DNA of 64,000 nucleotides, from NCBI RefSeq assembly GCF_013911965.1, contig NZ_JACESE010000012.1:58504-122503 (forward strand). The letters run 5' to 3'. Source of the DNA: Phenylobacterium sp. Lineage in GTDB: Bacteria; Pseudomonadota; Alphaproteobacteria; Caulobacterales; Caulobacteraceae. The translations under genes were made by a program, and so were the position numbers. Every line of letters starts with the position of its first letter. Position 1 is the stretch's first letter. Shown here in pieces: positions 1-64,000 of the stretch. The notes under the pieces are model-generated. The model searched no databases and had not been told where the DNA came from. It saw only the letters and a program-made list of their open reading frames with translations.

Positions 1-220
1 CGGCGTAGAAGGAATTGGGACGCTTCTCAGGGTTGAGCCGCTTGAGCGTGCCGGCGGCGACCAGTTCCTCGGTCAGGCGGCTCCATTCGGCTTGCGAGCC
101 GTCGCACCAGTAGACGCGGTCGGGCTTGGTGAGGGCGGCGATGTCCGCAACCCAGGATTTCAGCTGCGCATGGCCCGTGGGCGCGTCGTCCAAACCCGGC
201 GTCTTGGTCGCTTCCGTCAT
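1..220 (-). CDS. pckG: Phosphoenolpyruvate carboxykinase (GTP), N-terminal part
   Basis: About 73 N-terminal residues are visible; the rest lies beyond the left edge. The peptide carries a tryptophan-cysteine-aspartate segment ([11 protein letters not shown]) followed by [12 protein letters not shown], both characteristic of the GTP-dependent PEPCK family, which converts oxaloacetate to phosphoenolpyruvate in gluconeogenesis. I chose ATG at 220 because GGAGA lies just upstream; an in-frame ATG at 232 is possible but has no better ribosome site. The gene is transcribed away from the rest of the window and has no evident link with the polysaccharide locus. The family call is confident; enzyme integrity cannot be judged from this fragment. 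Confidence 0.9.
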
Positions 221-736
221 GAGGGTCTCCATCACCTGGCCGTCAGCACGCGCGGCGAGCCGCCGCAGATGTCCGAATATGAACAAGTCCATAATGCGTG
301 CGAGGCCAAGTGCAAACCATGCGCCGCAGCGAAAGTTCATTTCCTGCAGAGACGGCGCAGATGCGGCGCCCGCAGGACGAAGCTGAAGGGAATTCGGACC
401 TTACGCCGCGGCGCCCTCCCCAGTTGGTCGCCCGCATGGCGACCGCTACGACCGCTTCCGGACAGCCGACAGCAAAGAGCCTGCGCCGGCGGCCACGGTG
501 ATGAGGGGAAGGCTCGCCAGCCAGACAAGTCCGAGGCCCATGAGTCGCCCCAGGGCGAGGACGCGCCCTGCAGGGTGGGACCGCCGCATCGCAAGGTGGG
601 CCATGTTTTGATCGCCTGCCGCCCGAGATGACTTCCAGCCCCAGGAAAGGGTGAAGACACGGCCAAGCTCAAGGCTGGGCGTTCTCAGATCGGGCGTAAA
701 CCTGGCCAGACTGGGCGCCTGCCCAACCTTCGTCCC
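221..736. other. Mostly empty stretch between pckG and ugd
   Basis: About 515 bases separate the start of pckG from the end of ugd. Apart from one weak 52-codon minus-strand frame (446-604) I see no convincing gene. Longer open frames here are arginine- and proline-rich and look like GC-rich shadow reading. The pckG promoter should lie in this interval, but no clear -35/-10 pair stands out. Confidence 0.6.
446..604 (-). CDS. Possible small single-pass membrane protein
   Basis: This is an unrecognised 52-residue frame with a basic N-terminus followed by one hydrophobic segment at about residues 22-45 (GLGLVWLASLPLITVAAGAG) and a basic tail. That pattern would suit an inner-membrane miniprotein. 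It is the only frame in this interval with a sensible membrane layout, but there is no clear ribosome site and no recognised homologue. It could be a chance open frame in GC-rich DNA. Confidence 0.25.
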   Translation of the reverse strand: MAHLAMRRSHPAGRVLALGRLMGLGLVWLASLPLITVAAGAGSLLSAVRKRS

Positions 737-2041
737 CTAGGGACGCCCGATGCTGACATACTGGAAGCCTTCCTGACGCATGTCGGCAGGCTTGTAGATA
801 TTCCGGAGGTCGACCAGCAGCGGGGTGGTCATGTCGGCCTTGAGGCGGTCGAGGTCGAGCGCCCGGAACTGGTCCCATTCGGTGATGATGACCACGGCCT
901 CGGCGTCCTTGGCCACGGCGTAGGGATCGGCAGCGAAGTCGACGCCGGGCAGCAGGTGGCGGGCCTCCTTGTCGCCTTCGGGGTCGAAGGCGGTGACCTG
1001 GGCGCCCAGGGCCTGAAGGGCCGGGATGATGTCGAGGCTCGGCGCATCGCGCATGTCGTCGGTATTGGGTTTGAAGGTCAGGCCCAGCACGCCGATCTTC
1101 TTGCCCTTCACATCCCCGCCCATGGCCTGGACCACCTTGCGGGCCATGGCCTTCTTGCGCTGGTCGTTGACGCGGACGGTGGTCTCGATCAACTCCACCG
1201 GCGCGCCGAAGTCGGTGGCGGTGCGCACCAGGGCCAGCGTGTCCTTGGGGAAGCACGAGCCGCCATAGCCCGGGCCGGCGTTCAGGAACTTGCCGCCGAT
1301 GCGGCCGTCCAGTCCGATGCCGCGGGCCACGTGCTGCACGTCGGCGCCCACCGCTTCGCAGAGGTCGGCCATCTCGTTGATGAAGGTGATCTTCATGGCC
1401 AGGAAGGCGTTGGCCGCATACTTGATCAGTTCGCTCGTCCGGCGGCCGGTGAAGACGATCGGCGTCTCGTTCAGAAAGAGCGGCCGGTAGAGCTCGCTCA
1501 TCACCGGGCGGGCCCGCTCGTCCTCCAGCCCCACCACCACCCGGTCGGGCCGCTTGAAGTCCTCGATGGCCGCGCCTTCGCGCAGGAACTCCGGGTTGGA
1601 GACCACCGCGAACTGCGCATCGGGCCGGCGGGCCTTGATGATCTTCTCGATCTCATCGCCCGTGCCCACCGGGACGGTGGACTTGGTGACCACCACGGTG
1701 AAGCCGTCCATCAGGTCGGCGATCTCCTCGGCCGCCGCATAGACATAGGAGAGGTCCGCGTGCCCGTCGCCGCGCCGCGAGGGCGTGCCCACCGCGATGA
1801 ACACCGCATCGGCCTCGCGCACCGCCTTGGCCGCCTCGGTCTCGAAGAACAGCCGCCCCGCCGCCACATTGCGCGCCACCAGCACGTCCAGCCCCGGCTC
1901 GTAGATCGGGATGCCGCCCGAGCGCAGCCGCTCGATCTTGCCCGCATCCTTGTCGATGCACGTCACCACATGGCCAAAATCGGCAAAGCAGGCCCCGCTC
2001 ACGAGGCCCACATAACCGGTGCCGATCATCGCAACTTGCAT
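737..2041 (-). CDS. ugd: UDP-glucose 6-dehydrogenase
   Basis: This 434-residue cytoplasmic enzyme oxidises UDP-glucose to UDP-glucuronate with two NAD+. The N-terminal Rossmann motif GTGYVG is at residues 7-12. The catalytic cysteine sits in GYGGSCFPKD at about residue 263, and the C-terminal UDP-binding domain is complete. Length is normal for the family. It is followed, 158 bases away on the same strand, by the short polysaccharide-export gene. Its product feeds the UDP-glucuronate 4-epimerase at 26.2-27.1 kb, so the exported polymer probably contains uronic acid. No truncation or missing catalytic residue is seen. Confidence 0.95.
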   Translation of the reverse strand: MQVAMIGTGYVGLVSGACFADFGHVVTCIDKDAGKIERLRSGGIPIYEPGLDVLVARNVAAGRLFFETEAAKAVREADAVFIAVGTPSRRGDGHADLSYVYAAAEEIADLMDGFTVVVTKSTVPVGTGDEIEKIIKARRPDAQFAVVSNPEFLREGAAIEDFKRPDRVVVGLEDERARPVMSELYRPLFLNETPIVFTGRRTSELIKYAANAFLAMKITFINEMADLCEAVGADVQHVARGIGLDGRIGGKFLNAGPGYGGSCFPKDTLALVRTATDFGAPVELIETTVRVNDQRKKAMARKVVQAMGGDVKGKKIGVLGLTFKPNTDDMRDAPSLDIIPALQALGAQVTAFDPEGDKEARHLLPGVDFAADPYAVAKDAEAVVIITEWDQFRALDLDRLKADMTTPLLVDLRNIYKPADMRQEGFQYVSIGRP

Positions 2042-2199
2042 CGACGCACCCCTCCTTCACCGGCCGATCATGGCCATCTCGGCGCTCCCTTTGGTCTGGG
2101 TTGCGCCCCCTGGCAAGGTGAAGCCTTGACCGGCGGACTCGGTTCAACGCCGACCACAGTCGGACCCGCGAATGATCACGGGCCCGCCGATCGGTCGGA

Positions 2200-2769
2200 T
2201 CAGAAGAACCGTTCGGTGATGCGGATGGTGTCGCCGGGCGCCACGGGCGTTTGGGGGGTGAGCGGATATTCCCGCTCAAGCGAAGAGTCCGCCCGCTTGA
2301 TGAACACTCGGCGGGTGTTGGCGCGATAGGTGAAGCCGCCGGCGGTGGCGACGGCGTTCAGCACCGAAAGCCCGTTGGTGTACGGGTACTCGCCCGGGGT
2401 CTCCACCTCGCCGAGGATATAGAAGGGCCGGTAGTTCAGGACCTCGACGCTTACGCGCGGGTCCTTCAGATAGCCGTCCTTCAGCACCGTCTCGATGGCG
2501 GTCTGGAATTCAGGAATGGTGAGCCCGGCGGCCTTCACCTCTCCCACGAGCGGCAGCGAGACATTTCCCGAGCCGCCGACGAAAAACTCCCCGGTCAGCG
2601 CCTCTTCGCCAAAGGTGATCACGCGGATCTTGTCGCCCGAGCCCATCCGGTAATCCGGCACGACACGAACCTCGGCGGCGCTCACATCTTGCGCCGCGAC
2701 GCCTCCAGGCGCGGCCACCGCCCACAGCGTCACAGCCGCCAGGGCCAGCAGGGACATAACTCTCCGCAT
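2200..2769 (-). CDS. Short OPX-type polysaccharide export protein
   Basis: The 189-residue protein has a signal peptide (about 1-26, ending near VAAQD), a Poly_export domain beginning at DYRMGSGDKIRV (about 38-115) and one SLBB-like domain with VLNYRPFYILGEVETPGEYPY. It belongs to the Wza/OPX family that forms the periplasmic conduit for exopolysaccharide. It is roughly half the length of enterobacterial Wza and lacks the C-terminal outer-membrane helix, so it should need a separate outer-membrane pore. The beta-barrel protein at 6.7-8.0 kb is the obvious candidate. It lies on the minus strand upstream of ugd and diverges from the cysteine-protease gene at 3034 across an AT-rich gap. Confidence 0.88.
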   Translation of the reverse strand: MRRVMSLLALAAVTLWAVAAPGGVAAQDVSAAEVRVVPDYRMGSGDKIRVITFGEEALTGEFFVGGSGNVSLPLVGEVKAAGLTIPEFQTAIETVLKDGYLKDPRVSVEVLNYRPFYILGEVETPGEYPYTNGLSVLNAVATAGGFTYRANTRRVFIKRADSSLEREYPLTPQTPVAPGDTIRITERFF

Positions 2770-3033
2770 CTACTCCAAGCTCCGAAATTTATCCGTGTCC
2801 CTCAGGGACGCTTTCTACCGCAGCGCAACCAAACTGGAAACTCCCAAGCCTGGCGGCATGGATAACAAACTCGAAACACAACACTTACAAACAGTAAAAT
2901 CTGAATTCACGCTGTCTCAAGGTTAAACTCAGCGAAAGCACGTTTGGTTGTAGAAATTACACCAAGAAACTACAGCAAGACTTAATCGGCTTCATCGTAA
3001 ACGAGCACCACAATAACTCCAGAAGGGGGTGAT
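2770..3033. promoter_or_regulatory. AT-rich divergent promoter region
   Basis: The 264-base gap lies between the divergent OPX gene and the plus-strand EPS genes. From about 2860 to 3020 it is clearly AT-richer than its surroundings, as expected for back-to-back promoters. A strong ribosome site AAGGGGG at 3022-3028 sets the GTG start at 3034. I cannot name a specific operator. Confidence 0.5.
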
Positions 3034-4047
3034 GTGGTGGCGTCTAGAAAGACTCTATTTACCAGCGGCATTACAGTTATTGCCGCGTTTACTCTATCAG
3101 CCTGCGCGACCATGCCGGAGCCGAGCGCTCCGATGCGCCTCGGAGAAGCGGCGGCCCCGCCGACAGCGTTCCTGGAATTCTGCCAACGCCTTCCGTCCGA
3201 GTGCGGCGGAGCGCCCGCCGAGGTCGTGCGAACGGTCGCTACGACCGAGCTTGCTCAACGCAACGCCGCCGAGGCGCGCTTCGTCCAAGGCCGGAAGCGC
3301 AACAACCCGGTGGCGACGGCCGCTGTGGGCGTCCAGAGCGTCTCCTGGTCGCACGCCTTCGAGGAGGCGCGACGCCGGCGCGAAGCCCTGGCCGCGCCGC
3401 TGCCGGCGGCCCGCTATGACTGGTCGGCCCACTTCGCCGCGGCCCGCGCCGAGAAGTCCGACGCCGTCGCCCTGAAAGCTGATCGGTCTGCGTCAGGGTT
3501 GGAAGGCGGAGAGACCCTGGCGTGGAGCGGGAAAGTCGCGCCGGCGACCTTCCAGAACGCGGTCCTGCCCCTCACCTCGCCGTCGGAGGTCGCCCCGGCG
3601 CCGGCCATGACGCCGAGCCTTTGGTCCACCCTCAATCGGGTGAATGACAAGGTGAACCGGGCCATCGCGCGAAAGACCGACATCGCCCACTACGGCCGCA
3701 TCGACTTCTGGACCACGCCGTTGGCGGAAGGCGTCGCCGCCGGCGACTGCGAAGACTATGTGCTGGAGAAGAAGCGCGCCCTGATAGAGTCCGGCCTGCC
3801 GGCCAGCGCCCTTTCCATCGCGGTCGTGACGACGAGCTGGGGCGAAGCCCACGCCGTCCTGCTCGTCGCCACCGACCAAGGCGAGTACGTCCTCGACAAC
3901 ACGACCCCTTGGATCGTGCCGTGGCGCAAGGCCAATCTGCGTTGGCACGAGCGGCAGGTCGCGGGCAGCGCCTTCCGCTGGGCCAATGTGGAGGACGGCC
4001 TTCCTCTCACCCTGGCCAGCCGGTCCTTGCCGGGCGGCGGTCGCTAA
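3034..4047 (+). CDS. Transglutaminase-like cysteine peptidase lipoprotein (BTLCP/LapG-like) with a long insertion
   Basis: The 337-residue protein starts at GTG 3034 behind AAGGGGG. It has a lipoprotein signal with lipobox LSAC (Cys24). The BTLCP fold begins at PPTAFLEFCQRLPSECG (42-57) and resumes at LWSTLNRVNDKVNRAI (about 197). The catalytic triad is visible as C239 (GDCEDYVLEK), H273 and D288. Family members such as LapG are usually about 200 residues; here about 130 residues, rich in Ala and Arg, are inserted between the first helix and the catalytic core. LapG-type enzymes clip surface adhesins, so this one may process a periplasmic or surface target related to polysaccharide attachment; that role is inferred. 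It begins the plus-strand EPS run. Confidence 0.85.
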   Translation: MVASRKTLFTSGITVIAAFTLSACATMPEPSAPMRLGEAAAPPTAFLEFCQRLPSECGGAPAEVVRTVATTELAQRNAAEARFVQGRKRNNPVATAAVGVQSVSWSHAFEEARRRREALAAPLPAARYDWSAHFAAARAEKSDAVALKADRSASGLEGGETLAWSGKVAPATFQNAVLPLTSPSEVAPAPAMTPSLWSTLNRVNDKVNRAIARKTDIAHYGRIDFWTTPLAEGVAAGDCEDYVLEKKRALIESGLPASALSIAVVTTSWGEAHAVLLVATDQGEYVLDNTTPWIVPWRKANLRWHERQVAGSAFRWANVEDGLPLTLASRSLPGGGR

Positions 4048-4053
4048 GTCTTA

Positions 4054-5439
4054 GTGCCGCAGCAGAGATTCGACGGAGACACGGCGTTGGCGGCGAGAAG
4101 GCGAAGCGGGGACGCCGAGACCGAGAGCGAGCGCGCTCGCCTTTGGCCGCCGCCGCAAGGCTTTGGCCTTGCGCTCGCCGCCATCGCCCTCGTCTTCGCC
4201 GGCCATCTCGCCTTTGGCGCCCTGCTCGCCATCCCGGCCCTGATCGGCGCAACGGCGTCGGCGGCCCTGCTGCTGGTCTGCCTGGCGACGCCGGCGCTGC
4301 GCCGCGACCTGCTGCGCATCCGGGGCCTGCTCGCGCCGGGGGGCCTGTTCCTGATCGTGATGGTCCTGGGGGGCCTCTCGCTCACCCCTTACGCCCCCGG
4401 GGGAGCGCACCCGGTCTGGGACTTCGTGGGCGTCCGACCTGGGGCGGCCACCATCGACCGGTCAGCGACCCTGCTCGAGCTGGCCAAGCTGCTCGGCCTT
4501 GCTTGCCTGTTCCTTGTCGGCGTCACCACCGGGGCGTCGGATGAACGCGCCCGTACGGCGGTCAACCTCTTCATACTGGCGGCCGCCGCCTTCGGGGCCT
4601 ACGCCTTCATCGGGTTCGTAACCGGGAGCATCCATCAGAGCCAGAACGGCCGGCTTGAGGGGACGCTGATGAGCCCGAACACCGCCGGGACGTTTTTCGC
4701 GCTCGCCTCGGTGGTGGTGCTGGGTCCGCTGCTGCGCCGCCTCAGAGGGCGCTCGGCCGCAACGGCCCTGCAGGCCGCGCCGGGCTACTGGGCCGCACTC
4801 CTCATACTTCTGGCGTGCCTTCTGATGACCGCCTCGCGCGGCGCGGCGCTCGCCAGCGCCGCCGCCGTCGCCGCTCTGTTCGTGCTTCTCGCCTGGGCCG
4901 GACGCCTCAAATGGACGCGTGCGAGCCTGGTCCTCCTCGCCGGCGCCGTCGCCCTGGCGCTCGCCGTCGCCCTCTTCGGCGAAACGCTGATGGCACGCTT
5001 CACGCGCGTCGAAGAAGACGCCCTCTCGCGGGCGGACCTTTTCCGGCTGCACTGGAACGCCTTCCTCGCCTCGCCGTGGTCTGGCTACGGGCTCGGTACG
5101 TTCGACACCATCCATCGGACCCTGCTCGACAGCAGCTCGGTAGAGGCGCTCTGGCGGGTTCGAGCGACGCACAACGTCTATATTCAATGGCTTGAGGAGA
5201 CCGGCGTGTTCATGGCCGCGGCCATGTTCGCCTGTATCGGCTTGATCATCTTGACGGCGAGCGTCCGCGGTCTGCGGCGAAGCCGCATGACGCAGATCCT
5301 TTTCGCCCTCATCGCAGCCGACATGGTCTTCATCGTTCATGGCCTGTCGGACTTCGCCTTGCAGACGCCATCGATGGCGATGATGTGGAGCTATCTGCTC
5401 GGGCTGCAGTTCGGTCTTTCGCAAGGATCGCAGAGATGA
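4054..5439 (+). CDS. O-antigen ligase/polymerase family membrane protein (Wzy-like)
   Basis: This 461-residue, polytopic inner-membrane protein has about ten hydrophobic segments and a large central periplasmic stretch. The stretch contains RADLFRLHWNAFLASPWSGYGLGTF and RATHNVYIQWLEETG, the H-N-x-Y/GxGxG pattern of the Wzy_C/O-antigen ligase family. Such proteins polymerise or ligate lipid-linked glycan at the periplasmic face. The start is GTG 4054, six bases after the upstream stop, indicating an operon. A second Wzy-like gene lies at 20.9-22.3 kb, so one may polymerise and the other may ligate; the sequence alone does not say which. Confidence 0.85.
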   Translation: MPQQRFDGDTALAARRRSGDAETESERARLWPPPQGFGLALAAIALVFAGHLAFGALLAIPALIGATASAALLLVCLATPALRRDLLRIRGLLAPGGLFLIVMVLGGLSLTPYAPGGAHPVWDFVGVRPGAATIDRSATLLELAKLLGLACLFLVGVTTGASDERARTAVNLFILAAAAFGAYAFIGFVTGSIHQSQNGRLEGTLMSPNTAGTFFALASVVVLGPLLRRLRGRSAATALQAAPGYWAALLILLACLLMTASRGAALASAAAVAALFVLLAWAGRLKWTRASLVLLAGAVALALAVALFGETLMARFTRVEEDALSRADLFRLHWNAFLASPWSGYGLGTFDTIHRTLLDSSSVEALWRVRATHNVYIQWLEETGVFMAAAMFACIGLIILTASVRGLRRSRMTQILFALIAADMVFIVHGLSDFALQTPSMAMMWSYLLGLQFGLSQGSQR

Positions 5440-6014
5440 GCCGGGCGCGCGTGACGGTCCTGGCCTTGGCGGGCCTTCTGGCGACGACGACGGTGGCGCT
5501 GTGCGTCGCCCTGCTCATTTCGCAGGCGCCTTCCCGCAGGGGTGAGGCGCCCATTCGCCTGGCTGTGGCGGAAAACACCGCGGCCAACCGCGCGCTCGGC
5601 CTCACGCCGCCGGACTTTGCCGCGGCCCGCTCCGCCACCTGGCGCGCCTTGCGCCAATCGCCCTACGACCCCTCGGCCTGGCTGCGGCTCGCCTATATCG
5701 ACGCCGCCGAAGACGGGCGACTGGATAAGGACGGCGCAGCGGCGTTCACCCGCTCCTACGAACTCCTGCCGTTCGATCAGTATGTGGCGGTTTGGCGTGT
5801 CGGCTTCGCCCTGGAGAACTGGCAGTCGCTGACGCCCGAGACCCGTGCCCGCGTCAGAGCCGAAGCTCTAGCATTCGCGCGCACAAGCCGGTATCGCGAG
5901 ATGCGAACTACTCTTCTGGGGGTGACGAATCCAGTTGGGCGGCTGCCCGGGGTGCTTTGGGCGCAGCGGATGCGCGAAGAACGGGCGGCTCGGCTCAATC
6001 TGGGCGCGAAGTGA
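5436..6014 (+). CDS. Membrane-anchored TPR-like protein of the EPS operon
   Basis: The 192-residue protein starts at ATG 5436, overlapping the ligase stop as ATGA, which shows translational coupling. One N-terminal membrane segment (about 8-28) is followed by a periplasmic alpha-helical part. SATWRALRQSPYDPSAWLRLAYIDA and the following helices resemble tetratricopeptide repeats. Comparable small TPR proteins often follow O-antigen-ligase genes and may scaffold the polymerase; that is contextual inference. No enzymatic motif is seen. An earlier in-frame ATG at 5385 would lie inside the upstream gene and is less likely. Confidence 0.7.
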   Translation: MSRARVTVLALAGLLATTTVALCVALLISQAPSRRGEAPIRLAVAENTAANRALGLTPPDFAAARSATWRALRQSPYDPSAWLRLAYIDAAEDGRLDKDGAAAFTRSYELLPFDQYVAVWRVGFALENWQSLTPETRARVRAEALAFARTSRYREMRTTLLGVTNPVGRLPGVLWAQRMREERAARLNLGAK

Positions 6015-6131
6015 GCGTGCAGAAACGACACGTTACTAAACCTTCTATAGAATCCCCTTGAGAAACGGCGATGTCTGTGACTTTAAGTCACAAGGGCAAT
6101 GTCGCCCGAAGAACATTTGAGGAGAGGCGCC

Positions 6132-6626
6132 ATGAGCCTCAAGATGATCGGCATCAGCGCCGTTGCGCGCGCTCTCGCGTCGACCGCCGCCATCGGCGCC
6201 GTCGCCTTCACCGCCACGACGGCCGCGGCCCAGTTGAGCGCGACCCAGGAAGCGCAAGCCGCCGCCCTGGCCGAGTCCATCGCCGCTGCGGTGCAGCAAG
6301 CGCTCGCGGCCACCGCGGGTCAGCCGGCGGAAGCTCAGGAAGCCGCGGTCGAAGCCGCCATGGAGGCTGCGATCGCCGAGAGCGGCGTCGCGCCGGAAGT
6401 GGCCGCCGTGGCCCTGACCCAGGCCCAGGCGAGCCTCGCCCAAGCCGGCATTGCTTCGCCGGCGGTTTCGGCGGCCTTCGCCTCGACGCAACAGGCCGTC
6501 CAACTGGCGATGAACACGCCTGGCGCCGCCCCTGGCGCCACCGGCGGTCCGGCCGGCGGCACGGCGACCGGCGCCCCGCCGGCGGCGGGCGGCGGCGGCG
6601 GCGGCGGCGGCGTCGTCTATCCGTAA
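6132..6626 (+). CDS. Secreted Ala-rich protein with Gly-rich tail
   Basis: I do not recognise this 164-residue protein. ATG 6132 follows GGAGAGG at 6121-6127. A signal peptide (1 to about 34, ending TTAAAQ) is followed by an alanine/glutamine-rich helical region of repeated Ala-Ala-Val/Ile-Ala units. The C-terminus is rich in Gly, Ala and Pro, with an uninterrupted glycine run encoded by GGC repeats, ending VVYP. The composition suggests a periplasmic or surface structural protein. It sits between the ligase/TPR pair and the outer-membrane barrel, so it is probably part of the EPS operon. The GGC run could vary by replication slippage. Confidence 0.6.
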   Translation: MSLKMIGISAVARALASTAAIGAVAFTATTAAAQLSATQEAQAAALAESIAAAVQQALAATAGQPAEAQEAAVEAAMEAAIAESGVAPEVAAVALTQAQASLAQAGIASPAVSAAFASTQQAVQLAMNTPGAAPGATGGPAGGTATGAPPAAGGGGGGGGVVYP

Positions 6627-6634
6627 TGCCACTT

Positions 6635-6659
6635 CGGGCGAGGCGCCGCGCCTCGCCCG
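6635..6659. terminator. GC-rich hairpin after the Ala-rich secreted protein gene
   Basis: A perfect 11-base inverted repeat (CGGGCGAGGCG, three-base loop, CGCCTCGCCCG) starts eight bases after the stop codon. It has no U-tract, so it may be an attenuating or mRNA-stabilising stem rather than a full intrinsic terminator. Confidence 0.5.
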
Positions 6660-6716
6660 TCTCCCATCCCATATCTGCGCGCCGCACCGGCGCGCCCTTC
6701 TGACCGAGGTGTCGAC

Positions 6717-8021
6717 GTGACGGCGGACAAGCGAGTTCTTGCGGCCAGCGCAGCTGTGATTGCCGTGGCCGGCTTCTCCCAGGCGGCTGAAGCGCAAACG
6801 GTGCGGAGCGCGCTCAACCAGGGCGCCGACAGCAGCTTTGCGCGGGACCGTAACATCAGCGTTCGGCAGCGGCCGCGCGAAGGCTATGAGGCGATCGGAG
6901 TGCCGCTCGGCGCCTTCATGGCGTATCCGAAGCTGTCGCTGACAGCCGAGCACAACGACAACATTTACGCGACCAGCACCGGCGAGATCGACGACATGAT
7001 CTGGCGCGTGCAGCCGGAGGTGAACATCACCTCCAACTGGTCCCGCCATCTTCTGTCCGCCTACGGACGGGCCACCATCAATCGCTTTCAGGACTTCGAT
7101 TCCGAAGACACCGAGGACTACGCCCTCGGCGCCGCTGGCCGCCTCGACGTCCTGCGTTCAGCCACCGTCTCGGCCGGCGTGGACTGGGCTCAGCTGACCG
7201 AGCCCCGGACCTCGTCGAGCTCGCCGATCGCCTCGGAATCGCCGATCCAGTACGATCTCACCTCGGCGAGCCTGGCCGGCGTGCGCGAGTTCAACCGCCT
7301 CAAGCTCTCGGCCCGCTACGACTACCGCAAGTACGACTACGAGGATGGTCGCACCGCCGGCGGCGTTGTCGTGGAGCAGGACGATCGCGACCGCGACGTT
7401 CAGGCGATCACGGCTCGGGCCGATTATGCCGTCAGCCCGGCGACCGCTTTGTTCCTGGAACTGAGCAAGAACTGGCGCGAGTATGACCTCGCCCCGCCGG
7501 CGGTGACGCTGACGCGGGACTCCGAGGGCGTGCAAGCCCTGGTCGGCGCCAACTTCGAGCTTGGCGCCCTGACCCGCGGCGAAATCGGGGTCGGCTACAT
7601 CAGCCAAGAGTTCGATGACCCGGCGTTCAACGACATCGACGGCCTCGGCGCCCGCGCCCAGGTCGAGTGGTTCCCGACGCAGCTGACGACCGTCACGCTG
7701 ACGGGCTCGCGGACGGTGGAAGACAGCGGCATCGTGGGCTCGTCCGGCTACCTGTCGACCAATGTCGGCGCCCAGGTGGACCACGAGCTGATGCGCAACG
7801 TCATCCTCACCGGCCAGGTGGCCTACGGGAACGACGACTACGAGGGCATCGATCGCGAGGATGATCGCCTCACCGCCGGCCTGAGCGGCACCTATCTGCT
7901 CAATCGCCACGTGGGCGTGACGGTCGGCTACAGCTATTTCGACCAGGACTCCGCCGGCGCTGGCGGTGGGCAGGACTTCAAGGTCAACAAGGTCGGCGCG
8001 ACCCTGACCCTGCAATTCTGA
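6717..8021 (+). CDS. Outer-membrane beta-barrel protein (BBP2_2 family)
   Basis: The 434-residue protein starts at GTG 6717. A signal peptide (about 1-22, ending AEAQT) is followed by alternating amphipathic strands typical of the putative beta-barrel porin 2 family (PF10082). YPKLSLTAEHNDNIYAT is the typical N-terminal strand pair and the protein ends in an aromatic residue (LTLQF), the usual outer-membrane insertion signal. Members are common in exopolysaccharide loci. Because the OPX protein here lacks its own outer-membrane helix, this barrel is the best candidate for the outer-membrane channel, like Wzp-type barrels paired with short OPX proteins. That pairing is an inference from context. 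Confidence 0.85.
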   Translation: MTADKRVLAASAAVIAVAGFSQAAEAQTVRSALNQGADSSFARDRNISVRQRPREGYEAIGVPLGAFMAYPKLSLTAEHNDNIYATSTGEIDDMIWRVQPEVNITSNWSRHLLSAYGRATINRFQDFDSEDTEDYALGAAGRLDVLRSATVSAGVDWAQLTEPRTSSSSPIASESPIQYDLTSASLAGVREFNRLKLSARYDYRKYDYEDGRTAGGVVVEQDDRDRDVQAITARADYAVSPATALFLELSKNWREYDLAPPAVTLTRDSEGVQALVGANFELGALTRGEIGVGYISQEFDDPAFNDIDGLGARAQVEWFPTQLTTVTLTGSRTVEDSGIVGSSGYLSTNVGAQVDHELMRNVILTGQVAYGNDDYEGIDREDDRLTAGLSGTYLLNRHVGVTVGYSYFDQDSAGAGGGQDFKVNKVGATLTLQF

Positions 8022-8027
8022 TCCCAC

Positions 8028-8053
8028 GGCGGCCGCGCTCGCGTGCGGCCGCC
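8028..8053. terminator. Hairpin terminator after the beta-barrel gene
   Basis: A perfect 9-base inverted repeat (GGCGGCCGC and GCGGCCGCC, 8-base loop) begins seven bases after the stop and is followed by ATCTTCC. It is a plausible intrinsic terminator with a weak T-tract, separating the barrel gene from the Wzz/kinase gene. Confidence 0.55.
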
Positions 8054-8135
8054 ATCTTCCCGGCGTAGATCGGCCTATTCGTGGCCTCGGCTTTGCACCA
8101 AATGAGTCCAAAGCCAGTTTCGGGACATCAGTTCG

Positions 8136-10394
8136 ATGAACGTACACAATCCACCGGCCGCTGATCCGATGACGGATGACGATGGCGGTCTGGGGGCGCA
8201 GCGCCGCATGGGCGGGGGCCTGGCCGAGCAGTTCGACCTGCGGCGTCTGGCGAACATGTTCCGCCGCCGCATGCGCCTCTTCGGCGCCGTGGCGCTGGTC
8301 GTCTTTGTGGCCGTGGTCCTCGTGACGCTGACCGCGACGCCGATGTACACGGCGACGGCCAATGTCATGCTCGACACCCGCCAAGAGCAGGTGGTGAACG
8401 TCGAGGCCGTGCTCTCCGGGCTCCCGGCCGACTCCAGCGTCGTCGACACCGAGGTGGAGATCCTCAAGTCCCGACGCCTGGCCGAACGCGTGGTCCACGC
8501 CCTGCAGCTGGACAAGGACCCCGAGTTCAATCCCGCCCTGCGGACCACCGGCCCGATCGGCGCGATCAAGGGCGCCATTTCCGGCGCCCTTTCGGCCCTG
8601 ACGCCTGAAGAGGCGCAGGACGGCGCCGTCGCCGAGCAGAAGGCGCAGGAGCGCGTCGTCGACAACGTGCTTTCGCACCTGTCCGTCCGCCGCTCCGGCC
8701 TGACCTATGTGATCAATGTCTCGTTCGAGTCCGAGAGCCCGACGAAGGCGGCGACGATCGCCAACAAGTTCGCCGAACTCTACCTGCTTGAGCAGCTGGA
8801 GGCGAAGTTCGAGGCCACGCAGCAGGCGACCGAATGGTTGAATACGCGCCTGGACAGCCTGCGCGACCAGGTGCTGGCCGACGAGGCGGCCGTCCAGCAG
8901 TACAAGATCGCCAACAACCTCCTGAGCGCGGAGGGCGCGACCCTCACCGAACAGGAGATTTCGAGCTACAATCAAAGTTTGGCCGACGCCCGGGCCCAAG
9001 TGGCCGAAGATGAGGCGCGGCTCGCCACCGCACGCCGTCAACTCGCCAGCGGGTCGACGGGCGACGACGTGGGCGAGGCGCTCAGCTCGCCGGTGATCCA
9101 ACAACTTCGGCAACAACGCGCCGAGGTGAGCTCAAAGGTCGCGGACCTCCAGGGCCGCTATGGTGAGCGCCACCCGGAAATGCTGACCGCCCGGCGGCAG
9201 CTGACCGACATCGACGCTCAGATCCAGGCCGAGATTCAGCGCATCATCTCCAATCTCGAGGCTCAGGTTCAGGTCTCGCGCCAGCGCGCCGCCGCCATCG
9301 CCGGCAGCCTATCGAATGCCCGCGGCACGCTCGCCGGCAACAACCAGGCCATGGTGCGCCTCAACGAACTCGAACGGACGGCCGAGGCCTCCCGCACCCT
9401 CTATGAGAGCTATCTGAACCGCTACAAGGAGACGAGCACGCAGCAGGGCATCGAACAGTCTGACGCCCGCGTGGTCTCCAACGCGACCATCCCGACGGGA
9501 CAGAGCTCGCCGAAGGTTCCGCTGAACCTCGCGCTGGGCCTCGTCCTGGCCCTGGGCGCCGGCGTCGGCGCCGTCGTGCTCGCCGAGATGCTGGATGCCG
9601 GCCTGGCGACGGCTGAGGATGTCGAGCAGCGCCTGGATGTCTCCTATCTCGGCGCCATCCCCCTGCTCTCCTCCGTGGCCGAAGGTCGCGCAGGATCGCC
9701 AGTCGACTATGTGGTCGAGAAACCGCTCTCGAGTTTCGCCGAAGCCTTCCGGAACTTGCGCGCCTCGGTGATCTATTCGCGCCTCGGCGAGCCGGTGAAC
9801 GTGGTGGCGGTGACCTCCGCCCTGCCCGGCGAAGGCAAGACGACGACGTCGGTCTGCCTCGCCCGGTCGGCCGCGCTGCAGGGCCACCGCGTGATCGTGG
9901 TCGACTGCGATCTTCGGCGTCGCTCGGTCAATCGCCTGATGGGCAAGGATCCGTCCATCGGCCTGATCGAAGTGCTGGCGGGCGAGGCCTCTCTCGACCA
10001 GGTGGTGGCCACCGACCCGGCGACGGGCATGCGCCTGCTGCCGCTGGCCAACACCAGTGTCACCGCGAGGGACGTGTTCGGCTCGCCGGCCATGGACCGG
10101 CTGCTCGACGAGCTGCGCCGCAACTACGATCTGGTGGTGCTGGACACCGCGCCGGTCCTGCCCGTGGCCGATACCCGGGTGCTGGCGCCCAAGGCCGACG
10201 CCGTGGTGTTCCTGGCGCGCTGGCGCAAGACGCCTCAGCACGCGATCGAAGCCGCCTTCCGGCAGCTGCTCGGAACGGGCGCCCATCTGGGCGGCGTGGC
10301 GCTCACCCAGGTCGACATGAAGCAGCAGTCGAAGTACGGCTACGGCGACCCGGGCTACTACTATGCGGAGTACAAGAAGTACTACGTCAGCTGA
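8136..10394 (+). CDS. Polysaccharide co-polymerase/BY-kinase (Wzz-Wzc type)
   Basis: The 752-residue inner-membrane protein has a Wzz domain (first membrane segment about 48-68), a long periplasmic coiled-coil region (about 230-430), a second membrane segment near 465-485 and a cytoplasmic bacterial tyrosine kinase. The kinase shows Walker A (LPGEGKTTTSV, about 563), Walker A' (VIVVDCDLRR) and Walker B (YDLVVLDTAPV). A C-terminal tyrosine cluster (YGYGDPGYYYAEYKKYY) is the autophosphorylation tail. Such proteins control chain length and couple Wzy polymerisation to export through OPX. Fusion of both domains in one chain is the Wzc/GumC-like arrangement. A hairpin follows the gene. Confidence 0.93.
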   Translation: MNVHNPPAADPMTDDDGGLGAQRRMGGGLAEQFDLRRLANMFRRRMRLFGAVALVVFVAVVLVTLTATPMYTATANVMLDTRQEQVVNVEAVLSGLPADSSVVDTEVEILKSRRLAERVVHALQLDKDPEFNPALRTTGPIGAIKGAISGALSALTPEEAQDGAVAEQKAQERVVDNVLSHLSVRRSGLTYVINVSFESESPTKAATIANKFAELYLLEQLEAKFEATQQATEWLNTRLDSLRDQVLADEAAVQQYKIANNLLSAEGATLTEQEISSYNQSLADARAQVAEDEARLATARRQLASGSTGDDVGEALSSPVIQQLRQQRAEVSSKVADLQGRYGERHPEMLTARRQLTDIDAQIQAEIQRIISNLEAQVQVSRQRAAAIAGSLSNARGTLAGNNQAMVRLNELERTAEASRTLYESYLNRYKETSTQQGIEQSDARVVSNATIPTGQSSPKVPLNLALGLVLALGAGVGAVVLAEMLDAGLATAEDVEQRLDVSYLGAIPLLSSVAEGRAGSPVDYVVEKPLSSFAEAFRNLRASVIYSRLGEPVNVVAVTSALPGEGKTTTSVCLARSAALQGHRVIVVDCDLRRRSVNRLMGKDPSIGLIEVLAGEASLDQVVATDPATGMRLLPLANTSVTARDVFGSPAMDRLLDELRRNYDLVVLDTAPVLPVADTRVLAPKADAVVFLARWRKTPQHAIEAAFRQLLGTGAHLGGVALTQVDMKQQSKYGYGDPGYYYAEYKKYYVS

Positions 10395-10401
10395 GCCTGA
10401 G

Positions 10402-10428
10402 GCCCGCGCCCTAACCCAAGGCGCGGGC
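10402..10428. terminator. Bidirectional hairpin between convergent genes
   Basis: A perfect 9-base inverted repeat (GCCCGCGCC and GGCGCGGGC, 9-base loop) lies eight bases after the BY-kinase stop. It overlaps the end of the convergent minus-strand small gene, whose stop codon is in the loop. It could terminate transcription from both sides. Confidence 0.55.
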
Positions 10429-10695
10429 GGTCAGCCGGACGAGCAGGGCCGCGGCGATCCAGAAGGACCCGCAGGTGACGACCACGAAGGCGGCGGTCCG
10501 GCGCCCGGACCATCGGTCCGGAACGCCCGCCTCGTCGAGAAGCGACCATTCCAGTTGTTCCTGCAGGCGGCGCGCGGGGCTCTCGCTGGCGGGATCGCCG
10601 TCGGCCGCGAGACGCGCGGGCGCCTTTGGAGCAGGTTGAGGTGAAAGAAGACGATCGCTCGCTTCTGCGGCTTCGAGTTTCGGCTTCGCGCCCAT
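10411..10695 (-). CDS. Small membrane-anchored hypothetical protein
   Basis: I do not recognise this 94-residue protein. It has a charged, Pro/Ala-rich N-terminal two thirds and one hydrophobic segment near the C-terminus (TAAFVVVTCGSFWIAAALLVRL, about residues 66-88), giving a tail-anchored layout. It is convergent with the kinase gene and shares its hairpin. Codon use is normal for the window. Its position between the kinase and galE suggests an accessory role in EPS control, but nothing in the sequence proves that. Confidence 0.55.
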   Translation of the reverse strand: MGAKPKLEAAEASDRLLSPQPAPKAPARLAADGDPASESPARRLQEQLEWSLLDEAGVPDRWSGRRTAAFVVVTCGSFWIAAALLVRLTARALG

Positions 10696-10891
10696 GTCCG
10701 GATCCTCCCGACAGTCCGGTGGGTGATATCAGGCGGCGCCTAACAAACCGTCTCCGCAGATCGCCGACTCGAACACGTCAGCTCACGCGGCGCGCCGATG
10801 GGCTCCTGTCTTGTTTTCGTCTTGTGCCCGACAAGATCGGCTGACGAGTCTGCCAGTAGAGTCCACCGGTTTGCTCAAGAGGCTCCCGCCC

Positions 10892-11890
10892 ATGCAGAAG
10901 ATCCTGGTCACCGGCGGCGCCGGCTATGTCGGCTCGCACACCTGCCTTAGGCTTTCAGAGGCCGGCTTCGAGCCGGTCGTCTATGATAATTTGAGCAACG
11001 GCCACGAAGCCTTCGTGCGCTGGGGCCCGTTCGAAAAGGGCGATATTCGCGACGCCAAGCGGCTCGACGACGTCTTCGCTCGTCATCAACCCGCCGCGGT
11101 CCTTCACTTCGCCGCCCTGATCGAGGTGGGCGAGTCGGTGAAGCATCCGGACCGCTTCTACGACAACAATGTCGCCGGCGCCCTTTGCCTGATCGAGGCC
11201 GCCCGGCGCGCCGGGGTCGATAAGCTGGTTTTCTCCTCGACCTGCGCCACCTACGGCGAACCGCGCCAGATCCCGATGGACGAAACCCATCCGCAGGCGC
11301 CGCTCAACCCCTATGGCCGCAGCAAGCTGATGGTGGAGCAGATCCTGCAGGACTTCGACCGCCATCTGGGATTCCGCTCGATCGTTCTGCGCTACTTCAA
11401 CGCCGCGGGCGCCGATTTCGAGGGCCGGATCGGTGAGTGGCACGACCCCGAGACCCACGCCATCCCCCTCGCCATTCGCGCGGCCATGGGGGGCCAGGGC
11501 GGATTCAAGCTCTTCGGAACCGACTATCCCACCCGCGATGGAACCGCCGTGCGCGACTATATCCACGTCCTGGACCTAGCCGATGCGCACGTTCTTGCGC
11601 TTCGGCGCCTCCTCGCCGGCGGCGGCTCGGACGTCTTCAACCTGGGCACAGGCACGGGCTCGACGGTGGCGGAACTCATCAAGGCGATCGCAGATGTGTC
11701 CGGCCGGCCCTTCGAGGTCGAACGGGTCGCACGGCGGGAGGGCGACGCTCCGGCGCTGGTGGCCGACAACGGCAAGGCCGGCCGGGTCCTCGGCTGGCGG
11801 CCCCAATATGGGCTGGAAGCGATTCTTGAGAGCGCCTGGCGGTGGCACAGCTCCGGCCTGATCGCCGACAAGCCGCTTCAGACCGCCTGA
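10892..11890 (+). CDS. galE: UDP-glucose 4-epimerase
   Basis: This 332-residue short-chain dehydrogenase interconverts UDP-glucose and UDP-galactose. The NAD motif GGAGYVG is at residues 8-14 and the catalytic tyrosine lies in NPYGRSK. The family segments FSSTCATYGEP and VRDYIHVLDLADAH are present. I chose ATG 10892 because the fold begins immediately (MQKILVTGG); upstream in-frame codons give an unrelated leader. Length matches the family. It supplies UDP-galactose for the EPS repeat unit. A large gap to the next gene suggests its own transcript. Confidence 0.93.
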   Translation: MQKILVTGGAGYVGSHTCLRLSEAGFEPVVYDNLSNGHEAFVRWGPFEKGDIRDAKRLDDVFARHQPAAVLHFAALIEVGESVKHPDRFYDNNVAGALCLIEAARRAGVDKLVFSSTCATYGEPRQIPMDETHPQAPLNPYGRSKLMVEQILQDFDRHLGFRSIVLRYFNAAGADFEGRIGEWHDPETHAIPLAIRAAMGGQGGFKLFGTDYPTRDGTAVRDYIHVLDLADAHVLALRRLLAGGGSDVFNLGTGTGSTVAELIKAIADVSGRPFEVERVARREGDAPALVADNGKAGRVLGWRPQYGLEAILESAWRWHSSGLIADKPLQTA

Positions 11891-12046
11891 GGCTGCTGAA
11901 TTGTTGTTGCAGTGCACAGTTCGGGCGCCTAGCGGGGTGGCGCCCATGGCCACTGACGCAATAACTTCTCTCAACCATGCGATGAAACTGCTGGATGGCA
12001 GTAAATTCGCAGGGTAAAGACCGCGACAACCGTAAGGGGCTGCAGC

Positions 12047-12766
12047 GTGTATCTTTCCGGGACGAAGGACATCACACTCGAAAGCACGGCTCTAGGGGGC
12101 CTTGCCGGGGAGACGCGGCATTTCCACCGTGGGCGGATGAGGGGCGGCAAGAAGCTGAGCCTTGACCTCTGCCGAGTCCTCGACGTGATGATTGCGCTCG
12201 CCGTGCTGATCTTCGTCGCGCCGTTGATGCTGGTCATTGCGGGCCTCATCAAGATGCAGGACGGCGGCCCCGCACTCTTCGGCCACTCGCGCATCGGCCA
12301 GGGCGGCCGATCCTTCAAGTGCCTGAAGTTCCGCAGCATGGTCGTGGACGCCGAGGCGCGTCTCAACGCCCTGCTGGCCCGTGATCCGGAAGCCCGCCGG
12401 GAATGGGAAGCCGATCACAAGCTGCGCAAGGATCCGCGGATCACCGCGCTCGGCGCCTTCCTGCGTAAGTCGAGCCTCGATGAACTGCCGCAGCTCTTCA
12501 ACGTGCTGAAGGGCGAGATGAGCCTGGTCGGGCCTCGCCCGATCGTCACCGCCGAGATCGTCCGCTACGGTCGCTGGTTCCCCTACTACTGCTCGGTGAA
12601 GCCGGGCGTGACGGGTCTTTGGCAGGTGAACGGACGTAACGACGTCTCTTACCGTCGGCGAGTGGCGCTGGATGTGCTCTTTGCCCGGACCAACGGTGTG
12701 CGCCGCTATCTCCAGATCATGAGCGCGACCATTCCGGCGGTCCTGCTACGCAGCGGGTCCTACTGA
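12047..12766 (+). CDS. Initiating undecaprenyl-phosphate sugar phosphotransferase
   Basis: The 239-residue protein starts at GTG 12047, eight bases after AAGGGG. It has one membrane-embedded segment (about residues 45-67) followed by the Bac_transf catalytic domain. The hallmark [30 protein letters not shown] and [14 protein letters not shown] motifs are present. The family transfers a sugar-1-phosphate to undecaprenyl phosphate, the first step of repeat-unit assembly. It lacks the extra N-terminal membrane domains of WbaP-type enzymes, so it is the minimal PglC/ExoY-like form. It commits sugars to the Wzx/Wzy route encoded around it. Confidence 0.92.
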
Positions 12767-12852
12767 GCGCCGGCAGGGCGATACACCCACTCCATTTTGG
12801 CCGCCCTATACGAGGCCAGTTCTAAGTCGCCAGGGCGGGGGCCTGGTTTTCG

Positions 12853-13599
12853 ATGTCTCAAGCTTACGATCTTGACGAGGACGCCCAGCTGGCCAGCCGG
12901 CTGGCGCACCAGGCTGGCGAACTCCTGCTGAAGGCCCGTGAACTGACAGAGATCACCGGCAAGCCGCTTGGGAGCCTGGGCGATGCGGTCGGCCAGCAGT
13001 TCCTCGCCGGCTCGCTGGCCGCCTTACGGCCGTACGACGCGGTCCTCTCGGAAGAAGCCGCTGACGATGTCGCCCGGCTGGAACGTTCGCGGGTCTGGAT
13101 CATCGACCCGCTGGACGGCACGCGGGAGTACTCGGAGGGGCGCGCAGACTGGGCGATCCACGTCGCTCTCGCTGTCGATGGAACCGCCGTCGTCGGCGCC
13201 GTCGCCCTGCCCGCTCTGGGTCTGGTCCTCGACACAGCGGCGCCGCCGCAACTGCCTGAAATCCCGGGTCCTCTGAAGATCCTGGTCAGCCGCAGCCGCC
13301 CCCCTGAGGTCGCGACTCGAGCGGCGGAGTCTCTGGGCGCCGAGCTCGTCCCCATGGGCTCTGCCGGCGCCAAGACTATGGCCGTCGTCCGCGGCGAGGC
13401 CCATGCCTACGTCCATGCCGGCGGCCAATACGAGTGGGACTCCGCCGCACCCGTCGCCGTCGCCCAGGCCGCGGGCCTCCACGTCTCGCGCCTGGACGGC
13501 TCGCCTATGATCTACAATCAGCGCGACACCTATATGCCCGACCTCGTCGTCTGCCGGCCCGAAATCAAGGACCGCCTGATGGCGGTGCTGCGCGCATAG
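12853..13599 (+). CDS. cysQ: 3'(2'),5'-bisphosphate nucleotidase (CysQ type)
   Basis: This 248-residue member of the inositol monophosphatase superfamily has the metal-binding SEEAADD and DPLDGTREY motifs and a second acidic motif [13 protein letters not shown]. The C-terminal [17 protein letters not shown] is typical of CysQ enzymes that dephosphorylate PAP to AMP. PAP is the by-product of PAPS-dependent sulfotransferases. A sulfotransferase gene is present 6.5 kb downstream in the same locus, so this gene may recycle its by-product; that link is inferred. The alternative is a general sulfur-assimilation role or action on inositol phosphates. The gene is intact. Confidence 0.8.
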
Positions 13600-13628
13600 C
13601 CCTCAACGCTCCAGTTGGAAGTCCAAGA

Positions 13629-14699
13629 ATGGCGTCGAAAAAGAAAGTCGCTCTCGTCACCGGCATCACGGGGCAGGACGGAACATATCTCGCAGAACTG
13701 CTTCTGGAGAAGGGCTACATCGTCCACGGTATCAAGCGTCGATCCTCTTCGTTTAACACGGGGCGCATCGAACACTTGTATCAGGATCCGCATGAGCCGG
13801 AGCAGCGGTTCATTTTGCACTACGGCGACATGACGGACTCAACGAACTTGATCCGGATTGTTCAGCAGACGCAGCCTGACGAGATTTACAACCTGGCGGC
13901 TCAGAGCCACGTCCAGGTTAGCTTTGAAACGCCAGAGTACACCTCGAACGCCGACGCCACAGGTGCGTTGCGTTTGCTCGAGGCGATCCGCATTCTTGGC
14001 ATGGAGAAGACAACACGCTTCTACCAGGCGTCGACTTCTGAGCTCTACGGCAAGGTGCAGGAGGTCCCGCAAAGCGAGACCACGCCCTTCTATCCGCGCA
14101 GCCCATATGCAGCCGCAAAGCTCTACGCCTACTGGATCGTCGTGAACTACCGAGAGGCCTATGGGATGCACGCCTCGAACGGCATCCTGTTCAATCACGA
14201 AAGTCCGCTCCGCGGCGAAACCTTTGTGACGCGGAAGATCACGCGCGCCGTGGCTGCGATCCATCACGGCTTCCAGGACAAGCTCTACCTCGGAAATCTG
14301 GATGCCAAGCGCGACTGGGGACATGCTCGGGAATACGTCCGAGGCATGTGGCTCATGATGCAGCAGGACGAACCCGACGACTACGTACTGGCCACCGGCG
14401 AAACCACGCTTGTTCGTGACTTCGTCACCCACGCCTTTTCACAGATCGGAATCCAGATCGCCTGGGAGGGATCCGGTGTGGAGGAACGGGGGCGGGACGC
14501 CAAGACCGGCCGCGTGCTTGTCGAGGTCGATCCACGCTACTTCCGACCGACGGAGGTCGAACTGCTGATCGGCGATCCCACGAAGGCGCGAGAGAAGCTC
14601 GGCTGGTCTCATGAGACCAACTGGGCCGACCTTTGCGCCGAAATGGTCCAGCAGGACCTCGTCACCGTCGCCGCTGAGCGTCGCCGCAATGCCGACTGA
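13629..14699 (+). CDS. gmd: GDP-mannose 4,6-dehydratase
   Basis: This 356-residue enzyme converts GDP-mannose to GDP-4-keto-6-deoxymannose. It has the Rossmann motif [11 protein letters not shown], the [11 protein letters not shown] segment, a [10 protein letters not shown] catalytic tyrosine-lysine pair and [20 protein letters not shown], all diagnostic of Gmd. The start is ATG 13629, shortly after the upstream gene; earlier in-frame codons overlap cysQ and read as noise. The last bases overlap the start of fcl, so both are co-translated and together make GDP-L-fucose. Third-position GC is slightly lower than in the flanking genes. Confidence 0.96.
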
Positions 14700-15651
14700 T
14701 CGGGGCTACAGCCTGAAGGGCAAGCGGGTCTGGGTCGCTGGCCATCGCGGAATGGTTGGCGGGGCGATTGTCCGGCGACTGGCGCGTGAGGACTGCGAAG
14801 TTCTCACAGCGCGCCGCGACGAACTCGACCTCATGGATCAGGTGAGCACTCGTCAGTGGGTCGCCGCCCAGCGGCCAGACTGTGTGTTCATGGCGGCCGC
14901 CAAGGTCGGCGGAATCCTCGCGAACGACACCTATCCCGCCGACTTTCTCTACGACAACCTGATGATTGCGGCGAACGTCACAGAGGCGGCGCATCGGGCA
15001 GATGTAGAGAAGCTGCTCTTTCTCGGCTCCAGTTGCATCTATCCGAAGCTCGCCCCCCAGCCGATCCCCGAGACAGCGCTGCTGACCGGGCCGCTGGAGC
15101 CCACCAACGAGTGGTACGCGATTGCGAAGATCGCAGGGATTAAGCTGGCCCAGGCCTACCGGCGCCAGTATGGGCGGGACTACATCTCCGCCATGCCGAC
15201 GAACCTCTATGGGCCCGGCGACAACTTCGATCTGCAGAGCAGCCACGTGGTTCCGGCGCTGTTGCGTAAAGCGCACGACGCGAAGCAGGAGGGGCGGCAG
15301 GAGATCGTGATGTGGGGGACCGGTCAGGTGCGCCGCGAGTTCCTGCACGTCGACGACTGCGCCGACGCCCTGGTCCACCTCATGCAGGTCTATTCGGGAG
15401 ACGAGCATGTGAATGTCGGCTCGGGTGAAGACGTCACCATCCTGGAGCTGACCCAGCTGGTCTGCGACATCGTCGGGTTTAAGGGCAAGATCGTCCACGA
15501 CCTCTCGAAGCCTGATGGGACACCCCGAAAGCTGATGCTCGCCGACAAGCTGCGGGCCAGCGGGTGGGCTCCAAGCATCACCCTGGAGTCCGGCCTGGCG
15601 GAGACCTACGCTTGGTTCCTGTCTCAGGACGGCGTGGTGAAGGGCGCTTGA
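14689..15651 (+). CDS. fcl: GDP-L-fucose synthase
   Basis: This 320-residue bifunctional epimerase-reductase (WcaG/Fcl) turns GDP-4-keto-6-deoxymannose into GDP-L-fucose. It shows [14 protein letters not shown] (NADP site), [21 protein letters not shown], the catalytic [10 protein letters not shown] and [15 protein letters not shown]. Its ATG at 14689 lies inside the end of gmd (11-base overlap). The downstream glycosyltransferase begins one base after its stop, so gmd, fcl and the next genes form a tight operon. L-fucose is therefore expected in the polymer. Confidence 0.96.
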
Positions 15652-15652
15652 A

Positions 15653-16930
15653 TTGAGCGCCCCCGCCCCCACCCTGCTGATTGTGACGCGGCACTATGCG
15701 CCCGAGCCGACCGGCAGCGCGCCGCCAATGCAGGAAATGGCTGAATGGTTCGCTGCCAACGGCTTCGCCACAGAGGTGGTCACCGTCCGCCCCAACTATC
15801 CGGGGGAGCGGATCTTCCCCGGCTATGAGCAGGGCCAGCACGATCAGGCTGTTGAGGCCGGCGTGCAGGTGCGGCGCTTCCCAACCGCGCCGGTTCGCGG
15901 CGGCGGCCTTTTGGCGCGAATGGGACCCGAGTTGGCCTTCATGTTCCGCTTGGTGGCCGCGCGCATAGCCGGGCGCCTCAGCGCCAGACCAGCCCTCATC
16001 TCGCTAAGCCCGTCGATCTTCACCGTTTTCGGCGCTCTACCACTTAAGGCGGGCGGCGGCCGGCACGTGGCCGTGGTCCATGACATCCAGTCGGGCCTCG
16101 GCTCGGCCTTGGGAGGCGGCCTGACCCGCGCCCTCATGCCGATCCTGCGCGCCCTGGAGCGCTGGACCCTTAACCGTCCCGACGCGATCATCGTCCTTTC
16201 GGAGGAGATGAAGCGGCACCTGCGCGCCATGGGCGTTCGGCGGCCCATTGAGATCCAGCCCCCGATGGTCAATGCCCAGTTCATCCGCCCAGCGCAGGAA
16301 CCAGGCGGCGTGCCCACGTTGATGTACAGCGGCAATCTGGGGCGCAAGCAGGGCCTGGGCCAGGTGCTGGATCTCGCCGCCGAGCTGAAGCGGCGGGGCA
16401 GCCCCGCCCGGATCATCGTTCGCGGCGGCGGGGCTATGCGAGACGAGTTGATCGCCGAGGCCGCCGAACGGCGGCTGGACAATCTGGACATCCAGGATCT
16501 CGTTCCGCGCGACCAGATCGGCAGGTCCCTGGCGGAGGCTCATCTGCATCTGGTGCCCCAGATCGCCAGCGGCGGCGATTTCGCAGTGCCCAGCAAGATA
16601 TTTTCGATCATGGCGGCGGGGCGCACCTTCGTCGCCACCGCACAGCCGGGATCCACTCTCGCCCAGCTTGCCGCCGAGACGGGCGCGTTCGTCTGCGCCC
16701 CGCCAGACGATGCGGCCGCCTTCGCCGACGCCGTCGAGACTCTGCTGGCGGATCCAGCGCAGCGTCAGAGGGCGGCCACCGCGGGCCGGGCCTATGTGGA
16801 GGCCCATGCCGACACATCAGTCGTCATGGCGAAACTCAGCACACTCCTTCGCCGGCCAGAGGCCGCCGCCGATCGATCTTCCTCCCTCGCGAGCACCAGA
16901 ACCGATGACCTCCGCCACACTCGTTCCTAA
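15653..16930 (+). CDS. WcaI-like family 4 glycosyltransferase
   Basis: This 425-residue GT-B glycosyltransferase starts at TTG 15653, one base after fcl. The N-domain begins LLIVTRHYAPEPTGSAPPMQEM and the C-domain has YSGNLGRKQGLGQVLDLA and PSKIFSIMAAGRTFVATAQPGS, the nucleotide-sugar-binding half. WcaI is the colanic-acid fucosyltransferase, and the gmd-fcl-wcaI order is the same here, so transfer of fucose is plausible but not proven. The end overlaps the next gene by 26 bases. The TTG start is unusual; no better start keeps the N-domain. Confidence 0.85.
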   Translation: MSAPAPTLLIVTRHYAPEPTGSAPPMQEMAEWFAANGFATEVVTVRPNYPGERIFPGYEQGQHDQAVEAGVQVRRFPTAPVRGGGLLARMGPELAFMFRLVAARIAGRLSARPALISLSPSIFTVFGALPLKAGGGRHVAVVHDIQSGLGSALGGGLTRALMPILRALERWTLNRPDAIIVLSEEMKRHLRAMGVRRPIEIQPPMVNAQFIRPAQEPGGVPTLMYSGNLGRKQGLGQVLDLAAELKRRGSPARIIVRGGGAMRDELIAEAAERRLDNLDIQDLVPRDQIGRSLAEAHLHLVPQIASGGDFAVPSKIFSIMAAGRTFVATAQPGSTLAQLAAETGAFVCAPPDDAAAFADAVETLLADPAQRQRAATAGRAYVEAHADTSVVMAKLSTLLRRPEAAADRSSSLASTRTDDLRHTRS

Positions 16931-17990
16931 GCCCCGCGTCGCCCTCGTATCAGGTTTCTGGGGACAGAATATCGGTAACGCCTTCTTCAACATCGGCGGG
17001 AAGTGGATCCTGGAGCAGGTCTTTGGAGCGGGAAACGTCGCCTTCATCCAAGATCAGCCGGGCTACCGGACCTTCCATGATCAATCGAAGGGCAACCCGG
17101 ACAATGATATCGAGCTCCTTCGATTCCTTGATGTGGACTACATCGTCCTACAGGGCCCGCTGCTGACGACCGGCTACGCCAAACTCTGGCGGCCGACCTT
17201 TCAGGCGCTCGCCGCGCGTGGCACGAAAATCCTCCTGATCGGCGCGGCGTTCTTCAAGTTCCGCGATGAAGAGTATGCAGCCGCCAAAGCCTTTCTCGAG
17301 GAATTTCCGCCGGCTCTGATCAGCACGCGTGACACGCGCAGCTATGAGCAGATTAGGAGTTGGGGACTCAAAATCCCGCTCTTTGACGGAATGGACTCCG
17401 CCTTCTTTGCGCCAAAGGCCTACACTCCTTTCGGCTTTACAGCCCCTCCGTACGTCGCGCTCAACTTCGACCGCTACATCGAGCCGACGATCACGATAGC
17501 TGCCAGCGCCAAGGCTGGCGCGGACTTCAGCTTCGAGCGGAACGGCAAGGTCTGGAGCCTGGAAATACCCGCCCTTCCTTCCAAGTTGGCCCACCGCAGT
17601 AAGGTGCAGGCCTATCTCGGGCACCTGCTCGACAGGCGGAAGCTGCCCACGGAGATAGATGGCCTGATGGTCATTCGGCCGGAGCACCGGGTCAATCCGC
17701 ACATGACGTACAAGATTTATCAGCACCCGAACGCTGTGGCGTCAGATGAGCCCTGGACCTATTTCAATATCTACGCCAACGCCGACCTTGTCCTGGCCGA
17801 CCGCGTTCATGCCTGCGTGGCGGCGCTCGCCTACGGGCGCGAGGCGATGCTCTTCACCCCCTCGCCCCGCCAAGCCCTGTTCGGCCGCGTTGGCGCGCAT
17901 GACATCCGCACGCGGCCCATCTCTATCGATCTCGCTTGGCTGGAGGAAGAGCGCCAGAAGGAAGTGGCCTGGCTGAGGAAACACATATGA
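16905..17990 (+). CDS. Polysaccharide pyruvyl transferase family protein 1
   Basis: This 361-residue protein has the N-terminal GFWGQNIGNAFFNIGGKW and C-terminal ADLVLADRVHACVAALAYGR regions of the polysaccharide pyruvyl transferase family (PF04230). Family members add a ketal-linked pyruvate from PEP to a sugar. ATG 16905 overlaps the upstream glycosyltransferase gene, and its stop overlaps the next gene as ATGA, so it is in the operon. A second family member lies at 19.1-20.1 kb; either may have diverged to another sugar-modifying role. Base composition begins to drop after this gene. Confidence 0.82.
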   Translation: MTSATLVPKPRVALVSGFWGQNIGNAFFNIGGKWILEQVFGAGNVAFIQDQPGYRTFHDQSKGNPDNDIELLRFLDVDYIVLQGPLLTTGYAKLWRPTFQALAARGTKILLIGAAFFKFRDEEYAAAKAFLEEFPPALISTRDTRSYEQIRSWGLKIPLFDGMDSAFFAPKAYTPFGFTAPPYVALNFDRYIEPTITIAASAKAGADFSFERNGKVWSLEIPALPSKLAHRSKVQAYLGHLLDRRKLPTEIDGLMVIRPEHRVNPHMTYKIYQHPNAVASDEPWTYFNIYANADLVLADRVHACVAALAYGREAMLFTPSPRQALFGRVGAHDIRTRPISIDLAWLEEERQKEVAWLRKHI

Positions 17991-19072
17991 TCGGCCGAGA
18001 ACGCGACGAAGCTCCTGTCTATTTTATTGGCCCTCTCCCCCCACCTACAAGTGGACAATCGTTTGCCACCAAGTTGCTGCTTGACGCTTGTAGAGACTCT
18101 GGACTCCCCCTTGTGGTGCTCAACACCATCCGGGGATCCACCGCCTCAACATCAACTAACGTTTTGGTTCGAGCACGCCGCGCTGCTTTCGCGATCACAA
18201 AGATACTCTTAGGGCGTCGCGGACGGTCCTACTATATCTCAGTTGACGCCAATAGGGGCATGGCAATCACGTGCGTCTATGTAGCCGCGGCCCGGCTACG
18301 TGGTGGGCGCATTCATCTACACCATCACACCTACGGGCACATATCATCGCCCAACATCCTAGGCCGCTCACTGGCATTGCTAGCAGGCGCTTCAGCCAAC
18401 CACATCTGTATATGCCCGCGTATGGGCGATGCTCTACGTAACCAGTATCCAAATGTAAAACGGACGACTGCTCTATCCAACATCAGGTTCGTGAAGCCTC
18501 CGCCGATCGAAGAGTTAATGCTCTCGCGAGCGAGCCAGCAAATAATACGTCTCGGCCACATGTCTCGCTTGAGCGAGGCGAAGGGCATCATCGAATGCAT
18601 TACCCTACTGGAGCGATTGCAGAAAGAAGGCTTTACCGCACATCTTCACCTTGCCGGTTCAATCGAACCCGATGCTAGAAAACACATTGAAGCAGCGATA
18701 AAAAAGCATGGTGAAAAGATCATCCTTCACGGGTTTGTATCCGGCGCCGAAAAGGACTCGTTCTTTAGGGAAATCGACTTCTTCCTGTTTCCAACCCGAT
18801 ACCATAACGAGACCCAAGGCATTGTTAACCTCGAAGCGATGTCGTTCGGTGTGCCTGTAATTGCCTTTGACAGATGCTGCATCGGTAGCGACGCAGAAGG
18901 GGGTGGCGGACTAGCCATCCCACCAACAGACGACTATGTTGAGGCTGCCGCCGCCTTTATATCCGATGCCATGTCAACAATGAGAGAGAAGCGAGCGCTC
19001 GCGCGCGAGAGATTCGATTACTTGCTCAATCATTCGTCTCGGGAAATTGATGAATTGATTGGTGAACTCTGA
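17987..19072 (+). CDS. Family 4 glycosyltransferase in an AT-richer block
   Basis: The 361-residue GT-B glycosyltransferase starts with an ATGA overlap at 17987. It opens with YFIGPLPPPTSGQSFATK, and the C-domain has LGHMSRLSEAKGIIE, a HGFVSGAEKDSFF loop and the PTRYHNETQGIVNLEAMSFGVPVIA donor-binding region. The sugar is unknown. Codon use is noticeably less GC-biased than in the neighbours upstream and downstream, as is that of the next two genes, which suggests a separately acquired, strain-specific block of glycan genes. It ends overlapping the start of the next gene. Confidence 0.85.
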   Translation: MIGRERDEAPVYFIGPLPPPTSGQSFATKLLLDACRDSGLPLVVLNTIRGSTASTSTNVLVRARRAAFAITKILLGRRGRSYYISVDANRGMAITCVYVAAARLRGGRIHLHHHTYGHISSPNILGRSLALLAGASANHICICPRMGDALRNQYPNVKRTTALSNIRFVKPPPIEELMLSRASQQIIRLGHMSRLSEAKGIIECITLLERLQKEGFTAHLHLAGSIEPDARKHIEAAIKKHGEKIILHGFVSGAEKDSFFREIDFFLFPTRYHNETQGIVNLEAMSFGVPVIAFDRCCIGSDAEGGGGLAIPPTDDYVEAAAAFISDAMSTMREKRALARERFDYLLNHSSREIDELIGEL

Positions 19073-20133
19073 TGCGTCGACGCTCGACAACCATAATCGG
19101 GGCTTTTGGCGGAAATAACGCCGGAGACGAGGCAATCCTTTCCTCGATATCCAAGCTAATTGATATCGCCGATACCGGCCGAGACAAAAATGTTATTTCC
19201 CTGTCGTCAAATATTACTCCCGACGCTGTCGAAATTTATCGGAGCGAATTCTCTTCGTTTTCGACAGCGAGAAATATAGTTTCCTCCGCCGCGCTTTGCA
19301 TTTCGCGCGACCTCATCATAGGCGGAGGACAAATAATAAACGGCTCTCGTGTACCCTTGTATTTGATGTTCATGACATCTTGCGCGGCGCTAGCGCGGGT
19401 CACGGGAGGCAGAGTATTGATGATCGGGGTCGGGACAAATCGTGTCCATAAGTACTTTCTATCCTCTCTCTTCGCGAATATTTTGGTCCGGATTTGCAAC
19501 TCCGTTTATGTTAGAGACGCACATTCAAAGCGCGATCTATTGGCAATTGGGTGCAGAGAGGAAGAAATCTCAATAGCTCCCGATGTTGTACTCTCGGGCG
19601 TAATCGGTCGATCGCAAATAGAGAGAGATCGGGTGGTCGTAGCTATTCATCACCACCCGACCGAACAACACCTTTCACCAAAGGAAACAATCGATCTAAC
19701 TATAGCAGTGGCGAGCCGATACCCACAGCATAAGATTATAGTCGTTGCGCATGATGTTAGATCGGCATTTGATCACGGCCTACTGAGCGTAATCGCATCA
19801 GAAGTACGCGGCGTCGAAACCGTTGCCCTTCGAACGGCGGAGATGGCGGTAGAGCTCTACTCAAAGGCAGCACTCGTGGTGTCTTCGCGTATGCACCCGC
19901 TTATAATAGGGCTGATTTGTGGATCAAGCGTGGTGCCCATATCGATAAGCGAGAAAGTTCGCGACTTCTCGGCATCTTATGACCTTCGCTCCATAGATGA
20001 TAGCAGCGGATACGGCGATATGAATTTGTTGGCCGTCGAGAATAAAGCGAAGATCGATACGATCTCAAAGCGCATTCTTGAGAACAGAGGCAGACTCGTC
20101 AGTATCTTCCGAGATGCTTTTGGGGAGCGTTGA
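19072..20133 (+). CDS. Polysaccharide pyruvyl transferase family protein 2
   Basis: This 353-residue PF04230 protein has GAFGGNNAGDEAILSSI at the N-terminus, GGGQIINGS in the middle and VVSSRMHPLIIGLICGSSVVPIS near the C-terminus. This follows the CsaB/WcaK pattern more closely than the other copy. It probably transfers pyruvate to a sugar on the lipid-linked intermediate, adding negative charge. TGATG overlap with the upstream gene shows coupling. The gene is AT-richer than the window average. Two pyruvyl transferases in one locus suggest two modified sugars or divergence of one copy. Confidence 0.85.
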   Translation: MRRRSTTIIGAFGGNNAGDEAILSSISKLIDIADTGRDKNVISLSSNITPDAVEIYRSEFSSFSTARNIVSSAALCISRDLIIGGGQIINGSRVPLYLMFMTSCAALARVTGGRVLMIGVGTNRVHKYFLSSLFANILVRICNSVYVRDAHSKRDLLAIGCREEEISIAPDVVLSGVIGRSQIERDRVVVAIHHHPTEQHLSPKETIDLTIAVASRYPQHKIIVVAHDVRSAFDHGLLSVIASEVRGVETVALRTAEMAVELYSKAALVVSSRMHPLIIGLICGSSVVPISISEKVRDFSASYDLRSIDDSSGYGDMNLLAVENKAKIDTISKRILENRGRLVSIFRDAFGER

Positions 20134-20134
20134 A

Positions 20135-21007
20135 ATGGATACCGACCGGGTTCCTGATTTTTTGATCATTGGCGCCATGAAGGCCGGCACCACGACGCTT
20201 TATCGCGATCTATCACAACACCCTAAGATCTTTTTGTCGGACCCAAAGGAGCCAAACGACCTTACTAGCGACAGGGTATTTACGCCCGCCGGGATACGAT
20301 CGTATCGCGCGCTTTTCTCTCTCGCGAGAAGAGACCAGTTGTGCGGGGAAGCCTCTACGGCTTATACGCGGGCGCCCAGATTCAGTGGAGTTGCGCAACG
20401 CGCTCGCCATGTGTGCGGGCCAGATCTAAAACTTATCTACATCGTACGCGACCCCTTCGAGAGGGCCGTCAGCCATTACAGGTATGCATACACTCGCGGC
20501 AGGACTCGCGAAAAACTTGAAGTCGATTTAGAAAAGAATCCGGAATACGCGCACGTTTCTGACTACGCGTTCCAACTGAAGCCTTGGGCTCAGACGTTTG
20601 ATCTCTCGTCTATTCTGATTGTCAAGTTCGAAGACTATGTCCAGGATCGCGAGCGCATATTCTCGGATGTCTCGAGGTTTCTAGGCGTAGATGCTGGGTT
20701 TAGCTTGAACACCTCTGAACGCTTCAACGTGACCGACGACATTAGGGTGAGCAAGGGGTTGGTTGAGCGGGTTCTTGCTAGCGACACGTTTCAGAGGCGG
20801 GTCAAGCCTCTTCTCAGCGAGGATGTGCGAGGATTTGGAAAACGGTTCCTTCTACGAACAGGAACTCCCCCAGCCAGATCGCTCCCCGATCCCCATCTTC
20901 GCGATCGCTTCATGGAACGGCTCTCCGTACCAAATCAGCTTATTTCTCAGACAGTAGGAGCGGTGCGGCTGGGCGATGTGCTGGGCGGGGTTGACCCCTG
21001 GGTTTGA
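20135..21007 (+). CDS. Sulfotransferase family protein
   Basis: This 290-residue PAPS-dependent sulfotransferase-like protein has a 5'-phosphosulfate-binding loop GAMKAGTTTLYRDLSQHP near the N-terminus. The 3'-phosphate-binding motif is YIVRDPFERAVSHY. ATG 20135 follows GGGGAG. It would transfer sulfate to a glycan hydroxyl. CysQ at 12.9 kb could remove the resulting PAP. It is at the end of the plus-strand run, and its last 61 bases overlap the convergent Wzy-like gene. Composition is intermediate between the AT-rich block and the rest. Confidence 0.85.
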   Translation: MDTDRVPDFLIIGAMKAGTTTLYRDLSQHPKIFLSDPKEPNDLTSDRVFTPAGIRSYRALFSLARRDQLCGEASTAYTRAPRFSGVAQRARHVCGPDLKLIYIVRDPFERAVSHYRYAYTRGRTREKLEVDLEKNPEYAHVSDYAFQLKPWAQTFDLSSILIVKFEDYVQDRERIFSDVSRFLGVDAGFSLNTSERFNVTDDIRVSKGLVERVLASDTFQRRVKPLLSEDVRGFGKRFLLRTGTPPARSLPDPHLRDRFMERLSVPNQLISQTVGAVRLGDVLGGVDPWV

Positions 21008-22305
21008 CGCCTTCGTGGGGAGTTCAGCGCGCTTGAGCTAAGACCGAGGAAGAGCGCGATACAAAGCCATTCACCGATAGTGAAGCTTCCGCCGTCTCCT
21101 GAAAGCTGCGATCTCAGGATCGGGAGCGTCAGAATAGCCGCCATGAAGCCTACAACCGGCACGGTTCGCGCTCGAAGGACCGCGGATCCAAGCATCGCTA
21201 GCAAGGCGAACAAGTATGTCGCCGCACAACTTAGGCTAAGAATGCCGCCCTGAAGCCAGGCAGCCAGAAAGAGGTTGTGAACTTGGTGGTAGACGACGCC
21301 TCGACCGACGCGTGTCGAGGCAGCGACTTCCGCACCGGTTCCACGACCAAGCACCGGGGCTTGTGCGATCGCATCAAGCGCTTCGGCATACATGCCGAGT
21401 CTACCATCCTCACTGATCGAACCTAGTCGTTGACCTACAATGTTGGTTACGCCGGACCCCTGAACGGCGATAAGCGCAACCACAGCTATAGCTAAGGACG
21501 ACGCAAGCACACCAAAGAGCGTTATCTTTCGTCCAGAGCTTAACCAAGCGATCGCGAGCACCAGACTTGCAGCAATGGTGGCCACGATCAGGCTGCGGCT
21601 CACGCTGAGAATCACAACAGTTGCCGCCAGTGCTACACCGGCCACGGCGGAGACACGCATGGATGCCGTGGCCCCCGTCCACGACATCGCAGTTACGGCC
21701 GCAGCCAGCCCGCCTAACCATATGAATGAAAGCGCTGTGTGCCGGAGCGCTGTCGATACAATATCGCCGCTTGCGATCTGATCAGGCGTATTGAAAAGAT
21801 TTAGGAAGAGGGCGAATTGCAGCACCGTCGGGTTACCCGACTCCAGCGCTCGCACCACTAGGCCCATCATCGATATGCCACGGGCCGCCAGCACGAAGTT
21901 GGCCACGATCAGGAATGTCCCGGCCGACACGAGAGGTGCCAGGCAGAGGGTCCGCAGGATCATGTCTCTAGGCCGCGTGCCGACATAAAGGGCGATGCCC
22001 AAGCCCATCACACCATAGATGAGCATCTTGGCGATCTGGCTGAAGCCCTCTGTCGGACTGATGGAATGCAGCAGGCTGACCACCAGGGAAAAGAGATAGG
22101 CGAAGAAGGCGCCCCAGAACACCAATGTGCCCTTCGGGAGATCGACGATGCGCGGGCCGCCCAGCACCTGGGCAAATCCGTACGCCGCCATCGGGAACAT
22201 GACGAGGTGGACCAGCTTAAGCGCCAGTCCCACATTCAGCAGCGTCACCCATTGGATCGGTCCAAGGGCGAAGACCAGCAGCAGCGGCCAATCCACGCGC
22301 TTCAT
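20947..22305 (-). CDS. O-antigen ligase/polymerase-like membrane protein 2
   Basis: This 452-residue polytopic inner-membrane protein has about eleven hydrophobic segments and a periplasmic loop with EDGRLGMYAEALDAIAQAPVLGRGTGAEV and YHQVHNLFLAAWLQGG, the Wzy_C signature. It is likely the second polymerase/ligase of the locus. It is encoded opposite to the glycosyltransferases and in the same direction as the flippase and GMP genes. Its C-terminal 20 codons overlap the sulfotransferase gene on the other strand, an unusual tail-to-tail overlap. Whether it or the protein at 4.1-5.4 kb is the polymerase cannot be told from sequence. Confidence 0.85.
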   Translation of the reverse strand: MKRVDWPLLLVFALGPIQWVTLLNVGLALKLVHLVMFPMAAYGFAQVLGGPRIVDLPKGTLVFWGAFFAYLFSLVVSLLHSISPTEGFSQIAKMLIYGVMGLGIALYVGTRPRDMILRTLCLAPLVSAGTFLIVANFVLAARGISMMGLVVRALESGNPTVLQFALFLNLFNTPDQIASGDIVSTALRHTALSFIWLGGLAAAVTAMSWTGATASMRVSAVAGVALAATVVILSVSRSLIVATIAASLVLAIAWLSSGRKITLFGVLASSLAIAVVALIAVQGSGVTNIVGQRLGSISEDGRLGMYAEALDAIAQAPVLGRGTGAEVAASTRVGRGVVYHQVHNLFLAAWLQGGILSLSCAATYLFALLAMLGSAVLRARTVPVVGFMAAILTLPILRSQLSGDGGSFTIGEWLCIALFLGLSSSALNSPRRRQTQGSTPPSTSPSRTAPTV

Positions 22306-22346
22306 TGACGGTCCTCATTCAAGCGCCCGCGGTCCATTAGAATGAC

Positions 22347-23810
22347 CTAAGCCAGGAAAGGACGCAGCCGCTTTGGGGCAGCGACGACCAACGGTTCGTA
22401 GGCGTCCGGCGCCAACCGCGATACACCAAAGCGCACCATTGCAACATAGCACAGTGCACCGACCACAACGGCGGCGGCAAGCACGATCCATGCCGCGGCG
22501 GCGGCGACCGGCGCGATCAGCAGGATGGCTCTCACGATCAGGTACATGACAAAACTGGGGATCGCGAAGGCGGCAAGGGTACGGACCTGCGCAGCTACAC
22601 CCAAGCCGATCAGTCGGCGGGTCGTCTCCATGCCGGCCGGTATGGTGACCAGCCCGCGCGCCACGACGCCGATGGCGGCACCGGTCACGCCCCAGACACC
22701 GCCGACCAGAGCGGCAGCAACAGCGACGATGGCGCTGCCGAGACTCATACGCGCAGCGATGTTGGGGCGGCCGATGGCGATCAGCATGGGGTTCATGACC
22801 TGCAGCGCGAGCGCCGGGAAGATCGCGAAGCAAAGCATCCCGGACGCCTCGGCGGCAGGTCGCCATGTTTCGCCGAGCACCAGCACCAGGAGCGTTGGGG
22901 CGGTGGCGGCCGCGCCCACGAACGCGGGGACTGATATCGCGGCCACCGCCGAGAGGGCGCGCAAGTAGGAGACCGATCGGTCGCCGCTGGCGCGGGAGAA
23001 TGCCGGAAGCAAGACGCTCACGAGCGGAGCAGCGAACACCTGCGTCAGCAACTGGTTGATCTGCGAAGCCACTCGGAAGTGCGCGACCGTCTGCGGGCCG
23101 AGCATGAGGCCCAGCCCCAGTTGCACGAACCGAAGGCTGCCAGTCGTCAGGACGGCGCTAAGCGCCAGCTGCCAGCCGAATGCGATCTGGCGCCTGGCCT
23201 CGCTCAGGCTGATCTGGCGGCCCGGGGTCCAGCGCGCAAGCACCCAGGTGACGATAAGCAGGCCGAGCGCTTCGATCAGGTTAAAAGCGACCACCGCCCA
23301 GGCGCCCCAGCCTCGGGTCGCCAGCCAGATCGCCGCCGCCGCGGCGGCGAGGGAGGCGAACACCTGAGACAGGGTGAGCAGGCGGTGACGGAACTCGCGC
23401 TCAATCCTCGCTTCCTGTATCGCTGCGGCACCGGTGAAAACCAGCACAAGCGAGGCGGCGATCGTCAGCTTGACCAGCCGCGCTTCTCCGTAGACCTGCG
23501 CCAATAGCGGTGCCGACAGGGCGACCAAGCCCGCCAGAAGGCATCCCAAACCGAAGTTCAACCACCATGCCGTGTCGGTGACTACATCGCTCACGGTCTC
23601 GCGCTGTATCACCACATCTCGAAAGCCGCGAGCGAGCAGCGTCCGAAGGATCACCACCAGTGCGACCGGGATGGAGGCGATGCCGAATTCCATCGGGGAC
23701 ATCAGCCCGGCCAGGGCGAAAAAGGCGACCGCATTTGCGAACTGGCGGCCACCGAAGCGGGCGAACAGCCAGGCTGCGCTGATCGCAGAGCGTCGCGCGA
23801 GTTTGCTCAT
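22347..23810 (-). CDS. Wzx-like polysaccharide flippase
   Basis: This 487-residue protein has about fourteen hydrophobic helices and belongs to the MOP superfamily (Polysacc_synt_3). It begins SKLARRSAISAAWLFARFGGRQFANAV and has the paired-helix pattern of lipid-linked oligosaccharide flippases. It moves the undecaprenyl-linked repeat unit to the periplasmic face. ATG 23810 overlaps the stop of the upstream GMP-AGE gene; a longer frame reaching 24002 is only read-through of that gene's antisense codons. It completes the Wzx/Wzy/Wzc/OPX set. Confidence 0.9.
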   Translation of the reverse strand: MSKLARRSAISAAWLFARFGGRQFANAVAFFALAGLMSPMEFGIASIPVALVVILRTLLARGFRDVVIQRETVSDVVTDTAWWLNFGLGCLLAGLVALSAPLLAQVYGEARLVKLTIAASLVLVFTGAAAIQEARIEREFRHRLLTLSQVFASLAAAAAAIWLATRGWGAWAVVAFNLIEALGLLIVTWVLARWTPGRQISLSEARRQIAFGWQLALSAVLTTGSLRFVQLGLGLMLGPQTVAHFRVASQINQLLTQVFAAPLVSVLLPAFSRASGDRSVSYLRALSAVAAISVPAFVGAAATAPTLLVLVLGETWRPAAEASGMLCFAIFPALALQVMNPMLIAIGRPNIAARMSLGSAIVAVAAALVGGVWGVTGAAIGVVARGLVTIPAGMETTRRLIGLGVAAQVRTLAAFAIPSFVMYLIVRAILLIAPVAAAAAWIVLAAAVVVGALCYVAMVRFGVSRLAPDAYEPLVVAAPKRLRPFLA

Positions 23811-25969
23811 AGCGCGCGGGCGTGCGAGAGGGCCTGGACCGCCCCGATCAAGTGATAGAACGAGCTCCCCGGCGCGGGCTCGAGACGGAAGGTTTCGTCC
23901 GGGGCCATCAGGTCCCACCAGGCCGCAGGCGCCAGATAGGCGGCCAGGCCGCTGGCGGCCGGCAGGGGGTTTTGCCCCAGGGCCAGGGACGCCTTCAGCC
24001 ATTCGGTCTGCGGCCAGAGGCGGGCGGCGGTGTCACGGACGGTGAAGTCGTCGTGAAGTGCGTTCATGGCCACGCCGCGCGCGGGGTCCACGCCGCGCAG
24101 GCCGGCGGCATAGAGCCGTTCGGCAGCCGGGCCGGCGCGGGGCTCTCCAGTCTTCTCGCCCCAGCGGGCCAGCAACCAGGCCCATTCGAACTGGTGGCCC
24201 GGTTCGACCCGGCGGCCGTCCTCGCCCGGCGCGGGGGCCCAGGCTTCGTCAAAGAACTCGCGAAGAAAGCCGCCTTCGGGGTCGATGAAGCGGGCGAGCG
24301 CGAGGTCGACGATCTCGGCCGCCAGCGCTTCCCATTCCGACCCGCCGCCGGCCTCCATCCAGGCCATGGCGGCCTCGAGGAGGTGCATGTGGGCGTTGGC
24401 CTGGAACGGGTGAGGCTCGACCTCGCGGAAGCCGCCGGCCGGATGGCGCAGTCGCTCGATCGCGCCCAGCAGACGCTGGGCCTCGCCGGCCAGATCGGCA
24501 TGGCCCGGGTCGGCCCGATGCAGTGTGGCCATGGCCAGCAGGGCGAAGGCTTGATCATAGAGGGCGGCGGTCTCGTCCAGCGGTTCGCCCGTTTCGCTCA
24601 CCAGCGCCCGGAAGAGTCCGTCGGGGCGGCGATAGCGATTCAGGAAGTAGTCCATGCCGTGCCAGGCCGCCTGCCGCCACGGGCCTTCCCACCCCATCAT
24701 GCCGGCCGTGGCATAGACGAAGGTCTGGCGCGTCTGGACCCGTGACCGGCGCGGTGCGCTGACGGGTCGTCCGTCCGGTGTCAGGGCTTCACGGAAGCCG
24801 CCCGCAACGTGGTCGGCGCCCACGGTCCACCAGAGCGGCAGGGCGCTCGTCCTCAGCCAGGTGTCGAACCAGGCCGCAGCCTCTTCGACTGTGGCGAACG
24901 GGGTCTTGGCGTCCGTGGCCCGCACGCCGAACCGTTCGGCCGCCGCCTTCACCTTCTGCGTCGCGCCGAGGCTGCTGACCAGAACCCGCCCCCGGTCGGC
25001 GATGACGGCGATGTTCGACAGGCCGATCACCGCCACGCCCATACCATCCCCGGCCCGGACGAGACTGCCCTCCACATCGACGAGAAGACCGTCGCCTGAC
25101 ACGACATTGCCCGAGGCGTCCTGCGCCCCGACCGACCAGACGGCGTCCCAGGCGCCCAGGTCGGACCAGGCGAAAGACACCGGCAGGACAGCGGCCCGGT
25201 CCGTCTTCTCCATGACGGCATAGTCGATCGAGATCTTCGGCGCGTTCCGAAAGGCCGGCGCGAGCTCCGTCGCCGGACGCCCGCAGCCCGCCACGGACGA
25301 CGACTCGATGGAGTCGCGCGCCGCGGCGGCGATTTCGGGGGCGAAGCGGTCGAGCTCGGCCATCAGCACGCCGGCGGCGACGACGAAGTTGCCGCTGTTC
25401 CAGAGGTAGCCTTCGGCGATGTAGCGTTCGGCCGTCGCGGCGTCGGGCTTTTCGACGAACGCCGCCACCTGCCGCACCGGGCCGAGCTCGGCGCCTGGCG
25501 AGATGTAGCCGTAGGCGGTCGATGGCGCCGTGGGAGAGACGCCGAGCGTCACGATGCGTCCGTCCCGGGCGGCCTCTATGGCCAGGCCGGCGGCGGCGCG
25601 GAACGCTTCGCCGTCCGGAATGTGGTGGTCGGCGGCGACGACGACGGCCACGCCGCTGGCGTCGCGCGCCTCGATCCAGGCGCAGGCCGCGGCCATGGCC
25701 GGCGCGGAGTCTCGCGGCTCGGGCTCAAGGAGGACGGCCGCCTCGACGCCGGTCGCGCTCAGCTGGCTTGCGATAAGATCGGCGTGGGCGGCGCCGGCCA
25801 CCACCACGACCTGCCCCCCTTCGGCCAGGCCGGCCACGCGCAGCACCGTGTCCTGGAACATGGACCGTTCGCCGACGAGGGGGAGGAACTGCTTGGGACG
25901 GGTCGGCGTCGACTCCGGCCACAGGCGCGTGCCCGATCCGCCGCACATGATCACGGGATAGACCGCCAC
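23807..25969 (-). CDS. Mannose-1-phosphate guanylyltransferase fused to an AGE-family isomerase
   Basis: This 720-residue fusion starts at GTG 25969 behind a GGGGAAAGAGAG stretch. Residues 1 to about 340 are a GMP domain with VIMCGGSGTRLWPES and PKQFLPL; it makes GDP-mannose from mannose-1-phosphate. Residues from about 360 to the end match the N-acylglucosamine 2-epimerase (AGE, alpha/alpha toroid) family, with WEGPWRQAAWHGMDYFLNRYR and PGHQFEWAWLLARW. AGE-type domains include mannose and mannose-6-phosphate isomerases, so this domain may replace the cupin mannose-6-phosphate isomerase of classical ManC. A phosphomannomutase is not in the window. The product feeds gmd-fcl. Confidence 0.88.
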   Translation of the reverse strand: MAVYPVIMCGGSGTRLWPESTPTRPKQFLPLVGERSMFQDTVLRVAGLAEGGQVVVVAGAAHADLIASQLSATGVEAAVLLEPEPRDSAPAMAAACAWIEARDASGVAVVVAADHHIPDGEAFRAAAGLAIEAARDGRIVTLGVSPTAPSTAYGYISPGAELGPVRQVAAFVEKPDAATAERYIAEGYLWNSGNFVVAAGVLMAELDRFAPEIAAAARDSIESSSVAGCGRPATELAPAFRNAPKISIDYAVMEKTDRAAVLPVSFAWSDLGAWDAVWSVGAQDASGNVVSGDGLLVDVEGSLVRAGDGMGVAVIGLSNIAVIADRGRVLVSSLGATQKVKAAAERFGVRATDAKTPFATVEEAAAWFDTWLRTSALPLWWTVGADHVAGGFREALTPDGRPVSAPRRSRVQTRQTFVYATAGMMGWEGPWRQAAWHGMDYFLNRYRRPDGLFRALVSETGEPLDETAALYDQAFALLAMATLHRADPGHADLAGEAQRLLGAIERLRHPAGGFREVEPHPFQANAHMHLLEAAMAWMEAGGGSEWEALAAEIVDLALARFIDPEGGFLREFFDEAWAPAPGEDGRRVEPGHQFEWAWLLARWGEKTGEPRAGPAAERLYAAGLRGVDPARGVAMNALHDDFTVRDTAARLWPQTEWLKASLALGQNPLPAASGLAAYLAPAAWWDLMAPDETFRLEPAPGSSFYHLIGAVQALSHARAL

Positions 25970-26170
25970 CTGAACTCTCTTTCCCCGACGCCGGGCCGCT
26001 GGCGCCACGATGGAACATCCGCGGCGCACAGACGACGACTTCTCGGTTAGCGTGCAAACCTCGCGCCCGCCAAGCGTCCTGTCGCTCAATTTGCGCGGAA
26101 GGCGCTTATGGGCGGCTTTTATTGCGCCCACATCACAGCAGCGCCCGCCAGCCGGGCGAAGTCGTGGGGC

Positions 26171-27145
26171 TCAGCCGTAGAATCTTCGATACCACTCGAC
26201 GAACCTCGGCAACCCCTCCTCAATCGGGACCTTCGGCGCGTAGCCCGTCAGCGCCGCCAGCCGGCTGATGTCCGCATAGGTCTCGGTGACGTCGCCCGGC
26301 TGCATGGGGCGGAAGACCTTTTCCGCCTTTCGGCCCAGCGCCGCCTCAAGCGTGCCGATCATGTCCATCAGGCCCACGGGCCGGCTGTCGCCGATGTTCA
26401 GCACGCGGTTCATGCCGCTCTCCGGCAGATGATCCAGCGCGCCCACCACCCCATCGACGATATCGTCGATATAGGTGAAGTCCCGCGCCATCTTCCCCTG
26501 GCCGTAAACCTCGATCGGTTCCCCAGCGAGGATTTTGCGGGTGAAGGAGAAGTAGGCCATGTCCGGCCGCCCCCACGGTCCGTAGACGGTGAAGAACCGC
26601 AGGCCGGTCTGCGGAAAGCCGTAGAGCTTCGCATAGGCGAAGCTCATCAGTTCGCAGGCGCGCTTGGTGGCGGCGTAGAGCGAGACCGGCTCGGCGGCCG
26701 CGTCGCTCTCCTTGAAGCCCGCCCCCTCGCCCGGACGGTCGCCATAGACCGAACTGGACGAGGCGTAGACGAGATGCTGGAAGCCCGCCTGGTGGCGGCA
26801 GGCCTCCATCACCGACAGGTGGCCGGCGAGGTTGGACCGCTCGTAGGCGAACGGATTCTCGATCGAGTAGCGGACGCCGGCCTGGGCGGCCAGGTGGACC
26901 ACCCGCACCGCCCCGGTCTCGCGCAGCAGTTCGGCGAAGGCCTCGGCCTCGGCGATGTCCATCCGCACCATGCGGAACCGGTCGCGCGCCTCCAGCCGTG
27001 CGGCCCGCGCGGCCTTCAGGGCCGGATCGTAATAGTCGTTGAACACATCCACGCCGACCACCGCCTCGCCGCGGTCGAGCAGGCGCTCGGCCACGTGCAT
27101 GCCGATGAAGCCGGCCGCGCCGGTTACGATGACGGGGGCGATCAT
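26171..27145 (-). CDS. UDP-glucuronate 4-epimerase
   Basis: This 324-residue extended short-chain dehydrogenase shows GAAGFIGMHVAERLL (NAD site), FNDYYDPALKAAR, AAQAGVRYSIENP, the SLYAATKRACELM catalytic tyrosine-lysine pair and TVYGPWGRPDMA. All are hallmarks of the LspL/CapI-type UDP-glucuronate 4-epimerases. It converts UDP-glucuronate from ugd to UDP-galacturonate. It lies upstream of the GMP-AGE gene on the same strand, about 200 bases away. The gene appears intact and of normal length. It strengthens the prediction of an acidic polymer. Confidence 0.92.
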   Translation of the reverse strand: MIAPVIVTGAAGFIGMHVAERLLDRGEAVVGVDVFNDYYDPALKAARAARLEARDRFRMVRMDIAEAEAFAELLRETGAVRVVHLAAQAGVRYSIENPFAYERSNLAGHLSVMEACRHQAGFQHLVYASSSSVYGDRPGEGAGFKESDAAAEPVSLYAATKRACELMSFAYAKLYGFPQTGLRFFTVYGPWGRPDMAYFSFTRKILAGEPIEVYGQGKMARDFTYIDDIVDGVVGALDHLPESGMNRVLNIGDSRPVGLMDMIGTLEAALGRKAEKVFRPMQPGDVTETYADISRLAALTGYAPKVPIEEGLPRFVEWYRRFYG

Positions 27146-27242
27146 GCCCGGTCCTCACGCTCCCAAACAGAGACGCCCGACGACAGAGCCATCGGGCGCA
27201 AGTCAGGCTTCGCATGAAACACCCCGGCGGTGAAGAGCGCCC

Positions 27243-27431
27243 TCAGTCGTCGCTCTTGTGCTCGGGCTTATCCTTCCGGGAGGTCGAGGCCATCTCCTCG
27301 AGCTCCGTCTCGGTCATGGATTCCTCCATCGAGCGCGAGGCGCCCTGGAGGTCCTTCTTCGGCGTGTCGCCGCGCTTGGCGGACAAGGCGGCGCCGGCGG
27401 CCTTTTGCTGGGCTGCGGATTTGGCGGGCAT
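27243..27431 (-). CDS. DUF3008 family small protein
   Basis: This 62-residue, highly charged and probably disordered protein begins MPAKSAAQQKAAGAALSAKR and contains KDLQGASRSMEESMTETEL. The family (DUF3008) is widespread in proteobacteria with no assigned function; the all-polar composition suggests a cytoplasmic, perhaps stress-related, protein. It is transcribed divergently from the PCMT-esterase fusion, with 125 bases between them. The family resemblance is strong despite the small size. Confidence 0.82.
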   Translation of the reverse strand: MPAKSAAQQKAAGAALSAKRGDTPKKDLQGASRSMEESMTETELEEMASTSRKDKPEHKSDD

Positions 27432-27556
27432 GGGCGGCTCCTTTCTCCTGTGCTCGACAACACCGCCTCGCCGCGACAGTTCCCCACGCCGGCAACCTGG
27501 GACCGATCCGACGGGTTGAGTTCAGACCTCCCGCAACCGCCATGAAGGAGCGCCCC

Positions 27557-29566
27557 ATGCCGGATCTGGCCGAAACCCGCTACTGGATGGTCGAGCGCCA
27601 GGTGAGGCGGCGCGGGGTCGAGGACGAGCGGGTTCTCGAGGCCCTACGGGCCGTGCCCCGGGAGGCCTTCGTTCCACGCGAGATGGAGGAGTTCGCCTAC
27701 GAGGACTCGGCGCTTCCTGTGGAGGCCGGACAGACCATTTCCCAGCCCTATATCGTCGGGCTCATGCTGGCGGCCGCGGGGCTCCAGGCCGGGGATCGCG
27801 TGCTGGAGGTCGGCGCCGGCACGGGCTACGCCGCGGCCGTCGCCGCCCGCCTGGCGGACTGCGTCTTCGCCATCGAACGCGATGCGGGTCTGGCCCGGAC
27901 GGCGGCGACGCGCCTCGCCCAGCTCGAGGTCGAAAACGTCGAGATCCGCCAGGGCGACGGAACCCTGGGATGGCCAGAGGCCGCCCCGTTCGACGCCATC
28001 ATCGTCTCGGCCGGCGGGCCGGACGTTCCCCAGGCCTTGGCCGACCAGGTGGCGGTCGGCGGGCGGCTGGTCATCCCGGTGGGCGAGACCCGCGACCGGC
28101 AGCGCCTGCTGAAGATGACACGCGTGGAAGCCGGACGTTGGGTCAGCGAGGACCTGGGCGAGGTGATGTTCGTCCCTCTGATCGGGGCGCACGGCTGGCG
28201 CGCGAGCGCCGAGGCCGCCGGCCGGGCCCCGACCCCGGAGCCGCGCAGCTTCCGTGAGCCCCTCGACGAAGCCGACATCGCCCAGGCCATCGCGCGCGCC
28301 GCCCTTCCCCTGCCCGCCCTGGACGACGCCCGGTTCGCCGAGCCCTTCGACCGCTTCGCCTCCGCCCGCGTCGTCCTCCTGGGCGAGGCGAGCCACGGGA
28401 CCTCCGAATTCTACCGCGCGCGGGCGGCGATCACGCGCCGACTCATCGAGCGCCACGGGTTCAACATCGTGGCGGTGGAGGCCGACTGGCCCGACGCTTC
28501 AGTGGTCAATCGCTTCGTCCGCGGCCTGCCGCCAGGCGCGCACGCGGAGACCGCCTTCCAGCGGTTTCCCACCTGGATGTGGCGCAATGCGGAAGTGGCC
28601 GAGTTCCTCGGCTGGTTGCGGGACTGGAACGCCAGCTGGCCGCCCGGCGCCCAGGTCGGCTTCTACGGCCTCGACCTCTACAATCTGAACGCCTCCATCG
28701 GTGCGGTTCTGGACTACCTCGATCGCGTCGATCCGGAAGCCGCCGCGGTGGCGCGCGAGCGCTATGGCTGCCTCACGCCCTGGTCGGAGGCGCCGCAGAC
28801 CTACGGCCGCATGGCGCTCAGCGCCGGCTACGCACCCTGCGAGGACGCCGTGGTGCGGACGCTTCGCGACCTGCTCTGCAGAAAGCTCGACTACGCGGCC
28901 GCCGACGGGGAACAGTTCCTCGACGCCAGCCAGAACGCCCGCCTCGTCCGCAACGCCGAGCGCTACTACCGGGCCATGTATTACGGCGCCGCCGAAAGCT
29001 GGAACCTCCGCGACACGCACATGTTCGAGACGCTGGAGACGCTGCTTTCGGCCTGGCCCGACGCCAAGGCGGTGGTCTGGGCCCACAATTCCCACATCGG
29101 CGACGCCTCCCGGACCGAGATGGGCCAGGTCCGCGGGGAACTGAATCTCGGCCAGCTCTGCCGGGAGCGGTTCGGGCCGCAGGCGGCCCTGATCGGCTTC
29201 GGGACCCATGCCGGGACCGTCGCCTGCGCCAGCGACTGGGACGCCCCCATGGAGGTGAAACCGGTCAAACCGTCGCTTCCCGGCTCCTATGAGCGGCTGG
29301 CGCACGAATCCGGGCGCGACCGCTTTCTCCTCGATCTGCGCGAACAGGCGGATACGCAGCTGCGTCAGGCCCTGCTCAGGCCGCGTCTCGAACGCTTCAT
29401 CGGCGTCATCTATCGGCCGGAGACCGAGCGCTGGAGCCACTATGCCGAATGCGCCCTGCCTGAGCAGTTCGACGGCTACGTCTGGTTCGACGCGACGACG
29501 GCGGTCACCCCGCTGGACGCCGCCAGCGGCTCGGGCGAGGACGAAACCTGGCCGTTCGGGCTGTAA
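27557..29566 (+). CDS. Protein-L-isoaspartate O-methyltransferase/erythromycin esterase fusion
   Basis: This 669-residue two-domain protein starts at ATG 27557, seven bases after AAGGAG. Residues 1 to about 215 are a PCMT domain with RYWMVERQVRRRGV and the SAM-binding LEVGAGTGYAAAVAA, which methylates damaged isoaspartyl residues. After a proline/arginine-rich linker, residues from about 235 to the end match the Ere family, with GEASHGTSEFYRARA and VVWAHNSHIGDAS (two conserved histidines). Ere-type hydrolases open macrolide lactones, but many members have unknown substrates. The fusion suggests a link to protein repair or stress rather than antibiotic resistance. tRNA-Leu follows. Confidence 0.9.
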   Translation: MPDLAETRYWMVERQVRRRGVEDERVLEALRAVPREAFVPREMEEFAYEDSALPVEAGQTISQPYIVGLMLAAAGLQAGDRVLEVGAGTGYAAAVAARLADCVFAIERDAGLARTAATRLAQLEVENVEIRQGDGTLGWPEAAPFDAIIVSAGGPDVPQALADQVAVGGRLVIPVGETRDRQRLLKMTRVEAGRWVSEDLGEVMFVPLIGAHGWRASAEAAGRAPTPEPRSFREPLDEADIAQAIARAALPLPALDDARFAEPFDRFASARVVLLGEASHGTSEFYRARAAITRRLIERHGFNIVAVEADWPDASVVNRFVRGLPPGAHAETAFQRFPTWMWRNAEVAEFLGWLRDWNASWPPGAQVGFYGLDLYNLNASIGAVLDYLDRVDPEAAAVARERYGCLTPWSEAPQTYGRMALSAGYAPCEDAVVRTLRDLLCRKLDYAAADGEQFLDASQNARLVRNAERYYRAMYYGAAESWNLRDTHMFETLETLLSAWPDAKAVVWAHNSHIGDASRTEMGQVRGELNLGQLCRERFGPQAALIGFGTHAGTVACASDWDAPMEVKPVKPSLPGSYERLAHESGRDRFLLDLREQADTQLRQALLRPRLERFIGVIYRPETERWSHYAECALPEQFDGYVWFDATTAVTPLDAASGSGEDETWPFGL

Positions 29567-29573
29567 GGACCGT

Positions 29574-29660
29574 TGGTGCGGACGGCGGGACTCGAACCCG
29601 CACTTCCTTCCGGAAAACAGATTTTAAGTCTGCTGCGTCTACCGATTTCGCCACGTCCGC
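29574..29660 (-). tRNA. tRNA-Leu (anticodon TAA)
   Basis: On the minus strand the sequence folds as a class II tRNA. The acceptor stem is GCGGACG/CGTCCGC, the D-loop is typical, the anticodon stem-loop is CAGA-CTTAAAA-TCTG with anticodon TAA, a long variable arm follows, and the T-loop is GGTTCGAGTCCC. The discriminator is A and CCA is encoded (29574-29576). It reads UUA codons, rare in this GC-rich genome. tRNA-Leu genes are frequent integration sites, but no integrase or flanking repeat is visible beside it. Confidence 0.97.
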
Positions 29661-29757
29661 ATGGGGGGCTCGTGCCACAGGATGGGAGCGGATGCGAGAG
29701 GAAGCCGCATCGTCGGCGGAAAGCAGGACTTAACCGCCGAAGCCTAGTGTCGGCGCG

Positions 29758-30654
29758 ATGTCCGCCGCACCCCTCGACACCGCCGCCGCGCCCCCGCCCG
29801 ACCGCCGCCGTGCGCCGCGTCGACCGTTCCGCCGCAGCCGGCGGGCGCTGGAGCGTATCGAGGTCCTGGGCGCCGGGGTGGACCTCGTCCGGCCGGAGGA
29901 GGTCATGCACCATGTGGAGGCGGCGATCGACGAGGGACGGCCCTTCCTGGTCGCCAACCACAACGCCCACAGCCTCTATCTCATCCGACGCCAGCCCGAG
30001 TTGAGGGCCTTCTTCGCGGCCGCGGACATCGTCGAGGTCGACTCCACGCCGGTCATCGCCTTTGCGCGGCTGCTGGGCCTCCACAGCCGTCCGTTCCATC
30101 GCTGCACCTATCTGGACTGGCGCGAGCATTTCTGGAGCCTGGCCAACCGGAAGGGATGGCGCGTCTTCTATCTCGGCGGCGCACCCGGCGTGGCGGACGA
30201 GGCGGCGAGGCGGCTGTCGGCGCGCTATCCCGACGTGCAGTTCGGAACGCGGGACGGCTATTTCGACATGTCGCCGGGCTCGGCGGCGAACCTCGACATC
30301 CTCGCCCAGATCGAGCGCTTTGCGCCGCACGTCCTCTTCGTCGGCATGGGCATGCCGCGCCAGGAGCAGTGGATCGCCGAAAACCGCCAGGCCCTACCCG
30401 CCTGCGCCGTCTTCTCCGTCGGCGCCGCGTTCGACTACGAGGCGGGCGTGCAGCGCGCCGCTCCGCGCTGGATGGGGCGGGCCGGGATCGAGTGGCTGTT
30501 CCGACTGTGCGCCGATCCCCGGCGGCTGGCTCATCGCTACGGCGTGGAGCCGCTGTTCCTGCTGCGGCCTGCCTTGCGGGACGTGGCCCGGGCCGTGGCC
30601 GAACGCCGCTTCCTGAAGCAGCCGGGCGCGGGCGTCAGCCCCGGCCGGACCTAG
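29758..30654 (+). CDS. WecG/TagA/CpsF-family glycosyltransferase
   Basis: This 298-residue protein has the family's VANHNAHSLYLIRRQPELRAFF and DSTPVIAFARLLG regions, a GGAPGVADEAARRL segment and LFVGMGMPRQEQWIAEN near the C-terminus. These GT26 enzymes transfer N-acetylmannosaminuronic acid, ManNAc or a related sugar to lipid-linked acceptors. The N-terminal 30 residues are Arg/Pro-rich. Its place beyond the tRNA and apart from the Wzx/Wzy operon suggests it serves either the same EPS or another surface glycan. It ends four bases inside the convergent SapC-family gene. Confidence 0.88.
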   Translation: MSAAPLDTAAAPPPDRRRAPRRPFRRSRRALERIEVLGAGVDLVRPEEVMHHVEAAIDEGRPFLVANHNAHSLYLIRRQPELRAFFAAADIVEVDSTPVIAFARLLGLHSRPFHRCTYLDWREHFWSLANRKGWRVFYLGGAPGVADEAARRLSARYPDVQFGTRDGYFDMSPGSAANLDILAQIERFAPHVLFVGMGMPRQEQWIAENRQALPACAVFSVGAAFDYEAGVQRAAPRWMGRAGIEWLFRLCADPRRLAHRYGVEPLFLLRPALRDVARAVAERRFLKQPGAGVSPGRT

Positions 30655-31373
30655 GCGGCGGCGGCGCCCGCGGCTTCGGCGAGGTCGGCCAGGCGGGTCC
30701 AGTTCAGGGTGGACTGGATCTGCGCATAGATGGCCGAAAGCCAGCCCTTGCGCCGCAGTTCGAGGAAGGCCTCGTCGTTCAAGGCGCGGAACCGCGTCTC
30801 CTCCACGGTGAGGAAGCCCGACAGGGAGAGCCGGGCGCCGCTGGCGAGGTTGGCGGTGGCGGTGCGGGTGTCGAGGAGATCGAGGTCGCGCAGCGCCTTG
30901 CCGAAGGGCTCGGTGGCTGCGTCGGCGGTTTGCGCCGAGCGGCAGAAGCGCAGCGCCGCCCGCAGAAGCTCGGCAGGCTGGCCGTCGGCGGAGAACAGCG
31001 GCTGGCCATCGGTGGGACTGAGGATCTCCGGCCGCTCCTCGATGCAGAGCAGCTCGGCCTCACCGTCCCGGCTGAGGATGAACGGGAAGCGCCGCACATA
31101 GGTCGGCACATAGGCGCCCTCAAGCCAGGCACCGGCGCGGTTGACGAAGACGTTCTCGCCCTCGCGCAGGCCGAGAATGGCCATCGGCCGCGGCGCCTCC
31201 CCGACCGTGAAGGCGATGGGATACCACTGACCGGCCAGCGGGATTTCGGCCAGATTGAGCGGGACGGCGTTCGCCTTGGCGGCGAACCGGTAGTCCAGGG
31301 GCGCGCGCAGGCGCAGGCCGCCGTGGCGCGCCGGGTGAAGCGGGGCCGGGTTGTCGTAGAAGATCGGCTTCAT
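30651..31373 (-). CDS. SapC family protein
   Basis: This 240-residue protein resembles the SapC family (PF07277) found in Caulobacterales and Campylobacter S-layer contexts. The N-terminus has PLNLAEIPLAGQWYPIAFT and the middle FVNRAGAWLEGAYVPTYVRRFPFIL, both conserved in the family; the C-terminus is helical. I start at ATG 31373 because this gives the usual N-terminus; a longer frame to 31550 is Arg-rich read-through. No signal peptide is seen. Function is unknown beyond a proposed role near the cell surface or with TonB receptors. Confidence 0.8.
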   Translation of the reverse strand: MKPIFYDNPAPLHPARHGGLRLRAPLDYRFAAKANAVPLNLAEIPLAGQWYPIAFTVGEAPRPMAILGLREGENVFVNRAGAWLEGAYVPTYVRRFPFILSRDGEAELLCIEERPEILSPTDGQPLFSADGQPAELLRAALRFCRSAQTADAATEPFGKALRDLDLLDTRTATANLASGARLSLSGFLTVEETRFRALNDEAFLELRRKGWLSAIYAQIQSTLNWTRLADLAEAAGAAAA

Positions 31374-31542
31374 GCGGCGTTCGCCCCCTCGCGAAACTGG
31401 TCCGCCGTCTGAAATTGGACCTAAACCCTGCTTCGAAGCGATGGCAAGACGCCTCGCCTGCCGGCCGAGCGGTCTGACCGGTCGCGCCGCACGTCTGTCC
31501 AGGCTAAGTCCGGAGCCCGGCAGATTCGAAGGACCGCGCGCC

Positions 31543-32157
31543 ATGCTCAAGCTTCCGCTCGATGTCGATCAGATCAAGGGTTTTCTCGACCCCGCCGAGG
31601 GCGAGGCCCTGCAGCGGGCCGCTGTGGCCGGCGCGGCGCTGGGCGCCTGCCTGGAGATCGGCGCCTATTGCGGCAAGTCGGCCGTCTATATCGGCACGGC
31701 CTGCCAGAGCGTCGGAGCGCCGCTCTTCTCGGTCGACCATCATCGCGGCTCGGAAGAGAACCAGCCCGGCTGGGAATACCACGACGCCGAACTCTGGGAC
31801 GACGAGGTCGGCGCCATGGACACCCTGCCCTTCCTGCGGCGCACGCTGCGGGCGGCAGGCCTCGAGGAGACGGTCATACCGATCGTCGGCCGATCGGCGA
31901 CGGTGGCGCGGGCCTGGGGCGCGCCGCTCGGATTCCTGTTCATCGACGGGGGCCACACAATGGAGGCCGCGCTGGGCGACTACCGGGGCTGGACGCCCCA
32001 CCTCGTGAGAGGCGGCCTGCTGGCCATTCACGACGTGTTTCCCGACCCCGCCGACGGGGGCCGGCCGCCCTTCGAAATCTACCAGCGCGCGCTCGCCTCG
32101 GACCTCTTCGAAGAGGTCGAGGCGGTCAAGAGCCTGCGGGTGTTGCGCCGCCTGTGA
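31543..32157 (+). CDS. Class I SAM-dependent methyltransferase (Methyltransf_24-like)
   Basis: This 204-residue protein has a Rossmann methyltransferase fold. ACLEIGAYCGKSAVYIG is the SAM-binding motif I, LFSVDHHRGSEENQ is motif II and FLFIDGGHTMEAALGDYRGW is a characteristic later motif. I chose ATG 31543 because the conserved region begins soon after; the upstream frame is low in information. Its family often methylates sugars or small molecules in surface-glycan clusters. It faces the toroid/methyltransferase/GT4 operon, ending nine bases before it, so the two may form a functional set. Confidence 0.82.
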   Translation: MLKLPLDVDQIKGFLDPAEGEALQRAAVAGAALGACLEIGAYCGKSAVYIGTACQSVGAPLFSVDHHRGSEENQPGWEYHDAELWDDEVGAMDTLPFLRRTLRAAGLEETVIPIVGRSATVARAWGAPLGFLFIDGGHTMEAALGDYRGWTPHLVRGGLLAIHDVFPDPADGGRPPFEIYQRALASDLFEEVEAVKSLRVLRRL

Positions 32158-32166
32158 GGCGCGGCC

Positions 32167-33228
32167 TCAGAGGTGCTGGGTAAGGACCCTCGCCGCCGGC
32201 GACCATTCGAAGAGGGCGTCGTGCGCCAGGATGGCGGCGGCCTGCGTCCAGCTCGGCCGTTCCTCGGGCCACAGGATCGCCTCCTCGAACTGCCAGCCCA
32301 TCCAGTAGGCGCCCTCGGCGTCGCGATGGGCGTCCTGCCAGGCCAGCAGATCGGCCGCCGCCTGCCGGCGTCCGACCGAGACGAGGGTGATGGCCAGCTC
32401 GCAGGACTCCGCGACGGTGGCCCAGGGCTGGTCGTGGACGCAGCGGCACCCGAGGCCGGGCGCGACGAACCGCGACCAGTCGGCGTCCAGACGCGCCTGG
32501 GCGGCCGCCCCGCCGATGGCGCCGCCGAGGACGGGATAGTACCAGTCCATGGCGAAGGCCGAGCGGTCCAGGCTGCGGTCGAAGCGCTCGGGGCGGGCGC
32601 GGAGCGCCTCGCCCAGCCGGGCCTTGGCCGCCGCCCAGGCCGGTTGCGGCTCGCCGACCAGATCGGCCAGGCGCAGAGCGCACTCCAGGCTCTTGTAGAT
32701 GGAGCCGCAGCCGGCGCGCACCGCGTCATCGGCGTCGGAGCCGTGGGCCTCTTCGGACCAGGAAATGTCGCCCGTGGGGTGCTGCAGGCGCACCACGAAC
32801 GCGATCGCCTCGCGCACCATCGGCCAGTAACGGCGCGCCAGGGCGACCTCGCCCGTGATGACGAAGGCGTGCCAGACCACGACGGCGCAGTAGGCGGCGA
32901 AGTTCGTGTCGCGGAAGGCCGGCGCCGGTTCGCGCGCCAGATGCATGCGGTCCGACATCGGCAGGACGTTGCCGTACTCCCCGAGCCAGGCGCCGTCTCG
33001 CCCCTGCCGTGCGGCCAGGGCCTCCAGCCCCTGGCGGGCCGCCGCCTGCTCGCCGCCGACGAACAGGGCCATGACGCACTCGCCGTGGTTCCAGGGATCC
33101 CAGGGGCCGCCTTCGAACCACGGGATGGCGCCGTCCGCCGTCTGAGCCTCAAGCATGCAGGCGAGCGCGCCCTGAAGAGGATCGCGCCGGCTCAGCCTTG
33201 GCCTTCGCAGGACCGCCGGTCCGCTCAT
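32167..33228 (-). CDS. Alpha/alpha-toroid protein (prenyltransferase/squalene-cyclase-like fold)
   Basis: The 353-residue protein is built from helical repeats containing QTADGAIPWFEGGPWDPWNHGE, QHPTGDISWSEEAHG and AMDWYYPVLGGAIGG. These are Gly/Trp-rich turns typical of the prenyltransferase/squalene-oxidase-repeat fold and also of glycan-active toroids. No DxDD cyclase motif is evident, so a terpene cyclase is unlikely. It overlaps the methyltransferase at 33225 and, with the GT4 upstream, forms a three-gene operon. A role in trimming or modifying a surface glycan is inferred from the neighbours only. Confidence 0.65.
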   Translation of the reverse strand: MSGPAVLRRPRLSRRDPLQGALACMLEAQTADGAIPWFEGGPWDPWNHGECVMALFVGGEQAAARQGLEALAARQGRDGAWLGEYGNVLPMSDRMHLAREPAPAFRDTNFAAYCAVVVWHAFVITGEVALARRYWPMVREAIAFVVRLQHPTGDISWSEEAHGSDADDAVRAGCGSIYKSLECALRLADLVGEPQPAWAAAKARLGEALRARPERFDRSLDRSAFAMDWYYPVLGGAIGGAAAQARLDADWSRFVAPGLGCRCVHDQPWATVAESCELAITLVSVGRRQAAADLLAWQDAHRDAEGAYWMGWQFEEAILWPEERPSWTQAAAILAHDALFEWSPAARVLTQHL

Positions 33229-33944
33229 GCCGCGGCCTTGCGGAAGTAGAAGGCCACGCTCTTGCCCATGAGCGGGGCGGCGACCGCCTCCAGGGCCCGG
33301 GTGAGCGGCGGCCGCGCCATCAGGTCCCAGACCAGGAACCTGTGGTAGGTCTTGATCAGCGGATGATCATCCTGCCGATCCCAGAAGGCGCACTTCAGCC
33401 ACCAATAGGGACTGTGCAGGCCATGCGCGTAGTGCTGGCCAAGAAAGCGGTAGCCCAGCCCGCCGATCTCGCGGCGCAGGCTGTCCTCCTGGAAGATGCG
33501 GACATGGCCGCCCGGCTGGTCGGCGTATCCGCCTTCGCCCGGCGCGAGCTTCCAGCAGATCGCTTCCGGCCAGGCCCGCGGGACGGTCGGGGCGAAGAGG
33601 CCGCCGGGCTTCAGCACCCGGGTGATCTCCTTCAGCGCCGCGCCATAGTCGTCGAGGTGCTCCAGCACCTCCGAGCAGATGACGACGTCGAACGTCCCAT
33701 CGGCGAACGGCAGCCGGTAGGCGTCGCCCTTCAGGAAGCTGCAGGCGCCGGGCCGCGCCGGCTTCGGCAGTTCGGCCACGCCGGCCCGGGCCTTGGCCAG
33801 GGACGGCTCGTCCATGTCCAGCCCGACGACGTTGACGCCGTCCTCCAGATGGACGCCGTGGCAGTGTCGGCCCTCCCCGCAGCCGAGATCGAGCACCCAG
33901 TCGCCGGGGCGCAGCCCCAGCCTCTGCATCTCTACGGTCAGCAT
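33225..33944 (-). CDS. Class I SAM-dependent methyltransferase
   Basis: This 239-residue methyltransferase has motif I VLDLGCGEGRHCHG, a typical VGLDMDEPSLAKAR acidic loop and DVVICSEVLEHLDDYGAALKEITRVLKPGG, a UbiE/Methyltransf_11 pattern. Both ends overlap neighbours by a few bases (the toroid gene downstream, the GT4 gene upstream), which indicates translational coupling. The substrate is unknown; the operon context suggests a sugar or lipid-linked glycan. The C-terminus contains a moderately hydrophobic stretch (PLTRALEAVAAPLMGKSVAFYF) that could sit at the membrane. Confidence 0.85.
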   Translation of the reverse strand: MLTVEMQRLGLRPGDWVLDLGCGEGRHCHGVHLEDGVNVVGLDMDEPSLAKARAGVAELPKPARPGACSFLKGDAYRLPFADGTFDVVICSEVLEHLDDYGAALKEITRVLKPGGLFAPTVPRAWPEAICWKLAPGEGGYADQPGGHVRIFQEDSLRREIGGLGYRFLGQHYAHGLHSPYWWLKCAFWDRQDDHPLIKTYHRFLVWDLMARPPLTRALEAVAAPLMGKSVAFYFRKAAA

Positions 33945-35242
33945 CTGGCGGCCACCGCCTCACGCAGGATCTGCTCGTAGGCCGCGCCCGCCCGCGCCCA
34001 GGAGAAGACCTCCCGGGCCCGCCGGCGGCCCGCCTCGCTCAAGGCGCTCCGCTTGGCCGGATCGTCGAGAAGCTGGCTCACGGCCGCAGCCAGGGCCTCC
34101 GGATCGCCCCGGCGCACGACCACGCCGGCCTCGCCGACGACCTCCGGCAGGGCGCCGCCGTCGGTCACCACCACGGGCGCGGCGCAGCTCATGGCCTCCG
34201 CCGCGGGCAGGCCGAAGCCCTCGTAGAGCGAAGGCGTGACGCAGATGGTGGCCCGGGCGTACTGCTCGGCCATCTCTTCGTTGCTGAGGCCGCTGATGAA
34301 GCTGACCCGTTCGGTCAGGCCGAGGGCCTCCAGCCGGCGCGCGGTGGCGCCGTCGGGCTTGAGCTTGCCGATCACCACCAGCTCGAGATCGGGATAGTCG
34401 GTCAGCAATCGGGCGTAGGCGTCGATCAGGACGCCGAGCCCCTTGAGCGGCACATCGGCGCTGGCGGTGGTGAGCAGGCGTCGTTCCCGCCGACGAAGAT
34501 CCGGTTGGGGACGGAAGATCTCCTGGTCGATTCCCAAGGGCACGGCGTTGATGCGCGCCGGATCGACCTTCAGGCAGGCGCTGATGTCCCGCCCGGCCGT
34601 CTCCGAAACCACGATGACGCTGGAGAGCCTGGGGGCGACCCGCTCCTGCATGGGCAGGAAGCCGTACCATCGGCGAATGAGCCACCGCGCCTTCCAGTCG
34701 GGGGCGGCGGCCAGGGCCAGTTCCACGTCGCGGCGGATCGGGTGATGGATCACGCCGACCACAGGCAAGCCGGCGGCCTGGATGTCGAGCAGGCCGTAGC
34801 AGAGCGACTGGTTGTCGATGACGACGTCGTAGTCGTCCCGCCGCCGGCGCAGATAGCGCGCCGCCCGACGGCCGAAGGTGTAGGGCTCCATGAACTTGCC
34901 GGAGAGGTGGCCGAAATACTCGGCCGTGTCGGCCCAGCTCAGGAGATGGCGCGGGCGCAGCGCCCGATGGCCGTTGTGAGGCTGGGCGTAGAGGTCCAGC
35001 GACGGGATCTTCACCAGCCGTACGCCGGGCGCCAGGTCCGGGTACGGCGGGCCCGACAGCACGTCCACCTGATGGCCGCGCGCGGCCAGGGCGGCGGCGG
35101 CCTGGGCCAGGTAGACGCCCTGGCCGCCCACCTTCGGATCCGACCGATAGGAGAGGAAGGCGATCCGCAAGGGACCGTCCGACCGGGCCGCCCTGCGGGC
35201 TGGGCTCTGATCGGCGGCGTCGGCAAGGGTTGTGTCGAGCAT
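33938..35242 (-). CDS. Family 4 glycosyltransferase
   Basis: This 434-residue GT-B enzyme has the acceptor domain FLSYRSDPKVGGQGVYLAQAAAALAARGH and the C-terminal ATICVTPSLYEGFGLPAAEAMSCAAPVVVTDGGALPEV, the standard E-x7-E donor-binding signature of GT4. It begins the minus-strand operon GT4-methyltransferase-toroid. It is intact and of normal length, with codon use normal for the window. The sugar donor and acceptor are unknown. The upstream 459-base gap probably holds its promoter. Confidence 0.9.
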   Translation of the reverse strand: MLDTTLADAADQSPARRAARSDGPLRIAFLSYRSDPKVGGQGVYLAQAAAALAARGHQVDVLSGPPYPDLAPGVRLVKIPSLDLYAQPHNGHRALRPRHLLSWADTAEYFGHLSGKFMEPYTFGRRAARYLRRRRDDYDVVIDNQSLCYGLLDIQAAGLPVVGVIHHPIRRDVELALAAAPDWKARWLIRRWYGFLPMQERVAPRLSSVIVVSETAGRDISACLKVDPARINAVPLGIDQEIFRPQPDLRRRERRLLTTASADVPLKGLGVLIDAYARLLTDYPDLELVVIGKLKPDGATARRLEALGLTERVSFISGLSNEEMAEQYARATICVTPSLYEGFGLPAAEAMSCAAPVVVTDGGALPEVVGEAGVVVRRGDPEALAAAVSQLLDDPAKRSALSEAGRRRAREVFSWARAGAAYEQILREAVAARC

Positions 35243-35584
35243 GGCCTCGCGGGTCTACAGCCTAGACGAGCGCGAGCCTAGCCGAACCGCGAGATCACGT
35301 TGCGGCAAGACCCCGCCGGCCGATCCGCAGGCGCCTTGGGCCCGTCGCCGTGAAACTCTTCCTGCAGACTGTTTCGCCCTTGTTGCTGATTGTATCAGCA
35401 CCGCCGGCGCCTGATCTTCGAGCGGCGCCACACTGTCCCTGGGAGTCCTCATGGACTCAACCGGGAATTCGCCTGATGGGCGAGTTTTTCGTGCTTTGCG
35501 ACTTGCATTTCTTACGCCCTGGTGGCCTTAACTCCGTTTGCGGGCCTGTCCGGCGGCTGACCAGTTCTGGCCAGTAAGTTACGG

Positions 35585-35600
35585 TTACCGCAAGGTTAAC
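35585..35600 (+). promoter_or_regulatory. CtrA-type box (TTAC-N7-TTAAC)
   Basis: The sequence fits the Caulobacter CtrA recognition pattern TTAA-N7-TTAAC with a single mismatch (TTAC in the first half). The spacer is exactly seven bases. It lies about 100 bases upstream of the operon that ends with a SciP-family gene. SciP is a known CtrA-antagonising protein, which makes the match more meaningful, but short motifs also arise by chance. Confidence 0.45.
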
Positions 35601-35604
35601 AGTT

Positions 35605-35631
35605 CAATATGGGCAAGGCGTGCCCATATTG
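35605..35631. promoter_or_regulatory. Perfect 11-base palindrome, probable operator
   Basis: CAATATGGGCA and its exact inverse TGCCCATATTG flank a 5-base spacer. A perfect dyad of this size, AT-rich at its ends and 71 bases before a winged-helix regulator gene, is typical of a dimer-binding operator, most likely for the protein encoded at 35702. Confidence 0.65.
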
Positions 35632-35701
35632 CGCACCAAGTTCCTTGCCATTTTGACGCAGGCGACCACCTTAGGGTGAAGCTGAGAGGTCAAAGGCGGC
35701 C

Positions 35702-36157
35702 ATGGAAACTTCATTTGGACGATCTGGCGAAAGATCGAATTCTTACAACGCAGAGAATTATACACCTCTCATGTATCGCTTCCACTTGGCGGCCAGCACT
35801 CTATTCAAGCTGACCTCGACTTGGCGCGCCAAGTGCGGCAATGATTCTGAAGCCCTCTATGTATACACCGCCTTCCTACTCGCCCTGGCGGCCGAGGCGG
35901 TGAAGACGGTTGGGATGAGCGAGGAAGACGCCTCCGCCGAAGTCTCAGCGACACTTTCAGCCTTCAGTGTAAGCTCAATGACGAATATTCCGCGGGAGAC
36001 GGTCCGGCGGAAGCTGAAGATCCTCGCCGAGCGCGGCATGATCCGGCAGGGTCCCGGCTCGGCCTACACGCTGACGCTCGCCCGCGAGGCGATCCGCGAG
36101 TTCGTCCAGCGCGCGACGCCGCTCGAAATGCCCTATGACTGGGAGGCGCTCCAGTGA
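35702..36157 (+). CDS. Winged-helix DNA-binding regulator
   Basis: This 151-residue protein has an N-terminal helical half (YRFHLAASTLFKLTSTWRAK) and a C-terminal winged helix-turn-helix with SSMTNIPRETVRRKLKILAERGMIRQGP as recognition helix and wing. It resembles MarR/GntR-type wings but matches no family I can name with confidence. A perfect palindrome 71 bases upstream may be its autoregulatory site. The next gene begins with a GTGA overlap, so it leads a three-gene operon. The N-terminal codons are AT-richer than the rest. Confidence 0.7.
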   Translation: METSFGRSGERSNSYNAENYTPLMYRFHLAASTLFKLTSTWRAKCGNDSEALYVYTAFLLALAAEAVKTVGMSEEDASAEVSATLSAFSVSSMTNIPRETVRRKLKILAERGMIRQGPGSAYTLTLAREAIREFVQRATPLEMPYDWEALQ

Positions 36158-36825
36158 CCGGTCAGGACGAGGATCGGGTGGTGGCGCTCCATGGCGCCTG
36201 GGGCCCGAAGGATCCGCCGGCCCCCAAGGCGCCGGCCCACCCCTACTTCTTCGGATCGGGCCTGCTGGCCGAAGCCGGCGGCCGCCGGACGATCGAATAC
36301 TGCCTGCTCGACGCCTTCTCGACCATCGCGCTCAAGTTCCGCGCCGACTGGGAGCTGAACTGGATGGGCCGGCGCTCCCGCTGGCAGCCAGACGCCCCGG
36401 CGCTGGCCGGTCTGCTCATGCTGCGCATGGCGCTGGCTGGCGAGACCGTGGTGATCGCCTCGCGGGACGAGGAGGAGTGCCGCCTGCCGATCTGCGCCAT
36501 CGAGGACGCCTTCGAGGTGCTCTGCGCCGACGCGCTCTATGAGGATGATGATCTGCGCCGCCATGCGCCGGCCGCCGCCGCCCGTATGGCGCAGGCCCAT
36601 CGCGAGGCCCTGCAGACCGAACACACCGCCTTCCTGGTCGCCGCCCGCCTGCACGAGGTCTGGTCGATGGCCGAGGCGGCCCGCCGCGCGCCGGCCGAGC
36701 AGCGGTCTCCGGCGCAGATCGTGCCCTTTGCGCCGAAGGAAGATCGCCATCCTGAGCGGGCGCCGCTCTTCGGCCGTCCGTTCCGGCGCCGGCCGCGCCC
36801 CTGCAGCGAAGGTCCCGCACAATGA
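36154..36825 (+). CDS. Hypothetical protein of the regulator operon
   Basis: I do not recognise this 223-residue soluble protein. GTG 36154 overlaps the upstream stop (GTGA). The middle part (RRTIEYCLLDAFSTIALKFRADWELNW) is helical, and the segment around LAGLLMLRMALAGETVVIASRDEEECRLP looks like the start of a winged-helix-like or acyl-binding fold, but this is speculative. The C-terminus is Arg/Pro-rich and probably disordered. It is translationally coupled to both neighbours, so it should act with them. Confidence 0.65.
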   Translation: MTGQDEDRVVALHGAWGPKDPPAPKAPAHPYFFGSGLLAEAGGRRTIEYCLLDAFSTIALKFRADWELNWMGRRSRWQPDAPALAGLLMLRMALAGETVVIASRDEEECRLPICAIEDAFEVLCADALYEDDDLRRHAPAAAARMAQAHREALQTEHTAFLVAARLHEVWSMAEAARRAPAEQRSPAQIVPFAPKEDRHPERAPLFGRPFRRRPRPCSEGPAQ

Positions 36826-37154
36826 GCCAGCCAGGCCAAGTCCTCACGGCCGTCGTCGGGCCGCTGGGGTTTCCGATCACCCGCGACACCCTGCCGGCGC
36901 CCGACACCGTCCGGTGGAACGCGCGCCGCAAGGCGGAACTGCTGCTGGCGATCCGGGCCGAGCTGATCTCGCTGCGCGAGGCGGTCGACCTCTACCGGCT
37001 GTCGGCCGAGGAGATCATGGGCTGGTCGCGGCTCTTCGAGCGCCACGGCCTAGAGGGCCTCAAGACGACCAAGGCGCAAGCCTATCGCCAAGGCCGGCGT
37101 CGCCACCCCCCAACCGAGCGCGACGATCGGCCGGTGGAGATCCCCGCCGCCTGA
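36822..37154 (+). CDS. DUF1153/SciP-family protein
   Basis: The 110-residue protein has the DUF1153 core: GPLGFPITRDTLPAPDTVRWNARRKAELL followed by ISLREAVDLYRLSAEEIMGWSRLFERHGLEGL, a helix-turn-helix. SciP of Caulobacter, which represses CtrA-activated transcription, belongs to this family. This copy has an extra N-terminal tail and a basic C-terminus and sits in a different operon type from canonical sciP, so it is probably a paralogue. ATG 36822 overlaps the upstream stop. A CtrA-like box precedes the operon. Confidence 0.85.
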   Translation: MSQPGQVLTAVVGPLGFPITRDTLPAPDTVRWNARRKAELLLAIRAELISLREAVDLYRLSAEEIMGWSRLFERHGLEGLKTTKAQAYRQGRRRHPPTERDDRPVEIPAA

Positions 37155-37167
37155 CGGGCCGTTCCCC

Positions 37168-37956
37168 CTAGGCGGGGGTCTCCACCACCTGCAGGTTCGC
37201 GACGCCGGCCTCGCGCAGGACCGAGATCAGTTCGGTGAGAGTGGCCTCCACCTCGCCGGGGTCCCGGCCCCGCACGACCAGGTTCGTGCCGAAGCCGTCC
37301 TGCCCATAGAACGGATAGCTGCCGAGCGAGAGCCCCGGATGGGCCTTGGCCACCGCTTCCAGCGGCGCGGCCACCGCGCCCTCGCCCGATCCCTCGACGC
37401 GCAGCGTCCGGGAAACGACCACCGCCCCGCCCTTCAGGCGCGGACCGACGTCCTGCAGCATGCCGCGCATGATCTGGGGCACGCCGGCGAGCACGAAGAC
37501 GTTGCCGATGGTGAAGCCGGGCGGGCCCTGGACCGGGTTGTTCACCAGTTCCCCGCCGTCCGGCACGCGCGCCATGCGCCGCCGCGCGGCGTTCAGTTCG
37601 TCGCCCCACCGCGCTTCCATCATGGCGATGATGTCCGGGTGCTCGTGGAGTTCGACCCCGAAGGCGGCGGCGACGGCGTCGGCGGTGATGTCGTCATGGG
37701 TCGGTCCGATGCCGCCGGTGGTGATGACATAGTCGTAGCGGGACCGCAGGGCGTTCAGGGCCGCGACGATCTCCTCTTGCACGTCGGCGACGGTTCGCGC
37801 CTCAGCCAGATCGACGCCGTGGGCGCCGAGGTATCTGGCGATGTCCCGGAGATTGGTGTCCTGCGTGCGGCCGGAAAGGATCTCGTCCCCGATGATCAGC
37901 ACGGCGGCGGTCACCCGCCCCTGCGTGAACGGATCGGATCTATCGGCCGTCGGCAT
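37168..37956 (-). CDS. CinA-type competence/damage-inducible protein A domain (molybdopterin-binding)
   Basis: This 262-residue protein has the MoCF-like fold: AAVLIIGDEILSGRTQDTN, a YDYVITTGGIGPTHDDITADAVA motif and a FVLAGVPQIMRGML segment. It lacks the C-terminal deamidase domain of full CinA, as is usual for the stand-alone alphaproteobacterial form. ATG 37956 has GGAG 11 bases upstream; an extended frame to 38376 is low-complexity. Its role may be pyridine-nucleotide or molybdopterin metabolism; the family is not well resolved. It is the last ordinary chromosomal gene before the conjugation block. Confidence 0.88.
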   Translation of the reverse strand: MPTADRSDPFTQGRVTAAVLIIGDEILSGRTQDTNLRDIARYLGAHGVDLAEARTVADVQEEIVAALNALRSRYDYVITTGGIGPTHDDITADAVAAAFGVELHEHPDIIAMMEARWGDELNAARRRMARVPDGGELVNNPVQGPPGFTIGNVFVLAGVPQIMRGMLQDVGPRLKGGAVVVSRTLRVEGSGEGAVAAPLEAVAKAHPGLSLGSYPFYGQDGFGTNLVVRGRDPGEVEATLTELISVLREAGVANLQVVETPA

Positions 37957-38688
37957 CGAACGGAACTCCTGCGAAGATGGTGCGCCCGCAGCCCTTGCAG
38001 GGCGGCGCGAGTGTGACGTGGTGCGTACGCAGCGCAAGCCCAGGCAGACGCAGGCTCGCACCAGACGCGGGCCGTGACCGGGGCCCCCGTCGGTCTGGTG
38101 TCCCCGTCTTCGCCAACGTCGGCGAGCGCGACCTGACCGTGCAGGCCAGGCCGCTCGCCCTGGCGCACTCCAGCCGTCCGTGATCAGGGGATGTGTCGTG
38201 CAGGCGGCGTTTCGGCTGATCCCGACCGGCGTCGTCTTCGAACCCGCCCGCCAGGCGATCATGGCGACAAGGGCTCCGTCGGGCCGCGGCGCCTGGGGTC
38301 GAGGCCGGAAGCGCCCAACACCGCCCGTCGCGCGAAAAAACCTTCGCGGCGCAAGGGTGGTTTTGGGCGTTAGCACGCTCGAAACGGCGCCAGCGGCGCC
38401 AGCCAGGCGCCGACATCGGCGCCCATTTTGGGCAGACCCTTCCAGAAGATCAGCGATTTCCTTGACTTAGATCCTGACCGGTGACGCCACGGCGTCTCGT
38501 CTCGCCCTGGCGTCTGACGCCGCCCAGCCCGCACCAGCCGCCCCATCACCCGTTCGTGGGCCGGTTTTTCGGGGAATTCTGCGGCTGTCTATCCGCAACC
38601 TTGCGGAGTCGCACGCGCGGCGAAACGGCGCCAGCACAACCCATGGTCGGCCGCACGTTGCGGCGAAGACGAGGTGGGAGGCACGCCG
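37957..38688. other. Gene-poor 730-base gap before the conjugation operon
   Basis: I find no convincing gene. One minus-strand frame ends with a Cys-rich stretch (PPCKGCGRTIF) that may be a remnant of a zinc-ribbon protein, but it has no good start. The right half has clustered GGCGCC palindromes near 38384-38432 and a 15-base direct repeat CGAAACGGCGCCAGC at 38380-38394 and 38621-38635. This gap is a candidate left border of the mobile segment, and the virB promoter should lie here. Confidence 0.5.
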
Positions 38689-39015
38689 ATGGGACGAGCA
38701 GCCAAACTTGAACCGAGCCGGAGCCGAGCGCTTATAGCGACCGGCGGCGCGATCGCCATCTGGATGATGGCGGGCCCGGCCCTGGCGCAAAGCGCCCCGG
38801 TGGGCGGCCAGATCGGGGGCTTTATCGACAACATTGTCGAGCTCCTGAACTCCAGCGTCATCCGCGGTCTGGCGATCATCGCCGTGATCTTGACGGGCAT
38901 AGCCTGGATGTTCGGCCATCTCGACCTTCGCCGCGCGGGCTCGGTGATCGTCGGGATCATCGTGATCTTCAGCGCCGCGGCGATCGTCGACCTGATCGTC
39001 GGCTCGGGCGGCTGA
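38689..39015 (+). CDS. virB2: VirB2-like conjugative pilin
   Basis: This 108-residue protein starts at ATG 38689 after GGGAGG. It has a long signal peptide ending near GPALAQS, a short loop and two hydrophobic helices (RGLAIIAVILTGIAWMFG and RAGSVIVGIIVIFSAAAIVDLIV), the TrbC/VirB2 pilin layout. It forms the pilus of the type IV secretion system encoded downstream. It is the first gene of the operon; VirB1 lytic transglycosylase is not present. virB3 follows after four bases. Confidence 0.85.
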   Translation: MGRAAKLEPSRSRALIATGGAIAIWMMAGPALAQSAPVGGQIGGFIDNIVELLNSSVIRGLAIIAVILTGIAWMFGHLDLRRAGSVIVGIIVIFSAAAIVDLIVGSGG

Positions 39016-39019
39016 TTCG

Positions 39020-39364
39020 ATGCAAAGCCTGCCCCCCTCTCCTTCGGAGCGGCCGCTCTTCTTGGCCTGCACGCGTCCGGCCATGGTCGCGGGCGTGCCC
39101 ATGGAGGCCGTCGGCCTCAATCTGATCGTGTCGGCGAGCATCTTCCTCCTGGCCGGCTCGCCGGCCTGGCTGAGCCTTGCCGTCGTGCTGCACGTCCTCT
39201 TCCGATCCATCTGTCGCCAGGACCCCTACGCCTTCCGCGTCCTTCGCCTCTTCCTGCTGACCCGGGCCGGCCGCGTCTCGCGCACCTTCGGCGGTGTGAG
39301 CTTCGCCCCCAGCCCGACGAAGCGCGCCTTCACGCCCCGGGAGGCGCTCCGTGGCGCGGCTTGA
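39020..39364 (+). CDS. virB3: VirB3-like protein
   Basis: This 114-residue protein has the short N-terminal RPLFLACTRPAMVAGVPMEAVGLNLIV region and one to two adjacent hydrophobic segments typical of VirB3/TrbD, followed by a basic tail. It is an inner-membrane partner of the VirB4 ATPase. The end overlaps the virB4 start by 14 bases. Length and order agree with the standard virB operon. Confidence 0.85.
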   Translation: MQSLPPSPSERPLFLACTRPAMVAGVPMEAVGLNLIVSASIFLLAGSPAWLSLAVVLHVLFRSICRQDPYAFRVLRLFLLTRAGRVSRTFGGVSFAPSPTKRAFTPREALRGAA

Positions 39365-41711
39365 CCTCAACATCGGCAGACTGGGGCGATCGGGCCCGCG
39401 GCCCGATCTCATCTGTGACCAGCTGCCCTACGCCTTCCACTTGAGCGACGATATCGTCGCCTTGGACAGCCAAGCCCTGATGATGAGCTTTTCGCTGCAA
39501 GGCGTGGGCTTCGAGGCCTGCGAGGCCGAGGTCATCGAAGGGCGGGTCGCCCAACTCAATAGCGCCTGGCGCAATCTCGCACAGGAGCGTCTTGCGGTAT
39601 GGCACCACGTCCTGAGGCGCCCCGCACAGGCGCCGGCGCGCGGCGCGCCTCGATCGGCGTTTGGCGCGCAATTGGACGAGGCCTACCGGCGGCGGCTGGA
39701 CGCCCTTCAGCTCTTCGAGACGCAACTCTACCTGACCTTGGTCCTCCGGCCGGCCGACGCGGCGGGCGCAGGTCTTGGCGGAGCGGCTTCTGCGACCGCC
39801 GATCTTGAAGCCCCGGCTCGAAAGCTGCGGACGGCCGGACAGGAGCTCTGCGCCCTCCTCGAGCGGTATGGCCCGCGCCCCTTGAAGCTCTACACGCGCG
39901 GCGGGCTCATCTTCTCTGAGCCGATGGAGCTTGTTGCGCGCCTGCTTTCGGGGGCGGAGACGCCCGTTCCGCTCGTCCGCGGCCGCTTGGCCGGCGGCGC
40001 GCCAGGCCTTCGGCTCATCTTCGGCCGCGAAAGCCTGGAGATCCGCGACGCCGCCGCCTCGACCTATGGGGCGATGTTCAGTCTGAAGGAGTATCCGGCT
40101 CGCACCCCACCGGGCTTGTGGGACAGCCTCCTCGCCCTGCCCTTTCCGCTGACCCTCACCCAGAGCTTCGCCTTTCTCTCAAAGCCTGCGGCGCTCGCAA
40201 TTCTGACGCGCAAGCAGAACCAGATGGTCTCGGCTCGCGATCCGGCGGCCTCGCAGACGGCCGCGCTGAGCCAGGCGGCCGATGATCTGGCCTCCAACCG
40301 CTTCGCCATGGGCGAACACCACGCCAGCGTTCTCGTCTATGCCGATAGTCCCGCCGCCTTGGCTGATCGGATGGCCCGGATGCGCGCGCTGCTGGCCGAA
40401 AGCGGGCTGGTCGCCGCGCGCGACGATCTGGGGCTTGTGGCGAGCTTTTGGGCGCAATTCCCGGGCGTCTTCGGACAGCGTCTGCGCCCAGCCCCGATCA
40501 CCTCGGACAACTTCTCGGCCCTGGCGCCCTTTCACACCCACCCTCGGGGCGCTGAGAGGGGCCATTGGGGCGCTCCGATCACGACCCTGCGCACCAGCGC
40601 CGGATCCCCCTATCGATTCCACCTGCATGTGGAAGATGTGGGTCACACCTTCATCTGCGGCCCCACAGGCTCGGGTAAGACCGTCGTCCAGAATTTCCTG
40701 CTCAGCCAGCTCGAGGGGGCCGAGGCCCAGGCCATCCTGATCGACAAGGATCGTGGGGGCGAGATCTTTGTCCGCGCCAGCGAAGGCGTCTACCTCACCT
40801 TCGATCCTGGCGAGCCCACCGGACTTGCGCCGCTCAAGCGCCTGGAGCCGACGGCGGCGAACCAGGCCTTTCTCACCGATCTCATCGCAACGCTGGTGCG
40901 CTCGCCCGATGCGCCGCTCGCAAGCGCGGCTGAGCGGCGCATCGCCGCTGCGGTCGCGGCGATGGCGGCCCTGCCGGCGGAGCAACGGAGCTTCGCCGCC
41001 CTGCGGACGCTGCTCGGGCCGGCGCAGAACGATGGGCTGGCGGCTCGGCTGGCGCCCTGGTGTGCGGGCGAGCCCCTCGGCTGGGTGTTCGACAACGCCG
41101 AGGATGTGCTTTCGCTTTCGCCGTCGCTGATGGGCATCGACGTCACTCACTTCCTCGACGCCCCGAAGATCCGCGCGCCGCTGATGATGTACCTGCTTCA
41201 TCGCATCAGCGCTCGGGTCGATGGCCGCAGGTTAGTGGTCGACATCGACGAGTTCTGGAAGGCCCTGGGCGATGAGGCGTTTCGGGGCTTCGCCCAAGAC
41301 GGACTGAAGACCTACCGCAAGCAGAACGCCAGCCTGGTGCTAGCCACGCAGTCGCCGGCGGACGTCCTGAAGAGCGACATCGCCCACACCCTTCTCGAGC
41401 AGTGCGCGACCAAGATCTACCTGCCCAACCCGCAGGCGAGCCTCACCGACTATGTCGACGGGTTTGGTTTGAGCCGTCGCGAGTACGACCTCGTCCGCGC
41501 CGAGCTTTCGGCGGGCAAGCGACAGTTCCTCATCAAACAGGGCGCCCACGCCGTCGTCGCCGAGCTCCGGCTCGACGGCTTGAAGCTCGAGCTCGCCGTC
41601 CTCTCCGGGCGTGCGGAGAGCCTGGCCATTCTCGACCCGCTGCGCCGCACGCTCGGCGATCACCCGCAGCAGTGGCTGCCGGCCTTCAACGAATGGAGCC
41701 AATCGCAATGA
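39351..41711 (+). CDS. virB4: VirB4 ATPase
   Basis: This 786-residue cytoplasmic/inner-membrane ATPase energises pilus assembly and transfer. Walker A is GPTGSGKTVVQNFLLSQ at about residue 437, with Walker B in GRRLVVDIDEFWKAL and the later SLVLATQSPADVL characteristic of VirB4/CagE. It starts at GTG 39351 within virB3. The protein is full length and shows no disrupted motif. It overlaps virB5 by four bases. Confidence 0.94.
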   Translation: MARLDLNIGRLGRSGPRPDLICDQLPYAFHLSDDIVALDSQALMMSFSLQGVGFEACEAEVIEGRVAQLNSAWRNLAQERLAVWHHVLRRPAQAPARGAPRSAFGAQLDEAYRRRLDALQLFETQLYLTLVLRPADAAGAGLGGAASATADLEAPARKLRTAGQELCALLERYGPRPLKLYTRGGLIFSEPMELVARLLSGAETPVPLVRGRLAGGAPGLRLIFGRESLEIRDAAASTYGAMFSLKEYPARTPPGLWDSLLALPFPLTLTQSFAFLSKPAALAILTRKQNQMVSARDPAASQTAALSQAADDLASNRFAMGEHHASVLVYADSPAALADRMARMRALLAESGLVAARDDLGLVASFWAQFPGVFGQRLRPAPITSDNFSALAPFHTHPRGAERGHWGAPITTLRTSAGSPYRFHLHVEDVGHTFICGPTGSGKTVVQNFLLSQLEGAEAQAILIDKDRGGEIFVRASEGVYLTFDPGEPTGLAPLKRLEPTAANQAFLTDLIATLVRSPDAPLASAAERRIAAAVAAMAALPAEQRSFAALRTLLGPAQNDGLAARLAPWCAGEPLGWVFDNAEDVLSLSPSLMGIDVTHFLDAPKIRAPLMMYLLHRISARVDGRRLVVDIDEFWKALGDEAFRGFAQDGLKTYRKQNASLVLATQSPADVLKSDIAHTLLEQCATKIYLPNPQASLTDYVDGFGLSRREYDLVRAELSAGKRQFLIKQGAHAVVAELRLDGLKLELAVLSGRAESLAILDPLRRTLGDHPQQWLPAFNEWSQSQ

Positions 41712-42418
41712 AGCGACATCTTGTGACCACCGCCGTCTTCGCCGGAAGCTTCCTGGCGGCCACCGCGCCGGCGGCGATGATCGTTCATGACCCCACCAAC
41801 TTCGCCAAGCTGGTCGAACAGGCGCGCACGGCGATCGACCAGCTGGAGACCCTGAAGCGGCAGGTGGCCGAGACGGAAAAGCTGGTGACGGCCCTGGAGA
41901 ACGGGGCTGAGCTCGGGACGGTGGCCGATGTCCTGAGCGCACCAGAGGTCAGCGCAGCTTTGCCGGCCGCAGCCGATCTTGGCGGCCTCGCCGCCGAGAT
42001 CGAGGGTTTGGGCGAGCTCGGCGCGCGCGCAAAGGCCATTCGCCGGGCCGAACGCATCTATACGCCCGACGAGGCCAGCCCGCATGCCGCCGCGCTGGAA
42101 CGCTCCGGCGCCCGGGTCGCCCGAGATCTCGCCCTCACCGAAGCGGTCAGCGAGGCGCTGACGGCCCGCGATCGCGCGCTCCAGGACCTCGCCCAGACGG
42201 CGGCCAGCGCCGAGAGCCCGCGCGCCGTGCTGGATGTTCAGGCCCAGGCGCAAGCGGCCACGGCGCGCGCCGCCAACGATCAGTTGCGGCTGGCGGCCCT
42301 GCAGTGGGCGGCCCGCGCCCAGGAAGCTCAGGAGGCGCAGCGGCTGGCCGAGGCGGCCGCGGCCGCGCGCGCCGAGCGCCGGGCTTTGTTCCGCGCCACC
42401 TTCGCGCCTGAAGCCTAG
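41708..42418 (+). CDS. virB5: VirB5-like (TrbJ) minor pilus protein
   Basis: The 236-residue protein starts with an ATGA overlap at 41708. A signal peptide (1 to about 22, ATAPAAMIV) is followed by the TrbJ/VirB5 pattern: VHDPTNFAKLVEQARTAIDQLETLKRQV and a long alanine-rich coiled-coil. It is a periplasmic/pilus-tip component of the secretion system. The coiled-coil region is particularly Ala/Glu/Arg-rich at the C-terminus. Order and size are normal for the family. Confidence 0.82.
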   Translation: MKRHLVTTAVFAGSFLAATAPAAMIVHDPTNFAKLVEQARTAIDQLETLKRQVAETEKLVTALENGAELGTVADVLSAPEVSAALPAAADLGGLAAEIEGLGELGARAKAIRRAERIYTPDEASPHAAALERSGARVARDLALTEAVSEALTARDRALQDLAQTAASAESPRAVLDVQAQAQAATARAANDQLRLAALQWAARAQEAQEAQRLAEAAAAARAERRALFRATFAPEA

Positions 42419-42448
42419 GCGCCCAAATGTCCAGACGCGCAGGGGCTG

Positions 42449-43345
42449 ATGGCCATGCCGGCCGCCTTTGAGATCTTCACGCCGGCCTATGACTATGTGG
42501 ATGGCCGGCTAGAGGCTCTGCTCGCCGAGCGCTTGGGGGCGGTTCTGGCCGAGAACGCTCCGGCGATCCGGGCGGCCCTGGTGCTCTACGTCCTGCTCCA
42601 CGGGTTTTCGATCCTGCGCGGGGCGATTGCTGAACCGGTGATGGAGTTTGTGGTCCGCAGCCTAAAGCTCGCGGTCATCGCCGCCTTGGCCGGCGCCCCG
42701 GCCTACCAGGATTACGTCACCGAACCGCTCTTCCATATCCTGCCGCAGACCGTGGCGCGCGCGATCAGCGGAGGGACCGCGCCCGACATCGGGGCGGCCT
42801 TTGACCAGTTTTACGCCCGGGCGGCGTACCTGGCCGAAGACCTGAATGAAGCGGCGAGCCTCACCCATCCGGGACCCTGGCTCGTGGCCGCGCTGGTCTA
42901 CGGCAGCGCGGCCCTAACGGCGGCGATCGGCTTTGGCATCGTTCTCATGGCCAAGGTGGCGCTGGCGCTCTTGATCGCGCTTGGCCCGTTCTTCGTCGCC
43001 TGTGCGCTCTTCGAAGCCACGCGCCGCTACTTCTTCGGCTGGCTTGGCCAGGCGGTGAACTACATCATCCTGTTTGGCCTCATCCTCGCGGTGCTGCAGC
43101 TGGTGTTTGGCGTCGTCGCCGATCAGTGGCCACAGATCGAGGGCGGCGATCCCGTGGCCGGCGGTCTCACCTTCGTCGCGCTCTGCCTGCTCGCGGCGCT
43201 CTTCTTCTTTCAGACGCCGGCCATCGCCGCCGGCATCGCAGGCGGCGCCCATGCGGGCCTCTCCGATTTCGCCGCCGCCACCGGCCTTGGGCGGCTGCCC
43301 CACGCCGCCGCGCCGCATGTCGGCCATCTGGGAAGGAACAGATGA
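42449..43345 (+). CDS. virB6: VirB6/TrbL inner-membrane channel protein
   Basis: This 298-residue polytopic protein has six or so hydrophobic helices, with FGIVLMAKVALALLIALGPFFVACALFEATRRYFFGWLGQAVNYIILFGL as the hallmark central block of VirB6/TrbL (split here only by description). It forms part of the inner-membrane translocation pore. The start is ATG 42449 (ATG 42455 is also possible). The stop overlaps the next small lipoprotein gene as ATGA. Confidence 0.88.
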   Translation: MAMPAAFEIFTPAYDYVDGRLEALLAERLGAVLAENAPAIRAALVLYVLLHGFSILRGAIAEPVMEFVVRSLKLAVIAALAGAPAYQDYVTEPLFHILPQTVARAISGGTAPDIGAAFDQFYARAAYLAEDLNEAASLTHPGPWLVAALVYGSAALTAAIGFGIVLMAKVALALLIALGPFFVACALFEATRRYFFGWLGQAVNYIILFGLILAVLQLVFGVVADQWPQIEGGDPVAGGLTFVALCLLAALFFFQTPAIAAGIAGGAHAGLSDFAAATGLGRLPHAAAPHVGHLGRNR

Positions 43346-43533
43346 TGATCCGCCTCACCCTGCTGGCGGCGAGCCTGACGCTTTGCAGCTGCGCCGCCGA
43401 CGCCCGCCATCTGCCTGTGTGCGATGGCCGCCATCTTCGCCCGGCCAATCCCTATGGCTCGATCCTCACCGCGCCAGCGGCGGCGGCGGCGGCGGCGTCT
43501 GACATGCCCGGCGGCTCTGGAGGCTGCGCATGA
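43342..43533 (+). CDS. virB7: VirB7-like small lipoprotein
   Basis: This 63-residue protein has a lipoprotein signal with lipobox LCSC near residue 16-18. The mature part has CDGRHLRPANPYGS, a segment shared by VirB7/TraN-type lipoproteins, and then an Ala-rich tail and GGSGGC. It stabilises VirB9 in the outer-membrane core. It is easily missed because of its size and lies exactly in the virB7 position, coupled to both virB6 and virB8 (ATGA). Confidence 0.75.
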   Translation: MMIRLTLLAASLTLCSCAADARHLPVCDGRHLRPANPYGSILTAPAAAAAAASDMPGGSGGCA

Positions 43534-44207
43534 GCGTGAAGTCCGACGACTTGAAGGTCTATTTCCAAGAGGCGCGCAGTTGGAACGCCGAGCGCCTGAA
43601 GTCGGCCGAGGCGAGCCGTCGTACGGCATGGCGGGTCGCCGCAGCCGCGTGCGGAGTGACCGTCGCCTGCGCCGGAGCGCTGGCCGCGCTCAGCCCGCTC
43701 AAACGTGTCGAGCCGTACGTGGTGCGGGTCGACCGCGCCACCGGGGCGGTCGACGTCATGACCGCGCTCAAGGACGAGCGGCCGCTCACCTATGACGAGG
43801 CGGTCACCAAGCACTTTCTGGCCCAGTACGTCCGGGCCCGGGAAGGCTGGCTCGCCCCAGCCGCGAGCGCCGATTTCGAACAGGTGGCGATCATGTCGAC
43901 GCCGGCCGAGCAGCAGAGGTGGGCCGCGCTCGTCGACGCTGACGCCCCTGAGAGCCCGCAGAACCTCTACGGCGCGCAGGCTCAGGTGGAGATCGAGATT
44001 CGGGCGATCAGCTTCATCAACGACCAAGTCGCCGCCGTCCGCTTCCACCGGCGCGTCCGGCGGCCCGGCCAGATGACGCTCAGCGACTGGGTGGCGACGG
44101 TGGCGTTTGGCTACACCCGCGCGCCGATGTCGGAGGCCGACCGGCTACGCAATCCGCTCGGCTTCCAGGTGTCGAGCTACCGCGCTGATCCCGAGGTGAC
44201 GCCATGA
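43530..44207 (+). CDS. virB8: VirB8
   Basis: This 225-residue bitopic inner-membrane protein has a short cytoplasmic N-terminus (YFQEARSWNAERLKSAEASRR), one transmembrane segment near residues 32-52 and a periplasmic domain with LKRVEPYVVRVDRATGAVDV and NPLGFQVSSYRADPE, typical of VirB8. It nucleates assembly of the secretion channel. ATGA overlaps link it to virB7 and virB9. Confidence 0.92.
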   Translation: MSVKSDDLKVYFQEARSWNAERLKSAEASRRTAWRVAAAACGVTVACAGALAALSPLKRVEPYVVRVDRATGAVDVMTALKDERPLTYDEAVTKHFLAQYVRAREGWLAPAASADFEQVAIMSTPAEQQRWAALVDADAPESPQNLYGAQAQVEIEIRAISFINDQVAAVRFHRRVRRPGQMTLSDWVATVAFGYTRAPMSEADRLRNPLGFQVSSYRADPEVTP

Positions 44208-44989
44208 TCGTTCGCCCCATCGCCCTCGCCGCGAGCGCGGCGATCCTCTGCGGGTCGCTCGCTCAGGCTCAGGGCCTGAGCGAGCCGCGGGTGCGCACCG
44301 TGCCCTATGAGGCGACCGGCGTGGTCGATCTGACGGTGCAGCCCGGATTTGCGACGCTGATCAGCCTCGAGCCGGGAGAGGAGATCTTACAGGTGGCGCT
44401 GGGCGAGGCGGCGGACTGGGAGGTGGCGGCGCAAGGCTCGACCCTCTTCCTGAAAGCGCGGCCGGACGCAGCGCCCACCAACCTCCTGATGGTCAGCCAA
44501 GCCGAAGGTGAGATGCGGCGCTATCGCATAGGTCTTCGCCTGGCCGGCGAGAGCGCTTCGGGCGTTTACGAGTTGCGCTTCGCCTATCCGCAGAAAGCAC
44601 CGCAATCGGAGACCTCGGTCCTTGAATCCGTCTTGGATGGCGCAGCTTTCGCCGGGCCGCGCAACCTCGACTATGCCGTTCAAGGCGAGGTCGCCCTGCA
44701 GCCGGCCGAGGTGTCCGACAACGGCCGCTTCACGGTCTTGCGCTTCCCGGGCGGCCAAGCGTTGCCGGCCATCTATGCCGTCGCGGCCGATGGCGGCGAA
44801 CAGCTCGTCAACTATGACGTGCGCGGCGAGTTCGTCGTTCTCCACCTCGTGTCGCCCGAGCTTCGTCTGCGTCGGGGCGATGCGGTGCTGTGCATCTACA
44901 ATCTGAGCTTTGATCCCTATGGTCGCGCCTTCGCGAGCGGCGCCGCCGATGCGGAGGTGACGCGCATCCTTAAGGAGGCGCGGCCGTGA
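44204..44989 (+). CDS. virB9: VirB9
   Basis: This 261-residue periplasmic/outer-membrane core protein has a signal peptide (ending SLAQAQG) and the CagX/VirB9 fold, with FATLISLEPGEEILQVALGEAADW in the N-domain and FTVLRFPGGQALPAIYAV and the conserved LRRGDAVLCIYN in the C-domain. It pairs with VirB7 and VirB10. It is coupled to both neighbours. The gene appears complete. Confidence 0.92.
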   Translation: MIVRPIALAASAAILCGSLAQAQGLSEPRVRTVPYEATGVVDLTVQPGFATLISLEPGEEILQVALGEAADWEVAAQGSTLFLKARPDAAPTNLLMVSQAEGEMRRYRIGLRLAGESASGVYELRFAYPQKAPQSETSVLESVLDGAAFAGPRNLDYAVQGEVALQPAEVSDNGRFTVLRFPGGQALPAIYAVAADGGEQLVNYDVRGEFVVLHLVSPELRLRRGDAVLCIYNLSFDPYGRAFASGAADAEVTRILKEARP

Positions 44990-46059
44990 CGGCGGAGGAG
45001 CGCGAAACGGCCATCGATCATGGCCGAGGCGTCTCGCCGATCGCCGGCGCGGCGCTCGCACGGCCCCGCCCCAGGCTTATGACCCTCGCAGCCTTGGGGG
45101 TCGGGGCGGGCCTGATCTTGCTCGCCCCGCTTCTCTTTCGCCAGGAGCCCGCCGAGCCGCCTGAGGAAGGGCCGGCGCGGCAAGTCGTCCGCTTTGATCG
45201 TGTCATGTCCAGCCGACCGGACGCGCTGGCGCAGGATGATCTTGAGGTCGGCGATCTTGCGGCGGCAGAAGCAGGGCCGGTCCCCCTGCCCGACGGCGCC
45301 GGGCCCGCCGATCAGGCGGCCGCCGCCAGCCCCGCGACAGCGCCCGCGCCATCGCCGGAGCCATCACCCGCGCCGGCGACGTCCTCCGCCAGTCCGCTCC
45401 TGGTCTACTCGGCGGCGAGCCCCACCCTGCCTCAGCAAGATCTGTCAGAGGCGGCGTCTGAAGACAGCGCAGAGGTCGCGGAGCTTGGGCATCCGCAGAC
45501 GCTGACCGCCCATCGCATCGATCGGCGTTACGCCCTTCTCGCTGGGGCGACCATGCCTTGCGTGCTTCTGACGGCGATCGAGTCGACGACACCCGGCCTG
45601 GTGACCTGCAGCTTGGCGCGTGACGTGATGTCCGAAGACGGGACCGTGGTGCTCCTGGAGAAGGGCTCGCGCGTCCTCGGCGCCTACCAGGAGGGCTTGG
45701 ACTTCGGCGAGCGCCGACTCTTTGTCCTGTGGACCCGCGTGGTCACCCCCAAGGGGGTGGCCATCGCCTTGCGCAGTCCCGCGGCCGATGCTTTGGGCCG
45801 CGCGGGCGTCGGCGGCGCCTTGCAGGGCCGCTTCTGGGAGCGGTTTGGCGGCGCCTTGCTGCTCAGCCTGGTCGATGCAGGGGGCGAAGCGGTCTTCGAT
45901 CCGCAGACGGGCCGGACGATCCTGCGGCCCTCGTCACAGGCGCTGGAGAAAACGACGCAGATCGGGCCGCGACTGACTGTGCCCCAAGGCCGGGAGCTTA
46001 CCATCTTCGTGGCGCATGATCTTGATTTCACCGATGTTTACGAGCTTGCCCTGAGGTAG
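44986..46059 (+). CDS. virB10: VirB10 (TrbI-like)
   Basis: This 357-residue protein spans the envelope. It has a cytoplasmic head, one inner-membrane helix (about residues 28-48), a proline/alanine-rich linker (about 90-140) and the C-terminal beta-barrel domain with YALLAGATMPCVLLTAIESTTPGLVTC and the antenna region around GRFWERFGGALLLSLVDAG. It transmits ATP energy to the outer-membrane pore. GTG 44986 overlaps virB9. Only two bases separate it from virB11. Confidence 0.93.
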   Translation: MTAEERETAIDHGRGVSPIAGAALARPRPRLMTLAALGVGAGLILLAPLLFRQEPAEPPEEGPARQVVRFDRVMSSRPDALAQDDLEVGDLAAAEAGPVPLPDGAGPADQAAAASPATAPAPSPEPSPAPATSSASPLLVYSAASPTLPQQDLSEAASEDSAEVAELGHPQTLTAHRIDRRYALLAGATMPCVLLTAIESTTPGLVTCSLARDVMSEDGTVVLLEKGSRVLGAYQEGLDFGERRLFVLWTRVVTPKGVAIALRSPAADALGRAGVGGALQGRFWERFGGALLLSLVDAGGEAVFDPQTGRTILRPSSQALEKTTQIGPRLTVPQGRELTIFVAHDLDFTDVYELALR

Positions 46060-46061
46060 CC

Positions 46062-47039
46062 GTGGCGTTCGATGATGTGCTCCTGCGCCGCTATTTGGCG
46101 CCGATCACACCGGCTCTTCGTCAGGCGGGCGTCACCGACCTGGTGGTCAATCAGCCCGGCGCCTTCCTGGTCGAACGCCATCATGTCTGGTCGCATCACG
46201 CAGCGCCCGAACTGACGCCCACCTGGCTGGAGACGCTGGCCCGAGCCGCCGCAGCGGCGAGCGCCCAGGATGTCGATGACGCTCATCCGATCTGTTCGAC
46301 CCACCTGCCCGACGGTGAACGCTGCCAGATCGTGCTTCCGCCCGCCGCGGCGCATGTGAGCCTGACGATCCGGCGGCCGACCGATCAGCAGCTGACCCTC
46401 GATGATCTCGCCGGCCAAGGTCTCTTCGATCGTGCGACCGTTGCAGACGGCGTCACGGCGCGGCGAAGCGAGCTCGACAGCCTCTACCGAGCGCGCGACT
46501 GGCGCGGGTTCCTGGCGGCGGCCGTGCAAGCCCGCTGCAACATTCTGATCAGCGGCGCGACGGGTTCAGGCAAGACGACTCTGGCCAAGGCGCTTGGCGC
46601 GCAAATCGCCCGTGACGAGCGTCTGATCACCCTGGAAGACGTCGCGGAATTCGACCTGCCGCACGCCAATCAGGTGCGGCTCTTCTATGCCAAGTCCGGC
46701 CAGGGCTTGGCCAAGGTCGGACCGAAGGATCTGTTGGAGAGCGCGCTTCGCATGCGGCCTGACCGGGTGCTGCTGCAGGAGCTGCGTGACGGCGCGGCCT
46801 ATACCTATCTGCGCAACGTCGCCAGCGGCCATCCCGGGGCGATCACGACGGTTCACGCCGGCGGCGTCGACCAAGCCTTCGCGCAACTCTGCCTGCTGGT
46901 GAAGGAGGCGCCGGAAGCGGCCAGCCTCAGCCGCGCGGAGGTCGAAGGCCTGCTGCGCAACCTGATCGACGTGGTCGTCCAGATCGAGCGCGAGCCGCAA
47001 GGCCGCCGGGTGAGCGAGATCTGGTTTGGACGTCGATAG
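46062..47039 (+). CDS. virB11: VirB11 ATPase
   Basis: This 325-residue hexameric secretion ATPase has Walker A GATGSGKTTLAKALG at about residue 165, the Asp box ITLEDVAEFDL, a Walker B/His box in MRPDRVLLQELRDGAAYTYLRNV and SGHPGAITTVHAGG. It starts at GTG 46062. The last bases overlap the TTG start of the coupling protein gene. It is full length. Confidence 0.94.
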   Translation: MAFDDVLLRRYLAPITPALRQAGVTDLVVNQPGAFLVERHHVWSHHAAPELTPTWLETLARAAAAASAQDVDDAHPICSTHLPDGERCQIVLPPAAAHVSLTIRRPTDQQLTLDDLAGQGLFDRATVADGVTARRSELDSLYRARDWRGFLAAAVQARCNILISGATGSGKTTLAKALGAQIARDERLITLEDVAEFDLPHANQVRLFYAKSGQGLAKVGPKDLLESALRMRPDRVLLQELRDGAAYTYLRNVASGHPGAITTVHAGGVDQAFAQLCLLVKEAPEAASLSRAEVEGLLRNLIDVVVQIEREPQGRRVSEIWFGRR

Positions 47040-48882
47040 GGCTCAGCTTGGCAAGGTCGTCGCCGGGGGACTCGCCGCTCTGCTCGGCCTCGGGATGATG
47101 GCCTATGTCACGATTGTCATCGCGCTTGCGGGGATGGGGGCGCTGAACGCTGAGACCAACCTCTGGCGGGCGGCCCAGGCGCTCTGGACCCATCGCTCCG
47201 TCCCCGAAATCGCACGTTGGCTGAAGCTTGGCGCGACAAGCAGCCTTGTCCTCTTTGGGGGGTTCGCGCTGGCGGTCTTCAAGAGCCGGCGCCGTCCGCG
47301 CTATGGCGACGCGCGCTGGGCGAGGCGCAGCGAAATCGCCCAAGCCGGCTTGTTCGCATCCGAGGGCCTGGTCCTCGGCCGCCATGGCCAGAGGCCACTG
47401 ATCTTCGGCGGCGACGAACACGTGCTCCTGGCCGCCCCCACCCGCTCGGGCAAGGGCGTTGGGCTCGTCATCCCCAATCTGCTCAGCTGGCCAGGCTCGG
47501 TCGTCGTGCTGGACCTCAAGCGTGAGAACTGGGGCGCAAGCGCCGGTTACCGGCAGGCCTGCGGCCAGACCTGCATCCTCTTCGATCCGCTATCGCCTGA
47601 GGGCCGCACGGCGCGGTTCAATCCGTTGGGTCACATTGATCGGGCTGATCCCGCGGTAATCATCGACGAGCTGCAGCGGATCGCCGTCATGCTGTTCGTC
47701 GCCGGCGAGCATGCGGATCTCTTCTGGTCTGAAGCCGCCCGGACAGGCTTCATCGCCGTGGGCGCCTATGTGGCCGAGACGCCCGAGCTCGGATTCGACC
47801 TAGGCGAAATCTATCGCCAGCTCACCGCCGGCGATCCGCGCAGCCGTCTCCGGGAGATCATCAAGGCCCGGGAGGCGGCGGGCCGCCCCCTCTCCTCGCC
47901 TTGCCAGAGCGCGTTGTCGGACTTCTGCAGCGCCTCGGACAACACCTTCGCCTCGGTGCGGCAAACCATCACCAGCCGCATGGGGCTGTGGCTCAACCCC
48001 CGCGTTTGCGCCGCCACCAGCGCCAGTGACTTCGACTTCCGATCCTTACGTCGCAAGCCCACCTCCCTCTATCTGGCCGCCTCGCCAGAGGATGTGCCGA
48101 GGCTCGCACCGCTGATGAGCCTGCTCTTCCAACAGCTCATCGACCAGTTGACCCGCGCCGGCCCGGCCGGCCCAAACGATCCGCTGCCGGTTCTTCTTCT
48201 GCTGGACGAGTTCGCCCAGCTCGGACCGGCCAAAGCGCTCGCCAAGGCGTTTTCCTATATCGCCGGTTACGGGGTGCGGCTGATGCCCGTGCTGCAGAGC
48301 CCCGCCCAGTTGCGGGCGATCTATGGGCACGATGGCGCCCAGGAGATCATCGACAATTGCGGCGTCGAGGTCGTCTTTGCGCCGAAGGATCTCGACGTCG
48401 CCCGCGCGCTTTCGCTCCGCCTGGGCGACTTCGACATCAAAAGCGAGAGCCGCAGTCGGCCGTTAGGTCTCGCCCAAGGACGCCGCAGTCTCAGCCAGTC
48501 GGTCGCACAGCGGGCCCTGATGCTGCCCGATGAACTGATGCGCATGCCCCAGAGCGACCTCATCGTCCTACGGGCGGGGGCCCGGCCGGTCCGCGGTCGC
48601 AAGATCATCTACTGGAAGGAGCCGGTCTTCGCCGAGCGCGTGCGACCGCCGCCGGACGTCGCTCCCCTCCCGGCGTCCGCACCACCGCCGCCGGCCGCCG
48701 ATGCTGCGCCAAGCCTCGCGCCGCAGCCGCAGCCCTTCGAACGTGAGCGCGCATCGGAGCGGTCGCGATTCAGCAAGCCGCCCGAGCCTTCGACACCGCC
48801 ACCGCCGAGCACGGCAAGCGATGATGAAAGGCTGGGTTGGACTTTCGGGCAGTTCGGCGAGCCGCCGCCGAGCGGTCGATAA
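47026..48882 (+). CDS. virD4: VirD4/TraG-type coupling protein
   Basis: This 618-residue type IV coupling protein has two N-terminal membrane segments (within about residues 5-35 and 65-85). Walker A is APTRSGKGVGLVIPNLL at about residue 138 and Walker B is PVLLLLDEFAQLG near 390. The C-terminal 80 residues are Pro-rich and variable. It brings the relaxase-DNA complex to the channel. TTG 47026 lies within the virB11 end and is the only start that preserves the first membrane segment. It is followed, convergently, by the relaxase gene, so the transfer genes are complete in function. Confidence 0.92.
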   Translation: MDVDRAQLGKVVAGGLAALLGLGMMAYVTIVIALAGMGALNAETNLWRAAQALWTHRSVPEIARWLKLGATSSLVLFGGFALAVFKSRRRPRYGDARWARRSEIAQAGLFASEGLVLGRHGQRPLIFGGDEHVLLAAPTRSGKGVGLVIPNLLSWPGSVVVLDLKRENWGASAGYRQACGQTCILFDPLSPEGRTARFNPLGHIDRADPAVIIDELQRIAVMLFVAGEHADLFWSEAARTGFIAVGAYVAETPELGFDLGEIYRQLTAGDPRSRLREIIKAREAAGRPLSSPCQSALSDFCSASDNTFASVRQTITSRMGLWLNPRVCAATSASDFDFRSLRRKPTSLYLAASPEDVPRLAPLMSLLFQQLIDQLTRAGPAGPNDPLPVLLLLDEFAQLGPAKALAKAFSYIAGYGVRLMPVLQSPAQLRAIYGHDGAQEIIDNCGVEVVFAPKDLDVARALSLRLGDFDIKSESRSRPLGLAQGRRSLSQSVAQRALMLPDELMRMPQSDLIVLRAGARPVRGRKIIYWKEPVFAERVRPPPDVAPLPASAPPPPAADAAPSLAPQPQPFERERASERSRFSKPPEPSTPPPPSTASDDERLGWTFGQFGEPPPSGR

Positions 48883-48899
48883 GCGGGCAGACGCCGCGC

Positions 48900-49904
48900 C
48901 TAGCGGCTGCGCTCGCGTTCCCGCGAGAGGTTTTGGTCACGGGCCCTCTGCCGGATGTCTCGCGCCATCCGGACACGATCGGTCACCGGCGCGGGCATGT
49001 CGTTGACGAAGCGCCGCAAGCCCTGCGCGAGCGCCCGATCGTCAGTCTCGGGCGAACGGTCGAGGTCAGCCGCCAGCCGCTCGAAAGCCTCGCGCACACG
49101 CGCCTGCGTACGAACGACGGCGATCTCCCGGCCGTCGGGCGTCTTGCGTCCCTCGGCCAAATCGAGCGCCTCTCGCCGCGTTCGTTCAAAGGCCCGCGGC
49201 GGCGGCGCATGGCCCTCCCAGTACTGCTCCAGGGCGCGCCAGTAACGCTGGGGCGGATTGCGCCCCACCAGTCCGCGCGACAGACGCGACGAGGCGTCGA
49301 CCTCCAGGCCCTGGTCACGCAAGGCCTGAGCGAACCGTCTGCGGTTCATCTCGAGGTCGGGCGGGTTCCAGATCAGGCGCACGCCGTCATCGCCCAAGGC
49401 GCGGAAGACGATGTGCGCGTGGGGGTGGGGACGATCGGTGTGCAGGGCGAGCACAAAGTCATGACGCAGCCCGTCGTGGGCGGCGGCGAATCCATAGGCG
49501 GCTGAAAAAACAGCCCGTGGCGGCGAACCTGGCGGGGCGGTGACGATCAGCGGGCGCGCCAGCACTGCGTTTGGACGCCGGCGGCTGTCAGCGGCGTCTG
49601 CAGACGCCCAATCCTTCGCCATTTCCTCGAGCGCGGGACGTCCCTGGAGGTGCATGCCCTCTCGGTCGAGCAGCGGCAGGATTCCACCGCGGCTGATATA
49701 GTCGAAATGCCCCTTCAGAGCCCTTGCCGATTTGATGCCGGCGCCGGCGCGGGTCACGACCTGGGGGTGACGCGAGACGAGCCGCCAGAGTTCGGCGCGA
49801 CGTTGGGGGCTTAAGGGACGTCCCGGCCGCAGCACTGACTCTGGGATGGTCCGCCATTTCGGCTCATCGCGCCCCTCCTCCAACGCATCGCGGGACCGCC
49901 TCAC
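48900..49904 (-). CDS. VirD2-like relaxase/mobilisation nuclease
   Basis: This protein of about 334 residues nicks DNA at oriT. The metal-binding three-histidine motif is HTDRPHPHAHIVFRAL, and KSARALKGHFDYISRGG near the N-terminus holds candidate catalytic tyrosines. It starts most likely at GTG 49904, overlapping the MobC stop (GTGA); a TTG at 49919 is also in frame. The protein is rather short, so it may lack extended helicase or primase domains. With MobC and VirD4 it forms the DNA-processing set of a conjugative or mobilisable element. Confidence 0.86.
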   Translation of the reverse strand: MRRSRDALEEGRDEPKWRTIPESVLRPGRPLSPQRRAELWRLVSRHPQVVTRAGAGIKSARALKGHFDYISRGGILPLLDREGMHLQGRPALEEMAKDWASADAADSRRRPNAVLARPLIVTAPPGSPPRAVFSAAYGFAAAHDGLRHDFVLALHTDRPHPHAHIVFRALGDDGVRLIWNPPDLEMNRRRFAQALRDQGLEVDASSRLSRGLVGRNPPQRYWRALEQYWEGHAPPPRAFERTRREALDLAEGRKTPDGREIAVVRTQARVREAFERLAADLDRSPETDDRALAQGLRRFVNDMPAPVTDRVRMARDIRQRARDQNLSRERERSR

Positions 49905-50422
49905 GGGGCGCACTCCCAACTCGCCAAATTGCCCTCGAGGGCGTGGCGTAATTTGGCCAACTCGCGGCGGATGTCGGAGGCGAAGCGCTCAAGTTCCGCC
50001 TGCTCGAGGGGCGCGTCACGGCGCGCGGGATCGTGGGCCATGTGCCGCAAGGCGACGGCGATCTTGCGCAGCTCCATTTGGACGCCGGCCAGAGCGACAT
50101 CCTCAGGGGTTCCGAAGGTGGGGCGCCGGTGAAGGCGTGCGCGGACGAGTGCGATCACCCAGGGGCCGAGCAGAAGACCCATTTGTTCGGCCTCCCGCGC
50201 CAGCAGCGCGGCGTCATCGCGATCCAGACGAACGGCGACGTGGACAGTCTTCGGCTTACGGCTCGGGGGCGCGGGCGCAATGGAAGCCGGCGCCGCCTCA
50301 AGCTTGGCGAGCATCCGCCGCACGAGGACCGCCCCACCGCCAGCCGCTTCTGCGGCCGCGCAGAACCGCCGATGGTCATCCTCGCTGAGGGACAGCCGAA
50401 GCGTCTTGTATGCCCTCGCCAT
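49901..50422 (-). CDS. MobC-like relaxosome accessory protein
   Basis: This 173-residue protein has an N-terminal KTLRLSLSEDDHRRFCAAAEAAG segment and a middle KTVHVAVRLDRDDAALLAREAEQMGLLLGPWVIALVRARL, which look like a ribbon-helix-helix DNA-binding arrangement. The C-terminus is helical. ATG 50422 has GGAGG eight bases upstream. Its position immediately before the relaxase gene, with overlap, supports a relaxosome role. The nic site (oriT) is expected in the gap upstream (50423-50537), but I do not recognise it. Confidence 0.7.
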   Translation of the reverse strand: MARAYKTLRLSLSEDDHRRFCAAAEAAGGGAVLVRRMLAKLEAAPASIAPAPPSRKPKTVHVAVRLDRDDAALLAREAEQMGLLLGPWVIALVRARLHRRPTFGTPEDVALAGVQMELRKIAVALRHMAHDPARRDAPLEQAELERFASDIRRELAKLRHALEGNLASWECAP

Positions 50423-50537
50423 GCCGCGAACCTCCAAGCAGAGGATCGCGCACCTGAAGGTTCTCGGGAATCCGTAGACTTACCGATGGCCGCGCCGTTC
50501 CAAGCTGAGGAAGACGCTTAGCGAAGCGTCCAATCCG

Positions 50538-50780
50538 TCAGCTCAAGAGTCGACATATTTCGGCGAACAGCTCTTCCGGCCGCCGCCCGAGCGCCAGCGC
50601 AATCTCCCGGAACTCGACGATGTCGATCCTGCGCTGTGAGCCTTCGATCAGAGAGATGTGGCTCTGATCGTGCCCAATCCGCCGGCCGAGCTCAGCCTGG
50701 GTCAGGCCAGCCGCAATCCGCGCCTCACGAAGGTGGTCAACGACAATCTTGTTTGCGCCAGTGAAGATGGTCTTCGGCAT
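50538..50780 (-). CDS. XRE-family small regulator
   Basis: This 80-residue helix-turn-helix protein has the Cro/C1 motif LREARIAAGLTQAELGRRIGHDQSHISLIEG. It is mostly just the DNA-binding domain. It may repress its own promoter and perhaps the transfer genes. The upstream region (50781-50888) is AT-rich with several imperfect palindromes around ATATGT/CATATG. Together with the XRE gene at 50889 it marks the boundary between the transfer module and the sigma/receptor operon. Confidence 0.85.
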   Translation of the reverse strand: MPKTIFTGANKIVVDHLREARIAAGLTQAELGRRIGHDQSHISLIEGSQRRIDIVEFREIALALGRRPEELFAEICRLLS

Positions 50781-50888
50781 GCCCGCTCGCCTTCAGCGGG
50801 CAACACATTTATATGTCGCTATTCCATATGCCGATTTTCCATGTATTCTGACCGTCTGCTGGCTCGGCAGCCGATGGAGGCCGTTTAG

Positions 50889-51146
50889 TTAGGACGTTCG
50901 CTGATGCTGCTCGCCGCTTGGACGCAGAAACCGCACACCTTCCCCGCGTTCGCCCGCGGGAATGAACTCGACGCCGGCGCGGAAAAACGCCTTCTCAACC
51001 GCGATGAGCGTGCTGTGCCGGGTGTCGACGGCACCCCGCTCCAGTCGGTTCACCGCGTTGAGCGAGACAATCGCGCGATCAGCCAAGTCCTGTTGAGACC
51101 AGCCAAGCAGGGCGCGGGCAGCTCGTATTTGGGCGGGAGTGACCAT
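50889..51146 (-). CDS. XRE-family regulator divergent from the sigma-factor operon
   Basis: This 85-residue regulator has TPAQIRAARALLGWSQQDLADRAIVSLNAVNRLERG as its helix-turn-helix, then a short C-terminal domain ending VEFIPAGERGEGVRFLRP, typical of compact single-domain XRE repressors. ATG 51146 is preferred to the upstream TTG 51158. It is transcribed away from the sigma-factor gene. An inverted repeat at 51187-51205 lies between them on the putative promoter, so it is a candidate repressor of the sigma/FecR/receptor/isopeptidase operon. Confidence 0.88.
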   Translation of the reverse strand: MVTPAQIRAARALLGWSQQDLADRAIVSLNAVNRLERGAVDTRHSTLIAVEKAFFRAGVEFIPAGERGEGVRFLRPSGEQHQRTS

Positions 51147-51186
51147 CCCGACCAACACGCGAGAACTCAGCGCCCGTTACCACCAT

Positions 51187-51205
51187 AAGGTTTGTTATGA
51201 ACCTT
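51187..51205. promoter_or_regulatory. Operator-like inverted repeat over the sigma-factor promoter
   Basis: AAGGTT and AACCTT flank a 7-base spacer. The dyad overlaps the -35 element of the sigma-gene promoter and also lies 41 bases upstream of the divergent XRE gene, so one protein could control both directions. Confidence 0.55.
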
Positions 51206-51219
51206 TTGCGGTGTATAAT
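51192..51219 (+). promoter_or_regulatory. Sigma-70-type promoter of the ECF sigma-factor gene
   Basis: TTGTTA (51192-51197, four of six matches to TTGACA) is separated by 16 bases from a perfect TATAAT (51214-51219). Transcription would begin near 51226, with GGGAGG at 51242-51247 as the ribosome site for the GTG start at 51253. Confidence 0.6.
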
Positions 51220-51252
51220 TCACCTCTTCACACAACCCGGTGGGAGGATCCG

Positions 51253-51756
51253 GTGACCAACAGAAAGCGAAGACGATCCGCAGGCGCATCAACCACCACC
51301 CCACCGTTGGGGCTTGAGCCTTTCGTCGCTTGGCTGCAGCGAGCGGCCCAATTCTTTAAACCTGGCCCTGAGGCCCAGGACGCCGTCCAAACAGCGTTGG
51401 AGAGGGCGCTGCGGTCCGGGGCGACGATCCGCCATCCTCGGGCCTATCTCGCTCAGACCCTGCGCAACCTCGCCGTCGACGAAGCCCGCCGGGTGCGGGC
51501 GAGCGGCGGGGCCGCGCTGGCGCTCGAGGAGGTCGAAGACCGGCTGCCCAGCGTAGCGCCGGACCAGGAAACCACCCTTCTGCTCAAACAGGTGATCTTG
51601 GGACTTCCGCCACTCTACCGTGACGTGTTTATATTGAACCGCTTCGTTGGTCTCACCTACGAGCAGATCGCTGCTCGCCAGGGCGTGACCCCGAAAGCGA
51701 TTGAGTATCGCATGTCGCGTGCGCTCGCCCTGTGCCAGGATGCGCTGCGCGACTAA
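51253..51756 (+). CDS. ECF sigma factor (FecI-like)
   Basis: This 167-residue sigma-70-family protein starts at GTG 51253 after GGGAGG. Region 2 has AQDAVQTALERAL and HPRAYLAQTLRNLAVDEARRVRA; region 4 has ILGLPPLYRDVFILNRFVGLTYEQIAARQGVTPKAIEYRMSRAL, a FecI-type pattern. It should be activated through FecR when the receptor downstream binds its ligand. It is 15 bases from fecR. Upstream are a sigma-70-like promoter and an operator-like repeat for the XRE protein. Confidence 0.9.
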   Translation: MTNRKRRRSAGASTTTPPLGLEPFVAWLQRAAQFFKPGPEAQDAVQTALERALRSGATIRHPRAYLAQTLRNLAVDEARRVRASGGAALALEEVEDRLPSVAPDQETTLLLKQVILGLPPLYRDVFILNRFVGLTYEQIAARQGVTPKAIEYRMSRALALCQDALRD

Positions 51757-51771
51757 TCACGGGACGGCGCG

Positions 51772-52755
51772 ATGGCCGATGCGGCCTTTGAGCTGAAGCA
51801 GATCCGCGATCAGGCGGCGAGCTGGTACGCGCGGCTGAACAATACGACCATCTCCACCGACACTCTGCGGGCCTTCCGCGAGTGGCGCCGCACGGACGAG
51901 CGCCACGACGAGGCCTATCTGGAGATCGAGGCGTTTTGGAAGCGGGTCGCCCAACTCGAAAACGATCAGGAGATCCAGCGCGCGGCGGGTGCGGCGCTGG
52001 AACGTCCGGCCGAAGCGCCGAAGACGGGGCCGCTGGGGCGTCCGGGCGGCAAGAGTCTGGCGGCGGCCTTCTTCGCACTACTTCTGGTGGCGGCGCTGAC
52101 CCTGAGCTGGCCGCGCCTCTTTGGCGAGACCTACGCCAGCGGCGTGGGAGAGCAGCGCATCCTGCGCCTGAAGGATGGATCGCAACTGCGGCTCGACACC
52201 GCCAGCCGGGTTCGTGTGAAGCTGACGGACGACGCAAGGCGAGTGAGGTTGTTGGGCGGACGCGCCTTCTTCGACGTGGCCCACGATCCCAGCCGGCCCT
52301 TCACGGTGGTGGCCGACGGCGCCTCGGTGACGGCGCTGGGCACGCGGTTCGACGTGCGACGTGACACCGCCGACGTCACCGTGACGCTCTTCCAGGGCCA
52401 GGTGAAGGTCGAGGGCGGCGAAGCGCCGGTGGTCCTGCAGCCTGGGCAGCGCGCGATCGTGACGGGCGCCGGAAGCCGGTCCCTGGTGCGTTCGGTGAAC
52501 GCCGCCGAGGCGCAAAGCTGGACGCAGGGCCAGCTGGTCTTCCGCCAGCAGACGCTTGGCGCGGCCGCCGCCGAAGTGAACCGCTATAGCGAGACCCAGG
52601 TGGTCATTCGCGACGCCGACCTCGCCAACCGGACGGTCTCGGGCGTCTTCGAAAGCGGCGACACCGACGCCTTCGTGGCCGCCGTCGCCGACCTCTTCGA
52701 TCTTGAAGTCGACCGCTCCCAAAACGAGGAAATCGTTCTCCGACGCGCAGGCTGA
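51772..52755 (+). CDS. FecR-type anti-sigma factor/transmembrane regulator
   Basis: This 327-residue protein has an N-terminal cytoplasmic DUF4880-like part (ASWYARLNNTTISTDTLRAFREWRRTDERHDEAY), one membrane segment (about residues 88-108) and a periplasmic FecR domain with LKDGSQLRLDTASRVRV and VTALGTRFDVRRDTADVTVTLFQGQVKV. The C-terminus (STN-like dyad) could contact the receptor. It holds the ECF sigma factor and transmits the occupancy signal of the TonB receptor. It precedes that receptor gene by a 145-base gap. Confidence 0.92.
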   Translation: MADAAFELKQIRDQAASWYARLNNTTISTDTLRAFREWRRTDERHDEAYLEIEAFWKRVAQLENDQEIQRAAGAALERPAEAPKTGPLGRPGGKSLAAAFFALLLVAALTLSWPRLFGETYASGVGEQRILRLKDGSQLRLDTASRVRVKLTDDARRVRLLGGRAFFDVAHDPSRPFTVVADGASVTALGTRFDVRRDTADVTVTLFQGQVKVEGGEAPVVLQPGQRAIVTGAGSRSLVRSVNAAEAQSWTQGQLVFRQQTLGAAAAEVNRYSETQVVIRDADLANRTVSGVFESGDTDAFVAAVADLFDLEVDRSQNEEIVLRRAG

Positions 52756-52903
52756 CGGTTCGTCCGGCGTCCGGACAACAAATCTGTCACATGGGTTTAG
52801 GGTCCCCGCCGCATAGCTCCGTCTCCACCTCCAAGACCCCCGTCTGCGGCGCTTAGGCGCGCCGGTCAGACCGCAACGGGTCAAGCATTGGAGGGGTAGT
52901 TTG

Positions 52904-55900
52904 GTGGTCTCGACCCGCTGGGCGCTGGTGAGCAGCGCGTGTTTTGGACTGATGAGCCTCAGCGCGCCGGCGATCGCCGGGCCGGCCGAGGTGCGGTTTG
53001 ACATCCCGGCCGGCCCCCTGGAGGCGGCGCTGGTGACCTATGGCGCCCAGGCCCGGCGCCAGATTCTCTTCGACCCGGCGATGGTCGCGGGCCACCAGGC
53101 GCCGGCGATCCGCGGGCCCATGGGCGCCGATGCGGCGCTGGCGCGCCTCTTGGAAGGCTCAAGCCTTCGAGTGCGCGAAACCCAGCCCGGCGTCTTCACT
53201 CTGCAGGCTCCGCCTTCCCCACCCCCCTCCGCTCCAGGGCGGCCGAGCCTGCAGCCGCAGGCCCTGGCGCGCGCCGGCCAAGCCGTCGCCTCAGGGCCTG
53301 CGGGCGACGCGTCAGTGGCCAGGGCTCCGACGCTCCTCGATGAGCTGATCATTACGGGCACCCTGATCCGCGGGTCGAGCCCGCCCAGTTCGCCGGTGTT
53401 GCAGTTGGACGGCGCCGACATCGAAGCTGGCGGTCACGCCACGGTCGGCGACATGCTGGCCGCTCTGCCGCAGAACTTCGGCGGCTCCGGCTCGGCGGCC
53501 GCCGCCCTGGTGGGAACAGATCCGCGGACCACCAACGACCTGGCGGCCACAGGTCTGAACCTGAGGGGCCTGGGCGCCTCGGCGACCCTGGTGCTGGTCA
53601 ATGGTCGCCGCATGGCCGGCGTCGGCACCCGCGGCGACTTCGCCGACGCCTCGGCGATCCCGACGGCGGTCGTCGAGCGGGTCGACGTGCTGCTCGACGG
53701 CGCCTCGGCCCTCTATGGGTCCGACGCGGTCGGGGGCGTCGTCAATGTGATCCTCAAACGCCGTTTGGACGCGCCGGAGTCCCGCCTGCATCTGTCGGCC
53801 GCCACCCAAGGCGGGGCCGAAGAGCTTCAAGCGAGCCACGCCTGGGGGACCAGCTGGTCCAGCGGCGATCTCGTGCTGGCCTATGAATATGGCAAGCACT
53901 GGGGTCTGCGGGCGGAGGAACGACCCTTCACCGCCACCAGCGACCTGCGCAGCCTCGGCGGCGGCGACTGGCGGACCTTCTACAGCCACCCCGCCAACAT
54001 CCTCACCTTTGACGCGCAGAGCGGCAGCTATGTGGTCGGCTGGGCCGTGCCGCCCGGCCAGAGCGGGCGCAACCTGACGCCTGGCGACTTCATCGCCGGC
54101 GGCGCCAACCTGGAAAACCAGCGGCAAGGCGGCGATGTCTTGCCCGCCGACGAGCGTCACAACCTCTACGCCTCGGTCGTTCAGGCGCTTGGCGCGAACG
54201 TCCGGCTCCTGTCGGATGTGCGCTACAATCGCCGCGACAATCTGATCGCCCGACCGGCGTCGGTGTCGGTCTTCACGGTCACCCGCGCCAATCCCTTCTT
54301 CGTCTCGCCCAATGGCTCAAGCTCACACGTGTTGGGCTACGCCTTCGGCGACGAGGTGGGGCCCTCGTTGAGCGATGGTCGGGCCGAGAGCCTTGGGCTC
54401 TCCGGCGGGCTCGAGATCGACCTGCCCGCCGGCTGGCGCGCCGACATCTATGGCTCGGCGGCGTTTGAGACCGGCGAGCGCGACACCGAGCGCCTGATCA
54501 ACAGCCGCTTCGTGAGCGAGGCCCTGGGCTCGATCGCCGATGATCCGGCGACATCCTTCTCGGCCCCTCGTGACGGCTACTTCAATCCCTTCGGAGACGG
54601 CGGCGCCAATGGGCCGGCCGTCCTGGACTTCATCGGCTCGGGCTATACGCGCGGCCGCACCTTGAGCCGCGTGCTCACCTTCGACGCCAAGGCCGACGGC
54701 GATCTCTTCGAGACGCCGGCCGGCGTGGTGCAGGCCGCCCTTGGCGTCCAGGCCCGCCAAGAACGCTTCAAGACCACGACCAAGAGCCTCGTCTCGACCA
54801 CCGCCCCCGTCCACACCGGCGGGGTGACCTATAAGCGCAACATCGAGGCGGCGTTCCTGGAACTGCGCGTGCCGCTGGTCGGCGCAGACATGGGCGTGCC
54901 CGGCGTCGATCGTCTGGAGCTTTCCGTGGCGGCGCGGACCGAGCGCTACGGCGACTTTGGCCGAACCACCAACCCCAAGGTCGGGCTGCTGTGGGCGCCG
55001 ATGGAGGGTCTGCGCTTGCGCGCCAGCTACGGCACGTCCTTTCGCGCGCCGAATCTGACGGAGATCTACCAGACCCAGAACGCCTCGCCGGTCCTGGTGG
55101 GCGCCGGGGCCAGCCAGACCCTGGCCCTTGTCCAGACCGGCGGCAATCTCAACCTGGAGCCAGAGACCGCGACCACCTGGTCGGCCGGCTTTGATTTCGA
55201 ACCCGACGCCCTGCCGGGTCTGTCGCTGTCGGCCACCTGGTTCGACGTGACCTTCTCCGACCAGATCGGCCAGCCGGTGCTCGCCGACATCCCCAACGCC
55301 TTGAGCCATCCGGCCTACGAGCCGTTCGTCACGCCGGTGGATCCCAACAATCCCGCCGACCTGGCCTGGGTCGAGGCGCTGATGGCGGCCTCGACCTCCT
55401 CCAACATCGGCCTCTTCCCGGCGTCGGCCTATCGAGCTGTCATAGACGCCCGCTACGTCAACACCGGCGAGGTGGTGGTGCGCGGCCTCGACCTGGCGGC
55501 AGCTTACGCCTTCCGCCGTGGGGACGACGCGTTCGAGGTCACGGCGGCGGTGAACTATCTCGCCGACTATGTGCGTCGCTTCACCCCCACGGCCGAGCCG
55601 GTGCAGTTCGTCGACCAGGCCAACCAGCCGGTGGACCTGCGCGGGCGCGTCACGGGGTCGTGGCGGCGGGGCGCCTATGGCGTCTCGGCGACCTTCAACT
55701 ATGTGGACGACTCTCACAGCGCCGCGGGCGAGCCGATTGAGGCCTATACGCCGGTGGATCTGCAGCTGCGTTGGACGCCGAAGACAAACTCCGGCCCCAT
55801 CGCGGGCCTGACGGCGAACCTCACCGTCTCAAACCTCTTCGATGAAGATCCGCCCTTCTACAACTCGCCTCTCGGCGTGGGCTTTGATCCGGCCAACGCC

Positions 55901-55948
55901 GATCCGCTGGGACGGACGGTTTCGCTCTCTCTGACCAAACGCTGGTGA
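52904..55948 (+). CDS. TonB-dependent receptor with N-terminal STN signalling domain
   Basis: The roughly 1014-residue receptor starts at GTG 52904 (TTG 52901 is possible) after GGAGGGG at 52890-52896. A signal peptide ends near APAIAGP. The STN domain (about 30-90) carries FDIPAGPLEAALVTYGAQAR; a proline-rich linker, the plug (VLVNGRRMAG, DGASALYGSDAVGGVVNVIL) and the barrel follow, ending in LSLTKRW. STN domains signal to FecR, so ligand binding should induce the operon. The ligand is probably a lasso peptide, as inferred from the downstream isopeptidase. The barrel is large and loops are extended. Confidence 0.93.
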   Translation: MVSTRWALVSSACFGLMSLSAPAIAGPAEVRFDIPAGPLEAALVTYGAQARRQILFDPAMVAGHQAPAIRGPMGADAALARLLEGSSLRVRETQPGVFTLQAPPSPPPSAPGRPSLQPQALARAGQAVASGPAGDASVARAPTLLDELIITGTLIRGSSPPSSPVLQLDGADIEAGGHATVGDMLAALPQNFGGSGSAAAALVGTDPRTTNDLAATGLNLRGLGASATLVLVNGRRMAGVGTRGDFADASAIPTAVVERVDVLLDGASALYGSDAVGGVVNVILKRRLDAPESRLHLSAATQGGAEELQASHAWGTSWSSGDLVLAYEYGKHWGLRAEERPFTATSDLRSLGGGDWRTFYSHPANILTFDAQSGSYVVGWAVPPGQSGRNLTPGDFIAGGANLENQRQGGDVLPADERHNLYASVVQALGANVRLLSDVRYNRRDNLIARPASVSVFTVTRANPFFVSPNGSSSHVLGYAFGDEVGPSLSDGRAESLGLSGGLEIDLPAGWRADIYGSAAFETGERDTERLINSRFVSEALGSIADDPATSFSAPRDGYFNPFGDGGANGPAVLDFIGSGYTRGRTLSRVLTFDAKADGDLFETPAGVVQAALGVQARQERFKTTTKSLVSTTAPVHTGGVTYKRNIEAAFLELRVPLVGADMGVPGVDRLELSVAARTERYGDFGRTTNPKVGLLWAPMEGLRLRASYGTSFRAPNLTEIYQTQNASPVLVGAGASQTLALVQTGGNLNLEPETATTWSAGFDFEPDALPGLSLSATWFDVTFSDQIGQPVLADIPNALSHPAYEPFVTPVDPNNPADLAWVEALMAASTSSNIGLFPASAYRAVIDARYVNTGEVVVRGLDLAAAYAFRRGDDAFEVTAAVNYLADYVRRFTPTAEPVQFVDQANQPVDLRGRVTGSWRRGAYGVSATFNYVDDSHSAAGEPIEAYTPVDLQLRWTPKTNSGPIAGLTANLTVSNLFDEDPPFYNSPLGVGFDPANADPLGRTVSLSLTKRW

Positions 55949-55964
55949 GCCTGAAAGCCTCGCC

Positions 55965-58361
55965 ATGCGCGCCGGCCTCCTTCTGGCCGCCTGCGTCGCG
56001 CTCGCCTTCGGCGGCGCGGCGGCGGCGCGACCCTTCAGCGTCGATGACCTGCTGAACGCCGAAGAGTTCGGGCAGATCTGGGTTTCCGACGATGGCGACC
56101 TGCTCGTTGTGGAGCGCCTGATCGGCCAGGCGCAGGCCGCGCCCTTCGATCAGGACGTCTATAGCGACCATCGCCGAAGCCGCCTTTACGGGGCGCGCCT
56201 GCCGAACGGCCAGCTCTCGCCCTTGCTGCCGCAGGAGCGCGGCGGGCAAACGGCGGGGCCGGTGGCGCCGGGCGGAGCGCGGATGGCGGTGATGCGCTTT
56301 TCCGGCGCGATCTGGGAGGTGGGCGTCCTGACCTTCGCCACCGGCGACGTCCAGTGGTTGGGTCTGACGCCGGAGCTCAACGGCCTGGGCCAAACCCTGG
56401 TCTGGGTCGACGACCACACCCTGCTGGTCGCCACCCACGGCGCGGGCTCGGCGCCGCTTCGTCTGCGGACGGGCGGCGAGATGCGTCGCCGCCAGGCCGA
56501 ACTCTGGGCGGCGGCCAAGGCTGGCGCCCCCGCGCTCCATGTCATCGGCAGCGGCCGCTTCTTGAGCGCGCGGCCTAAGGCCCCGCTCGGCGCCCTGATC
56601 GAGGTGGATTTGGCGGCGCAAACCCAACGCCGCCTGGCGCAGGGCGACATCATCGATCTTGCGCTCTCGCCAGATGGGCGCAGGGTCGCAGCCTTAGCGC
56701 TCTTTGCGCCTCTACAGGCGCCGGCGGCGCAGAAGCTTTGGGTGGCCAGTCCGGAGCGGCGGCGAAACTTACTGCTCATCGACCGAGCCACCGCTCAGGT
56801 CACCCTCCCCTGTCCCACCTGCCAGATCGATCCCAACCTGCTCGCCTGGTCGTCGGTAGGCGAGCATCTGCTGATCCATGGACGCCGAGGCGATCCTTGG
56901 ACGGGACCATCGTCCTATTTCGTGGTCGGGCCGGAGGGGCTCAGCGCCTTGGAGACCCCGGGGGTGAGGCCGGTCATCGAGCGCACGAGCGAGGGCTACG
57001 CCATTCCCCGGGCGCATTGGTGGCGGGGGCGACCCGTCGTCCTGGCGCAGTCGATGAACGGCGTGCGCGGTTGGTTCGCGGTGAGCGCCGAGGAGGCGAA
57101 GGCGCTGACGGGCGATCTCACCGGCGTTGCGGCCCAGCTGGCGCTCGGCTCTGACGGCGCGTTGCTCGCCTTAGCCGAGGGCGCCATCTGGCGACTGTCT
57201 GAAAACGCGGCCCCTCAGGCCGTGGGGCCGGCAGAGGCCTTCGTCGCGCCGCAGGGCCTGGGCCTCTCCTACCGTGAGCGCATCAACGGCTTTCAGGCCC
57301 CGTGGGTGGAGGCGCAGGGGGCGGACGGCAGCTTGAACTTGCGCGCATTGGACGCCTCAGCGTCCCTGCCTCTGCCGACGGAGGGCAAGATCCTGAGCCG
57401 CGCCGTCGGCGGCGAGCGGTTGGCCGTGATCCGCCGGCGCGACGACGGCGTGCTGCTGTTGGAGGTTCAGCAGGGGCCTCGACAGTGGAGGACGTTGGCG
57501 CAGCTGAACGCCGTATTTGCTGAAATCGACTTTGCTGAGCGGCGGCCCGTCCAGGCGAAGGGCCCTCGGGGCGAGCCCGTGACCCACTGGCTCTTCTTGC
57601 CGCCGAAGACGAAGGGTCTGCGCCCGTTGATCGTCATCCCCTATCCAGGGGCGGCCTATGCCGAACCGCCAGCCGCCTACGGATCGGGCGTCGGGCGCTT
57701 TAGCGCCAACGCCGACCTCTTCGCCGCTGCGGGATTTGCAGCGCTCGTGCCAAGCCTGCCGCGACCGCCTGGCGCTGAGCCCGGTGAGGCGATGGCAGAG
57801 CAGATCTGGGCCGCCGTGGAGGCGGCAAGCCATGAGGCTGAGCTCGACCTCGCCCGCGTCGCCCTCGTGGGCCAGAGTTTCGGGGGCTACGCCGCGTTGA
57901 TGGCGGGCACCCAAAGTGACCGCTTCGCCGCCATTGTGGCCTCGGCCGCCCCCTCCGATCTCGCCAGCATGCGCGGCGCCATGGACCCGCATTACGAGAT
58001 CCTGCCCGCCGATGGCTTAGGGCTCAACGCCAACTATGGCTGGTCGGAGCGCGGACAAGGCGGGCTCATGGACTCACCCTGGGAGAATCCCGACCTCTAT
58101 GTCCGCAACAGTCCGGTCTTCTTCGCCGACCAGATCTGCGCGCCCGTGTTGCTCATCCATGGCGACGGCGATTTCGTGCGTCTCTCCCAGGCCCAGGAGA
58201 TGTTCTCGGCGCTCTACCGGCTCGGCAAGGATGCGCAGCTGATCACCGTCTTTGGCGAGGGCCATGTGATCTCGAGCCCCGGCAACCGCCGCGTCGTGAC
58301 GACCGCGACGCTAGACTGGCTTCGGGCCGTGCTGGGCGCCCCCCATCACCCCTGCCGCTGA
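55965..58361 (+). CDS. Lasso-peptide isopeptidase-like S9 prolyl oligopeptidase (AtxE2 type)
   Basis: This 798-residue secreted S9 peptidase has a signal peptide (1 to about 21). The first half is a beta-propeller; the second is an alpha/beta-hydrolase. The catalytic triad is S638 (VGQSFGGYAAL), D736 (HGDGDFV) and H767 (GEGHVIS). The mature N-terminus (RPFSVDDLLNAEEFG) and the propeller segment VIGSGRFLSARP resemble the Atxe2 lasso-peptide isopeptidases, which hydrolyse the macrolactam bond to linearise threaded peptides. The gene follows the receptor by 16 bases, as in known isopeptidase clusters. A general dipeptidyl-peptidase function is the alternative. The gene is intact. Confidence 0.82.
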   Translation: MRAGLLLAACVALAFGGAAAARPFSVDDLLNAEEFGQIWVSDDGDLLVVERLIGQAQAAPFDQDVYSDHRRSRLYGARLPNGQLSPLLPQERGGQTAGPVAPGGARMAVMRFSGAIWEVGVLTFATGDVQWLGLTPELNGLGQTLVWVDDHTLLVATHGAGSAPLRLRTGGEMRRRQAELWAAAKAGAPALHVIGSGRFLSARPKAPLGALIEVDLAAQTQRRLAQGDIIDLALSPDGRRVAALALFAPLQAPAAQKLWVASPERRRNLLLIDRATAQVTLPCPTCQIDPNLLAWSSVGEHLLIHGRRGDPWTGPSSYFVVGPEGLSALETPGVRPVIERTSEGYAIPRAHWWRGRPVVLAQSMNGVRGWFAVSAEEAKALTGDLTGVAAQLALGSDGALLALAEGAIWRLSENAAPQAVGPAEAFVAPQGLGLSYRERINGFQAPWVEAQGADGSLNLRALDASASLPLPTEGKILSRAVGGERLAVIRRRDDGVLLLEVQQGPRQWRTLAQLNAVFAEIDFAERRPVQAKGPRGEPVTHWLFLPPKTKGLRPLIVIPYPGAAYAEPPAAYGSGVGRFSANADLFAAAGFAALVPSLPRPPGAEPGEAMAEQIWAAVEAASHEAELDLARVALVGQSFGGYAALMAGTQSDRFAAIVASAAPSDLASMRGAMDPHYEILPADGLGLNANYGWSERGQGGLMDSPWENPDLYVRNSPVFFADQICAPVLLIHGDGDFVRLSQAQEMFSALYRLGKDAQLITVFGEGHVISSPGNRRVVTTATLDWLRAVLGAPHHPCR

Positions 58362-58755
58362 GGGCGACAGTTCGCAAAAGGTCTTGTGGCAGGAGCCCGC
58401 CCGTCTCCGCGCGGCTCTCGACAATCGTGTCGTCACGACAGTGCGGGAGACGCCGGGGACGTCGGGCGCGGCCGGGGCACGGTCGATCTGGCCCCAAACA
58501 GGCTGAGAGGCTCAAGCCTCCGGGAAGAGTACGGAAAGAGCGAGTCGAGCGCCTTGGTCGGAAAGCGGAGCGACACCGGCCCCTTGGGCAAGCCGGGGTT
58601 AGGCGGGAAAGGCGTAAGTGTACCCAGAGCAGCCGCACCCCCTACGTCAAAAATCGCATAAATCCATTTTATGTTGATTTCGACATAAGAGGGGAGTGTG
58701 CGGAAAATCGCATAGTCGCGAGATATGCGATTTGTAGCATAAGCAGGAAGCCGCC
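58362..58755. other. Gap between isopeptidase and hipB, with operators
   Basis: No convincing gene is present on either strand. The left 280 bases are ordinary GC-rich sequence with no lasso-precursor-like short frame that I can recognise. From about 58645 the sequence becomes AT-rich and holds three copies of AAATCGCATA, one inverted, which should be the hipB promoter/operator. Confidence 0.6.
58651..58733. promoter_or_regulatory. Triple AAATCGCATA operator of hipB
   Basis: The decamer AAATCGCATA occurs at 58651-58660 and 58705-58714, and inverted (TATGCGATTT) at 58724-58733. The last two form a perfect dyad with a 9-base spacer. A weaker dyad TTATGT/ACATAA lies between. This is a typical arrangement for HipB autorepression and lies just upstream of the hipB start. 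Confidence 0.65.
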
Positions 58756-59010
58756 ATGTCCCTCGCCATCGCTCGTTCCTCCCGTCAAGTCGGACGTCTG
58801 ATCCAGCGGTTCCGCCAGGAAAAGGGGCTAAACCAGACGCAGCTCGCCCAGCTGACCGGCCAACGCCAGGAGATGATCTCTAAGATCGAAACCGGCCAGG
58901 GCGGCGTGAAGCTCACGACGCTGTTCGATGTGCTCGCCGCCTTAGGGCTGGAAATGACGCTCGAGCCGCGCAGCCAGAGCTCGTCGGCCGACATCGAGAA
59001 CATCTTCTGA
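58756..59010 (+). CDS. hipB: HipB-like antitoxin
   Basis: This 84-residue XRE protein has RRFRQEKGLNQTQLAQLTGQRQEMISKIETGQGG-type helix-turn-helix residues (given here approximately) and a C-terminal strand LEMTLEPRS, the HipB pattern. It binds HipA and represses the operon. The stop overlaps the hipA start (TGATG). A multi-copy operator precedes it. Because the downstream hipA is broken, this antitoxin may be an orphan that still regulates itself. Confidence 0.85.
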   Translation: MSLAIARSSRQVGRLIQRFRQEKGLNQTQLAQLTGQRQEMISKIETGQGGVKLTTLFDVLAALGLEMTLEPRSQSSSADIENIF

Positions 59011-59752
59011 TGCCTCGTCGTCGTACCCATGCCCCTCTGAACGTGCTGATCAACAACCGCCTCTGCGGCCGTCTGGAAAAAAGGCCAGCGGCGCGATCAG
59101 CTTCCAGTACGATCCGAGTTGGCTAGCATGGCAGCCAGCCTTTCCGATCTCCCTCTCTTTGCCCCTGCAGGAGGCTCCTCGGCGCGGGGAGGCCGTCGTC
59201 GCTGTGTTCGACAACCTCCTGCCGGACAACATCCACGTTCGTCGGCAAGTTGCCGAGCGCACCGGAGCCGAGGGCGCCGACGCCTACAGCCTTCTCGCTC
59301 AAATCGGGCGAGATTGCGTGGGCGCGATGCAGTTCCTTCCCGACGGTAAGGCGGCCGACGCCCTACAGCCCATCCAAGGCACGCCGATCAGCGACGAGGA
59401 AATCGAGGGACTGCTGGCGAACCTTGCCTGGGCGCCCCTCGGCATCGATCCCGAACAGGAGTTCCGGATCTCGGTCGCCGGCGCTCAGGAGAAGACTGCG
59501 CTTCTCCGTCACGAAGGCCAGTGGATGCGGCCGATCGGAACGACGCCGACCACGCATATCCTAAAGCCTCAGCTCGGCGAGATCCCGACGTCGTCGGGGG
59601 TGATCGATCTCAGCGACAGTGTCGAGAACGAGCATTACTGTCTGACGCTGCTGGAGAGCTTCGGCCTCCCCGTCGCCAAGACCGACCAGCTTTCACCTGA
59701 CGTTAAAGCCCTAGCCATGGCAGCAGAAAGACGTTGTCATCGCGGCAACTAG
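59010..59752 (+). pseudogene. hipA: HipA toxin kinase, frameshifted and truncated
   Basis: The first frame (ATG 59010) gives THAPLNVLINNRLCGRLEK and then hits a stop. The HipA reading resumes in another frame (SGAISFQYDPSWLAW, then LPLQEAPRRGEAVVAVFDNLLPDN) directly after a six-A run at 59077-59082, so one indel there breaks the gene. The second frame continues through YSLLAQIGRDCVGAMQFLPDG and ISVAGAQEKTALL up to ESFGLPVAKT, then departs from the family near 59690 and stops. The kinase catalytic lobe (C-terminal half) is missing. The toxin should be inactive. Confidence 0.85.
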
Positions 59753-59786
59753 CCCCAGCTAAACTCCGGGATCAAAGTCAGCACGC

Positions 59787-60185
59787 TCAATCAGGAACAA
59801 ACGTCACCAATCTTGGTCCGTCGAACCCAAAAACAATACGGGACGTTCTTGTGCCGATGCGAGACTCAACAAAATATGCGCCAAATGCGACTGAACTCGT
59901 GCATCCGTTAGACGCGGACAGTAAATCGACACCGACAAGATCCCCACGTATTGGTCGCCCATTAAAATCAGCCAATACGCCACCGGCTCGGCGAGCCCCG
60001 TCGCAATAATATTCAAACCTCAACACCCCATTGGAGCGGAATACACGTATATCCTCCGATCTCTCGTCATTCCTGAATTTATAAACTGAGCTCTGAGGGT
60101 AAATATAGGCGTCCTCATCTGCTATTGATGCTCCAGCAGAAGCCATTATCAAAACGAAACCTACAAATATAAGCACGTATCTCAT
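59787..60185 (-). CDS. Small secreted protein of an AT-rich island
   Basis: I do not recognise this 132-residue protein. ATG 60185 overlaps the stop of the upstream frame (ATGA). It has a clear signal peptide (RYVLIFVGFVLIMASAGAS, cut near SIA-DED) and a mature domain of beta-strand character with two cysteines (EYYCDG and NGCTS) that could form a disulfide. Codon use is clearly AT-richer than in the neighbours. The arrangement, directly after a C-terminal protein fragment and with a periplasmic destination, resembles immunity proteins of polymorphic toxins; that is a guess. Confidence 0.6.
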   Translation of the reverse strand: MRYVLIFVGFVLIMASAGASIADEDAYIYPQSSVYKFRNDERSEDIRVFRSNGVLRFEYYCDGARRAGGVLADFNGRPIRGDLVGVDLLSASNGCTSSVAFGAYFVESRIGTRTSRIVFGFDGPRLVTFVPD

Positions 60186-60751
60186 TTTTTCAGCCACCTG
60201 GCAGGCGCAACATGATAGAAAGGGACGCCGTAAATTGCAGGGGTCTCAATTCCAGGAATATATGGATGACCTTTCTGAGACACCAAGGTTCCGCTCGACG
60301 CGTCTAGGCCGAGCTGCCGCAACGAGTATTCAGAACCATAAGCCGTAACAAGCCCCTCCGCCCCAGCGATGGCGGTGAACCCTCGATCACTCCTCGCCAG
60401 GCTGACCGCAATATTATACAAGTCTGGGTCACTAACACCGCTTCCCTCCACGTGCGCGTGCACGTTGTAAGTGACCTGCTCCCGGAAAGCTGGACCGGTT
60501 TGAGCTAGAATTTTCTCGTTTTGCGGCGTGGCCTCACGAGCAGCCTGCGTGACTACTCGTCCTACTATCTCGGCATGGCCGAGAACTACGCCTGCCTGCG
60601 CGGCGAGCGAGGCCCTTCGGAACGCGCGCTGATCCACCTGTTCCGTCGCCTCTGTGAAGAGCGTCGCTATCTGCTGGCCGCCAAAGTGACTGCGGTCGAA
60701 CCTGACGCACCGGCGCCGAGTCGCACGATATAGCTTGCAAGCGATGGACAT
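60182..60751 (-). CDS. N-terminally truncated orphan C-terminal module
   Basis: The convincing part is about 110 C-terminal residues (60182 to about 60530). It starts around EKILAQTGPAFREQVTYNVHAHV and ends PFYHVAPARWLKK. The open frame continues to 60751, but there it is only antisense to another gene remnant, so the true N-terminus is lost. I do not recognise the fold. Codon use is AT-rich. It is coupled by ATGA to the secreted protein gene. It could be the toxic tip of a polymorphic toxin, or part of a larger protein cut by recombination. Confidence 0.4.
   Translation of the reverse strand: MSIACKLYRATRRRCVRFDRSHFGGQQIATLFTEATEQVDQRAFRRASLAAQAGVVLGHAEIVGRVVTQAAREATPQNEKILAQTGPAFREQVTYNVHAHVEGSGVSDPDLYNIAVSLARSDRGFTAIAGAEGLVTAYGSEYSLRQLGLDASSGTLVSQKGHPYIPGIETPAIYGVPFYHVAPARWLKK
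60521..60733 (+). pseudogene. Remnant of a small mobile-element protein (DUF6626-like)
   Basis: The plus-strand frame reads SLRDYSSYYLGMAENYACLRGERGPSERALIHLFRRLCEERRYLLA, which looks like the C-terminal part of a short helix-turn-helix-type protein common in alphaproteobacterial mobile DNA (similar to DUF6626; low certainty). The codon use is GC-rich, unlike the island to its left. No start codon or ribosome site fits; the N-terminus appears to be replaced by the AT-rich island ending near 60520. Confidence 0.45.
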
Positions 60752-60753
60752 TT

Positions 60754-60771
60754 TATAGCCTGAGAGCTATA
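60754..60771. promoter_or_regulatory. Operator-like dyad before higB
   Basis: TATAGC and GCTATA flank a 6-base spacer, ending seven bases before the higB start. A third TATAGC half-site is at 60729-60734. This is a probable HigA binding site for autoregulation and would cover the transcription start. Confidence 0.6.
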
Positions 60772-60777
60772 TGCCTC

Positions 60778-61134
60778 ATGCCATGGACAGTCGCCAACCA
60801 CGACGAGTTCGACCCGGAGTTCGAGGCCCTTCCCGAGGAGGTGCAGGACGAGCTTCTGGCGGTCACGGCGTTATTGGAGACCTATGGCCCGGCGCTCGGA
60901 CGGCCTCACGCCGACACCTTGGCCGGTTCCAAGCACGCGAACATGAAGGAACTTCGGTTCGTTGCGGCGGATGGAGTCTGGCGGGTGGCGTTCGCCTTCG
61001 ATCCGAAGCGACGGGCCATTCTGCTCGTCGCAGGCGACAAGGCCGGTGTCGCGCAGCAGCGGTTCTACAAGGGCCTGATCCGCAAGGCCGACAGCCGCTT
61101 CACCGACCACCTGAAGCGATTGAAGGAGGGTTGA
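60778..61134 (+). CDS. higB: RelE/HigB-type toxin (Gp49-like)
   Basis: This 118-residue protein matches the phage-derived Gp49-like/HigB family. FEALPEEVQDELLAVTALLETYGPALGRP and MKELRFVAADGVWRVAFAFDPKRRAILLVAGDKAG contain the basic/aromatic residues of mRNA-cleaving RelE-fold toxins. It starts at ATG 60778 with almost no leader. It is followed one base later by the antitoxin gene (toxin-first order, as usual for HigBA). A dyad operator lies just upstream. Codon use is normal. Confidence 0.88.
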   Translation: MPWTVANHDEFDPEFEALPEEVQDELLAVTALLETYGPALGRPHADTLAGSKHANMKELRFVAADGVWRVAFAFDPKRRAILLVAGDKAGVAQQRFYKGLIRKADSRFTDHLKRLKEG

Positions 61135-61135
61135 T

Positions 61136-61456
61136 ATGGGACGCACGCGCCAAGAGATCATGGCGGGCTTGCCTGCCGAACGCCGGGTGAAGATCGAGGA
61201 TCGCGCTGCCGAACTCCATGGCGAGGTCGAGGGGCTGAAGGCTCTGCGTCTCCTGACCGAGCGTAGCCAAGAGCAGATCGCTCAGAGCTTGGGGGTGAAG
61301 CAGCCGTCCGTCGTGAAGATCGAGCGGCAGACTGACCTCTACCTTTCCACCTTGCGTCGCTTCGTGGAAGCGGCGGGCGGCAAACTTGAACTGCGCGTGG
61401 AGTTGCCCGGCAAAGGGGTTCTGCACCTGAAGGGCCTTGGCGAACTGAATTCCTGA
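61136..61456 (+). CDS. higA: HigA-type XRE antitoxin
   Basis: This 106-residue antitoxin has an N-terminal helical region RRVKIEDRAAELHGEVEGLKALR and a helix-turn-helix RSQEQIAQSLGVKQPSVVKIERQ, followed by LSTLRRFVEAAGGKLELRVELP, a family-typical C-terminal part. It neutralises the toxin and represses the operon from the upstream dyad. It is the downstream partner in the pair and appears intact, so this is a functional stabilisation module. Confidence 0.88.
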   Translation: MGRTRQEIMAGLPAERRVKIEDRAAELHGEVEGLKALRLLTERSQEQIAQSLGVKQPSVVKIERQTDLYLSTLRRFVEAAGGKLELRVELPGKGVLHLKGLGELNS

Positions 61457-61478
61457 TCCCACACCAGCGTTCGCCAGC

Positions 61479-61682
61479 CTACAGGTTCGCAACGTCATCG
61501 AGATGGCGTTGGGTGATCTCGTAGGTGGTCCCACCCAGCCGATAGGGGCCGCTGATGCGGATGCGATCTCCGGCGCCGACCTCTTTGAAGTGCTCGTCGC
61601 TGGTGAAAAAATTGATTGCATGCAGGAGATGTGCGCTGAGGCGCCGAGCAGATTGGCCGAGGCTGATCGACGACCCGTTCAG
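61479..61682 (-). CDS. Unrecognised small protein with non-standard start
   Basis: A minus-strand frame of about 67 codons reads SLGQSARRLSAHLLHAINFF and then GAGDRIRISGPYRLGGTTYEITQRHLDDV before the stop. The sequence looks genuinely coding: strong third-position GC and a strand-rich end reminiscent of a small beta-barrel. It has no ATG/GTG/TTG start; CTG at 61682 is the only near-cognate codon in place. Either CTG is used, an ATG was mutated, or an upstream frameshift removed the N-terminus. It overlaps the end of the frame at 61679-61870. Confidence 0.4.
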   Translation of the reverse strand: MNGSSISLGQSARRLSAHLLHAINFFTSDEHFKEVGAGDRIRISGPYRLGGTTYEITQRHLDDVANL

Positions 61683-61870
61683 ACCTGACCGCCATCCCTG
61701 GCGGCGCGCCCGAATGACGCAATCGCCGCCGCAGCAGTGCGCCGAAGTCTTCCCTCAGGGTCTGGCGCATTGGACCTCAGCGCGCCCGCAGCCTCCCGCG
61801 CGCCGCCCAAGGGTGCGAGTCGAACGAATGTCCTTCGGCGCTTGGGGCGCATGTCCCGTTCAAGGGCCAA
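61679..61870 (-). CDS. Possible small basic protein upstream of the CTG-start frame
   Basis: This 63-residue frame is arginine- and alanine-rich (KRRRTFVRLAPLGGAREAAG) with only modest coding bias. It ends four bases into the next frame, as coupled genes do, which is the main reason to list it. It may also be a shadow or the frameshifted 5' part of the same gene. No family is recognised. Confidence 0.25.
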   Translation of the reverse strand: MALERDMRPKRRRTFVRLAPLGGAREAAGALRSNAPDPEGRLRRTAAAAIASFGRAARDGGQV

Positions 61871-61960
61871 ATCCGACGCGAGCCGTTAGCCCGTTCAGAT
61901 CGAAGGCCCCGTTCGGCAGCTGAAGCGCCCCCTTCCGGGCCGGGCCCTCTCCGCCTGGAG

Positions 61961-62659
61961 CTAGGCGCTGGCTGAACGGATGATCCGACGGGCCTGATAG
62001 GGCGGAACGACAGCTGTGATGTGCGCGGCCCAACGCAGTCTGCAATCACGCCGCACCGGCCCAACCACGCTTTCCAGATCATAGCGTCCCTTACGCGAGC
62101 CGCGCAGAAGGCGTTTGACTAAGACTTCATCCGTGTCGGTCTCGACCACGACGACGTGGCCCAACATGTCTTCGCTGGGGGGTGTCCGTTGATCTTCGAA
62201 GTAGATCAGTCCGCCGTTGTCGGCCAAACCGGTCATGGAATGGCCAATGACCTGGAGAGCCACGGCGCGAGGACTACCGCCCGGCGGCAGCGGCACGAGA
62301 TCGCCAGGCGCTTGCCCGTTCGCGAAGAGCACCACACCTTCCGGATCTGCGCCAACACGGCCGACAATGGGTACGAGCCGCTCGGCCTCCGGCGCGTCCG
62401 CATCTAGCACGTCCGGTTCTGACGCACCCGTCCCAGCATATAGCCACTCGGCCGTGACGCCGAAGGCGGCGGCGTAGGCGGCGGCCTTGCGGTAGGAAAA
62501 CGGGGCGTTGCCGTTCTCATTTGAGAGATAGGTGTTGCGGTTCCAGCCGAACGCCAGGGCCGCCTCGACCCCGGAGGCGAAGCCCCGCGCGATGCGCGCC
62601 TCTCGCAGGCGGCGGGCCGCCTCAATCTGCCCCTTGCTCATAATGTGTTTATCATACAC
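61961..62659 (-). CDS. XRE-S24 phage-type repressor (LexA/CI-like)
   Basis: This 232-residue protein has an N-terminal helix-turn-helix (REARIARGFASGVEAALAFGWNRNTY) and a C-terminal S24 serine peptidase domain. Catalytic Ser is in GHSMTGLADNGG and the Lys in EVLVKRLLRG. Such proteins repress mobile-element genes until DNA damage triggers self-cleavage; no clear Ala-Gly cleavage site is seen, so self-cleavage is uncertain. ATG 62659 has AGGA upstream. The gene diverges from a 50-codon membrane protein over a 42-base AT-rich operator region. Confidence 0.87.
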   Translation of the reverse strand: MYDKHIMSKGQIEAARRLREARIARGFASGVEAALAFGWNRNTYLSNENGNAPFSYRKAAAYAAAFGVTAEWLYAGTGASEPDVLDADAPEAERLVPIVGRVGADPEGVVLFANGQAPGDLVPLPPGGSPRAVALQVIGHSMTGLADNGGLIYFEDQRTPPSEDMLGHVVVVETDTDEVLVKRLLRGSRKGRYDLESVVGPVRRDCRLRWAAHITAVVPPYQARRIIRSASA

Positions 62660-62701
62660 TTTTTCCTATGACTCAATATGTAGATTATATACGATCATGA
62701 T
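62660..62701. promoter_or_regulatory. AT-rich divergent operator of the S24 repressor
   Basis: This 42-base gap is far more AT-rich than its surroundings and contains ATCATGAT and other short dyads; TGTTTATCATACA lies at its left edge (about 62645-62657). It must hold both divergent promoters, so it is the likely repressor-binding site. Confidence 0.45.
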
Positions 62702-62854
62702 ATGAACGACGCCCCGCCCCCAACGCCACCTAAGAGTTCACTCTCCGTCGAACTCGGCGGGTGGTTCAAAGCGCACGCCACCGGCCTGGGCGTGATCGCG
62801 ATACCGTTTATCGTTCTGGCCCTGGCCGCCGTTGCGCTATGGGGCGGAAACTAG
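62702..62854 (+). CDS. 50-residue single-pass membrane protein
   Basis: This small protein has a proline-rich N-terminus (NDAPPPTPPKSS), an amphipathic LSVELGGWFKAHATG segment and one membrane helix (LGVIAIPFIVLALAAVALW), ending GGN. It has no clear ribosome site and may be leaderless, directly beside the divergent repressor promoter. This is the position where prophage or mobile-element effectors controlled by the repressor are often found. A hairpin follows immediately. I do not recognise a family. Confidence 0.55.
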   Translation: MNDAPPPTPPKSSLSVELGGWFKAHATGLGVIAIPFIVLALAAVALWGGN

Positions 62855-62870
62855 AGCGGCGACGCCGCTC
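62854..62870 (+). terminator. Short GC hairpin after the small membrane protein
   Basis: GAGCGG and CCGCTC flank five bases, beginning at the last base of the stop codon. The stem is short but perfect; there is no T-run, so its strength is uncertain. Confidence 0.4.
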
Positions 62871-62900
62871 AGCCTTGCTCGGCGCGGGTTGAGAGATGAC

Positions 62901-63425
62901 CTAGTACCGGCGGCGCTCTGCGTAGAGGTGTCGCGGCTTGTGGTGACCGATGCGGGTTTGGTTTCCACCGCGACGCAGTGACAGGGACCATCGATCAAAG
63001 ACCAGATCAAAGCCCTCGCTCGCCATGCCAGAGGTCAGCGAGACGGCGACCATCGCCTCGGAAACCTTTGTCACCAAGCCAATTCCGAGGTCACCGCTCG
63101 ATAGGCGCAGCAAGGCTCCGGGGCGGAAGGCGCGACGCTGCGGCGCGACCAGCATCGGGAGGCCCTCGGACTGCCCCGGACTGAAGACGACATCGTCCTC
63201 GACGGTGGCGAAGGGTTCCACCAGTACGGCGACGGGGACCGGGACCACCTCGATCTGCTCGACGTCTGGGAGGGTGAAGACCACGGCCAGAGGTTCGCCT
63301 CCGTCGACGACGTCGGTCGCCAGACACAGAAGCGGACGCGGCCCCTCGGCGGCGACGAACCAACGCCCCGGCCGCAGAGCCGAGCGCTGAAGCGTGCGCG
63401 GGAATCCTTCAAACATGACGGCCAT
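62901..63425 (-). CDS. Hypothetical protein downstream of the cyclase fragment
   Basis: I do not recognise this 174-residue protein. It is strand-rich, with repeated Val/Pro stretches (LAVVFTLPDVEQIEVVPVPVAVLVEPF) and an alternating pattern in FRPGALLRLSSGDLGIGLVTKVSEAMVAVSLTSG that suggests a beta-rich, perhaps regulator-like fold. Start ATG 63425 (or 63416); the extension to 63602 is low-complexity Arg-rich and should be ignored. The C-terminus is basic. It is on the same strand as the cyclase-like end at 63751, so it could belong to the same transcript. Confidence 0.6.
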   Translation of the reverse strand: MAVMFEGFPRTLQRSALRPGRWFVAAEGPRPLLCLATDVVDGGEPLAVVFTLPDVEQIEVVPVPVAVLVEPFATVEDDVVFSPGQSEGLPMLVAPQRRAFRPGALLRLSSGDLGIGLVTKVSEAMVAVSLTSGMASEGFDLVFDRWSLSLRRGGNQTRIGHHKPRHLYAERRRY

Positions 63426-63750
63426 AGAGCGCCTGTTATGCGGCCAAGGACGGTGCTGAGGCGACCGAAAAAGGCTGAGGCTGGCGCTCTTCGCCGAGCT
63501 TGGGCGGCTTCCCCCCACCGGCGGATCAATGGCTCGGCCGCGACGGCTTGGGCCAGCTCGGCGTGGCGAGCGTCGACGGCGCAATCGCAGCCGCACCGCC
63601 ACAGGCCGACGTCCAGGCGCAGGCTTCAGCCAGACCTCTCAGCCCTTCATCGTCTTCCGGGGGACCGCCGGCGCAGGCCCGTCACCGTGAGCGCACACCT
63701 TCGCAGGTCGCGGGCCTGGGCACGCTCAAGCCGTGGATCCTTGAGGGTCT
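63426..63750. other. Gap with possible decayed minus-strand coding
   Basis: No intact gene is visible. On the minus strand, short coding-looking pieces appear in different frames: KTLKDPRLERAQARDLRR right after the cyclase stop, and DARHAELAQAVAAEPLIRRW near 63500-63560. A C-run (63657-63663 region, seen as G on the plus strand) lies between. This looks like a frameshifted gene, but I cannot name it; it shows no transglutaminase core expected for a lasso B protein. Confidence 0.4.
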
Positions 63751-64000
63751 TCAACGGCCAAGACGCTTCGCCCAGGCCTCGAGCCAGAGCTCGGTCATGA
63801 TCAGATTGAAGAGGCTTCCATAACCCCCCCGCCAGATCAGGGATTGTGGCTGTAACGCCCATTCGACGGCGTCGCGCCGAAGGAGGCCATGACGCGCCAT
63901 CTGCCCCTCCAGCAGCAGGGCGAGCAGCTCCTGGCGGCTCCGGCTCAACCTTCGGCCGTAGTGCGCCGACAATCGTCCCTTCGACCGGCGCGCGAGCACA
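63751..64000 (-). CDS. Lasso-peptide cyclase-like (asparagine-synthetase family) C-terminus, cut by the window edge
   Basis: The last 83 residues are visible; the rest is beyond 64,000. The sequence (LARRSKGRLSAHYGRRLSRS, then LLLEGQMARHGLLRRDAVEWAL and a final TELWLEAWAKRL) matches the C-terminal end of asparagine-synthetase-like proteins, in particular the lasso-peptide C proteins that close the macrolactam ring in proteobacterial clusters. The isopeptidase 5.4 kb away makes this reading more likely. A general asparagine synthetase B is the alternative, since the ATP- and active-site regions are not in view. Confidence 0.6.
   Translation of the reverse strand, partial: VLARRSKGRLSAHYGRRLSRSRQELLALLLEGQMARHGLLRRDAVEWALQPQSLIWRGGYGSLFNLIMTELWLEAWAKRLGR

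Follow-up and report, generated by a model that had tools for sequence, protein, structure and literature searches.

A sigma factor, FecR, TonB receptor and S9 peptidase operon of Phenylobacterium sp. as the probable uptake, signalling, and linearising arm of a lasso peptide cluster beside conjugation genes

Introduction

The best-known role of FecI-FecR-STN receptors concerns iron. In a 64,000 nucleotide stretch of Phenylobacterium sp. DNA (the window) such a set of genes is followed by a secreted S9 peptidase, raising the question of what the cell senses and takes up at this locus and what the peptidase cuts. The original prediction for this DNA proposed that the operon imports a lasso peptide, senses it through STN-FecR signaling, and linearises it with an Atxe2-type isopeptidase. 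Here, the locus was analyzed together with its relatives, the conjugation genes upstream of it, and the contig edge downstream.

Results and Discussion

The operon and its conserved residues

The ECF sigma factor, FecR, TonB receptor, and secreted S9 peptidase form a single plus strand run in the list of open reading frames (Table 1), and Sigma70_r4_2, Sigma70_r2, FecR, DUF4880, Plug, TonB barrel, and Peptidase_S9 all scored above their Pfam cut-offs. The tight four-gene run that had been predicted was borne out and the gene set also recurred in relatives beyond chance. The proposed triad S638/D736/H767 likewise held, with all three residues invariant in an alignment of 22 sequences, and S638 and H767 invariant and D736 conserved in at least 90% of a larger alignment of 48. 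Position 51253, selected in the original prediction, is a possible later start of the sigma factor within its open reading frame.

Table 1. Features of the window around the operon.
Feature	Position	Strand	Remarks
virB4 (T4SS ATPase)	39351..41711	+	PF03135 150 bits
virB5-like T4SS protein	41402..42418	+	PF07996 93 bits; listed ORF overlaps virB4, true start probably later
virB6	42449..43345	+	PF04610 128 bits
virB8, virB9, virB10	43530..46059	+	PF04335 196, PF03524 160, PF03743 153 bits
virB11 and virD4	46062..48882	+	T2SSE 104.9 bits; T4SS-DNA_transf 321.9 bits
MobA/VirD2-like relaxase	48900..49919	-	PF03432 36.1 bits, cut-off 24.6
Small conserved gene adjoining relaxase	49901..50437	-	"mobC" by position; no Pfam match
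ECF sigma factor, FecI-like	51139..51756	+	sigma70-ECF 57 bits, above its cut-off
FecR-like regulator	51772..52755	+	PF04773 80.5 bits, DUF4880 40.5 bits
Promoter-like motif TAGGG-N17-CGTC, fecR-receptor gap	52798..52823	+	shared across loci
STN-containing TonB-dependent receptor	52901..55948	+	Pfam Plug, TonB barrel
Secreted S9 peptidase, 798 aa, triad S638/D736/H767	55965..58361	+	Peptidase_S9; probable lasso isopeptidase, non-Atxe2
Short HipA-like gene, 197 aa	59159..59752	+	matches only first 60 of 213 HipA_C positions
HigBA-like pair	60778..61456	+	Gp49 family and HTH_37
HTH/S24 repressor-like gene	61961..62659	-	matches below cut-off
Lasso-type macrolactam cyclase (C), 3' end, ~80 codons	63754..64000	-	runs off contig/window end

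Lasso genes face the operon in relatives

An initial scan of genome contigs returned zero relatives; the sample described here comprised 20 loci fetched from the 22 nearest places. Receptor and peptidase were present in 20/20 of these loci, and in 20/20 they were faced by a lasso cyclase (C) and a B gene. FecR was seen in 16/20 and the sigma factor also in 16/20, on the operon strand in 12 and on the opposite strand in four (L063, L064, L077, and L082), both counts being limited by L066, L078, and L080, which stop at a contig edge; L069 displayed neither gene despite room for both. The window receptor was 66% identical to that of L063 and 69% to that of L064. Cyclase or B was in view in 50 of the 54 named loci L084-L137, some of which are the same contigs. 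A family-wide census of 299 genomes identified the window peptidase type in 99 and Atxe2 in 32, and PF13471 (B2) occurred in 97/99 peptidase-positive vs. 42/200 peptidase-negative genomes (Fisher p 7e-42; genomes counted by eye), G198 being the one other positive genome without B2. A single S9 gene was in view in 72/72 loci with B or C (score >60; duplicate contigs counted), and six neighbors of the window peptidase (L130, L136, L139, L140, L141, and L153) had no B or C within the stretch covered. The link of the operon to lasso peptide biosynthesis is supported, as originally proposed, by the facing cyclase and B genes of relatives, the precursors found in relatives, and a cyclase end in the window itself.

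A cyclase cut by the contig edge

This cyclase end aligned with residues 492-571 of the L063 cyclase at 54% identity (E 4.9e-21) and scored 86 bits with a C profile, and its frame is open up to the contig edge. Between it and the peptidase lies a 5.4 kb insert; junction insertions were also found in L086 and L166, whose clusters include B and C. Within the 33-contig assembly (completeness score of the source genome, 99.99%), B2 was absent, the precursor pattern had no match, and the remainder of the cyclase was not found, the contig-edge end being the one match. As the cyclase end meets the contig end, the biosynthetic half was probably cut off rather than absent; with B2 and the precursor pattern not found in the assembly, this strain is at most a putative producer of the peptide. 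The original remark that no precursor gene is in view is correct for the window, but the cyclase 3' end is there and the absence most likely reflects the contig end. An orphan importer, prompted by the absent PF13471, was largely dropped upon the cyclase end at the contig edge and survives as an alternative weighed below.

Precursors and predicted cores of relatives

Of 71 loci, 54 have a precursor-like ORF preceding B, the one in L128 looking like chance, and 56 of 58 distinct cores carried D or E at position 8 or 9. From the nearest relatives, a core of 15 residues is predicted, G-x-[IV]-G-x-x-x-E-L-D-x-x-P-x-P, with a ring from Gly1 to Glu8; the core is GSIGENVELDARPQP in L063 and L064, GVIGADYELDFQPHP in L065, and GIVGADYELDYQPHP in L066. 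Among five proteins compared across 23 loci, the receptor was the one whose divergence the cores tracked most closely (Mantel r 0.73), the receptor-core r being 0.43 given the cyclase and 0.45 given FecR.

Family and origin of the peptidase

The window peptidase scored 50.1 bits against the Atxe2 family profile NF033523, where the curated cut-off is 400; its membership of this family is not supported and the "Atxe2-type" label of the original prediction did not survive the comparison. As the main peptidase type lies outside the curated family, annotation by this profile misses it. The best tree placed AtxE2-type rows apart from the window type and the window peptidase nearer other S9 peptidases than AtxE2. 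A structure search displayed other S9 peptidases on top and SpI-IsoP at rank 37 among the matches listed; AtxE2 was not among the 50 listed, which is no sign of a different fold. An AU test of a clade of AtxE2-type and window-type rows with SpI-type rows outside gave p 6.4e-6, and one lasso-linked clade with SpI-type rows inside was not rejected (p-AU 0.083). Independent recruitment, i.e., separate origins of the peptidase, was withdrawn upon this change in p once the SpI-type rows were grouped inside, slightly lowering the case for an ordinary peptidase. The clustering with ordinary S9 enzymes that the original prediction had set against itself is seen in the best tree and the structure ranking, but the fair AU test leaves a single lasso-linked clade standing. 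No member of the window-type lineage is known to have been assayed; given its gene neighborhood, lasso linearisation would be the likeliest job of this peptidase.

Sensing and a shared promoter-like motif

The predicted sensing through STN, FecR, and the sigma factor is supported by architecture and a promoter-like motif; the receptor STN domain (PF07660) scored 26.1 bits, slightly below the 28.4 cut-off. The TAGGG/CGTC motif, chosen by eye prior to counting, was exact at spacing 17 in only 21/48 non-redundant loci (shuffled mean 0.14) and occurred in 0-1/48 loci at spacings 13-16 and 18-21; a Gibbs motif search converged on an A/T-rich stretch. The motif precedes the receptor gene in 7/7 maps. 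Looser matches with other spacings precede virB6, virB9, virB11, or virD4 in some maps and were near shuffle level in most maps (6-25 found, 11.4-24.8 expected), and neither these nor the spacing-17 motif were found before virB4 or relaxase genes in the maps examined. Control of conjugation by the sigma factor was rejected upon this distribution.

Conjugation genes and mobile elements

Directly upstream of the operon, relaxase, coupling protein, and T4SS genes are all present, which the original prediction did not mention. VirB4 lay within 30 kb in 77/144 relative loci (~6 expected) and in 0/35 control S9 loci, and the gene order next to the relaxase and virB genes recurs among relatives. The cluster of Brevundimonas was inside a guaA-integrated element with integrase and att repeats in five of six genomes examined; the sixth (G249) had T4SS genes beside two lasso clusters and, within the stretches fetched, no guaA, no guaA-type repeat, and only a distant integrase. 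Exact 18-base repeats evaluated as att sites gave nothing convincing, the guaA repeat being convincing instead, and no tRNA was identified beside the Brevundimonas integrases. The cut window contig (C4) contained no PF00589 integrase or guaA-type repeat, and megablast of window positions 45000-62000 against plasmids gave no match. Lasso clusters of this type repeatedly adjoin or lie inside DNA-transfer elements. Among the papers listed that pair lasso peptides with conjugation, type IV secretion, or ICEs, none addresses this placement by its title, and an earlier report is possible.

A speculative and rather unlikely extension is that, in Caulobacteraceae, isopeptidase-type lasso peptides serve conjugative elements in self-recognition: carriers would make the peptide, sense it via receptor, FecR, and sigma factor, and destroy it with an isopeptidase of their own, and the peptide would report on or act against element-free cells. 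The recurrent placement near relaxase and virB genes is compatible with this reading; the spacing-17 motif, not found before virB4 or relaxase genes, displayed no regulatory link.

Proposed function and alternatives

With good confidence, the operon is considered the part of an isopeptidase-type lasso cluster beside conjugation genes that handles uptake, signaling, and linearisation, its four genes probably enabling the cell to detect the lasso peptide of this cluster, bring it in, and open it. The mature peptide would dock at the TonB receptor, whose STN domain would signal via FecR to the sigma factor, and the sigma factor would activate the receptor and peptidase genes from the motif at position 52798. 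Import of the peptide would run through TonB, and the periplasmic S9 enzyme would hydrolyse its isopeptide bond.

Three other explanations were weighed against this one. That the S9 enzyme is a periplasmic trimmer of linear peptides, such as the opened lasso, and not the isopeptidase, is doubtful: its proximity to other S9 peptidases in the tree and structure rankings and the six neighbors without B or C are consistent with a trimmer, but it is the single S9 gene in view at the B/C loci, in a slot that AtxE2 or SpI types fill elsewhere, and one lasso-linked clade was not rejected. A true loss of the biosynthetic half, leaving a scavenger or immunity arm for the lasso peptides of neighbors, is improbable; the B2, precursor pattern, and remaining cyclase not found in a nearly complete genome, and the toxin-antitoxin-like genes of the insert, are what such a loss could leave. 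Against it speak a conserved cyclase end whose in-frame sequence is cut solely by the contig edge, the junction insertions also found in clusters carrying B and C, and the lack of B2 in one other of the 99 positive genomes.

Import of iron-siderophores or another nutrient, with an incidental lasso neighborhood, is very unlikely. It would suit the best-known role of such receptors in iron and the profile hits to haem, B12, and siderophore receptors, but 0/25 of these NCBIfam hits reach their cut-off, the B/C linkage is recurrent, and cores diverge in step with their receptors.

Comparison with known systems

A 2022 review calls the role of lasso peptides with isopeptidase-containing clusters still enigmatic and describes known members as without antimicrobial activity, astexin-1 excepted (PMC9266682). 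Recurrent placement beside DNA-transfer elements offers a route to testing lasso peptide purpose: if many family clusters belong to conjugative elements, it becomes testable whether the peptide serves the element or its carriers.

The Atxe2 family of lasso isopeptidases (NF033523) includes AtxE1/AtxE2 and BenE, as named in the same review (PMC9266682). As in this family, the window-type S9 protein sits at the same place in the gene order, next to a TonB receptor and opposite the lasso genes, and the window peptidase has a Ser-Asp/Glu-His triad; unlike it, the window peptidase has 798 aa vs. a 638-position profile and scores far below the family cut-off (50.1 bits vs. 400). Enzymes like SpI-IsoP (sphingopyxin I; PDB 5JRK/5JRL) fill the peptidase slot in L166 and L168, where receptor and cyclase are nearest to the window cluster type and the precursor is related; unlike the window enzyme, SpI-IsoP groups with AtxE2 in the best tree. 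The caulonodin clusters of Caulobacter sp. K31 are likened by cores, the window precursor being unseen: one L109 core has exactly the sequence listed for caulonodin VI in PMC12427821, and the second is two residues off caulonodin VII. Finally, RiPP bacteriocin genes ride conjugative elements, such as the nisin transposon (PMC12715929). The window type is similar in that RiPP genes are carried with transfer genes, and differs in being another RiPP class with a recurring order beside relaxase and virB genes.

Operon architecture and lasso linkage

The predicted run of sigma factor, FecR, TonB receptor and S9 peptidase was borne out as four plus-strand genes, with all identities backed by profile matches and the STN domain scoring slightly below its cut-off. 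The predicted peptidase structure was confident (pLDDT 92.4, pTM 0.92) and, by structure comparison of the model, aligned over the full protein length to two-domain S9 peptidases, while the catalytic residues named in the original prediction were unchanged across 22 sequences.

Features of the putative sensing operon and its downstream flank (window coordinates)
Feature	Position	Strand
Sigma factor	51139-51756	+
FecR	51772-52755	+
Promoter-like motif	52798-52823	
TonB receptor	52901-55948	+
S9 peptidase	55965-58361	+
Peptidase-cyclase junction	58362-63753	
Match to cyclase C-terminal end	63757-63996	-

A peptidase relative (E <= 1e-30) was present in 99 of 299 Caulobacteraceae genomes and the lasso B2 domain (PF13471) in 139; the two co-occurred in 97 genomes, with B2 in 42/200 genomes lacking the peptidase (Fisher p 7e-42). 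Twenty of the 22 nearest places were fetched (G262 C13 and G271 C66 being left out), and in 20/20 a cyclase and B gene lay opposite the peptidase, facing it. FecR occurred in 16/20 and the sigma factor also in 16/20, on the operon's strand in 12; in L063 and L064, the closest two relatives, it was on the opposite strand, beyond an inserted gene. Both B proteins tested (n=2) passed NCBIfam lasso_biosyn_B2, and the cyclases tested (n=3) matched cyclase models, all below cut-offs. A cyclase or B gene was visible in 50/54 named loci L084-L137, several of them the same contigs as coded loci, and missing in L099, L129, L130, and L136. The sole other genome without PF13471 among the 99 was G198 (C2:186958-188085), for which only a partial peptidase match was listed. 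Locus L165 (G122 C1:629000-646000) carried two S9 types, receptors, and FecR with no B or cyclase in view and is a candidate true orphan sensing arm. Full-length peptidase relatives (32%) were also carried by Polymorphobacter plasmids NZ_CP081849.1 and NZ_CP080242.1 (0.84-0.91 Mb); among 135 plasmid records, no others reached 80% query coverage at a single place.

An ORF upstream of B matched the leader pattern, derived from the same loci, in 54/71 loci with B, one probably by chance. Aspartate or glutamate stood at position 8 or 9 in 56/58 distinct cores, the other two resembling chance ORFs. According to a table in PMC12427821, one L109 core is identical to caulonodin VI and another is two residues off caulonodin VII.

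The biosynthetic half of the window's cluster

The original prediction saw no precursor beside the operon, and neither PF13471 nor the precursor pattern was found in the window strain's assembly. A true loss of the biosynthetic half from the genome is the less likely reading. Against such a loss, the L063 cyclase query matched by its own C-terminal end the minus strand of the window's contig (G000:C4:122260-122499; 54% identical, 86 bits by profile), in a frame open to the edge. Since this cyclase end sits where the contig stops, the missing biosynthetic half is most likely an assembly loss, and the absence of a precursor holds for the assembly. The intervening junction encoded a short HipA-like gene, a HigBA-like pair, and a repressor-like gene. 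Inserted genes, often toxin-antitoxin-like, recurred at this junction, including (from readings of translations) HipBA-like genes in L166:10153-11762 and AbiE-like genes in L064 and L086, and L116 held 9.5 kb of other DNA there.

Peptidase family and origin

Membership of the Atxe2 family, as originally proposed, failed on the NCBIfam profile NF033523 (score 50.1 vs cut-off 400); hits above this cut-off occurred in 32/299 genomes, and the window enzyme lies outside that family. In a quick-search tree of the S9 catalytic domain, built from 77 rows under a mixture model, it clustered with its lasso-linked relatives and with a small number of S9 rows showing no B or cyclase in view. A separate group (SH-aLRT 96) comprised the AtxE2-type and SpI-type rows together with L164 and L173. 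A clade of AtxE2-type and window-type enzymes was rejected when SpI-type rows were excluded (p-AU 6.4e-6) but not when they were included (p-AU 0.083), so the separate origin drawn from the former value was dropped, and the data are compatible with lasso-linked S9 enzymes having arisen either once or twice. Clustering with ordinary S9 peptidases thus stood in part: the best tree kept the enzyme apart from the AtxE2-type, and Foldseek and VIA ranked other S9 peptidases first (SpI-IsoP at Foldseek rank 37), but a single lasso-linked clade was not rejected.

Loci L165-L168 were labelled SpI-type because L168 matched SpI-IsoP at 248 bits. The SpI-type enzyme occupied the window-type peptidase slot in L166 and L168, where 3.1 and 2.0 kb separated it from the cyclase; their precursor type was that of the window's cluster type, to which their receptor and cyclase were also nearest, at an exact tree place without starred support. 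Isopeptidase activity has been demonstrated for SpI-IsoP (PMC9266682), and the shared slot argues for window-type peptidases doing the same job. On Acidobacteria contigs (L151:5377-10849 and L160:8123-14387), an S9 peptidase faced cyclase-like and B-like genes, putatively another lasso-linked S9 type.

Probable sensing of the lasso peptide

The promoter-like motif TAGGG-N17-CGTC, chosen by eye ahead of counting, preceded the receptor gene in 21/48 non-redundant loci, with 0-1/48 at other spacings tried and 0.14 in shuffles. Across 23 loci, core distance tracked the receptor best (Mantel r 0.73), followed by cyclase (0.66), FecR (0.65), peptidase (0.64), and B (0.60). The receptor correlation was 0.43 with cyclase and 0.45 with FecR held constant, and the peptidase correlation given cyclase was weak (0.17). 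Since all these distances share ancestry, the result is support, not proof, that the receptor is specific.

Conjugative elements

Directly upstream of the operon lay virB4, a virB5-like gene, virB6, virB8-virB11, virD4, and a relaxase gene. T4SS/relaxase genes resembling these occurred in 14/50 named lasso-linked loci (flanks <= 10 kb) and in 0/50 other loci (S9 loci without B or cyclase, plus L151, L160, L166, and L168). VirB4 (PF03135) was present in 49/50 and 46/49 of the 99 peptidase-positive genomes. Among 144 peptidase places listed, 34 had the nearest same-contig VirB4 at no more than 10 kb, 77 at no more than 30 kb, and 93 at no more than 50 kb; randomly placed positions in genomes of 4.2 Mb would give 1.9, 5.6, and 9.4. 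No VirB4 was on the contig for 36; in 27 listed loci it was 6.1-7.6 kb downstream of the peptidase (same strand in 27/27). At 35 other S9 loci of the same genomes VirB4 was within 30 kb in none and on the contig in eight.

VirB4 also lay within 30 kb of 5/9 AtxE2-type and 2/3 SpI-type clusters. Queries with the window's T4SS proteins found a T4SS gene at 1/20 AtxE2-type loci of 17-19 kb (L196). AtxE2-type clusters in G134 C16, G221 C1, G142 C44, G206 C46, and G257 C2 were 18-26 kb from a VirB4-family gene, so the conjugative setting may extend past the window's enzyme type.

Seven genome maps, from rough own gene calls (relaxase unrecognised in G151, mobC unrecognised in G193, window's B off contig), fitted a single circular order cut at differing points: virB4...virD4, relaxase-mobC, sigma-FecR-receptor-peptidase, C-B. 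A regulator whose translation reads as XRE-like at one end and LuxR-like at the other (L211, G193 C17:34336-35091), near the lasso B gene, was common to six element maps (G193, G088, G122, G140, G151, and G252).

An integrase search covered eleven genomes. In Brevundimonas G151, G122, G252, G073, and G291 an integrase lay 51-73 kb from the peptidase and adjoined guaA, as read from translations. The 15 bases at the guaA end recurred, as a near-copy, beyond the lasso cluster, which is therefore inside a guaA-integrated element in these five. The repeat differed from the genome's own guaA end by one base in G122 and G291, two in G151 and G252, and four in G073 (two from the reference 15-mer); the reference had no match with <=2 mismatches across other loci totalling 950,763 bases. 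Arsenic resistance-like genes were read from translations near the integrase beside guaA in Brevundimonas elements (L226, L227, L229, L230, and L233). In a sixth Brevundimonas, G249, two lasso clusters adjoined T4SS genes, and neither guaA nor its repeat was found in the stretches fetched. No copy of the 15-mer with <=2 mismatches was found on the window's contig or in 60-kb stretches from each of G088, G193, and G140. Since that contig (C4) held neither such a repeat nor an integrase, the window copy can only be called putatively mobile.

Comparison with known systems

As far as the literature searched shows, the new elements are that the main Caulobacteraceae peptidase type lies outside the curated family and that lasso clusters are often embedded in conjugative elements. 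The operon architecture is of a known kind: PMC9266682 describes isopeptidase clusters surrounded by a GntR-like regulator, a sigma/anti-sigma pair, and a TonB transporter.
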